Position numbers and translations under genes: made by a program. DNA of 32,470 bases. Source: a bacterium (lineage in GTDB: Bacteria > Sumerlaeota > Sumerlaeia > MVZB01). The stretch is from NCBI GenBank assembly GCA_021372575.1, contig JAJFUE010000043.1, forward strand, positions 1-32,470. Reading direction: 5' to 3'. The stretch's first letter is position 1. Each line of letters starts with the position of its first letter. Under the pieces are notes generated by a model. The model was given only the letters and a program-made list of their open reading frames with translations. It had not been told where the DNA came from and did no database searches. This document shows positions 1 through 32,470 of the stretch, in pieces.

Positions 1-420
1 CGCGAAAGAAATGGACCACGGGTTTCTTCCGCTCTTTCAGAGCTTCCTAACGTGATGCGATTCTGACCTGGGGCGTCGCTTCGCTTTGCCCCAGGCTATA
101 TTCTTGTTGCGCTTTCAGCGCGCGCTTTTCACCATGCGCTCGCAACAACCGATTACCTACGCGCGAAACACATACGTTGGTCACCCCCGGCTACAACCTG
201 CCGGCCCTTCGGGCCTGGATTGTTTTTGAAATCATTTGGCCACAGCTTGAACTAAGAATTTTCGTAATAGCACCAGCCTTCGCGAGAGGCTTCGGCTGGC
301 ACGACGAGCACGAACATCTGAAATCAAATCGATTACGATTACGATTACGAGCACGAGCACGAGCACGAACCGATAACTTTCGCCAAGCGCTCTAATTGGG
401 TGCGATTGCGATGGATGCCT
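1..420. repeat. Non-coding cluster of hairpins and a hexanucleotide repeat
   Basis: No credible gene is seen here. The stretch is a series of inverted repeats: CCTGGGGC (67-74) with GCCCCAGG (88-95), TTGTTGCG (104-111) with CGCAACAA (141-148), GGCCC (203-207) with GGGCC (211-215), and CCAGCC (273-278) with GGCTGG (294-299). It ends in a hexamer tract, three GATTAC units (331-348) then three GAGCAC units (349-366). The first hairpin has a loop containing GCTTCGCT, like the CCCAGGG/CCCTGGG hairpin at 32374-32402 in the right-end element, so both may be pieces of one genome-wide repeat family. The short reading frames here are arginine-rich by-products of the repeats. Confidence 0.6.
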
Positions 421-454
421 GGAAAAAAATCACCCCGGCGCAGAGGCCGGGGTG
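421..454 (-). terminator. Rho-independent terminator of the cold-shock gene
   Basis: A perfect 9-bp stem, CACCCCGGC (431-439) with GCCGGGGTG (446-454), has a 6-nt loop. On the minus strand it is followed by a run of T (the A run at 423-429). It lies about 70 bp after the stop of the cold-shock gene. Confidence 0.85.
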
Positions 455-524
455 GTTGTGCAAAACTCCGACATGGCGGCCGAAGGACGCGATGCCGTCA
501 GGAAATGTGCGATACGATGGCGGG

Positions 525-743
525 TCAGCTTACGTTCGACGTATTGACCCGCACGACATTGATTGCCTTGTCGCCTTTGGGGCCATCGACGATTTCGAAC
601 TCGACCGCCTCGCCTTTGACAAGCGTGCGATAGCCATCGCCCTGGATGTCCGAGTAATAGACGAAAACGTCCTTGCCGTCATCGCGCTCGATGAAGCCCC
701 ATCCCTTTTTGTCGTGAAAGAACTTAACTTTACCGATCGCCAT
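525..743 (-). CDS. csp: Cold-shock domain protein (CspA family)
   Basis: This 72-residue protein is essentially one cold-shock domain (OB fold) that binds single-stranded RNA and DNA in the cytoplasm, typically melting mRNA structure. It starts MAIGKVKFFH, carries an RNP1-type motif KGWGFI and an RNP2-like motif DVFVYYSDI, and ends in the usual GDKAINVV segment. The second motif has Tyr where many family members have His (VFVHYS). The start is supported by a GAGGGG ribosome-binding site about 9 nt upstream. The gene stands alone on the minus strand with its own terminator and a possible long leader. Family assignment is secure. Whether it is cold-induced or constitutive cannot be told from the sequence. 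Confidence 0.95.
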   Translation of the reverse strand: MAIGKVKFFHDKKGWGFIERDDGKDVFVYYSDIQGDGYRTLVKGEAVEFEIVDGPKGDKAINVVRVNTSNVS

Positions 744-790
744 GGGAAAATCCCCTCAATCAACTGAATAGTTCGGCCATCGACTCGCCA

Positions 791-844
791 TCACGGCAGC
801 GGAAATCCGTGAGCCCCTCGGGTGCGGCGGCGGCGCGAACACAT
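791..844 (-). CDS. Possible 17-codon leader ORF upstream of the cold-shock gene
   Basis: On the minus strand an ATG (844-842) sits 6 nt behind a perfect AGGAGG. It opens a 17-residue frame beginning MCSRRRRTRG and ending PLP before TGA (793-791). It lies 47 bp upstream of the csp start, within the presumed 5' leader. The strong ribosome-binding site is what makes it worth listing. The arginine-rich content is also what GC-rich non-coding DNA gives by chance, so translation is unproven. Confidence 0.3.
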   Translation of the reverse strand: MCSRRRRTRGAHGFPLP

Positions 845-918
845 CTCCTGCCTCCTCAAGAAACGTCATGCGCGGACAGCAAAAACGCGCAAAACATCCT
901 TCCGCTGTTTAATGGGTA

Positions 919-950
919 ATCATACTTCCATTATCGGGGTTGCCGGTCAA
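919..950 (-). promoter_or_regulatory. Candidate promoter for the cold-shock gene
   Basis: On the minus strand TTGACC (complement of 945-950) and TATGAT (complement of 919-924) resemble sigma-70 -35 and -10 boxes. The spacing is 20 bp, longer than ideal. If used, the transcript would have a leader of roughly 170 nt, similar to the long structured leaders known for cspA genes. Weak evidence. Confidence 0.25.
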
Positions 951-1359
951 GCCAAATCTGTCAAGAAATGATGTCAGATTACGACCATGTAGGTTTTTCA
1001 GGCGCCGTGTCCGGAAGCCGAAAAAATCCCGTTTCCGGTGCCTGAAATGGCGCCTGCGCGCGCAACATGACTTGTATCAATTTTTTGTTCATGGGCCGCG
1101 CCTGCATTCGAGCGGCTTGCCTCAAGAATAGGGTCGCATTGAGATGATTGTCATTTTTTCCCTGATCCGATTCACGAATCACGATCCACGATCCACTTTA
1201 CCTTGACTTTGTGGATTCATGAATTAAGCTGGTAAGGCTAGGTATATCCCGGGCGTTTGCATACGCACCGGACCATCGGCGGGGCGTTCATGAGGCCGCC
1301 GCTGATGGGTGAAAGCAGGATTCCAGTTCTCTCATAAAAAGCCACAGGAGGCGAAAATC
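951..1359. other. Gap between csp and gap: inverted repeat and heptamer tract, no gene
   Basis: I see no convincing coding region. It contains an inverted repeat, CAGGCGCC (999-1006) with GGCGCCTG (1049-1056), and a four-unit heptanucleotide repeat at 1170-1197. An AT-richer stretch at 1197-1250 precedes gap and probably holds its promoter, but no well-spaced -35/-10 pair could be fixed. The gap ribosome-binding site AGGAGG lies at 1346-1351. Confidence 0.5.
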
Positions 1360-2373
<1,014 letters not shown>

Positions 2374-2395
2374 GCTTCAACGATCAATAAGCAAG

Positions 2396-2436
2396 GGGGC
2401 GCGGGTAGCGCAAAGCGCCCGCGCCCCATTTTTTAT
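2396..2436 (+). terminator. Rho-independent terminator after gap
   Basis: A perfect 10-bp GC stem, GGGGCGCGGG (2396-2405) with CCCGCGCCCC (2418-2427), has a 12-nt loop and is followed by a T run (2429-2434). Confidence 0.93.
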
Positions 2437-2501
2437 AATAGTCCTGAGTCCTGAGTTTTTACGCGCTCGTGCTTGATGCAGAAGCCCGAGCATCAGCGAG
2501 G

Positions 2502-2537
2502 GACTCCCATAGGACCCATAAGACCCATAAGACCCAT
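2502..2537 (+). repeat. Nonamer tandem repeat, four units
   Basis: Four consecutive 9-bp units, GACTCCCAT, AGGACCCAT, AAGACCCAT and AAGACCCAT, lie just before the tpiA ribosome-binding site. They belong to the same consensus as the tracts at 3333-3377 and 9819-9863. Confidence 0.85.
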
Positions 2538-2564
2538 TCTTCGAATTCCAAGGAGATTCCCCCC

Positions 2565-3317
2565 ATGCGCAAGCAGATCGTCGCCGGAAACTGGAAAATG
2601 CACATGACCCCCAGCGAAGGCGCCAAGCTCATCGCCGACCTCATCCCGCTCGTCCAGGGCGCCAAGTGCGACGTCGTCGTCGCCCCGACCTTCACTGGCC
2701 TTGACCGCGCCTCGCAGGCGCTCAAGGGCAGCGGCATCGGCCTCGGCGCCCAGAACGTCTATTGGGAAGCCAAGGGCGCCTTCACGGGCGAAATCGCCCT
2801 CGGCATGCTCGAGGACCTCGGCGTCAAATATGTGATCGTCGGCCACAGCGAGCGCCGGCAGTATTTCGGCGAGACCGACGAGACCGTCAACAAGCGCGTC
2901 AAGTGCGTGCTGGCCGGCGGGCTCACCCCGATCATGTGCGTCGGCGAAACCCTTGCCCAGCGCGAGGCCGGCAAGACGGCCGACGTCGTCAAGACCCAGG
3001 TTCGCGGCGGCCTCGCCGGCCTGACCGCCGATCAGGTCGCCGGCATGGTCATCGCCTACGAGCCGGTCTGGGCGATCGGCACGGGCAAAGTCGCCACGAC
3101 CCAGCAGGCGCAAGAAGTCCACGCGATCATCCGTGGCCTCGTCGCCGAACTTTACACCCAGTCGGTCGCCGATCAGGTCCGCATCCAGTACGGCGGCAGC
3201 GTCAAGCCCGACAACGCGGTCGAACTGCTGGCCCAGGCCGACATCGACGGCGCGCTCGTTGGCGGCGCCGCCCTCAAGGCCCACGACTTCGCGGCCATCT
3301 GCAACGCGTCGAAGTAA
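2565..3317 (+). CDS. tpiA: Triosephosphate isomerase
   Basis: This 250-residue TIM-barrel enzyme interconverts dihydroxyacetone phosphate and glyceraldehyde-3-phosphate in the cytoplasm. Lys11 lies in GNWKMH, the electrophilic His94 in VGHSERR, the catalytic-base Glu166 in [11 protein letters not shown], and the phosphate-binding glycines in YGGSVKPDN. All key residues are present and the length is normal. The ATG at 2565 is preceded by AAGGAGA. An in-frame upstream start would translate the nonamer repeat tract (THKTHKTH) and is rejected. It lies downstream of gap, but the terminator between them argues for its own promoter. Confidence 0.98.
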
Positions 3318-3332
3318 GGTCAAACCAATCAC

Positions 3333-3377
3333 GGGTCCTATAGGTCTGATAAGTCCTATAGGTCCTATAGGACCCAC
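3333..3377 (+). repeat. Nonamer tandem repeat, five units
   Basis: Five 9-bp units, GGGTCCTAT, AGGTCTGAT, AAGTCCTAT, AGGTCCTAT and AGGACCCAC, lie between tpiA and the histidine kinase gene. They are followed directly by a heptamer tract (3384-3404). Confidence 0.85.
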
Positions 3378-3383
3378 TGTTCG

Positions 3384-3404
3384 CACTCAGGACTCAGGAC
3401 TCAG
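3384..3404 (+). repeat. Heptamer tandem repeat
   Basis: About three 7-bp units of ACTCAGG/GGACTCA type lie immediately upstream of the histidine kinase start. A shorter version (GTCCTGA twice, at about 2441-2454) follows the gap terminator. Confidence 0.75.
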
Positions 3405-3438
3405 CACTACTTTGGACCATAACCAGCCATACCCCTCG

Positions 3439-4698
3439 ATGCCCTCGGTGATCCCCACGGCATCCTGTCCCGAGGTTCTTCACCAGACCCTCGAAGGGTT
3501 GCTCGAGATCAGCAACCTGGTCGGCTCGGTCATGCTCCTGGACGACATCCTGGACCGCATCGTCCAGATCGCGTCGGGCCTCATCGGCGTGCCGGTCTGC
3601 TCGATTTACCTGCTCGACGACCAGGGTCGCGCCGTGCTGCGCAGCACGTGGGGCCTCGAGTCGGATCTCAAGGGCAAGGTCGTGTTCGAGCCGGGCCAGG
3701 GGATCGTCGGCACCGTCCTCCAGACGCGCCAGACCGTGGCGCTCGAGGACAGCACGCGCGACCCGCGTTACCGTCCGCTGCCGTCGAGCCTTTCGCACGG
3801 CTACCGCGCCTACATTTGCACGCCCATGCTCATCCGCGACGAGCTCGTCGGCGTCATGACCGCGCGCAAGTCCCAGGTCTATGCCTTCAACCACGACGAG
3901 ATCATCTTCTTCGAGACGATCTGCAAGCAGGTCGCGATCCTCATCGAGAAGGCCCGCATTTACGACGACAAGATTCAGGCCGAGCGCCTCGCGGCCGTCG
4001 CCGTCTCGCTCTCCGGCGTCGCCCATTACATCAAGAACGTCCTCCTCACGATGCAGGGCGGCGAATACCTCGTCGAGCGCGGCATCGAGCAGGGCGCCCT
4101 CGACCGCATCCGCGACGGCTGGAGCGTCCTCAAGCGCGCCAACGGCAAGATCCGCGGCCTCGTTGAGAACATCCTCAATTACTGCCGCCAGAACGAGCCC
4201 AATTTCCGCCGCGTGGACCTCAACGCGATGATCCTGGACATGGTCCAGACCATCGGCGATTCCGCCCGCGAGCGCAAGGTCGAGCTCGCCACGAGCCTCG
4301 ACCCGCAGGTCGGCGAGGTGTGGGTCGATTCCGAGCAGATTTACGACGGCCTGCTCAACCTCGTCACCAACGCCATCGACGCCATCCCCGACGGTCGCGG
4401 CGGTCGCGTGCGCATCCTTACCGAGCGCCTCGAGGGCCGCCATCAGGTCCTCATCGACGTCAGCGACGACGGCACCGGCATCCCCGAGGATGTGCGCGAA
4501 AAGATCTTCAACCTGTTCTTCTCGACCAAGGGCCGCAAGGGCACGGGCATCGGCCTGGCCGCCACGCGCAAAATCGTCCAGGACCACGGCGGCACGATCG
4601 AGCTCACGACCGTCCCCGGCGAAGGCACGACGTTCTCGATCTACCTGCCGACCAACGCCAACGACATGACCCACGCCGCCCCGGTTGCCGGGGAGTAA
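3439..4698 (+). CDS. GAF-domain sensor histidine kinase
   Basis: A 419-residue cytoplasmic kinase with no transmembrane helix or signal peptide. Residues about 20-175 look like a GAF sensor domain (ILDRIVQIASGLIGVPVCSI, then GQGIVGTVLQTRQTV and a CTPMLIRDELVGVM core). A dimerisation/phosphoacceptor region follows, with His196 in GVAHYIKN. The ATPase domain has the N box around Asn307/Asn311 (LLNLVTNAIDAI), G1 at DVSDDGTGIPE (Asp343, Asp344), an F box at NLFFSTKG and G2 at GTGIGLAATRKIV. No receiver domain is fused and no response regulator is adjacent, so its partner is elsewhere. No strong ribosome-binding site precedes the ATG at 3439. A TTG at 3412 is an alternative start. The signal it senses is unknown. 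Confidence 0.93.
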   Translation: MPSVIPTASCPEVLHQTLEGLLEISNLVGSVMLLDDILDRIVQIASGLIGVPVCSIYLLDDQGRAVLRSTWGLESDLKGKVVFEPGQGIVGTVLQTRQTVALEDSTRDPRYRPLPSSLSHGYRAYICTPMLIRDELVGVMTARKSQVYAFNHDEIIFFETICKQVAILIEKARIYDDKIQAERLAAVAVSLSGVAHYIKNVLLTMQGGEYLVERGIEQGALDRIRDGWSVLKRANGKIRGLVENILNYCRQNEPNFRRVDLNAMILDMVQTIGDSARERKVELATSLDPQVGEVWVDSEQIYDGLLNLVTNAIDAIPDGRGGRVRILTERLEGRHQVLIDVSDDGTGIPEDVREKIFNLFFSTKGRKGTGIGLAATRKIVQDHGGTIELTTVPGEGTTFSIYLPTNANDMTHAAPVAGE

Positions 4699-4745
4699 TA
4701 AAATCGGGCAACGCGTGATATTGGTCGATCTGCATCTTATCTTCC

Positions 4746-4789
4746 TTGATATGACCTCCCCTGAGAGTGCATACTATAGGTGTGCACTC
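4746..4789 (+). promoter_or_regulatory. Promoter and inverted-repeat operator of the toxin-antitoxin pair
   Basis: GAGTGCA (4765-4771) and TGCACTC (4783-4789) form a perfect 7-bp inverted repeat with an 11-bp spacer, just upstream of the antitoxin ribosome-binding site (GGAGG, 4790-4794). TTGATA (4746-4751) and CATACT (4770-4775), 18 bp apart, fit a sigma-70 promoter, with the -10 box at the edge of the inverted repeat. Autorepression by the antitoxin-toxin complex is known for such modules and is inferred here. Confidence 0.6.
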
Positions 4790-4802
4790 GGAGGTTGTCG
4801 TC

Positions 4803-5048
4803 ATGAAAGCCACGCTTTTGGATATGCGCCGGAATCCCAGGAAAATTCTGGATGCGATCGCACGCAATGAGACGGTTTCGCTGACGAGCCGCGGCAAACC
4901 GGTCGCGCGCATCGAGCCGATCGCAAAGGGAAAGCGTCCCACCGCCGGCAAGCACGCGGCCGTTGGAATCTGGGCCGACCGCGCCGACATGGCCGATCCT
5001 TCCGCCTACGTCCGCAATCTGCGCAAAGGCCGTTTCGATGCTCTTTGA
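4803..5048 (+). CDS. Phd/YefM-family antitoxin
   Basis: An 81-residue protein with an N-terminal Phd/YefM-like DNA-binding fold: it opens MKATLLDMRRNP, and EIV-type strands are replaced by ETVSLTSRGKPVARIEPI at residues 28-45. The C-terminal part (about 55-81) is rich in charged residues with AYVRNLRKGRFDAL at the end, the usual toxin-wrapping tail. It should neutralise the PIN toxin encoded next and repress the pair. GGAGG lies 8 nt before the ATG. Its last 11 bp overlap the toxin gene, so the two are translationally coupled. Family assignment rests on motif pattern and on the partner gene. Confidence 0.88.
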   Translation: MKATLLDMRRNPRKILDAIARNETVSLTSRGKPVARIEPIAKGKRPTAGKHAAVGIWADRADMADPSAYVRNLRKGRFDAL

Positions 5049-5415
5049 TACCGATGTGCTCATCTGGAACCTTCGCGCCAATAAACGCGCATCCGCCGCC
5101 ATCGACGCCGCGGATGTATTGGAATTGTCGATCGTCACTTTCATGGAATTGCTTCACGGCGCGCGTGATCGCAAGGAACTGCGCGTTATCAAATCGTTCC
5201 TCGCGGATCTTGGCTTTACCATCCTTCCTTTGACCGAAGACATCGGCCATCGCGCCTCGATTTACATTGAGGAATACGGCCTCAAATCGAACATCGGGAT
5301 TGCCGACGCCCTCATCGCCGCCACCGCCGTCGAGCGTCAAACCGTTCTCTGCACCGGCAACATTAAAGATTATCGCTCGATCGCAGAGCTTCAGTTGAAG
5401 CCGTTCCGTCCATAA
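5038..5415 (+). CDS. vapC: VapC-type PIN-domain ribonuclease toxin
   Basis: A 125-residue PIN domain. The acidic metal-binding residues expected of VapC are present: Asp4 (with Asp6) in MLFDTDVLIW, Glu37 in TFMELLHG, Asp90 in NIGIADALIAA, and the late TGNIKDY motif with Asn108 and Asp111. VapC toxins are Mg-dependent endoribonucleases that cut tRNA or rRNA to halt growth. The specific target here cannot be read from sequence. The ATG at 5038 overlaps the antitoxin reading frame by 11 bp, typical of this arrangement. All catalytic positions are intact, so the toxin is probably active. Confidence 0.93.
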   Translation: MLFDTDVLIWNLRANKRASAAIDAADVLELSIVTFMELLHGARDRKELRVIKSFLADLGFTILPLTEDIGHRASIYIEEYGLKSNIGIADALIAATAVERQTVLCTGNIKDYRSIAELQLKPFRP

Positions 5416-5467
5416 AACCTGAACTTTGCCGTTTGACGTCGCCGCCTTCCGCCCGTACGATGGCGGC

Positions 5468-7909
5468 ATGAACATCCGCGATCGCCTACGCTCTCCGCTC
5501 CTCGCTCTCGCCGTTCTTCTGCTGGCGCCGTTCGCCCCCATCCTGCTGTTCCCCGGCGGCCGGGTCCTCGGCAACGAATGGGGCGACAACCCCGCGATGT
5601 TTTATTACATCAATGAATTCGCGGGCCGCTGCTGGCGCGAGGGCGTCATTCCGTTGTGGAACCCGCACGTCATGCTCGGCGTGCCGTTCCTCGGTGAAGG
5701 CCAGGCCGCCATCTTTCACCCGCTTTCAACGCTTTTCGTTTTCCTGCCGACCGGCGTCGCGATCAACTGGCTTGCCGCGTTGAGCTTCGTGCTGACGGGC
5801 CTGTTTTTCCACGGCTGGTTGCGCGCGCTGAAGCTCTCAAAGGCCGCGGCGTGCTTCGGCGCGCTGATCTGGTGTTATTCCAACGTGATCGTCGTGCGCA
5901 TCTACGCCGGTCACCTGAGCATCCTGCTCACGCTCATCGAAATGCCCCTGATCCTCATGTTGTGGGAACGCTGGCGCGCGTCGCGCCGCATTGCCTTTCT
6001 CGCCGGCATTCCGTTCGCCTACGGCTTCATGATCGCGGCCGGCTACCCGCAGCTGCTCTACACCTTCTCGCTGTTTTTCCTCGTTTACGTCCTGATCGGA
6101 TCGGCGCTGGCGTGCGCGTCCAAGTCTTCCGCGCGCCGCGAAGGCATCGATATTCTTCTGCTCGGCGTGTGCATCGTTCTCGGCGCGGGGATCGGCGCTG
6201 TTCAGCTTTTGCCGTCGGCCGATTACGCGGCGCAGTCCATGCGCCAGAATCCCTCGCTCGAGTTCAGCGGCACGTTCTCGTTCATCCCCGGCAACATCGT
6301 CACCATCCTCGCGCCGCGATTTTTCGGCTACGGCAGCGACCCCGCGTTGACCGAGTATTACTGGCGATCCGGCAATTACTGGGAAATGACGCTCTACATC
6401 GGCATGCTGCCCCTCATGCTGATCGTGCCGGGACTCATGGCCGCGCCGCGCCGCCGCGCGATCGTGTTCGGTTCATGTGCCGCGCTCTTTTCCCTCATCG
6501 CGCTTGGCCGTTTCACGCCGCTCTTTCCGATAATTTTTGACTATGTTCCTGGTTTTAAGCTCTTCCGCGGGCCTTCCAAGTACATCCTGGTCACCGAGTT
6601 CTGCCTGGTCACGCTGGCCGCCTTCGGGCTCGACGGCATCCTCAAGGAACTCGAGACCGGCGCGCGCAAACTGCTCAAAATCGGGCTCGCCTCCGGCGCC
6701 GTCCTGCTAGTGTGCCTCGCGTTTCTTTATGTTCACAACATCGTCGGCGCGCTCGAGCCCGAATCCAACTGGATCCAGTTGATGCGCCGCAGCCTCCGCC
6801 ATGGCTTGGATCTCCCGGACATGGGCATCATCGCGAATCTTGTCGGTTGGGCGGCCCGCGAACTGGCGCGCTCGGCCGTGATGTGCGTCCTCGCGCTCGC
6901 CGCGCTTGCTTGCGCGTGGAAAATTCGTTCGCGCCGCCTGCTTGTCTCGATTCTGCTCCCCGTCCTGCTCCTCGACCTGCTGACCGTCTTCGTCCCGCTG
7001 TTGCGGACGTATGACGAAAAAATCGTGGCGATCCCCGGCAAGCTCGTGAAGGCCGTCAAGCCGGCCGTTTATCCACCGCGCGTGTTTTGCCCGGGATGGC
7101 TCTGCAACAGCGTGATCCACCACGGCCTGAGCTCGCCCTCGGGTTACACTGGCAACACGCTCGCCCGTTACAATACCTTCGTGAACCAGATGAAAGGCCG
7201 GCCGTTCGACACCCCCGAACTCGAGGATCCGATCCCATTCTACATACCCGGCCTCGAGTTCCTCTCCGCCGAAGCCGAATTCCTTCCCACGGCCAGGCTC
7301 GATCCCTCGGTGAGTTCGACGGGTCAATTCCAGGACGGCACAAAGTCGTTCATCCCGCTGCCGATGAGCCACCCGCGCGCATGGCTCGCGGCATCGCCCG
7401 TGTCGGTGGACGTCGCTGACCGGGCCCGTGATTACGTCCTGAATCCGAAAAACGATTTGCGCAATCATGCCGTCATCGAGTCTTCATCCGCGGGATTGCA
7501 ATCCAAACCGCTTGCGCCCGGCGAAGCCGTGGCATTCGTCAGTTTCAATCCGACCCGCGTCGAGTTGCAAACCACCGCCACCCAGCCGCGCGTCCTTGTT
7601 CTTTCTGAAATGTATGAGCGCAATTGGACGGCCACGGTCAACGGCGCGCCCGCAGAGGTGTTCCCGGCCAATTACCTCCTGCGCGGCGTCAAGGTTCCCG
7701 CCGGCCCCTCCCGCGTCGTTTTCGAATACCGCCCCAAGTCCTTCCGCGCCGGCGCAATGATTTCCCTGGCATCGATCGCCTTGCTCATCGGCCTGGTCTC
7801 GTTTGCCTCGGCTCGCAAGCTCGCGTTGCCAGAGCCCGTTACCGAACCCGCCCCCCAACCGGCGCCCATCGCGCCTCCGCGCCCCCGCAAAAAACGAAGA
7901 TCCCATTGA
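5468..7909 (+). CDS. YfhO-like polytopic membrane protein
   Basis: An 813-residue integral membrane protein with about a dozen hydrophobic helices through residue ~520, then a soluble C-terminal region and a final helix near residues 770-790 before a basic Pro/Arg/Lys tail. The early loop with GDNPAMFYYINEF and IPLWNPHVMLGVPFLGEGQ, and the C-terminal segment LVLSEMYERNWTATVNG followed by a VPAGPSRVVFEYRP stretch, fit the YfhO family. These resemble GT-C-type glycosyltransferases and in Firmicutes help glycosylate lipoteichoic acid. A lipid-linked sugar transferase role is plausible but unproven. The ATG at 5468 is preferred to an in-frame TTG at 5426. It lies 52 bp after vapC and seems unrelated to it. 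Confidence 0.85.
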   Translation: MNIRDRLRSPLLALAVLLLAPFAPILLFPGGRVLGNEWGDNPAMFYYINEFAGRCWREGVIPLWNPHVMLGVPFLGEGQAAIFHPLSTLFVFLPTGVAINWLAALSFVLTGLFFHGWLRALKLSKAAACFGALIWCYSNVIVVRIYAGHLSILLTLIEMPLILMLWERWRASRRIAFLAGIPFAYGFMIAAGYPQLLYTFSLFFLVYVLIGSALACASKSSARREGIDILLLGVCIVLGAGIGAVQLLPSADYAAQSMRQNPSLEFSGTFSFIPGNIVTILAPRFFGYGSDPALTEYYWRSGNYWEMTLYIGMLPLMLIVPGLMAAPRRRAIVFGSCAALFSLIALGRFTPLFPIIFDYVPGFKLFRGPSKYILVTEFCLVTLAAFGLDGILKELETGARKLLKIGLASGAVLLVCLAFLYVHNIVGALEPESNWIQLMRRSLRHGLDLPDMGIIANLVGWAARELARSAVMCVLALAALACAWKIRSRRLLVSILLPVLLLDLLTVFVPLLRTYDEKIVAIPGKLVKAVKPAVYPPRVFCPGWLCNSVIHHGLSSPSGYTGNTLARYNTFVNQMKGRPFDTPELEDPIPFYIPGLEFLSAEAEFLPTARLDPSVSSTGQFQDGTKSFIPLPMSHPRAWLAASPVSVDVADRARDYVLNPKNDLRNHAVIESSSAGLQSKPLAPGEAVAFVSFNPTRVELQTTATQPRVLVLSEMYERNWTATVNGAPAEVFPANYLLRGVKVPAGPSRVVFEYRPKSFRAGAMISLASIALLIGLVSFASARKLALPEPVTEPAPQPAPIAPPRPRKKRRSH

Positions 7910-7917
7910 CAGATTTT

Positions 7918-7953
7918 TGGTCCTTTAAGTCCCTCAGGTTCTTGACTCCTTCG
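7918..7953 (+). repeat. Degenerate nonamer repeat
   Basis: Four 9-bp units (TGGTCCTTT, AAGTCCCTC, AGGTTCTTG, ACTCCTTCG) resemble the AAGWCCCAT family but are degraded. They lie between the YfhO-like gene and the terminator of the permease gene. Confidence 0.5.
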
Positions 7954-7954
7954 A

Positions 7955-7986
7955 TCAAAAAAAGCGCCGGCATTTAACCGGCGCTT
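7955..7986 (-). terminator. Terminator of the APC permease gene
   Basis: A perfect 9-bp stem, AAGCGCCGG (7962-7970) with CCGGCGCTT (7978-7986), has a 7-nt loop. On the minus strand it is followed by a T run (A run at 7957-7963). It may also stop transcription from the plus-strand YfhO-like gene, although the T run on that side is poor. Confidence 0.85.
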
Positions 7987-8015
7987 CCTTCAACGTGTGT
8001 GTTGAGCCTCCCGGC

Positions 8016-9638
8016 TCAGGCCTTGCCCACCGGCGTGCGCGCCGGTTCGGGTTGCTGATCCGGATTCAGCTTCTGCCGCGCCAGGATGCTGTGGCGCATG
8101 CCGTAGCCGAAGTAAACCACAAGACCCGCGCTCTGCCACACCAGCAGCCGCAGCCAGTTGGCCGGCTGGAGAGACAGCATCAGCATCAGGCTCAGCGACA
8201 TGCCGCAGATCGGAATGGCAAGCCCTCCCGGGCACTTGAACGGCCGCTTCGCATCGGGATTGAGCCTTCTCATCACCAGCACCGCCGTGCACACGATGAA
8301 GAACGCCATCAGCGTCCCGATGTTGACCAGTTCCATCAGGATGTGCAGCGGGAAGAAACCGCCGAGCATGGCCACCGTCATGCCGGTCAGGATCGTGGCC
8401 TTCCACGGCGTCCGGTATTTCGGGTGGATGTCGGCGAAGAAGCCCTTGGGCAGCAGCCCGTCGCGCGCGATCGCCATCAGGATGCGCGGCTGGCTCTGGA
8501 TCATCACGAGGATGACCGACGTGAGGCCCGCGATCGCGCCGAGGCTGATGATGAAGTGCGCCCAGTTCTGGCCGTATTTCGCAAACGCGTCCGCGACCGG
8601 CGCGTCGATGTCGAGCTGGTTATACGGGATCATGCCGGTCAGCACGGCGGTAACCGCGATGTAAAGCGTCGTGCAGATCAGCAGCGACGTGATGATGCCG
8701 ATCGGCAGGTCGCGCTGCGGGTTTTTCGCTTCCTCGGCGTGCGTCGATATCGCATCAAATCCGATATACGCGAAGAAGATCGAACCCGCCCCGGCCAGCA
8801 TCCCCACCGGATTGCCCGACCCATCGATCTGTCCCCACACGAATTCTTTCCCGAAGAAGCTCAGTCCCTTGAACCCGTACGGCGCGAACGGCAGCCAATG
8901 GTTGGTCCCGCTCTTGATCAGCAGATACGTGCCGACGGCGATCACCATCAACACGACCGACACCTTCGTGACGACCATAATGTTGTTGAACAGCGTGCCT
9001 TCCTTGACGCCGCGCACGATGATAATCATCAGGATAACCGCGATCGCAAACGCCGGCAGGTTCAGAATGGGATGCAGGATCGACCCATCGGGATTCTTCA
9101 TGATCGATCCGTCGGCCAATTTGATGACCGCGAGCCCCCATTTCCCATCGACATAATCGAACGGCGCCTTTTGCAGCAGCGGCGACAACTGGATGTTGCT
9201 TAAAATGCCCCCCGAATATTCGTGCAAATGATTGAAAAATGCTTGGAAGTAACCCGACCACCCGACGCTCACCGTGGCCGCCGTGAACGTGTATTCGATG
9301 ATCATGTCCCAGCCAATGAACCACGCCAGCAGCTCGCCCAGTGTCGTGTAGGCGTATGTGTAAGACGACCCGGCCACCGGCGTCATCGCCGCGAACTCCG
9401 CGTAACACAACGCCGCGAACACGCACGCGATGCCGGCCACGATGAACGACAGGATCAGTGCCGGGCCGGCCTTGTCGTGAGCCGCCGCGCCGACGATCAC
9501 AAAAATCCCCGCGCCGATGATGGCACCGATCGACAGGCTGGTCAGCCCCACCGGCCCCAACACGCGCCGCAATTTATGTTCGCCCTCGACGTCCTCGTTG
9601 ACCTGATCGAGGTCTTTTCTCGCAAATAATTGGCTCAC
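8016..9638 (-). CDS. APC-superfamily amino acid permease (cationic amino acid transporter type)
   Basis: A 540-residue inner-membrane transporter with about 12-13 hydrophobic helices. The first helix carries GAIIGAGIF (residues 38-46), the unwound substrate-binding motif of APC permeases. It is followed by CYAEFAAMTPVAGSSYTYAY and GWDMIIEYTFTAATVSVGWS, which are typical of the YfnA/CAT subgroup that imports amino acids by proton symport or exchange. The start is a GTG at 9638 with AAGGAG 8 nt upstream. The extended loop after helix 3 (residues ~140-180) is hydrophilic and probably periplasmic. It is a monocistronic minus-strand gene with its own candidate promoter and terminator. The substrate is not determinable. 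Confidence 0.93.
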   Translation of the reverse strand: MSQLFARKDLDQVNEDVEGEHKLRRVLGPVGLTSLSIGAIIGAGIFVIVGAAAHDKAGPALILSFIVAGIACVFAALCYAEFAAMTPVAGSSYTYAYTTLGELLAWFIGWDMIIEYTFTAATVSVGWSGYFQAFFNHLHEYSGGILSNIQLSPLLQKAPFDYVDGKWGLAVIKLADGSIMKNPDGSILHPILNLPAFAIAVILMIIIVRGVKEGTLFNNIMVVTKVSVVLMVIAVGTYLLIKSGTNHWLPFAPYGFKGLSFFGKEFVWGQIDGSGNPVGMLAGAGSIFFAYIGFDAISTHAEEAKNPQRDLPIGIITSLLICTTLYIAVTAVLTGMIPYNQLDIDAPVADAFAKYGQNWAHFIISLGAIAGLTSVILVMIQSQPRILMAIARDGLLPKGFFADIHPKYRTPWKATILTGMTVAMLGGFFPLHILMELVNIGTLMAFFIVCTAVLVMRRLNPDAKRPFKCPGGLAIPICGMSLSLMLMLSLQPANWLRLLVWQSAGLVVYFGYGMRHSILARQKLNPDQQPEPARTPVGKA

Positions 9639-9687
9639 GGTGTTGGCTCCTTAGGCGGGATGGCGATGTGAAACACTCGTGCGACTG

Positions 9688-9717
9688 AACATAAACCGAA
9701 ATCGCCCCCGAGTGCAA
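9688..9717 (-). promoter_or_regulatory. Candidate promoter of the APC permease gene
   Basis: On the minus strand TTGCAC (complement of 9712-9717) and TATGTT (complement of 9688-9693) are separated by 18 bp, about 50 bp upstream of the GTG start. A fair but unproven sigma-70 match. Confidence 0.4.
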
Positions 9718-9818
9718 CCCCAATGAAAACCCGTTTCCAATAAAAATTTACATTTTTGACATTTAATGGGCCGGCCAGATCCGACCGATCCGGTTCCTGT
9801 TCATCCCGGGAGGACGCC

Positions 9819-9863
9819 AAGTCCCACAATTCCCATACTTTCCATAAGTCCCATGAGGCCCAA
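9819..9863 (+). repeat. Nonamer tandem repeat, five units
   Basis: Five 9-bp units, AAGTCCCAC, AATTCCCAT, ACTTTCCAT, AAGTCCCAT and GAGGCCCAA, lie just beyond the 3' end of the first delta-60 gene. They share the consensus of the tracts at 2502-2537 and 3333-3377. Confidence 0.8.
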
Positions 9864-9870
9864 ACGTCAA

Positions 9871-12444
9871 TTACTCGTAATTTACCCAATTCACCGCCCC
9901 CGTGAACGGCGGCTCGGGCTGGCCGTTCCACAGCACCGACCGGTAGATCGACGTCGATGCGTTATACATCCCGCATGCCGTCCACGCCGTCGCGCGCACG
10001 TAGTGGTTGCGCGCGATCGGGCTCGCCAGGCCGCTGATCCGGTATCCCACTCCGTTCTCAACCGTTCCCCACCCGAGCTCGTTCCAATTCTCCCCGTCCG
10101 CCGATTCCTCGAACAGCACCCTGAACGGCCACGGGAAGCTCCCGCCGAGCTTCCACGTCACGCTATTTCCATCGTTCGAAACCGACAGTTCCTGCCGTGC
10201 CGCCGTCGGGTTGGCCAGCCGCATCGCGACTTCGTCGTACCAGTAGTTCAGCATCCCGCCCGCGATGATTTTGCCGTCGGGCTGCACGGTGATGCCGCGA
10301 ATCGCGTCCTGGAAATTTGAGTTATTGAAGGCGGCATCGACCGAACCATCCTCGTTGAGGCGCGCGATGTAATTGCGTCCGCTGCGGTTGTAGTCGAGGA
10401 AATTCCCGCCGATCATGATCTTGCCGTCGGCCTGCAGCGCCATCGATTCGACGCGGCCGTTGGGCTCGCGGTCGTAAATCTGGCTTGTTCCGAACGTCAG
10501 GTCGTGCGAGCCATTCGCGTTGAGGCGGGCGACGTGGTTGCGCGGCATGCCGTTGAAGGTCGTGAACATCCCGCCGACAAGCACTTTCCCGCCCGGCAGC
10601 AGGATGATCGAGTTGACCTGGCCGTCCGGGCCGGAATAAATCCAAAACGAATTGTCGGGCGAGCCGTCCGGATTCACCCTTACAAGGTGGCTGTGAAATT
10701 CGTTGTGGTAGCGCGTGAAGCTGCCGCCGACGAAGATCTTGCCGTCGGGTTGAATGGAGAAGGAATTGACCGGATAATCCGCGCCGTCGCCGGGGTCGAA
10801 CGTCGCATCGAGCGATCCGTCCGTGTTCAGCCGCGCGATGTTGTGGCGGTAATAGATGCCCACATAATCGAAGCTGCCCCCGATCAGGATCTTGCCGTCG
10901 GGCTGGATCGCCATCGCCGACACGATGTTGGTGTCGAGCATCTCGGCGTAGAAGGTGATATCGACGGAGAAGTCCGGCCGCAGGCGCGCAATGCCGTAGC
11001 GCTGCACGCCCTGCACCATCAGGAACTTGCCCGCCACGAGCATCCGCCCGTCCGGATAGAGCGCCACCGCGTTTACAAACATCATATTGGGGATGCGCAG
11101 GTTCGGCAGGGGAAATTGAACGGCGCCGGCATAAGAACCGTCCGCGTTCACGATCCGCACGTGTTGCCACTTGTCATCCGTGTCGGTTGCGAAGTTGTCG
11201 CCGGCGAGGATGATCCTGCCGTCCGGCCGCACGACGGCCGCATGCGGCTGGAAACCCTCCCCCGCAATCAGCGGATTGTAGTAGTAGGCGAAGAACGTCG
11301 TGTCGGGCGAGCCGTCGGCGTTGAGCCGCGCGATGTGATTTCTTCCGGCCCCGCCGACCGCCGTGAAGTCGCCGCCGATCACGATCTTGCCGTCCGGCTG
11401 CAACGCGACCGCGCAGATCGTGTCGCTCGTCTGCGTGTCGATAAACGTCGCGTCGAGCGCCCCCGTCAGCTCCAGCCGCGCGATCCGGCTGCGGATCGTG
11501 CCGTCGAAGTTCATGAACGATCCAACCACCAAAATCCTGCCGTCGGGCTGCGTTTCGATGGCGTTGATATAATCGTCCGCGCCGTCGCCGGCATTGAACG
11601 TCGTGTCGAGCGACCCGTTTGGATTGAGCCGCACGACGCGCCCGATCGGCCCGCCGTTGTAATACTGGAAATACCCGCCGAGCAGGATCTTGCCGTCGGC
11701 CTGGAGCTTCAATGCCGTGATGTTGCTGCTCGGCCCGATGTTGTCAACGAATGAACCGTCGAGCGAGCCGCTCGCGTTGAGCCGCACGATCCGGTTGTGC
11801 GCCTCGCCGTCGTAGCCCGTGTATTCGCCGGCGGCGATGATCTTGCCGTCCGGTTGCAGCGCGAGCGCAAACACGCTGCGGTCGGCGCCCGGGACGCCGT
11901 CGAACGAGTTGTCCACGAGCCCGTTCGCCTGCAATCGCGCGATTTTGTGGCTCTCCTTGCCGTTGATGCTCGAGAACGATCCGCCCACGACGATCTTGCC
12001 GTCGGGCTGCACCGCGATCGCATCGACCCAGCCGTTGGCGCCCGTGCCAAGGAACTCCGGATCGATTGATCCATCCGTGTTGAGCCGCGCGATGTAGTTG
12101 TGCACCGCGCCGCCGGTGTGGTTGAACCGTCCCCCGATCAGGATTTTCCCATCGGTCTGGATCGCGACGGCGACGACCGAATCATCGACCTCGGCCGCCG
12201 CGAACGTCGTATCGGTCGTGCCGTCGGCGTTGATCCGCGCGATGCGCGTGAACACCGCTCCGCCAACGGCCGTGAAATCGCCGCCCAGAATGATCTTCCC
12301 GTCCGCCTGCACGGCCAGTGCCCGCACCGCGCCGCCGGCATTCGGATCGAACCCGTCGTTCGACCCCGGCATCGCCGCGAACGTTACCGCGCCGCACGCA
12401 AACGCGACGCACGCCAGGAGCATCTTCACGATTTTAATCTTCAT
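9871..12444 (-). CDS. Secreted delta-60 repeat protein (copy 1)
   Basis: An 857-residue exported protein. Residues 1-24 form a Sec signal peptide (MKIKIVKMLLACVAFACGAV and a likely cut near TFA-A). Then come about 14 delta-60 repeats of 50-60 residues, each with a core like QPDGKIVIGGDFT followed by IARLNADGSLDTTF. The family is expected to form a beta-propeller or beta-helix at the cell surface, and its biochemical role is unknown. The last ~110 residues are a different beta-rich domain (WKLGGSFPW, then DGENWNELG) shared with the neighbouring copy. No sorting signal such as LPXTG or PEP-CTERM is evident. The ATG at 12444 is used; a GTG directly before it is an alternative. No strong ribosome-binding site is visible. 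Confidence 0.92.
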   Translation of the reverse strand: MKIKIVKMLLACVAFACGAVTFAAMPGSNDGFDPNAGGAVRALAVQADGKIILGGDFTAVGGAVFTRIARINADGTTDTTFAAAEVDDSVVAVAIQTDGKILIGGRFNHTGGAVHNYIARLNTDGSIDPEFLGTGANGWVDAIAVQPDGKIVVGGSFSSINGKESHKIARLQANGLVDNSFDGVPGADRSVFALALQPDGKIIAAGEYTGYDGEAHNRIVRLNASGSLDGSFVDNIGPSSNITALKLQADGKILLGGYFQYYNGGPIGRVVRLNPNGSLDTTFNAGDGADDYINAIETQPDGRILVVGSFMNFDGTIRSRIARLELTGALDATFIDTQTSDTICAVALQPDGKIVIGGDFTAVGGAGRNHIARLNADGSPDTTFFAYYYNPLIAGEGFQPHAAVVRPDGRIILAGDNFATDTDDKWQHVRIVNADGSYAGAVQFPLPNLRIPNMMFVNAVALYPDGRMLVAGKFLMVQGVQRYGIARLRPDFSVDITFYAEMLDTNIVSAMAIQPDGKILIGGSFDYVGIYYRHNIARLNTDGSLDATFDPGDGADYPVNSFSIQPDGKIFVGGSFTRYHNEFHSHLVRVNPDGSPDNSFWIYSGPDGQVNSIILLPGGKVLVGGMFTTFNGMPRNHVARLNANGSHDLTFGTSQIYDREPNGRVESMALQADGKIMIGGNFLDYNRSGRNYIARLNEDGSVDAAFNNSNFQDAIRGITVQPDGKIIAGGMLNYWYDEVAMRLANPTAARQELSVSNDGNSVTWKLGGSFPWPFRVLFEESADGENWNELGWGTVENGVGYRISGLASPIARNHYVRATAWTACGMYNASTSIYRSVLWNGQPEPPFTGAVNWVNYE

Positions 12445-12535
12445 CACAAAAACCCGCCGGATCAGGATTGGGACTCAAGCAGTAAAATCCATGATTCGGC
12501 GGAAACAGTCAAGTCGATGAATGTGTTTCATTCAT

Positions 12536-12615
12536 CACGCAAAAACGCAAAAAGGCCAAACACGCCAAAGAAATTTTGATTCCGGATGCCTTTTGCGTGT
12601 TTTGCGATTTCGCGT
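12536..12615. repeat. Inverted nonamer repeats forming a hairpin between the two delta-60 genes
   Basis: Left-hand 9-bp units (CACGCAAAA, ACGCAAAAA, GGCCAAACA, CGCCAAAGA; 12536-12571) are mirrored by right-hand units on the opposite strand (CCTTTTGCG, TGTTTTGCG, ATTTCGCGT; 12589-12615). The two halves can pair almost fully over about 20 bp with a loop of about 30 nt. The position just after the stop of delta-60 copy 2 would suit a weak terminator or processing site. Confidence 0.6.
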
Positions 12616-12645
12616 TTTGCATGGTTCTATATTTTTTGTCCAATC

Positions 12646-15150
12646 TTACTGGATGCGAGCGATGGGCGGCGTGAACCACAGCTCCGAGCGCATGACCGAC
12701 GTCGATTCGCTTGCCCCGGTCTGCCAGCCGGTGGCGCGCACGAACGCCCCCGGCGCGACCATCGCGCTCGAACTTGCCAGCCGATAACCAACCCCCGCGA
12801 CCGGTTTGGCGTATCCGATCAGGGTCCAGTTCCGCCCGTCGCCCGACGTCTCGAACTTCGCCATCGAAAGCCACGGGAACGCCCCGCCGAGCTGCCACGT
12901 GATCACCCTCGCGTCCGCCGACACCTCGAGCTTTTGCGTCGCCAAATCCGAATTCGTCAGCCGCACCATCCCGTGCCGCTGCAACCCATTCACCGTCTTG
13001 AATTCGCCGCACGCCACCACCTTACCGTCGCTCTGGAGCAGAATATCGTGCGCGTAAGAGTCGAATTTGAGGCCTCCCGTATTGAACGATCCGTCGAGCG
13101 AGCCGTTCGCGTCGAACCGGATGACCGTCCCGCCGTAGCCGCCGATGAAATCAGAAAAGTTACCGATCACGAGGATCTTCCCGTTCGCCTGGACGGCGAT
13201 ATTGAACACGCTGCCCCGTTCGCCCATCGCGGTCGGATTGAAATTCATATCGAGCGTGCCGTCCTGGTTGATTCGCGCCAGCCCCCTGCGCGCCGCCCCG
13301 TTCACGTTCCTGAAACCCCCGCCGATTAAAATCCTGCCGTCCGGCTCGAGCGCGATCGCCGTCACGTATTCGTCGGTTTGGACCCACGTGAAGCTCGGGT
13401 CGGGCGTGCCGTTAGCATTCAGCCGCTCGAGCTGGAAGATGCGCCCGCCGCCCGTGACCGGATAGCTGCCGCTGATGAGGATCTTGCCGTCGGTCTGCAC
13501 GGCGAAGTTGATCGCAACGTCGTAGGGCGTCACGTGCCGGTCCGCGAACCCCATGTCGATCGACCCGTTCGGGTTGAGCTTCACAAGCCGGCTTCCCCTG
13601 CCGGGAACGCTCGTGCTCATGATGATTTGATTGTATGGCAGCAGCTTCGTCATCGTCGCAAGCGTTCCCGACGACTGGCTGTTGAACGACGTGTCCGGCC
13701 TGCTGTCGGGCAGCACGCGCCCGATGTAATTGGCCGGATACCCGTTGAGCTTCACGAAATTGCCGCCGATCAAAATTCTGCCATCCGCCTGCACGATGAC
13801 CGAGTCCAAACCCCGGTCAACGTCCGAGATGACGTCAAATTTCGGGTCGATCAGCCCGAACGCGTTCAGGCGCTTGACCGCGAGCCCGTCCGAAGCGCGT
13901 TCCTTGTAGAGCCGCACGCCTCCCGGCAAAATCCTCTCGTCGGCCTGCATCGCGATCGTGTAAATGCGGAAGCCCAGCTGGTCCCAGCCGGGGTTGTCGA
14001 GCACGTTGAATGTCGCGTCGAGCGCGCCGGCCGGATTCACCCGCGCCATGTGGTTGCGCGTCTTGCCCTGCACCTTCGTAAACTCGCCGCCCATCACAAT
14101 GCCGCCGTCGCCTTCGAGTCCCAGCGCCAGGACCGGCGCGGTGCAGCTCGTGTCGCCAAAGCCGGTGTCAAGCGTCCCGTTCAGGTTCAGGCGCGCCAGC
14201 CGGTTGCTTGCAATCCCGTTGACCTTCGTGAACGCGCCGCCGATCACGATCTTGCCGTCGGGCTGCTGCGCGAGCGCGGCGACATAGCTGTTCGGTCCCG
14301 AGCCGGTCCTGAAGTTCATGTCCGGCGTGCCGTCCGGCATGAGCCGCGCCACGCAATTGCGCGGCAGGCCGGCGAACTGCGTGAACCAGCCGCCGACGAG
14401 GATCTTGCCGTCGGGCTGGATCACGACCGAGCTCACGCCGCTGCTGGCGCCGGTGCCGGGGTTGAACGTCGGGTCGAGATGCCCGTTGGCGCCGAGCCGC
14501 GCGATCCTGTTGCGTCCGACCCCATCCATTGTCGTGAAGAACCCGCCCACGACGATCCTGCCGTCGTCCTGGATCGCGACGGCGTTCACGCCCGAGTTCG
14601 CGCCCGCGCCGGGATTGAACGCGAGGTCGAGCGAGCCGTCCGCATTGAGCCGCGCGATGCGGTTGCGCGCCACGCTGTTGACGCTCGTGAACGTTCCCCC
14701 GATCACGATCCGCCCGTCCCGCTGGACGGCGATTGAATTGACCCAGCCGTTCGTCGCCGCGTTGCGGAACGTGCTGTCGATCGCCCCGTTCGGCATCAGG
14801 CGCGCGATGTATTTTTTGGATACGTGGTTATACTCAGTGAACCGTCCGCCGATGATGATCTTGCCGTTGGACTGCACGGCAATCGCCAGCACCGAATCGT
14901 TCGCAGTGGCCCAGCCAAACGTGAAATCCGGTCTTCCGTCATTGTTCAGTTTAAAAATGCATGAATCACCATATCCGATGCAGACCGTCTTGAAATCGCC
15001 GCCGATCAGGATGCCGCCGCGCGCATCCACGGCGATCGCGCGCACGGTGTTGTCAACGTCGGGCTCGAACCCGTCGCGGGGCGACGGCATCGCCCACGCC
15101 AACGCGGCGATGCAGAACATCAATCCCGCGGAAAAGATTTGCCTTTTCAT
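12646..15150 (-). CDS. Secreted delta-60 repeat protein (copy 2)
   Basis: An 834-residue exported protein paralogous to the next gene downstream. The N-terminal signal peptide is MKRQIFSAGLMFCIAALAWA, with cleavage after AWA. About 13 recognisable delta-60 repeats follow (cores such as QPDGKILVGGWFTQF and QDDGRIVVGGFFT), plus one degenerate unit near residue 510 (NQIIMSTSV). The C-terminal ~100 residues match copy 1 (WQLGGAFPW, then DGRNWTLIG, then FVRATGWQTG). The ATG at 15150 places the signal peptide correctly. An in-frame TTG at 15216 would prepend 22 residues and is rejected. The function is unknown; surface adhesion or structural roles are only inferred from secretion and repeats. Confidence 0.92.
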   Translation of the reverse strand: MKRQIFSAGLMFCIAALAWAMPSPRDGFEPDVDNTVRAIAVDARGGILIGGDFKTVCIGYGDSCIFKLNNDGRPDFTFGWATANDSVLAIAVQSNGKIIIGGRFTEYNHVSKKYIARLMPNGAIDSTFRNAATNGWVNSIAVQRDGRIVIGGTFTSVNSVARNRIARLNADGSLDLAFNPGAGANSGVNAVAIQDDGRIVVGGFFTTMDGVGRNRIARLGANGHLDPTFNPGTGASSGVSSVVIQPDGKILVGGWFTQFAGLPRNCVARLMPDGTPDMNFRTGSGPNSYVAALAQQPDGKIVIGGAFTKVNGIASNRLARLNLNGTLDTGFGDTSCTAPVLALGLEGDGGIVMGGEFTKVQGKTRNHMARVNPAGALDATFNVLDNPGWDQLGFRIYTIAMQADERILPGGVRLYKERASDGLAVKRLNAFGLIDPKFDVISDVDRGLDSVIVQADGRILIGGNFVKLNGYPANYIGRVLPDSRPDTSFNSQSSGTLATMTKLLPYNQIIMSTSVPGRGSRLVKLNPNGSIDMGFADRHVTPYDVAINFAVQTDGKILISGSYPVTGGGRIFQLERLNANGTPDPSFTWVQTDEYVTAIALEPDGRILIGGGFRNVNGAARRGLARINQDGTLDMNFNPTAMGERGSVFNIAVQANGKILVIGNFSDFIGGYGGTVIRFDANGSLDGSFNTGGLKFDSYAHDILLQSDGKVVACGEFKTVNGLQRHGMVRLTNSDLATQKLEVSADARVITWQLGGAFPWLSMAKFETSGDGRNWTLIGYAKPVAGVGYRLASSSAMVAPGAFVRATGWQTGASESTSVMRSELWFTPPIARIQ

Positions 15151-15330
15151 GGGACCCACTCCGGGTTGGAATGAAAAAACTTGCCGGGATGAAGCGTCCG
15201 AGTTGAATAGGATCAACTTACCACAACCGCGCGCAGTTTAAAGCATAAACGGCATCCGGTTCGTGCCCGTGCCCTCTCGAAAACATGTGGTAAGTCGTCG
15301 TGCTCGTGCTCGTTATCGTAACCGAACCCC
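15151..15330. other. Gap between delta-60 copy 2 and ilvC with a hexamer repeat
   Basis: This short intergenic region holds five hexamer units at 15294-15323 (GTCGTC, GTGCTC, GTGCTC, GTTATC, GTAACC), the reverse complement of the GAGCAC/GATTAC type seen at 331-366. No gene is seen. The promoter of delta-60 copy 2 should lie here, but no clean -35/-10 pair was found. Confidence 0.6.
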
Positions 15331-15367
15331 AAAAAAACATCCTCCCCGAGCTTGCGCCCGGGGAGGA
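15331..15367 (-). terminator. Terminator of ilvC
   Basis: A perfect 9-bp stem, TCCTCCCCG (15340-15348) with CGGGGAGGA (15359-15367), has a 10-nt loop. On the minus strand it is followed by a seven-T run (A run at 15331-15337). Confidence 0.92.
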
Positions 15368-15392
15368 CTGATGATCCGTCGGATCAGTCGGT

Positions 15393-16391
15393 TTACTTGT
15401 TCTTCTTGAGCCACGCCATCTTGGAGCGGATCTCGGCGCCGACGGCCTCGATCTGGTGCTTCTTGCCTTCGACGCGCATTTCCTTGAACTTCTTCATGCC
15501 GCCGTTGGCCTCGGCCAGCCATTCCTTCGCGAACTCGCCGCTCTGGATCTCGCCGAGGATCTTCTTCATTTCGGCGCGCGTGGCGTCGGTCACGATGCGC
15601 GGGCCGCGCGTGAAGTCGCCGTATTCGGCCGTGTTGCTGATCGAGTCGCGCATGCGGGCGATGCCGCCTTCGTAGATCAGATCGACGATCAGCTTGACCT
15701 CGTGGCAGCACTCGAAATACGCCATCTCGGGGCTGTAGCCGGCGCCCACCAGCGTCTCGAAGCCGCTCATGATCAGGTGCGAAAGGCCGCCGCACAGCAC
15801 GACCTGCTCGCCGAACAGGTCGGTCTCGGTCTCTTCGCGGAAGGTGGTCTCATAGACGCCCGAGCGCGTGCCGCCGACGCCCTTGGCCTGCGCCAGGCCG
15901 TACTGCATGGCCTTGCCGGTGGCGTCCTGCGCGACCGCGACGAGGCACGGCACGCCGCCGCCCTCGACGAACGTGCGGCGAACGAGGTGGCCCGGGCCCT
16001 TCGGCGCGACCATCCACACATCGACGTCGGCCGGCGGGACGATCGCCTTGAAGTGAATATTAAATCCGTGGCTGAACACGAGGGCCTTGCCCGGCTTCAG
16101 GTTCGGCTTGATGTCCTTCTCGTAGAGGGCCGCCTGGACCTCGTCCGGGACGAGGATCTGGATAATGTCGGCCTTGGCGGCGGCGTCGGCCGCATCGACC
16201 GGCGCGAATCCGTGCTCGACGGCGAGGTCGTAGTTCTTCGACCCCTTGCGCTGGCCGATGATGACGTTCAGGCCGCTGTCGCGCATGTTCTGAGCCTGGG
16301 CGTGGCCCTGGCTCCCGTAACCGATGACGGCGATGGTCTTGTCCTTGAGCAGCGACAGGTCCGCATCTTCATCGTAGTATAACTTGGGCAT
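15393..16391 (-). CDS. ilvC: Ketol-acid reductoisomerase, class I
   Basis: At 332 residues this is a standard class I enzyme. It isomerises and reduces 2-acetolactate or 2-aceto-2-hydroxybutyrate with NAD(P)H and Mg in valine, isoleucine and leucine synthesis. The Rossmann motif [12 protein letters not shown] is at residues 24-35, and the cofactor-selecting loop GQRKGSKN at 46-53 (Arg48, Ser51) fits NADPH. The Mg and substrate residues Asp191 and Glu195 lie in [13 protein letters not shown], Glu227 and Glu231 in [10 protein letters not shown], and Ser252 in [16 protein letters not shown] precedes the ATG at 16391. No ilvB/ilvN is adjacent. The gene appears monocistronic, with a promoter about 75 bp upstream. 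Confidence 0.98.
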
Positions 16392-16466
16392 GATCGAGTT
16401 CCTCCTGCATTTTGAGCCGACGCGGGGGTCATCGGCGCGTCGCACAACGACATATAAAACCGCACC

Positions 16467-16495
16467 AAATTAGTCTTCCGGGAGTGGAATATCAA
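16467..16495 (-). promoter_or_regulatory. Candidate sigma-70 promoter of ilvC
   Basis: On the minus strand TTGATA (complement of 16490-16495) and TAATTT (complement of 16467-16472) are exactly 17 bp apart, about 75 bp upstream of the ilvC ATG. It lies between the cyclase stop codon and ilvC, as expected for an independent transcript. Confidence 0.55.
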
Positions 16496-16529
16496 GGTTT
16501 AATCAGCCGACAGGCCAAATCGCGGTTTT

Positions 16530-17237
16530 TTATAGGCCCCAATAGTAATTTGACCGGAATATTCTCAATCCATTTTGTCCTGTCCAGGATCGTTCCTCCC
16601 ACATATTCTTTGATCTATCATCCGTTAGTTTAACTGACTCGTTCATAACATCGTACACTACTCCAGTGATCCAAGTCGAGTAACCATCATGTCTCAATGC
16701 GCAGAGCTTTGCGGCATAGTTTGCTGCTCGCCCGATCCAAACCAAATCGTTCGAGCCGCGGATACCAGTCCGTGCTACCAATAGCTTGCTTGTATCCACA
16801 CCCACGGAATGTCTAACAACAAAATCTCTGATCCGCTCCTTGTAGTAATTTTTAAGCGCAGGATTGATAATCTTGATCACCGCATGGTTTATAGCCAACG
16901 CCGATCGAACGGCGGATGTGTTCTTTGAATCACCGATGAAGACAGCCATGACACGATCGCCATCAAATGCTGTTATAACTCCGCCTTGGTTGCGTATAAT
17001 CCTGCAAGAGCAGTTCAAATAACACTTGTAGACCTCAGCGGCAAGCTGTGCGTTAAATGAGTTTACGAGATTCGTACTCTCCGCGAGGTCTGCATAGAGA
17101 CAGGTCGCTTCTAAGTTGACGCCCTTGTTTCCGAGTTGAATGTCTTCCGTCTCCGGAACGGATCTCCCATCACTCGTGGACCATTTCTCTTCGATAATCT
17201 TTGTGACTTCAGTAGTGAGATCATTGACTATTCCCAA
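16530..17237 (-). CDS. pycC: Class III nucleotide cyclase, Pycsar PycC type
   Basis: A 235-residue soluble class III cyclase domain with no membrane or sensor region. Metal-binding Asp50 lies in CLYADLAEST and Asp94 in AFDGDRVMAVF, followed by Arg95. Asn173 in GRAANYAAKL is the conserved ribose/transition-state position. In Pycsar such cyclases make cCMP or cUMP on phage infection to activate the partner effector. The call rests on the FDGDR motif, the compact size and the adjacent cyclic-nucleotide-binding TIR gene. The base made cannot be told by eye. No ATG is available: an in-frame stop lies at 17249-17247 and the first usable start is TTG at 17237, with GAGG of the preceding gene's end as ribosome-binding site. 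An ATT at 17240 is less likely. Its GC content and codon use look lower than neighbours. An ordinary cAMP-type cyclase is the alternative. Confidence 0.88.
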   Translation of the reverse strand: MGIVNDLTTEVTKIIEEKWSTSDGRSVPETEDIQLGNKGVNLEATCLYADLAESTNLVNSFNAQLAAEVYKCYLNCSCRIIRNQGGVITAFDGDRVMAVFIGDSKNTSAVRSALAINHAVIKIINPALKNYYKERIRDFVVRHSVGVDTSKLLVARTGIRGSNDLVWIGRAANYAAKLCALRHDGYSTWITGVVYDVMNESVKLTDDRSKNMWEERSWTGQNGLRIFRSNYYWGL

Positions 17238-17241
17238 AATG

Positions 17242-18174
17242 CTACCTCACCCCGAGCCTAGTTATATGATTGCTAAGGACGGTCACAACTGGGGCCGTTC
17301 TCGAATCCAATGTTGCTGCATCCCCATTTGAATCATATTCGATAGGATTCAGTCCCCATAGATCGGTTGGAATTTTTACTTCAATTCCTCGTGGCTTGGC
17401 AAAGAAAGTGCGCTCCCGGCCCAACACACCCAAAAAAAGCCCCAATTCAAATACACAATTATCTCGGGGCGCATCTTTTATGGTTTGGCGCGACTCAGTA
17501 AGATCGTCCGGAGTTAGAATTACCAGGGCGATATCATACTGACCGGCCTTTTGGAGCAAATCCTCAACAGTTGTCCTGCTTGGTGTAAACGCATTGTTGC
17601 TCCAAACAGTCGTTATAAAATTCGAATGGGAGAGACCGAGTTGAATGGCGTTCGCAACTGGCAGACCCTCGACAGACGAAGCAATGAACAGGAAAGGTTG
17701 CTCATTAGGAGGGTTATGGAATCCCGCCCGCTGTCGGAGTCTTTGCACTACTTCCGCCGCAAAACGCCGCCATAAAGCGGGTCTTGCATTCGCCGTGGCT
17801 ATGACGACATCTTCTGAAATACGAAGCGCAATGGTGGGTTCAAGGGAAATCACGGATGCACTTCTTGGTCCGCACGGCTCTATCAGAGCCATTTCTCCGA
17901 CGTGTTGTTTGGGTCCTCTGATTGCTACTGCCCGGCCATTCACCCGAATTTCAACCCGCCCACAAAGCAATATAAATAAATGAGAGTCGTAATTACCCTG
18001 CTTAATGAGTTCTTTTCCGCCGGGAGAGAACTCTTCTATTGTGCCTGCTTTCTGGAAGGCGGATGCAATTTCTTCATCCCCGCCGATTAGGGGTGATTCC
18101 ATCAGGATATCTCGCACGACCCGTGCGCCACATTCGCCTTCGAATCTATGTCTTGGGCCACTTACAGCGAACAT
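17242..18174 (-). CDS. pycTIR: Cyclic-nucleotide-binding TIR effector (PycTIR type)
   Basis: A 310-residue cytoplasmic protein of two domains. Residues about 33-150 are a CRP-like cyclic-nucleotide-binding domain: GNYDSHLFILLCGRVEIRVN, then a phosphate-binding cassette HVGEMALIEP with Gly93, Glu94 and the RSASV arginine (Arg104). Residues about 158-285 match the TIR domain of CAP12/Pycsar effectors: FLFIASSVEG, then YDIALVILTPDD, then RDNCVFELGLFLGVLGRERTF, with Glu243 the expected catalytic glutamate. In characterised systems cCMP or cUMP binding drives assembly and NAD depletion, stopping phage growth. The stop lies 4 nt before the cyclase start, so the two are one operon. GGAGA precedes the ATG at 18174. 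Composition is markedly less GC-rich than flanking genes, suggesting horizontal acquisition. Confidence 0.92.
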   Translation of the reverse strand: MFAVSGPRHRFEGECGARVVRDILMESPLIGGDEEIASAFQKAGTIEEFSPGGKELIKQGNYDSHLFILLCGRVEIRVNGRAVAIRGPKQHVGEMALIEPCGPRSASVISLEPTIALRISEDVVIATANARPALWRRFAAEVVQRLRQRAGFHNPPNEQPFLFIASSVEGLPVANAIQLGLSHSNFITTVWSNNAFTPSRTTVEDLLQKAGQYDIALVILTPDDLTESRQTIKDAPRDNCVFELGLFLGVLGRERTFFAKPRGIEVKIPTDLWGLNPIEYDSNGDAATLDSRTAPVVTVLSNHITRLGVR

Positions 18175-18319
18175 TCTTCATTTCTCCATATGTCCAAACG
18201 ATGTATATTACACACTGCTTTGGTAGTAATTAGTCAAATTCGATGTGAATAAACAAGTAAAATGTGCGATCCGCGGGCGCCAAGCCCGCCGGATGGTTTT
18301 AAGTTACGACCATTGGTAT
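18175..18319. other. AT-rich upstream region of the Pycsar operon
   Basis: This stretch separates the HigA-type antitoxin stop from the effector start. It holds a short hairpin (GCGGGC 18273-18278 with GCCCGC 18284-18289), which could weakly terminate the toxin-antitoxin transcript. An AT-rich segment follows at 18190-18245. Promoter-like boxes (TTGACT and TAATAT on the minus strand) are present but 21 bp apart, so no promoter is claimed. Confidence 0.35.
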
Positions 18320-18778
18320 TCATGATTCAACCCGTGTCCGTTTATTCGCCGTTTTCTGACGCACCAGGGCCGATTTGAGATAAGTTTGCTTCCTTTGGCC
18401 CGCGCGCTTCGAATTCACCTTCGGCGATTGTAAATTCTCCACGACCACTTTTTCGTTCTTCGAGATCAACCGCAGTGCAATTTGCTTCTTGAGCGCCACC
18501 GCCAGCTTGGCGATGGTCTCCATCTTGAAATTGACCTGTTCGTTCAGGATTTTGCTCACATATGCGCGGGAAACTCCCATCGCGCGCGCGAGATCCGATT
18601 GGGACAATCCGCCGGCTTCAAGCGCCCGCTGCACCTGATCGATCACGTCGTATTGCATCCCAAGTAGCGCGAATTCCCAGTCGTTTTCGAGCGACGGCAA
18701 TTCCTGGCTGTTTTTTTCGTAATCCGCGTCCATGCGGCGAATCGTCTTTTTTAGTTCGGATCCGTTCTTCTCTTTCAT
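18320..18778 (-). CDS. higA: XRE-family antitoxin (HigA type)
   Basis: A 152-residue protein with a helix-turn-helix core at about residues 45-100: AGGLSQSDLARAMGVSRAYV followed by SKILNEQVNFKMETIAKLAVAL, the classic XRE pattern. A long basic C-terminal tail (SKRAGQRKQ to NKRTRVES) follows, which is unusual for HigA proteins and may add nucleic-acid contacts or be disordered. It lies 15 bp downstream of the toxin gene, in the toxin-first order characteristic of higBA. It should neutralise the toxin and repress the promoter upstream of it. AAAGGA lies 7 nt before the ATG. Confidence 0.87.
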   Translation of the reverse strand: MKEKNGSELKKTIRRMDADYEKNSQELPSLENDWEFALLGMQYDVIDQVQRALEAGGLSQSDLARAMGVSRAYVSKILNEQVNFKMETIAKLAVALKKQIALRLISKNEKVVVENLQSPKVNSKRAGQRKQTYLKSALVRQKTANKRTRVES

Positions 18779-18793
18779 GATATGATCCTTTGA

Positions 18794-19252
18794 TCAGTTC
18801 GTGCGAATCATGCGCGTGTCGATCTCGCCTTGAATCGGTTTCGCGCGTTGCCAGAGATGTATCAAGCGCTCAGCGTCTTCGATTTCGATGTTTTGCTTCT
18901 TCAATTTATGACCGCGACCGATCCAGAATGTGTTCACGCAGATCAACGTCATGACCGCGTCGGCGTCGATAAAGCAGTAAAGCCTGCTTTGCCGGCCGGC
19001 GATTTGGATGACCCGGTGACCGGGGCCAACGCGTTTGATCGTGTTCAGTCGCGGCAAATCGCCGAATTCCGCGATCATCTGCAATTTCTTCAAGGCCGCC
19101 TTGTATTCTCTCGGGCTGCTTCGAAACCACTCCCTCAATTCTCGCACGACGTCACATTCCGCTACGCCCGACCCGCCGATCTGCAAAGCCCGAATCAACA
19201 TTGCCCCAGGCCGATCGTCCAATCCCGATATTCTCACCAATCTGAGGATCAT
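18794..19252 (-). CDS. higB: RelE/HigB-type toxin (Gp49-like family)
   Basis: A 152-residue protein of the phage-derived Gp49-like/HigB group of RelE-fold toxins, ribosome-dependent mRNA interferases. The core runs from about residue 30: VVRELREWFRSSP, then LKKLQMIAEFG, then HRVIQIAGRQSRLYCF (the central strand), and finally IGRGHKLKKQNIEIEDAERL, the typical helix with Lys residues and IEIEDAERL. The start is set at the ATG 19252 with GGAG 6 nt upstream; an in-frame GTG at 19288 would add 12 residues. It is the first gene of a two-gene operon with the XRE antitoxin. An N-terminal ~25-residue extension precedes the family core. Confidence 0.85.
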   Translation of the reverse strand: MILRLVRISGLDDRPGAMLIRALQIGGSGVAECDVVRELREWFRSSPREYKAALKKLQMIAEFGDLPRLNTIKRVGPGHRVIQIAGRQSRLYCFIDADAVMTLICVNTFWIGRGHKLKKQNIEIEDAERLIHLWQRAKPIQGEIDTRMIRTN

Positions 19253-19442
19253 GTCAACTCCAAGGTTAACAAGGTTTTTTAATCGCACGTCTTGCGGCTA
19301 TTTTCCAGAAACATCATGAATACACAAGCGGAACCCCGGTCATGCCGTCCACCGGGTCCATTCGCCTGCCCCGCGACCTCCTTGCTTGCCCTTCCGCGCG
19401 GATTCCTGTAAAAACTGAGTATCCGTTTCTGCGCGGGGAATC
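19253..19442. other. Divergent intergenic region between higBA and the glycan cassette
   Basis: About 190 bp separate the minus-strand toxin-antitoxin start from the plus-strand carbamoyltransferase. Both promoters should lie here. No convincing boxes or operator palindrome were identified. Confidence 0.4.
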
Positions 19443-21164
19443 ATGCGGATCATCGGGATACATGACGGACACAACGCGGCGGCTTGTCTTTTGGAAGACG
19501 GGGTGATCCGGGGTGCGCTCCAGGAGGAGCGGCTGACGCGGATCAAGAACCACGACACGTTTCCCAAACGCGCCGTCGAATGGCTGCTTGCCGAGGCCGG
19601 CTGCGATTTGAGCGCCATCGACGCCTTCGCGATGAACGGGTTCCACATGCCGGTGCACCGCGACCGCGAGCGGCTGATCCGCGACACGCGTTGGGCTGGG
19701 AGCAATCGGCCGGTTCGGCTTCTGAAACGCTTGGCTCGCGAGCACGGGCCGGGGCTGGCGATCTGGAAGGCGCGCAGAAAAGCCGATCGCGAGGCCGAGG
19801 CCAGGGCCGCCGGCGTCGATCCGGCGAAACTGGTTTATATCGAGCACCATCGCTGCCACGCCGAGGCGGCGTATTGGGGGTCGCCGTGGCGCGGCGAACC
19901 GGTGCTGGTCCTGACGGCCGACGGCGCGGGCGACGACATCTGCGCGACCGTCAATACAGTCGATGCGGGCGGAACGATGCAGCGCATTGCGCAGGTTGAT
20001 GAGTCGTCGTCGCCGGCGATGGTGTACCTGACCGTGACGACGCTGCTGGGGATGGTTCCCAACGAGCATGAATACAAGCTGATGGGGATGGCGCCGTATG
20101 GCTCGGCCAAGGGCGCCGAGGCGGTCTATCGGATTTTCGAGAAGATGTTCGAGTGGGACCCCGAGCGGCCGCTGGCGTGGCGCCGCCGCTCCGGCGTGCC
20201 GAACACGTATTACTGCTACGAATGGCTGCGCGACCGGCTCGACCTCAAGCGGTTCGATATCATCTGCGCGGGGATGCAGCTGTGGGTCGAGCGGCTGCTG
20301 GCGGAGTGGGTGCGGCGCGCGATCAAGGCCACCGGGATCAGGAAGGTCGCGCTTTCGGGCGGCATCTTCATGAACGTCAAGGCCAACCAGGTCATCGCCG
20401 AGCTGCCCGAGGTCGAGGACCTGTTCATCTTCCCGTCCTGCGGTGACGAGACCAACCCGATGGGCGCGGCGTGGGCGGTCTATGGCGAGCGCAAGCAAGA
20501 GGCCGATCCGGCGATCGCGCCGCTCGGGCCGATCTACTGGGGCCCTGATATTGAAGAAAAAGAAATCGAGTCGGCGCTCAAGGCGGCCGAGGGCGATTTT
20601 CGTTTCGAGCGGCCGGAAAACATCTCGGCGCACGCGGCGGAATTCCTGGCGCGCGGCGAAGTCGTGGCACGCGTCGATGGCCGGGCGGAGTTCGGCGCGC
20701 GGGCGTTAGGAAACAGGTCAATCCTCGCCAACCCGTCGATGCCGCGCGTCATCAAGCAGATCAACGACGCGATCAAGAGCCGCGATTTCTGGATGCCGTT
20801 CGCGTGCTCGATGCTGGCCGAGCGCGCAAACGACTATATTGTGAACCCCAAGGGGCTCGCGGCGCCGTACATGATCCTGACGTTCAACGCGACGGAGCGG
20901 GTCGATGAGATCGCGGCGGGGACGCACCCGTCGGACCGCACGGTTCGCCCCCAGATCGTCGAGCGCGCGTGGAATCCGGGCTACTGGGACGTGATCCGCG
21001 CGTTTGAGGAAAAGACCGGAATCGGGGCGCTGCTCAACACATCTTTCAACCTGCACGGGCATCCGATCGTCAACAGCCCGGCCGAAGCACTTGACGACAT
21101 GCGGCGATCGGGGCTTCAATCCCTGATCCTGGGCCCGTGGTGGGTCGAGAAGAAGGTGAAGTGA
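19443..21164 (+). CDS. NodU/CmcH-family carbamoyltransferase
   Basis: A 573-residue cytoplasmic enzyme of the family that transfers a carbamoyl group from carbamoyl phosphate, through carbamoyl-AMP, to a hydroxyl on a sugar or antibiotic. The N-terminal TsaD/Kae1-like ATPase domain begins RIIGIHDGHNAAACLLEDG. The metal-binding histidines His135, His136 and His139 lie in IEHHRCHAEAAY. LTADGAGDD and EHEYKLMGMAPYG follow. The C-terminal domain contains AEFGARALGNRSIL and ends with GIGALLNTSFNLHGHPIV and a short tail. Length is normal. The ATG follows a GGGGAA. Its stop overlaps the next start by one base. With the glycosyltransferase and epimerase downstream, a carbamoylated surface or secreted glycan is the likely product, an inference from context. 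Confidence 0.93.
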   Translation: MRIIGIHDGHNAAACLLEDGVIRGALQEERLTRIKNHDTFPKRAVEWLLAEAGCDLSAIDAFAMNGFHMPVHRDRERLIRDTRWAGSNRPVRLLKRLAREHGPGLAIWKARRKADREAEARAAGVDPAKLVYIEHHRCHAEAAYWGSPWRGEPVLVLTADGAGDDICATVNTVDAGGTMQRIAQVDESSSPAMVYLTVTTLLGMVPNEHEYKLMGMAPYGSAKGAEAVYRIFEKMFEWDPERPLAWRRRSGVPNTYYCYEWLRDRLDLKRFDIICAGMQLWVERLLAEWVRRAIKATGIRKVALSGGIFMNVKANQVIAELPEVEDLFIFPSCGDETNPMGAAWAVYGERKQEADPAIAPLGPIYWGPDIEEKEIESALKAAEGDFRFERPENISAHAAEFLARGEVVARVDGRAEFGARALGNRSILANPSMPRVIKQINDAIKSRDFWMPFACSMLAERANDYIVNPKGLAAPYMILTFNATERVDEIAAGTHPSDRTVRPQIVERAWNPGYWDVIRAFEEKTGIGALLNTSFNLHGHPIVNSPAEALDDMRRSGLQSLILGPWWVEKKVK

Positions 21165-21853
21165 TGGTGGATGTGAGCCTGGTCATCCCTGCGCTCAACG
21201 AAGAGGGCAACATCGGCGAGGTGATTGCCCGGGCTCAGCGCGTGCTCGGCGGGATGGGCGTGGAGTATCAGATTTTGATCTGCGACGGCGGCTCGCGGGA
21301 CAAGACGCTCGAGGCGGCGCAGAAGGCCGGTGCGGAGGCGTTCCTGCACGTCGGGAAGGGCTACGGCGCGGCGCTGCGCGACGGCTTCAAGCGCGCCAAG
21401 GGCGAGTATATCGTCACGATGGACTCGGACCTGTCGCACGAACCGGAGTTCATCGAGACGCTGTGGTTGGGCCGCGACCGGGCCGACATCGTGATCGCGT
21501 CGCGCTACGTGCGCGGGGGGCTGGCCGAGATGTCGGCGTTCCGCGCCGTGCTGAGCCGGATTTTAAATATTGTGTTCACGCAGATTTTACAGATCCCGGT
21601 CAAGGACATCTCGAGCGGGTTCAGGCTGTACCGGCGCGCGGCGATCGAGAAGATCAGCTTCGACGCCAACGATTTCGATGTGCTGGAAGAAATTCTGATC
21701 CGGCTATACGTGCATGGATTCCGGGTGACGGAAGTGCCGTTCCACTACATGCCGCGCAAGGAAGGCCGCTCCAACGCGAAGCTGTTCAAGTTCGCGATCG
21801 CCTACCTCAAGACGCTGTGCAAGATGATGCGGCTGCGGTGGGGGCGGAAGTAA
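21164..21853 (+). CDS. Family 2 glycosyltransferase (polyprenyl-phosphate mannosyltransferase-like)
   Basis: A 229-residue GT-A fold enzyme resembling DPM1-type synthases that attach a hexose to a polyprenyl phosphate carrier at the cytoplasmic membrane face. Seen in order: VSLVIPALNEEGNIGEV, LICDGGSRDKT, GKGYGAALRDGFKRAKGEYI, the metal-binding DSD in MDSDLSHEPEF, IASRYVRGG, and DISSGFRLYRR. No C-terminal transmembrane helices are present, so it is the short soluble form. ATG at 21164 overlaps the preceding TGA by one base, showing translational coupling with the carbamoyltransferase. The sugar donor is not determined. Confidence 0.92.
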   Translation: MVDVSLVIPALNEEGNIGEVIARAQRVLGGMGVEYQILICDGGSRDKTLEAAQKAGAEAFLHVGKGYGAALRDGFKRAKGEYIVTMDSDLSHEPEFIETLWLGRDRADIVIASRYVRGGLAEMSAFRAVLSRILNIVFTQILQIPVKDISSGFRLYRRAAIEKISFDANDFDVLEEILIRLYVHGFRVTEVPFHYMPRKEGRSNAKLFKFAIAYLKTLCKMMRLRWGRK

Positions 21854-21871
21854 CGTTAGAAAGCACGTGGG

Positions 21872-22552
21872 ATGAAATTTAAATTCAAACGGCCGGTGTT
21901 CGTCGTTTGCGTGATTTTGTTCATTGTCGGCTTTGTTTCCCTGTCGTGCATGATCCCAATCACCGCGGAGCAGCGGGCGCTTCGGCTGTATCGATCCAAG
22001 CTGCAAAACGAAGCCGCATCCTCCTATTCATTCAGGAGCATTCTGTTTGGCAGATATGAATATTACATCGAGCCGATCGGCGCTCATTCGTGGTTTGTTT
22101 ATCGGGTAGTCCGGGATTTCGCTCCGGAACTGGCGCAGGACAGATATGTGGTCCTGAACGGCAAGGCCTCCCCGGTTTCGGCGGAGGCTCTCGACGAGGT
22201 ATTCAAAACCGACGTTCGTGAGGCGCAAACAGACGCGGAACAAATGAAGGTCTGCAGGCGTTATCTTGAACTGCTCGAGCCACATCCTTTTGCTTTAAAA
22301 ATTATCTCGGGAACCAGTGATATTCAGGATTACGCGAAGGCTCCGCTCAAGCCGGAACTGGCAGCGACAATCAAACCTCATCAAGTGGAGGTAAAACCCG
22401 ACGGGGCCCGGGTGCATATTTTCTATACCCATAACGATTTGTCGGGTTCCGTGCGCCGGCAAGAATTTACATTTAATAGATCAGGACATTTGATTGATGT
22501 AAGATACACTGAAATTGGAACCGGAATCGGTGGCACGCACGGTTTAGTTTAA
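21872..22552 (+). CDS. Hypothetical membrane-anchored protein
   Basis: A 226-residue protein I do not recognise. The N-terminus (KFKFKRP then VFVVCVILFIVGFVSLSC) is a positively charged segment followed by one hydrophobic helix, so the rest is probably periplasmic. Cys26 ends this segment, but the preceding SLS does not fit a good lipobox, so lipoprotein status is doubtful. The body is mixed alpha/beta with an acidic-basic middle (YLELLEPHPFALKII) and a C-terminal strand-rich part (ARVHIFYTHN to RRQEFTFNRSGHLIDV). The ribosome-binding site is weak. It sits between the glycosyltransferase and epimerase genes, with 18-20 bp gaps, so it is probably cotranscribed, but no function is assigned. Confidence 0.75.
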   Translation: MKFKFKRPVFVVCVILFIVGFVSLSCMIPITAEQRALRLYRSKLQNEAASSYSFRSILFGRYEYYIEPIGAHSWFVYRVVRDFAPELAQDRYVVLNGKASPVSAEALDEVFKTDVREAQTDAEQMKVCRRYLELLEPHPFALKIISGTSDIQDYAKAPLKPELAATIKPHQVEVKPDGARVHIFYTHNDLSGSVRRQEFTFNRSGHLIDVRYTEIGTGIGGTHGLV

Positions 22553-22572
22553 AGAACGTGACGGAGATTAAC

Positions 22573-23727
22573 ATGTCCAGTTCGCTTCATATTCTCGTGA
22601 CCGGTGGGGCCGGGTTTATTGGCTCTTTTATTGTCGATGCGCTTGTGGAAAAGGGGCATCGCGTGCGGGTGTTCGATTGCCTCGACCCGCAGGTCCATGG
22701 CGAGCGCGACGGCAAAGCGCCGGAGTATTTGAGCCGCGACGCCGAGTTCGTTCTGGGCGACGTGCGCGATGTCGAGGCGCTCGACAAGGCCATGGACGGG
22801 ATCGACGTCGTGTTTCACGAGGCGGCGGCCGTCGGCGTCGCGCAGTCGATGTATGCCATCCGCGCCTACACCGAGGCCAATACGATGGGCACGGCGAACC
22901 TGCTCGAGCTGATCGTGAACAAGCACCGCGACCATGTGCGGCGGATGATCGTGGCCAGCTCGATGTCGATCTACGGCGAGGGGAGATACGTCGATCCGGC
23001 GACGAACCAGTTCGTCGTGCCGGCGCAGCGGACGACGCGGCAGCTCGATTCGGGCGATTGGGAGCCGAGGATTCAGGGCACTGACAGGCCGGCGCAGCCG
23101 GCGCCGTGCGACGAGATGAAGCCGCTGGAGCCGACGTCGATCTACGCGATCAACAAGCGCGACCAGGAAGAGATGTTCCTGTCGGTCGGGCGCGCGTATG
23201 GGATTCCGGCCGTGGCGCTGCGGTATTTCAACGTGTATGGGTCGCGCCAGGCGCTGAGCAATCCCTACACGGGCGTCGGGGCGATCTTCAGCTCGTGCTA
23301 CCTGAACGGCCGCGCGCCGCGGGTGTTTGAAGACGGCCTGCAGACGCGCGATTTCATTCATGTGACCGACATCGCACGGGCGAACGTGCTGGCTTTGGAG
23401 CGCAGCGAGGCCGATTACGAGGCGATCAACGTCGGGACGGGCCGGCCGACGAGCGTGCTGGGGCTGGCCAAGATGCTGCTGGCGAAATTGCATCCGGACC
23501 GGGTCGAGGACCCCGAGCTGCAGCCGAAGATCGTGGGCCGCTTCCGCGCGGGCGACATCCGGCACTGCTACGGGGACATCTCGAAGGCGCGGCGGCTGAT
23601 GGGGTTCGAGCCGGCGGTGAGGCTGGAAGACGGGATCGCGGAGCTGATCGAATGGGTGCGCAAGCAGGAAGCCAAGGACCTGAGCGACCAGGCCCTCAAG
23701 GAACTCAGCCAGCGGCGGCTGGTGTGA
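22573..23727 (+). CDS. NAD-dependent epimerase, dTDP-L-rhamnose 4-epimerase-like
   Basis: A 384-residue extended short-chain dehydrogenase. The NAD motif TGGAGFIGSF is at residues 10-19, catalytic Ser130/Ser132 in ASSMSIYGEG, and Tyr191 and Lys195 in SIYAINKRDQ. RYFNVYGSRQALSNPYTGV and RFRAGDIRHCYGDISKARR follow. The overall sequence pattern, with VFHEAAAVGVAQSMY and an insert before the YxxxK motif (TTRQLDSGDWEPR), matches enzymes annotated as dTDP-L-rhamnose 4-epimerase, which convert dTDP-L-rhamnose to dTDP-6-deoxy-L-talose. UDP-glucose-type 4-epimerases are the alternative. The ATG at 22573 has GGAG 7 nt upstream and is preferred to the GTG at 22558. It closes the glycan cassette. Confidence 0.88.
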   Translation: MSSSLHILVTGGAGFIGSFIVDALVEKGHRVRVFDCLDPQVHGERDGKAPEYLSRDAEFVLGDVRDVEALDKAMDGIDVVFHEAAAVGVAQSMYAIRAYTEANTMGTANLLELIVNKHRDHVRRMIVASSMSIYGEGRYVDPATNQFVVPAQRTTRQLDSGDWEPRIQGTDRPAQPAPCDEMKPLEPTSIYAINKRDQEEMFLSVGRAYGIPAVALRYFNVYGSRQALSNPYTGVGAIFSSCYLNGRAPRVFEDGLQTRDFIHVTDIARANVLALERSEADYEAINVGTGRPTSVLGLAKMLLAKLHPDRVEDPELQPKIVGRFRAGDIRHCYGDISKARRLMGFEPAVRLEDGIAELIEWVRKQEAKDLSDQALKELSQRRLV

Positions 23728-23733
23728 GAAAGA

Positions 23734-23781
23734 ATGATGAATGATGAATGATGAAAGATGAAAGAATGAGCAATGAGAAAT
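23734..23781 (+). repeat. Heptamer tandem repeat after the epimerase gene
   Basis: Units of AATGATG (three in a row) and then AAAGATG/AAAGAATG give a 7-bp periodic tract that decays toward 23781. A related tract (GATGAAA type) occurs at 25419-25446 between the first two paralogues. Confidence 0.75.
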
Positions 23782-23796
23782 GAAGAACCGGGTGAA

Positions 23797-23825
23797 TTGA
23801 TAACTTAGAATTGAACTGCTACGGA
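23797..23825 (+). promoter_or_regulatory. Candidate promoter of the five-paralogue array
   Basis: TTGATA (23797-23802) and TACGGA (23820-23825) are 17 bp apart, in the gap between the epimerase gene and the first paralogue. The -10 match is weak. TTGAAC (23811-23816) is a competing -35 box. Confidence 0.3.
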
Positions 23826-23848
23826 TCGTTGTGAAATTTTTCTTCAAA

Positions 23849-23899
23849 CTTTTTGCCCCCGGAGGACACTTATGTGCAGAAGGCTCCGGGGGTAAAAAG
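23849..23899 (+). promoter_or_regulatory. Stem-loop directly before the first paralogue, enclosing a mini-ORF
   Basis: CTTTTTGCCCCCGGAG (23849-23864) pairs with CTCCGGGGGTAAAAAG (23884-23899) over 16 bp with one G-U pair and a 19-nt loop. The T run is on the left arm and the A run on the right, the reverse of a terminator. The GTG of the first paralogue begins 3 nt after the stem. GGAGG (23861-23865) and ATG (23872-23874) inside the structure open a seven-codon frame, MCRRLRG, that stops at 23893-23895. The structure could control translation of the array. Confidence 0.55.
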
Positions 23900-23901
23900 G
23901 C

Positions 23902-25422
23902 GTGGGGTCCATACGGCGCAAAATTTTATTCGGGGTGCTGTGCGTCGCGCTGGCGGTGATGCTGGTGCTGACGGTCTTTTATTCATACATCATTTATACC
24001 CCGACCGGGCTCGAGAAAGTCGCCAAACCGATGGTGGCGGCGCGGGCGCGTGTCGTTGCGAACGCCGCATCGATCGGGCGGGGTGCGGCTTCGGGCGAAA
24101 AGCCGGGCGCGGCGGAGAAGCCGAATGGCAAGTGGGTGTTGGATCTTGGCGCGAGCATCAACTACTTCGCCGGGTTCAATTGGGGTTCACCGTCGCATTA
24201 TTTTTATAACCAGTATTCTGTGAACCGCGAGCTTCAGCCTGAGACTTATCCATGCGAGCGTGTGCCGGCCGCGGGCGGGTCGCTGTGGGCGGCGCTCGAC
24301 GAGAAATCGAAATCGCAGCTGACGCATTCCGCGCACTATTTCATGTATCGCAGGCAGACGCGCGCGAAGCTTGCGTTAGCCGACGCGGCGGTGATCGCCG
24401 ACGAACTGGACAAGCTCGATCTGTTCCTGCTCACGTCGTCCCGCGCGATGCCGCGCGCCGACCAGGTTGAGTATCTGAACATCAGCCCCGCGCTCTACAT
24501 CAAGACGATGATGACGATCGAGCGCGCGTGCGTGCGCGGCCAGCAGCAGAAGGCGCTGGCGCTGCTCGACGGTTTTCTCGATACGCTGCGGTTCCTGCAA
24601 TACGGTTACGTCCACGACGGGAACATCACGGTTCCGGCGGCGAGCCCGCACGAAAAGGTTTTCTGGCGCGGGCTGGGGCTGATCCGCGGACTTCCGCCGG
24701 AGTGGCGCGACCACGCGCGCGCGGCGCTCGGCAAAATGGCGGCGATGAACGCGCAGCCGGCCGACTCGTGGCCTTACACCGCGAGCATGTGGCGCGAACG
24801 CATCACGGCCAAACTGGATAACAGTCATTACGCGAATCAAAACTTCTGGCATTTCTTCGACACCGGCGAGCGGATCGTGAACCGGGCGCTGCGGCCGGTC
24901 GCGAACCGGCAGGTGGACAGCATGTGCGCAGCGCTCGGGCGCGGCGACACGGCGCAGTTTTACCGGGAATTCCGGTCGCTCACAGGGACGCTCGGCCTGA
25001 TGAACATTTCGTGGACAAGGTTCGAGTGGCGTCAGTTTGAAAACTTCAACAACAGGGCTGCGCAGACGGCGGCGAACGCGCGGGCTTGCCTGGATTTGAT
25101 TAATCAGTCCGACGATCGCAGGACGACCGAAACGATTGCGGTCGAGCGGTTCGGGCGGTTTGAGGACACCAACTATATAGAAATCGGCCCGGCGCTCAAT
25201 CGGGAACGAAAACTCGGCAGGAATGTCAGCACGCCTGCGGAGATCGATGAATTCATTAAGAAGAACAAGCGTGAGGATTGGCGGCGGTATGTGAAATGGT
25301 ACGGGCCGACGACGATGAAGATTGATTGGGTGGCGCGCGGAAAAGAGGTGGTGGTCACGTTCCCGCCGGAGGATGTAGAGTTCGAGGAAGAACTGAGGCG
25401 GGTGCTGACTGGGAAGCGATGA
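23902..25422 (+). CDS. Paralogue array protein 1: membrane-anchored protein of unknown family
   Basis: A 506-residue protein of an unrecognised family with four neighbours of the same kind. Residues ~7-30 form a hydrophobic anchor (KILFGVLCVALAVMLVLTVF), then YTPTGLEKV, the family PTG motif, and an Ala/Gly-rich linker. A GGSLWAAL segment follows, then a helical core with TIERACVRGQQQKALALLDG, LPPEWRDHARAAL and FWHFFDTGERIVNRAL. The C-terminus has VERFGRFEDTN, TPAEIDEFIKKNKREDWRRY, then VKWYGPTTMKIDW. The bulk is probably periplasmic. The start is GTG at 23902, after a 16-bp stem-loop. The core resembles TPR-like helical repeats, but no known function is assigned. Confidence 0.85.
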   Translation: MGSIRRKILFGVLCVALAVMLVLTVFYSYIIYTPTGLEKVAKPMVAARARVVANAASIGRGAASGEKPGAAEKPNGKWVLDLGASINYFAGFNWGSPSHYFYNQYSVNRELQPETYPCERVPAAGGSLWAALDEKSKSQLTHSAHYFMYRRQTRAKLALADAAVIADELDKLDLFLLTSSRAMPRADQVEYLNISPALYIKTMMTIERACVRGQQQKALALLDGFLDTLRFLQYGYVHDGNITVPAASPHEKVFWRGLGLIRGLPPEWRDHARAALGKMAAMNAQPADSWPYTASMWRERITAKLDNSHYANQNFWHFFDTGERIVNRALRPVANRQVDSMCAALGRGDTAQFYREFRSLTGTLGLMNISWTRFEWRQFENFNNRAAQTAANARACLDLINQSDDRRTTETIAVERFGRFEDTNYIEIGPALNRERKLGRNVSTPAEIDEFIKKNKREDWRRYVKWYGPTTMKIDWVARGKEVVVTFPPEDVEFEEELRRVLTGKR

Positions 25423-25446
25423 AAGATGAAACATGAAAGATGGGAT
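25419..25446 (+). repeat. Heptamer tract between paralogues 1 and 2
   Basis: About four 7-bp units of GATGAAA type (GATGAAA, GATGAAA, CATGAAA, GATGGGA) span the stop codon of paralogue 1 and most of the 44-bp gap. Confidence 0.7.
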
Positions 25447-25466
25447 GACATGACGGGACGGCTTTA

Positions 25467-27059
25467 GTGGAATCGAAGGGGCGCAAAATACGGTTTGGGG
25501 TGCTGTGCGTCGTGCTGGCGATGGTGCTGGTGCTAGTGCTCGTGGATTCGTATTGCGCGTTCACGCCATCGGGTTATGAGGAGGTCGAAAAACCGATGGC
25601 GGACGCGCGGGAGCGGATCGGGAAGGCAATCTCGAAGCCGGCTGCGGCCAAGCCGGCCGATGGCGCCGCGCGTCAGACAACCTCGCCGAACGTTGCCAAG
25701 GCCGGCGGTAACGAATCGGCGGCGCGGCAAAACTGGAGCCGTGAGCTGGTCAATTTCGAGATCGACGGCGCCGCTGGATGGGCCACGCAGTTTTTTTATC
25801 AGGGTTACGAGAACCGCATGATCACCGTGCCGGTTTATTTACTCAAGGAACTGGGCGTTGCGGCTTTGGCGGAAGGATCGAAGCTCTGGCCGGAGCTCAC
25901 GGAAAAGCAGCGCGATGGGATGATGAGATATGTGATCATTGCCTTCGTCTGGAAAAAACAGCGGCGGATGGTCAGCCTCTCCGATGAGAAGGCGGGCCGG
26001 ATCGCCCGGGAACTGGACCGGCTGGAGGAATTTCTGCTCAGGAAAGACCGGGGCATGCCGAGCATGGGTTATGCGACCTATATCAGCAACGCTTTTTCCA
26101 TCAAGACGAGGCTGGTGATGGAACGCGCGTGCCTGAACGGCGATCCGCAGAAGGCGCTCGAGTTGTTCGATGGCTATCTCGACGTGGTCAGGTTCGTCTT
26201 CTTGGCCAACCTCTATGACGGACCAGCGGACGTTTATTCATATGCACCGACGACGTTCTTGTCGCGGAATCTTGATGACATTCCGAATTTCCCGGGCGAG
26301 TGGCGCGAACACACGCGCAAGGCGCTGGCGGAGATCGCGGGATTCAAGGTGAACGAGGCCGACGCGTTGCTGTTTACGGCGAATGCATGGCGCGAACGCT
26401 GCATCGAAATCCTGAACAGCAACTCGAACAGGAAGGGCAATATCTGGCATTACTTTGCGGGCGGGAGGCTCGAGAGCGTCACGGGGAAGGCGTTTTATCC
26501 GATCGTGATGCGCCAGGTCGATGAGGCGGCGGTCGCGCTCAGCAAGGGCGATGACGCGGGTTATCGCGCGCATATGAATGCCGCCAGGCCGGTGCTGGGC
26601 GTGATGAATATCCAATCGCTCCCCTACATCAGCAACACGCAGACGGTGGAGAACAAATCGCGGCAATTGCAGGAGTATGCCGCGACGGTCTCGGCGCAGA
26701 TCAAGCCGCACGACCGCGTTACGTCCGAGACGATTGAGATCGAGCGGTTCGGCAACCTTACAAACATCGGCACCCTGCATGGCGTTGACCTGTATCAAGC
26801 GGTCCAGAATTTCCACGCCAGACACGGGCACGGGCCGACGACGCCGGAGGAAATCGACGCTTTCATCAAGGAGAACGGCCGCGAGGAGTGGCGCCAATAC
26901 GTGGAGTGGTATGGACCGGGCAAGGTGACGCTGTCGTCATTCAAGCATAACGGCGAGGTGATGGTCACGTTGCAGGTCGAGGACAGGGAATTTGACGAGA
27001 TGGTAAGGAAAGTGCTGCTGACGAAAGCCGCGAAGAACTCAAGTCAGGCGCAAAGATGA
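25467..27059 (+). CDS. Paralogue array protein 2: membrane-anchored protein of unknown family
   Basis: A 530-residue member of the same family. The anchor is GVLCVVLAMVLVLVLVDSYC, followed by FTPSGYEEVEKP and a linker. The helical core contains VMERACLNGDPQKALELFDG, FPGEWREHTRKALAEI, and a site reading NIWHYFAGGRLESVTGKAFY with the RQVDEAAV and KGDDAG turn after it. The C-terminus has EIERFGNLTN, GHGPTTPEEIDAFIKENG, EEWRQYVEWYGPGKVTLSS and a charged tail. The start is GTG at 25467, the equivalent of the GTG in paralogue 1, with only GGGACGG as a possible ribosome-binding site. It overlaps the next gene by 4 bp (ATGA), so they are translationally coupled. Confidence 0.86.
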   Translation: MESKGRKIRFGVLCVVLAMVLVLVLVDSYCAFTPSGYEEVEKPMADARERIGKAISKPAAAKPADGAARQTTSPNVAKAGGNESAARQNWSRELVNFEIDGAAGWATQFFYQGYENRMITVPVYLLKELGVAALAEGSKLWPELTEKQRDGMMRYVIIAFVWKKQRRMVSLSDEKAGRIARELDRLEEFLLRKDRGMPSMGYATYISNAFSIKTRLVMERACLNGDPQKALELFDGYLDVVRFVFLANLYDGPADVYSYAPTTFLSRNLDDIPNFPGEWREHTRKALAEIAGFKVNEADALLFTANAWRERCIEILNSNSNRKGNIWHYFAGGRLESVTGKAFYPIVMRQVDEAAVALSKGDDAGYRAHMNAARPVLGVMNIQSLPYISNTQTVENKSRQLQEYAATVSAQIKPHDRVTSETIEIERFGNLTNIGTLHGVDLYQAVQNFHARHGHGPTTPEEIDAFIKENGREEWRQYVEWYGPGKVTLSSFKHNGEVMVTLQVEDREFDEMVRKVLLTKAAKNSSQAQR

Positions 27060-28684
27060 GAAGTAAGAAACGGACCATCCTTGTCGTGCTGGCCGTCGCC
27101 GCCGCGATGCTGCTGTTGCTGGCGGGGTGGTATGCGCATCTTGTCTCGAGGCCCACCGGTTACGAGAAGCTCAGGCCATCGTTCGCCGCGGCCGTCGACC
27201 GGATCGGGAAAGACGCGGCATCCGGAGCGCATCCAATACAGCCTGTGTCGAATCTTTCTTTACCGGAAAACAAAGCCGCGCAATCTCCGGCCACGCCGCC
27301 CCGCGAATTCTTCACGGAGCTCATGCCGTTTCTATCAACCCCCGACGTGGCGATGAATACGTTCGTGACCGGCTATCTCAATCGGAGAGACCGGAACAGC
27401 GTCAGCGTGGAGTGCGATCAACTGCCAAAACCGGGCGGGTCGCTGTGGGCCGTGCTGAAACAGGAAATGCGCGAGGTGGTCATCGATGCCGGCCGGACTT
27501 GCATCGAGAACAGCGAAACGATCACGGCGGGCGCAAACGCCATCAACGAGGAGCTCGACCGCCTGGATGAGTTTTTGCTCAGGCCCGGCAAGAAAGTGCC
27601 CGCGCTCGCGCCGCGCTATGACTACAACGTGGAATCGTTTTACCGGAAAGTCCTCATCGCGATCGAGCGGGCGTGTTTGCGAGGCGACCCGGCAAAGGCG
27701 CTCAAGCTTCTGGATGGTTTTTTCGAAACCGTGCGCGTCTGCAATGTTGTTTATGTTTCCGATGTGAGCGCTTATAGGAGGCCGGTGGTTCCGGATAGCT
27801 GGTTCTGGCGCGAACTCGAGCGCATGCCGAACCTGCCGCCGGAGTGGCGCGATCGCGCGTGCAAGAGCCTCGAGGCGATCCAGAACACAACCATCGCGCG
27901 CGCCGACGCGCTGCTCTATAGCGCGCGGGCGTGGCACGACAGCTCCGTCGCGCAGATCGACGGCGAGAACCTGGCGATGAAGAACACGTGGCATTATTTT
28001 GGCAGCGGGCGGCTGGAAACGGCGGCGCGCAAGGCATTTTACCCGATCGCAATCCGGCAGATCGAAAGCATGACCGTCTCGTTCGGCAACGGAAATCAGG
28101 CCGAAATGACGGAGCAATCCAAGCGGCTCAGACAGATCTTGACGCTGATGAACATGAGCGGCTACAGCGGCTTTGAGGCCAAGGGTATGTTCCGGGATCT
28201 GGACTCGCGGCCGCTGGAATTGAAGCAACTGCTCAATCGCCCAATCGCGATGATGAAAGGCTGGGTCAAGCTCCTGCCGCAAAACGAGGCCCCCTTTCAG
28301 GACACGCCCGACGAGATCACGATCGAGCGGTTCGGCGCGTTCAAGATCGAACCTGGCCGCGAACTCACGGTGGCTTACTTCAACTACAGCCAGACTCATC
28401 GGCGCGGGCCATCGTCGCCCGACGAGATCGAGAGTTTCATCAAGGAGCACGGCCACGGCGACGACTGGCGGCAGAAGGTGATCTGGTACAAGCCGGGCAA
28501 GGTCAGGATCGGCTGGCGCAGGATTCGTAGCGGCGCGCCTCCGCCCGGTCAAATCAAGTATGTTGTTGCGGTTCAAGTCTCCCGGACCGAAGACAGCGTC
28601 GAGGATCGATACAAGGCGGTGTTGCTGGGTAAATTCGACGGCAAGCTGAAGGACAAAAAAGACGCAAAGGACCAGAAAAACTAA
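27056..28684 (+). CDS. Paralogue array protein 3: membrane-anchored protein of unknown family
   Basis: A 542-residue member of the family. The anchor is TILVVLAVAAAMLLLLAGWY, then SRPTGYEKLRPSFAAAVDRI. A CDQLPKPGGSLWAVL segment parallels CERVPAAGGSLWAAL of protein 1. The core carries AIERACLRGDPAKALKLLDG, LPPEWRDRACKSLEAI, NTWHYFGSGRLETAARKAFY and LTLMNMSGYSG. The C-terminus has ERFGAFKIE, GPSSPDEIESFIKEHGHGDD, then WRQKVIWYKPGKVRIGW and a lysine-rich tail ending DKKDAKDQKN. The ATG at 27056 overlaps the previous stop. The tail codons resemble the ACGCAAAAG-type intergenic repeats, so the last residues may be repeat-derived. Confidence 0.86.
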   Translation: MRSKKRTILVVLAVAAAMLLLLAGWYAHLVSRPTGYEKLRPSFAAAVDRIGKDAASGAHPIQPVSNLSLPENKAAQSPATPPREFFTELMPFLSTPDVAMNTFVTGYLNRRDRNSVSVECDQLPKPGGSLWAVLKQEMREVVIDAGRTCIENSETITAGANAINEELDRLDEFLLRPGKKVPALAPRYDYNVESFYRKVLIAIERACLRGDPAKALKLLDGFFETVRVCNVVYVSDVSAYRRPVVPDSWFWRELERMPNLPPEWRDRACKSLEAIQNTTIARADALLYSARAWHDSSVAQIDGENLAMKNTWHYFGSGRLETAARKAFYPIAIRQIESMTVSFGNGNQAEMTEQSKRLRQILTLMNMSGYSGFEAKGMFRDLDSRPLELKQLLNRPIAMMKGWVKLLPQNEAPFQDTPDEITIERFGAFKIEPGRELTVAYFNYSQTHRRGPSSPDEIESFIKEHGHGDDWRQKVIWYKPGKVRIGWRRIRSGAPPPGQIKYVVAVQVSRTEDSVEDRYKAVLLGKFDGKLKDKKDAKDQKN

Positions 28685-30312
28685 TGAAGAATAGAAGGCG
28701 AACAGTTCTTGTGCTTCTAACATGCGGCGCGGCCATGATGCTGCTGATGGCGATGGCGTATGCGTGGCTGGCGTTTGCGCCGACGGGGTATGCGGACGTG
28801 GAGAAATCGGCCGCGTCCGCGCGGGAGCGACTGGCGAAGAACTATGCGCGCAGGATCGACTCCGCGACATCAGGCACGAAGACGCAGGGCGGCGCAGGCC
28901 GGCTCGGCTATATGGACGTCGTCTTCAAGGACATGACGGGCGAAATCGTCGGCCGCAAATCGAATCCTGACCCGGCAAAGCTCGAGGACAAAAGGGTCGA
29001 GGAATACTTCGAGGCGCTGCGGCGGTTTGCGCTGAGCGACTTTCCTGTGTCGGGGTGGTTCGCGTGCGAGAACCCACCGCCGGCGGGCAGCTCGATCATG
29101 CCGCTGATCACGAGCGAAACGCGCGAGCGGATGGTGCTCAGCGTTCGGAGTCGCGTTGAGCAGCTAAGATCTCTGCCGGCCCGCCCGCAGCTCGATGCGA
29201 ATACCGCGGCGGCGATCAACGCTTACCTCGACCGGCTCGAGGACTTTTTGCTGAGCGGCAACTGGGACGTGCCGCGCACGGTGACGGTGAAATACGGCAA
29301 GTTCAGCAAAACGTACGGGCTCAAGGTGATCTTTGCCATCGAGCGCGCGTGCCTGCGGGGCGATCCCGAACGGGCGGTTAAAATCCTCGAGGCTTACCTC
29401 GAGACGCTGCGCATCTGGCAATACATTTATTTACAGACCGACCAGACCAGTTGGCTGGAATTGCGACCGGAATGGGAGCCGCTGTTTTGGTATAGCCTCG
29501 CGGAGGTGGATAACTTTCCGCGGGCGGCGTGGGATCGCGCGCGGGCGGGGCTCGAGCGCATGCGCATGAGCGAGGCCGACCAGAACGATGCGCGCGTGCT
29601 GGGCGCGATCGCGTGGCGCAACGATTTCGAGAAGGAGTTCAAGAAAGAGATCGGCCGGCCAAGCCAGAACATGTGGCACTTCATGATGGGCGGAAGTCTC
29701 GAATCGGCGGTCAACACGGCGCTGGCGCCTGTTGCGAATCGCTACGTGGACGAGACCTGCATGTCGATCAAGCACGGTGACCCTAATGAATTCGACCGGA
29801 AGATCACGGCGTTGAACCACACGCTGACGCTGATGAACGTGGCGGACAGGCATGTGCTGCTTTACGGGACCAACCGGAATATGGCCGTCAACTACCGGTT
29901 AGAGTCGGTGGACCGGTATGCGGACAGCTTGGCCGCGACATTCGAGTGCGCACGGAAGCACGTGCCGCTCGACCGGATCAGGGTCGAGCGGTTCGGGTCG
30001 TTCATGACGAAATGGAGGAAAGGCGACAACGAACTCGCGCTCGCGATCATGAAGTTCGAGAAGGAACACAAGCACTGGCCGTCGTCGCCGGAGGAGATCG
30101 ACAGTTTCATCAACGCCTCCGGCCACGGCGACGACTGGCGCGCGAAGGTGACGTGGTTCGAGCCGACGGACTTCATGATCATGTGGTATCCGGCGGAACG
30201 GCGCACGAGGCCGAACGATCCGGTCGTGAAGGGGATACGGCTCAGCCTGATGAGATATGAGCCGGTGATGGACGACGGGATCAAGTCGATGCTGAAGCAA
30301 ACGGGACAATAA
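28684..30312 (+). CDS. Paralogue array protein 4: membrane-anchored protein of unknown family
   Basis: A 542-residue member of the family. The anchor is TVLVLLTCGAAMMLLMAMAY followed by AWLAFAPTGYADVEKSAASA. A divergent CENPPPAGSSIMPLI replaces the GGSLW segment. The core has AIERACLRGDPERAVKILEA, FPRAAWDRARAGLERM, NMWHFMMGGSLESAVNTALA and LTLMNVADRH. The C-terminus has VERFGSFMTK, HWPSSPEEIDSFINASGHGD, then DWRAKVTWFEPTDFMIMW. The ATG shares one base with the preceding TAA (TAATG), so it is translationally coupled. The linker region is the most divergent part. An MFEKEHKHWPSS-like run before the C-terminal motif is shared in position with HARHGHGPTT of protein 2. Confidence 0.86.
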   Translation: MKNRRRTVLVLLTCGAAMMLLMAMAYAWLAFAPTGYADVEKSAASARERLAKNYARRIDSATSGTKTQGGAGRLGYMDVVFKDMTGEIVGRKSNPDPAKLEDKRVEEYFEALRRFALSDFPVSGWFACENPPPAGSSIMPLITSETRERMVLSVRSRVEQLRSLPARPQLDANTAAAINAYLDRLEDFLLSGNWDVPRTVTVKYGKFSKTYGLKVIFAIERACLRGDPERAVKILEAYLETLRIWQYIYLQTDQTSWLELRPEWEPLFWYSLAEVDNFPRAAWDRARAGLERMRMSEADQNDARVLGAIAWRNDFEKEFKKEIGRPSQNMWHFMMGGSLESAVNTALAPVANRYVDETCMSIKHGDPNEFDRKITALNHTLTLMNVADRHVLLYGTNRNMAVNYRLESVDRYADSLAATFECARKHVPLDRIRVERFGSFMTKWRKGDNELALAIMKFEKEHKHWPSSPEEIDSFINASGHGDDWRAKVTWFEPTDFMIMWYPAERRTRPNDPVVKGIRLSLMRYEPVMDDGIKSMLKQTGQ

Positions 30313-30314
30313 AA

Positions 30315-32087
30315 ATGGCTACAAAAAAACGGGCGGCTCTGGTGGGATTAGCGGTCATCATCGCGGTGATGCTCGTGCTGGCGATGGGGTATGCGTGGCT
30401 GGCGCACGCGCCGACCGGGTATGCGGGTTTTGAAAAGGGAGCTGCGGAGGCGCAGAAGCGCGTGAGCGAAAAGGTGAAGCCGGCACCGAGGCCGGCCGAC
30501 GTGCGGGCGCGCGTTTCCGAAGCACCGATGCGTTACGCGATCCTGCCGAACGGAAGACCCGGCCCCGCGCACCGCGCGAATTTTTTCGAGGAGATCGAAT
30601 CTTACAACAGCTACGAGGAGCAGGCAAACATTACGTATATGCTGACGGCTGACAACAAGCCGATTTCTCAAGCCATGAAACTGGGTTGGTCGGGCATCGT
30701 GTATTGCCCGTTCTTCTTGCCGGAAAAGATGCGGCCGGCGGACGGCAAGCAGTTTTGGGACGGCCTCGATGCGGCGTCGCAGGTGAAGGGCGAAATGCTG
30801 CGATATTTTCAGTCTTCGTTCCGCGAACGAAACGAGCCGACCGCCGCGACCGACGCACAGAAGATGATGTTCTATGTTTACCTGGATAATCTGGAGGGTT
30901 TCCTGCTTCGGCCGCGGTGGGACATTCCGGAGACGAGCAGCACGCTGCATACCGGGGGGCGTTCGTTTCATCGGCTTGCGATGCTCGCCATCGCGCGCGC
31001 GAGCCTCAAGGGCGACCAGAAGCTGGCGACGGACTTGCTCGGCCGCTATCTCGACGCGGTGCGCGTCTTGCACGTGCACGACGAGCAGGGCGCGTTCACG
31101 ATGGACAACGTCAGGCAGGTGTTTTTCGGGATGGCGGAGCTGCCGGATCTGCCCGATGAGGCATGGGAGCAAGCGCGGCGCGCGCTCGAGTCGATGCGGC
31201 TGAGCGACGCGGAAAAAATGGACCTGTTGCGCGTGCGCGCGGCACGGTTTCACAAGATGATCGAGCAACAACTGGAGCATATCGACGGCGTTCCGAACAC
31301 GTGGCATTACGTGTTCGGCGGGACAGTCGAGTCGGGCGCGAACCGGCTGCTCAAGCCGATCGTGCTGCGCGAGGCCGAGAAGATGGCGCTCGATATCAGC
31401 CGCGGCGACGTCGCCGAAGCGGCGCGGCACCAGCTGAAATGGGCCGGGATGACGATGTGGTTGAACTCGACGGAAGGTCGCGATGTCGGCAAATACGGCA
31501 TCATGCAGATCAGCCTGATCGAGAATCTCAACGCGGAGGTGGATCGAGCGCTGCTGTATCTGCAAATCGCGCGCGCACGGCGGGCCAAGAAAGAAATGCC
31601 GGCGGTGACGACGCAGGGCGCGGAACATCTCGAGATGTTCAAGATGGACCGGTTCGGCGTGTTCACGATCTCGTCTTACGGCGGGCCGGGGAATCCGGGC
31701 TACGACCAGAAAAAGCCGCTGATGGACGCGATCAGGAAATTTCAGGCGACGGGAAAAGTCGCAACGCGGCCCGAGGATATCGAGGCCGTGATCAAGGCCG
31801 CCGGGCCGGGCGACTGGGCGAAATACGTCGTGTGGGTGGAACCGAAAACGGTTTACCTGATCTGGGGCATGCGGCGCATGCAGTCGAGCGACATCTGGTA
31901 TTTCGCGAGTCTTCGCGACTGGAAAGCGTCGGTGGAATGGGTCAACGCGGTCGAGGTATATGCGGTCGTGATCGATGGGCCGATTTTGAGCGAGTGGATG
32001 AAAGGCGTCTTGAAAGAAACGCGCGCAAGCAATCCGACTGAAACGATCCCGCGATGGGTCGAAAGAGGCGAGCGGTTGGCGTTGTGA
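30315..32087 (+). CDS. Paralogue array protein 5: membrane-anchored protein of unknown family
   Basis: The longest and most divergent member, 590 residues. The anchor is ALVGLAVIIAVMLVLAMGYA then WLAHAPTGYAGFEKGAAEA. A FFLPEKMRPADGKQFWDGLD segment stands in for GGSLW. The core has AIARASLKGDQKLATDLLGR, LPDEAWEQARRALESMRLS, NTWHYVFGGTVESGANRLLK and MWLNSTEGRD. The C-terminus has FKMDRFGVFTIS, TRPEDIEAVIKAAGPGD, then WAKYVVWVEPKTVYLIWGMR, followed by about 60 extra residues absent from the others. It starts with ATG two bases after the stop of protein 4. It is the last gene before the right-end repeat element. No terminator was recognised after it. Confidence 0.85.
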   Translation: MATKKRAALVGLAVIIAVMLVLAMGYAWLAHAPTGYAGFEKGAAEAQKRVSEKVKPAPRPADVRARVSEAPMRYAILPNGRPGPAHRANFFEEIESYNSYEEQANITYMLTADNKPISQAMKLGWSGIVYCPFFLPEKMRPADGKQFWDGLDAASQVKGEMLRYFQSSFRERNEPTAATDAQKMMFYVYLDNLEGFLLRPRWDIPETSSTLHTGGRSFHRLAMLAIARASLKGDQKLATDLLGRYLDAVRVLHVHDEQGAFTMDNVRQVFFGMAELPDLPDEAWEQARRALESMRLSDAEKMDLLRVRAARFHKMIEQQLEHIDGVPNTWHYVFGGTVESGANRLLKPIVLREAEKMALDISRGDVAEAARHQLKWAGMTMWLNSTEGRDVGKYGIMQISLIENLNAEVDRALLYLQIARARRAKKEMPAVTTQGAEHLEMFKMDRFGVFTISSYGGPGNPGYDQKKPLMDAIRKFQATGKVATRPEDIEAVIKAAGPGDWAKYVVWVEPKTVYLIWGMRRMQSSDIWYFASLRDWKASVEWVNAVEVYAVVIDGPILSEWMKGVLKETRASNPTETIPRWVERGERLAL

Positions 32088-32217
32088 TTGCAGTAGCCCG
32101 AGCGTGAGGGAGGGATAGCCGGATCGAGGGGTTTTCGATTACGATTACTCTGTAACACGCCAAATTGAATGTAAAATGAGCACAAATATTGGAGAACATA
32201 GTCGCATGTCATGGAAC
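32088..32217. other. Gap after the paralogue array
   Basis: Non-coding. It contains GCCCGAGCGTGAGGGAGGGA from 32096, similar to GCCCGAGCATCAGCGAGGGA at 2484, and two GATTAC units (32137-32148) of the hexamer family. No terminator for the upstream array is evident. Confidence 0.55.
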
Positions 32218-32430
32218 GCCCAGCCCCGGCAGGGGCGATACAAGTTAGCCCAGCGCGTCAGCGCTGGGACAGCGGTTCCATCAGTCGTACCGAGCCCCGG
32301 CAGGAGCGGCACAACGGAGCGATACAAAACTGTGTCGCCCCTGCCGGGGCTCGGAATGTTCATGGACACGCTACCCAGGGTTCCGCTTCGCTCCACCCTG
32401 GGCTAACTTGTATCGCCCCTGCCGGGGCTC
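32218..32430. repeat. Composite palindromic repeat element with a perfect 32-bp inverted repeat
   Basis: Bases 32222-32253 are the exact reverse complement of 32398-32429 (32 bp, beginning AGCCCCGGCAGGGGCG and ending CTGCCGGGGCT), enclosing 144 bp. Nested inside are a second inverted repeat of 19 bp with one mismatch (32290-32308 with 32336-32354, CCGAGCCCCGGCAGG type) and two smaller hairpins: CCCAGCGC/GCGCTGGG (32249-32268) and CCCAGGG/CCCTGGG (32374-32402). No transposase is present. It looks like a non-autonomous or REP-like dispersed element, and may continue past the window. Confidence 0.8.
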
Positions 32431-32470
32431 GGGTCACGGCTGAATTCGCCGAGCAAGAAACAGCCGGACG

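Follow-up and report, generated by a model that had tools for sequence, protein, structure and literature searches.

Five tandem paralogues with an N-terminal membrane anchor in a Sumerlaeota genome: an indirect link to an unnamed superfamily with a GspG-like module

The described proteins closest to the locus reported here are the major pseudopilin GspG of type II secretion, the sensor peptidases of BlaR1/MecR1 type (M56) and the ECF sigma factors. Sigma factors bearing C-terminal extensions, a TPR domain among them, are known (PMC8103513). The present locus is an array of five tandem genes, and its likeness to these systems is seen indirectly, through an unnamed superfamily whose helical core and GspG-like module occur also in fusions with M56 and ECF sigma domains. 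We know of no functional data on the superfamily members identified in this analysis.

The array and its surroundings

The window, i.e. the whole stretch of 32,470 nucleotides that was analysed, is contig C213 of an assembly of 4.63 Mb in 214 contigs from an uncultured bacterium of Candidatus Sumerlaeota. The sequence-only reading of this DNA had described five tandem open reading frames, and their coordinates and lengths were reproduced, all on the + strand:

23849..23899, + strand: hairpin, 16 bp; MFE -38.7 kcal/mol, z -5.0; ends 2 nt ahead of the GTG of copy 1
23902..25422, + strand: copy 1, 506 aa; GTG start, backed by homology with copy 2 (VxSxxRKIxFGVLCV)
25467..27059, + strand: copy 2, 530 aa
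27056..28684, + strand: copy 3, 542 aa; AlphaFold2 model meaf404678f3d, mean pLDDT 75.4, pTM 0.73
28684..30312, + strand: copy 4, 542 aa; the window copy nearest to the homologues outside the window (c6 6e-18, G028 3e-9)
30315..32087, + strand: copy 5, 590 aa; the most divergent

The five genes encode mutually homologous sister proteins, and their similarity is not a matter of chance; the E-values of an all-against-all phmmer comparison range from 2.7e-87 (copies 1 and 2) to about 1e-24 (copies 1 and 5). The spacing between copies 1 and 2 is 44 bp. The overlaps of 4 bp (27056–27059) and 1 bp (28684) and the following 2-bp gap are present as described, so that copies 2–5 are arranged as in one transcription unit, which agrees with the earlier view that the copies are probably made together. 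The contig ends 383 bp past the array, and five is the number of copies seen.

The hairpin ahead of copy 1 includes GGAGG (23861–23865) and a 7-codon frame ATGTGCAGAAGGCTCCGGGGGTAA (23872–23895). It is a candidate control element, possibly a leader peptide or an attenuator, with a putative link to the array. Near the contig end the window carries an Acido-Lenti-1 RNA (RF01687) at 32222–32268 (- strand, 51.2 bits, E 6.5e-9), which sits among repeated GCCCCGGCAGGGGCG palindromes clustered at 32219–32432. Elsewhere in the window a complete Pycsar anti-phage pair is found at 16530–18171 (- strand), formed by the PycC cyclase (16530–17237, PADLOC E 2.5e-97) and the TIR effector (17242–18171, PADLOC E 8e-96), with an HTH protein adjoining at 18320–18778. 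Two tandem DUF5122 beta-propeller proteins with internal repeats of 150–153 bp are encoded at 9871–12447 and 12646–15216 (- strand).

Identity to copy 1 falls along the array from 39% in copy 2 to 33% in copy 3, 29% in copy 4 and 26% in copy 5. In-register DNA repeats of 60–79% identity run across the array (repeats D8–D13) and support tandem duplication. The old duplication proposed earlier is borne out by the tree, in which divergence is ordered: copies 1 and 2 are joined first (98/96) and then copy 3 (99/99), while copies 4 and 5 are less resolved. A sixth host copy (c6, see below) falls outside the array copies (90/92, an open fork), and the homologue from genome G016 is on a long branch. 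The gene order fits a history of tandem duplications that took place step by step. Between copies dN is 0.65–0.95 and dS about 1.0–1.4; dS is thus near saturation, which makes the apparent dN/dS of about 0.6–0.9 unreliable as a measure of selection. Simple (GATGAAT/GATGAAA)n repeats (D14) are located on both sides of copy 1, at 23721–23788 and 25403–25445, and may be a scar of the duplication that separated copies 1 and 2.

Protein anatomy, homologues and the superfamily

The common architecture described for the five proteins was confirmed (basic N-terminus, one TM helix, PTG motif, variable linker, helical core and C-terminal module), and all the motifs quoted for it are present in the translations. 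The claim of a single hydrophobic anchor also holds: by hydropathy each protein has a single hydrophobic segment, at its N-terminus, and the rest of the chain has none. Copy 3, for which an AlphaFold2 model was built from seven sequences, may be divided as follows:

27056..27160, + strand: residues 1–35, basic N-terminus, TM helix and PTG break
27308..28270, + strand: residues 85–405, all-helical core with the ERACLRGDPxKAL hairpin
28283..28630, + strand: residues 410–525, C-terminal α/β module

In the model the TM helix (residues 4–31) is followed by the PTG break, a helix (36–55), a low-confidence linker, the helices of the core (85–405) and the α/β module (415–523). The model of the homologue from genome G028 is poorer (pLDDT 56.8, pTM 0.59). 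An N-terminal anchor is shown for all five proteins, and a helical core and a module are predicted by AlphaFold2. The N-terminus being basic, the positive-inside rule would place most of each protein outside the cytoplasm.

Searches of Pfam, NCBIfam, PHROGs and PDB sequences gave no family for any of the five copies, and PHROGs gave none for c6 and the G028 homologue either. PADLOC, applied to copies 3 and 4, found no match to known anti-phage defence proteins. Foldseek comparison of the copy 3 model with PDB and BFVD gave no match at E<=0.001, the matches obtained being unspecific (E>=0.05, TM about 0.1). A TPR search of the window copies gave nothing at E<=1; among superfamily members weak TPR matches, below the cut-off, appeared in L072 and L059 only (0.0014) and fell on the core hairpin. 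The T2SSG profile matched neither the full family proteins nor the isolated modules, and the translations of the copies have no prepilin motif G|FxxxE at the N-terminus. None of these libraries has an entry for the family, which as such is new, in agreement with the earlier statement that it was unrecognised.

Homologues are rare within the class. Apart from the array, the host genome carries one further copy, the sixth, which stands alone on contig C183 (c6, 634 aa; L012:7122-9026). Scoring of all candidates in the 39 class genomes, host included, gave homologues in 3 of the other 38 (G028, G035 and G016); many of these genomes are incomplete and the absences are soft. Weak matches in two further genomes, G024 and G027, were dropped since by our reading they are polyphosphate-kinase-like frames. 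Among 346 sampled genomes outside the phylum, with up to three candidates scored per genome, there were no matches at E<=1e-3, and scans of genome_contigs, viral_contigs and plasmids with the window sequences gave no match. In phmmer, c6 is related to copies 4 and 5 (6e-18 and 9e-17), the G028 homologue to copy 4 (3e-9) and that of G016 to c6 (1e-7).

G028 (Candidatus Sumerlaeota isolate SJ135) has one copy adjoining gyrB. In G035 (Candidatus Sumerlaeota isolate SJ802) at least two copies are cut by contig ends, one of them near gyrB; the two contig ends are near-identical in sequence and then diverge. The single copy of G016 is broken by a contig end and adjoins an ECF-sigma-like frame and a zf-HC2/FecR gene. 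Copy number is thus not conserved in related genomes (6, at least 2, 1 and at least 1 in the four genomes), and of conserved neighbours, also looked for as support, there remains gyrB beside the G028 and G035 copies, the neighbours otherwise differing between genomes.

The C-termini of c6 and of the three outside homologues read roughly AxxxYxxxxGxxPxSxxxLvPxYL. A degenerate DNA pattern for PxSxxxLVPxYLP matched G016 alone among 118 genomes, so this route does not reach the superfamily. A T2SSG search of the host genome led to a protein on contig C192 (942 aa) with an M56 domain of BlaR1 type, a helical core and a GspG-like end. Its relatives were found in 46 of 291 sampled genomes, 12 of which are outside the phylum. 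A six-member profile of core and module matched 133 of 386 genomes, including 40 of 40 in the phylum (Sumerlaeota); many of these matches are to the module alone, and true pseudopilins will be among them. The superfamily C-terminus is GspG-like (PF08334 2.3e-8, TIGR01710 1e-8), and some members are fused to M56 (4e-32, 2e-33) and to an ECF sigma factor (2e-31). The latter fusion, from Sumerlaeota (L070:1492-3561, - strand), consists of the ECF sigma factor, a probable TM segment assigned by our reading of the sequence, the helical core and the module. In L058, L059, L062 and L063 at least two successive GspG-like stretches apparently precede the helical core. On host contig C156 a FecR/DUF3352-like protein of 973 aa (L042:2758-5679, - strand), with a GspG-like C-terminus by reading, lies downstream of a sigma-like frame.

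Comparison by hhalign of a 15-member superfamily profile with c6 and the G028, G035 and G016 homologues gave a score of 49.1 (E 2.5e-5, probability 75%) over 226 columns covering core and module, against control maxima of 16.0 (reversed), 21.5 (column-shuffled) and 29.5 (block-shuffled). A second, six-member superfamily profile, which overlaps with the first, gave E 4.6e-5 over 99 columns. The five window copies by themselves did not match the superfamily profile, with a score of 16.3 equal to that of the reversed control; their membership is therefore transitive, via the four homologues. Adding them to the four weakens the match: the nine sequences together scored 35.6 versus a block-shuffled maximum of 33.0. 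Through these homologues the copy 3 module can be aligned to the GspG-like module of the superfamily, with the DPF and GPDxxD motifs missing. The motifs PxDPF and YSxGPDxxD, present in most superfamily members, are lacking in the five copies as well as in c6 and the homologues of the other genomes, which places the family as a divergent branch rather than a typical member. The five copies would then belong to this branch by an indirectly shown, transitive link. Of the earlier claim that the family has no recognised kin, the part concerning characterised relatives stands, but through its less derived homologues the family is tied to a large superfamily without a name; it is probably a derived offshoot of a kind of protein that already exists but is unnamed, and none of its relatives is characterised.

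Possible explanations of the array

The explanation we lean towards, and hold tentatively, is that the array encodes bitopic envelope proteins of the superfamily, tandemly expanded and diversified as stand-alone extracytoplasmic binding or scaffold modules or as partners of sensors. A lineage-specific tandem expansion would have given rise to five proteins, in each of which a single N-terminal helix would be the inner-membrane anchor and most of the chain would lie beyond the cytoplasm. The helical, perhaps TPR-like core would probably bind protein partners and would be followed by a degenerate GspG-like α/β module; in the superfamily, core and module probably form the portion that lies outside the cytoplasm in M56 peptidases of BlaR1 type and in an ECF sigma factor. 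The copies may be produced together and their specificity may have diversified. The M56 and ECF sigma fusions, along with the neighbours in G016 and the C156 protein, suggest a testable role in extracytoplasmic sensing or protein binding. Against this explanation stand the missing superfamily match of the five copies by themselves, the missing module motifs, the lack of a cytoplasmic signalling domain in the window copies and the lack of a regulatory gene beside the array. Since the copies have no such domain, they would act on their own as modules for binding or scaffolding.

The five paralogues might instead be specialised, non-interchangeable subunits of one periplasmic hetero-oligomer. The overlap or abutment of copies 2–5, the intactness of all five frames despite their divergence and the conservation of core motifs alongside variable linkers would fit such an assembly, as would the G035 copies, which are probably also adjacent and broken at contig ends inside near-identical sequence. 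However, copy number and composition vary, neighbours differ, and the lone G028 copy shows that family members can do without a set of five. The unequal copy number between genomes suggests that such a complex, should it exist, is not fixed across the family, and we regard this explanation as doubtful. Its more far-reaching form, an undescribed multi-subunit periplasmic apparatus of diversified helical paralogues with a pseudopilin-like cap and without a characterised counterpart, is improbable. A role as accessory parts of a machine for type II secretion, or of one resembling a type IV pilus, with the module as a working pseudopilin tip, is suggested by the match of the superfamily C-terminus to T2SSG/GspG and by genuine GspG-type genes in the host; yet the N-terminus is without the prepilin peptidase motif, no family member matches T2SSG, no secretion genes adjoin any copy and the GPDxxD motif is missing, which makes this very improbable.

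An independent novel fold, likened to the superfamily by a chance resemblance of helical proteins and a short amphipathic motif, would account for the failure of Foldseek in PDB and BFVD at E<=0.001, for the window copies being unmatched by themselves, for an hhalign probability of only 75% and for a nine-member mixed profile barely above its block shuffles. It is unlikely in view of the alignment of the four outside homologues, where hairpin, long helices and module keep their order over 226 columns and the score is far over that of the reversed and shuffled controls; block shuffles with local composition kept reach 29.5 at most, and the match was reproduced with the second, overlapping profile. 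A largely neutral, transient amplification of genes without distinct functions would agree with the scattered occurrence (3 of the other 38 genomes of the class), the high dN with its apparent, unreliable dN/dS (dS being near saturation) and the simple repeats flanking copy 1. That five frames stay intact and keep conserved motifs at about 26–39% identity leaves it scarcely credible.

The array offers a way into a large family of envelope proteins that has neither a name nor an assigned function and that occurs in all the Sumerlaeota genomes analysed as well as in other phyla. The array is in addition a natural set of diverged paralogues, suitable for asking if such modules co-assemble.

Comparison with known systems

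The resemblance to GspG (PF08334, TIGR01710) concerns the module and is seen via matches of the superfamily profile. In contrast to GspG, the window copies have neither the prepilin signal nor a direct profile match, and their module closes a mostly helical chain of 500–590 residues. The likeness to ECF sigma factors with C-terminal extensions and to FecR/zf-HC2 anti-sigma-like proteins lies in the L070 fusion and in the G016 neighbours, whereas the window array has no sigma or anti-sigma gene alongside. As for the M56 sensor peptidases of BlaR1/MecR1 type, the core and module of L057 and L059 are placed after the M56 domain and occupy the place of the BlaR1 C-terminal sensor domain; the window copies are without a peptidase domain.

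A further comparison is with the superfamily itself (L057 of the host contig C192, L066, L071 and L072; alignment A11). The window copies differ from it in the absence of DPF and YSxGPDxxD and in having their own ERFGxF beta hairpin ahead of the module and PTG after the anchor. Family and superfamily are alike in the helical core with its G-x(4)-A hairpin, in the C-terminal module opening with Axxx(Y/F)xxxxGxxPxxLxxLxPxYL and, in stand-alone members, in the N-terminal TM-like segment.
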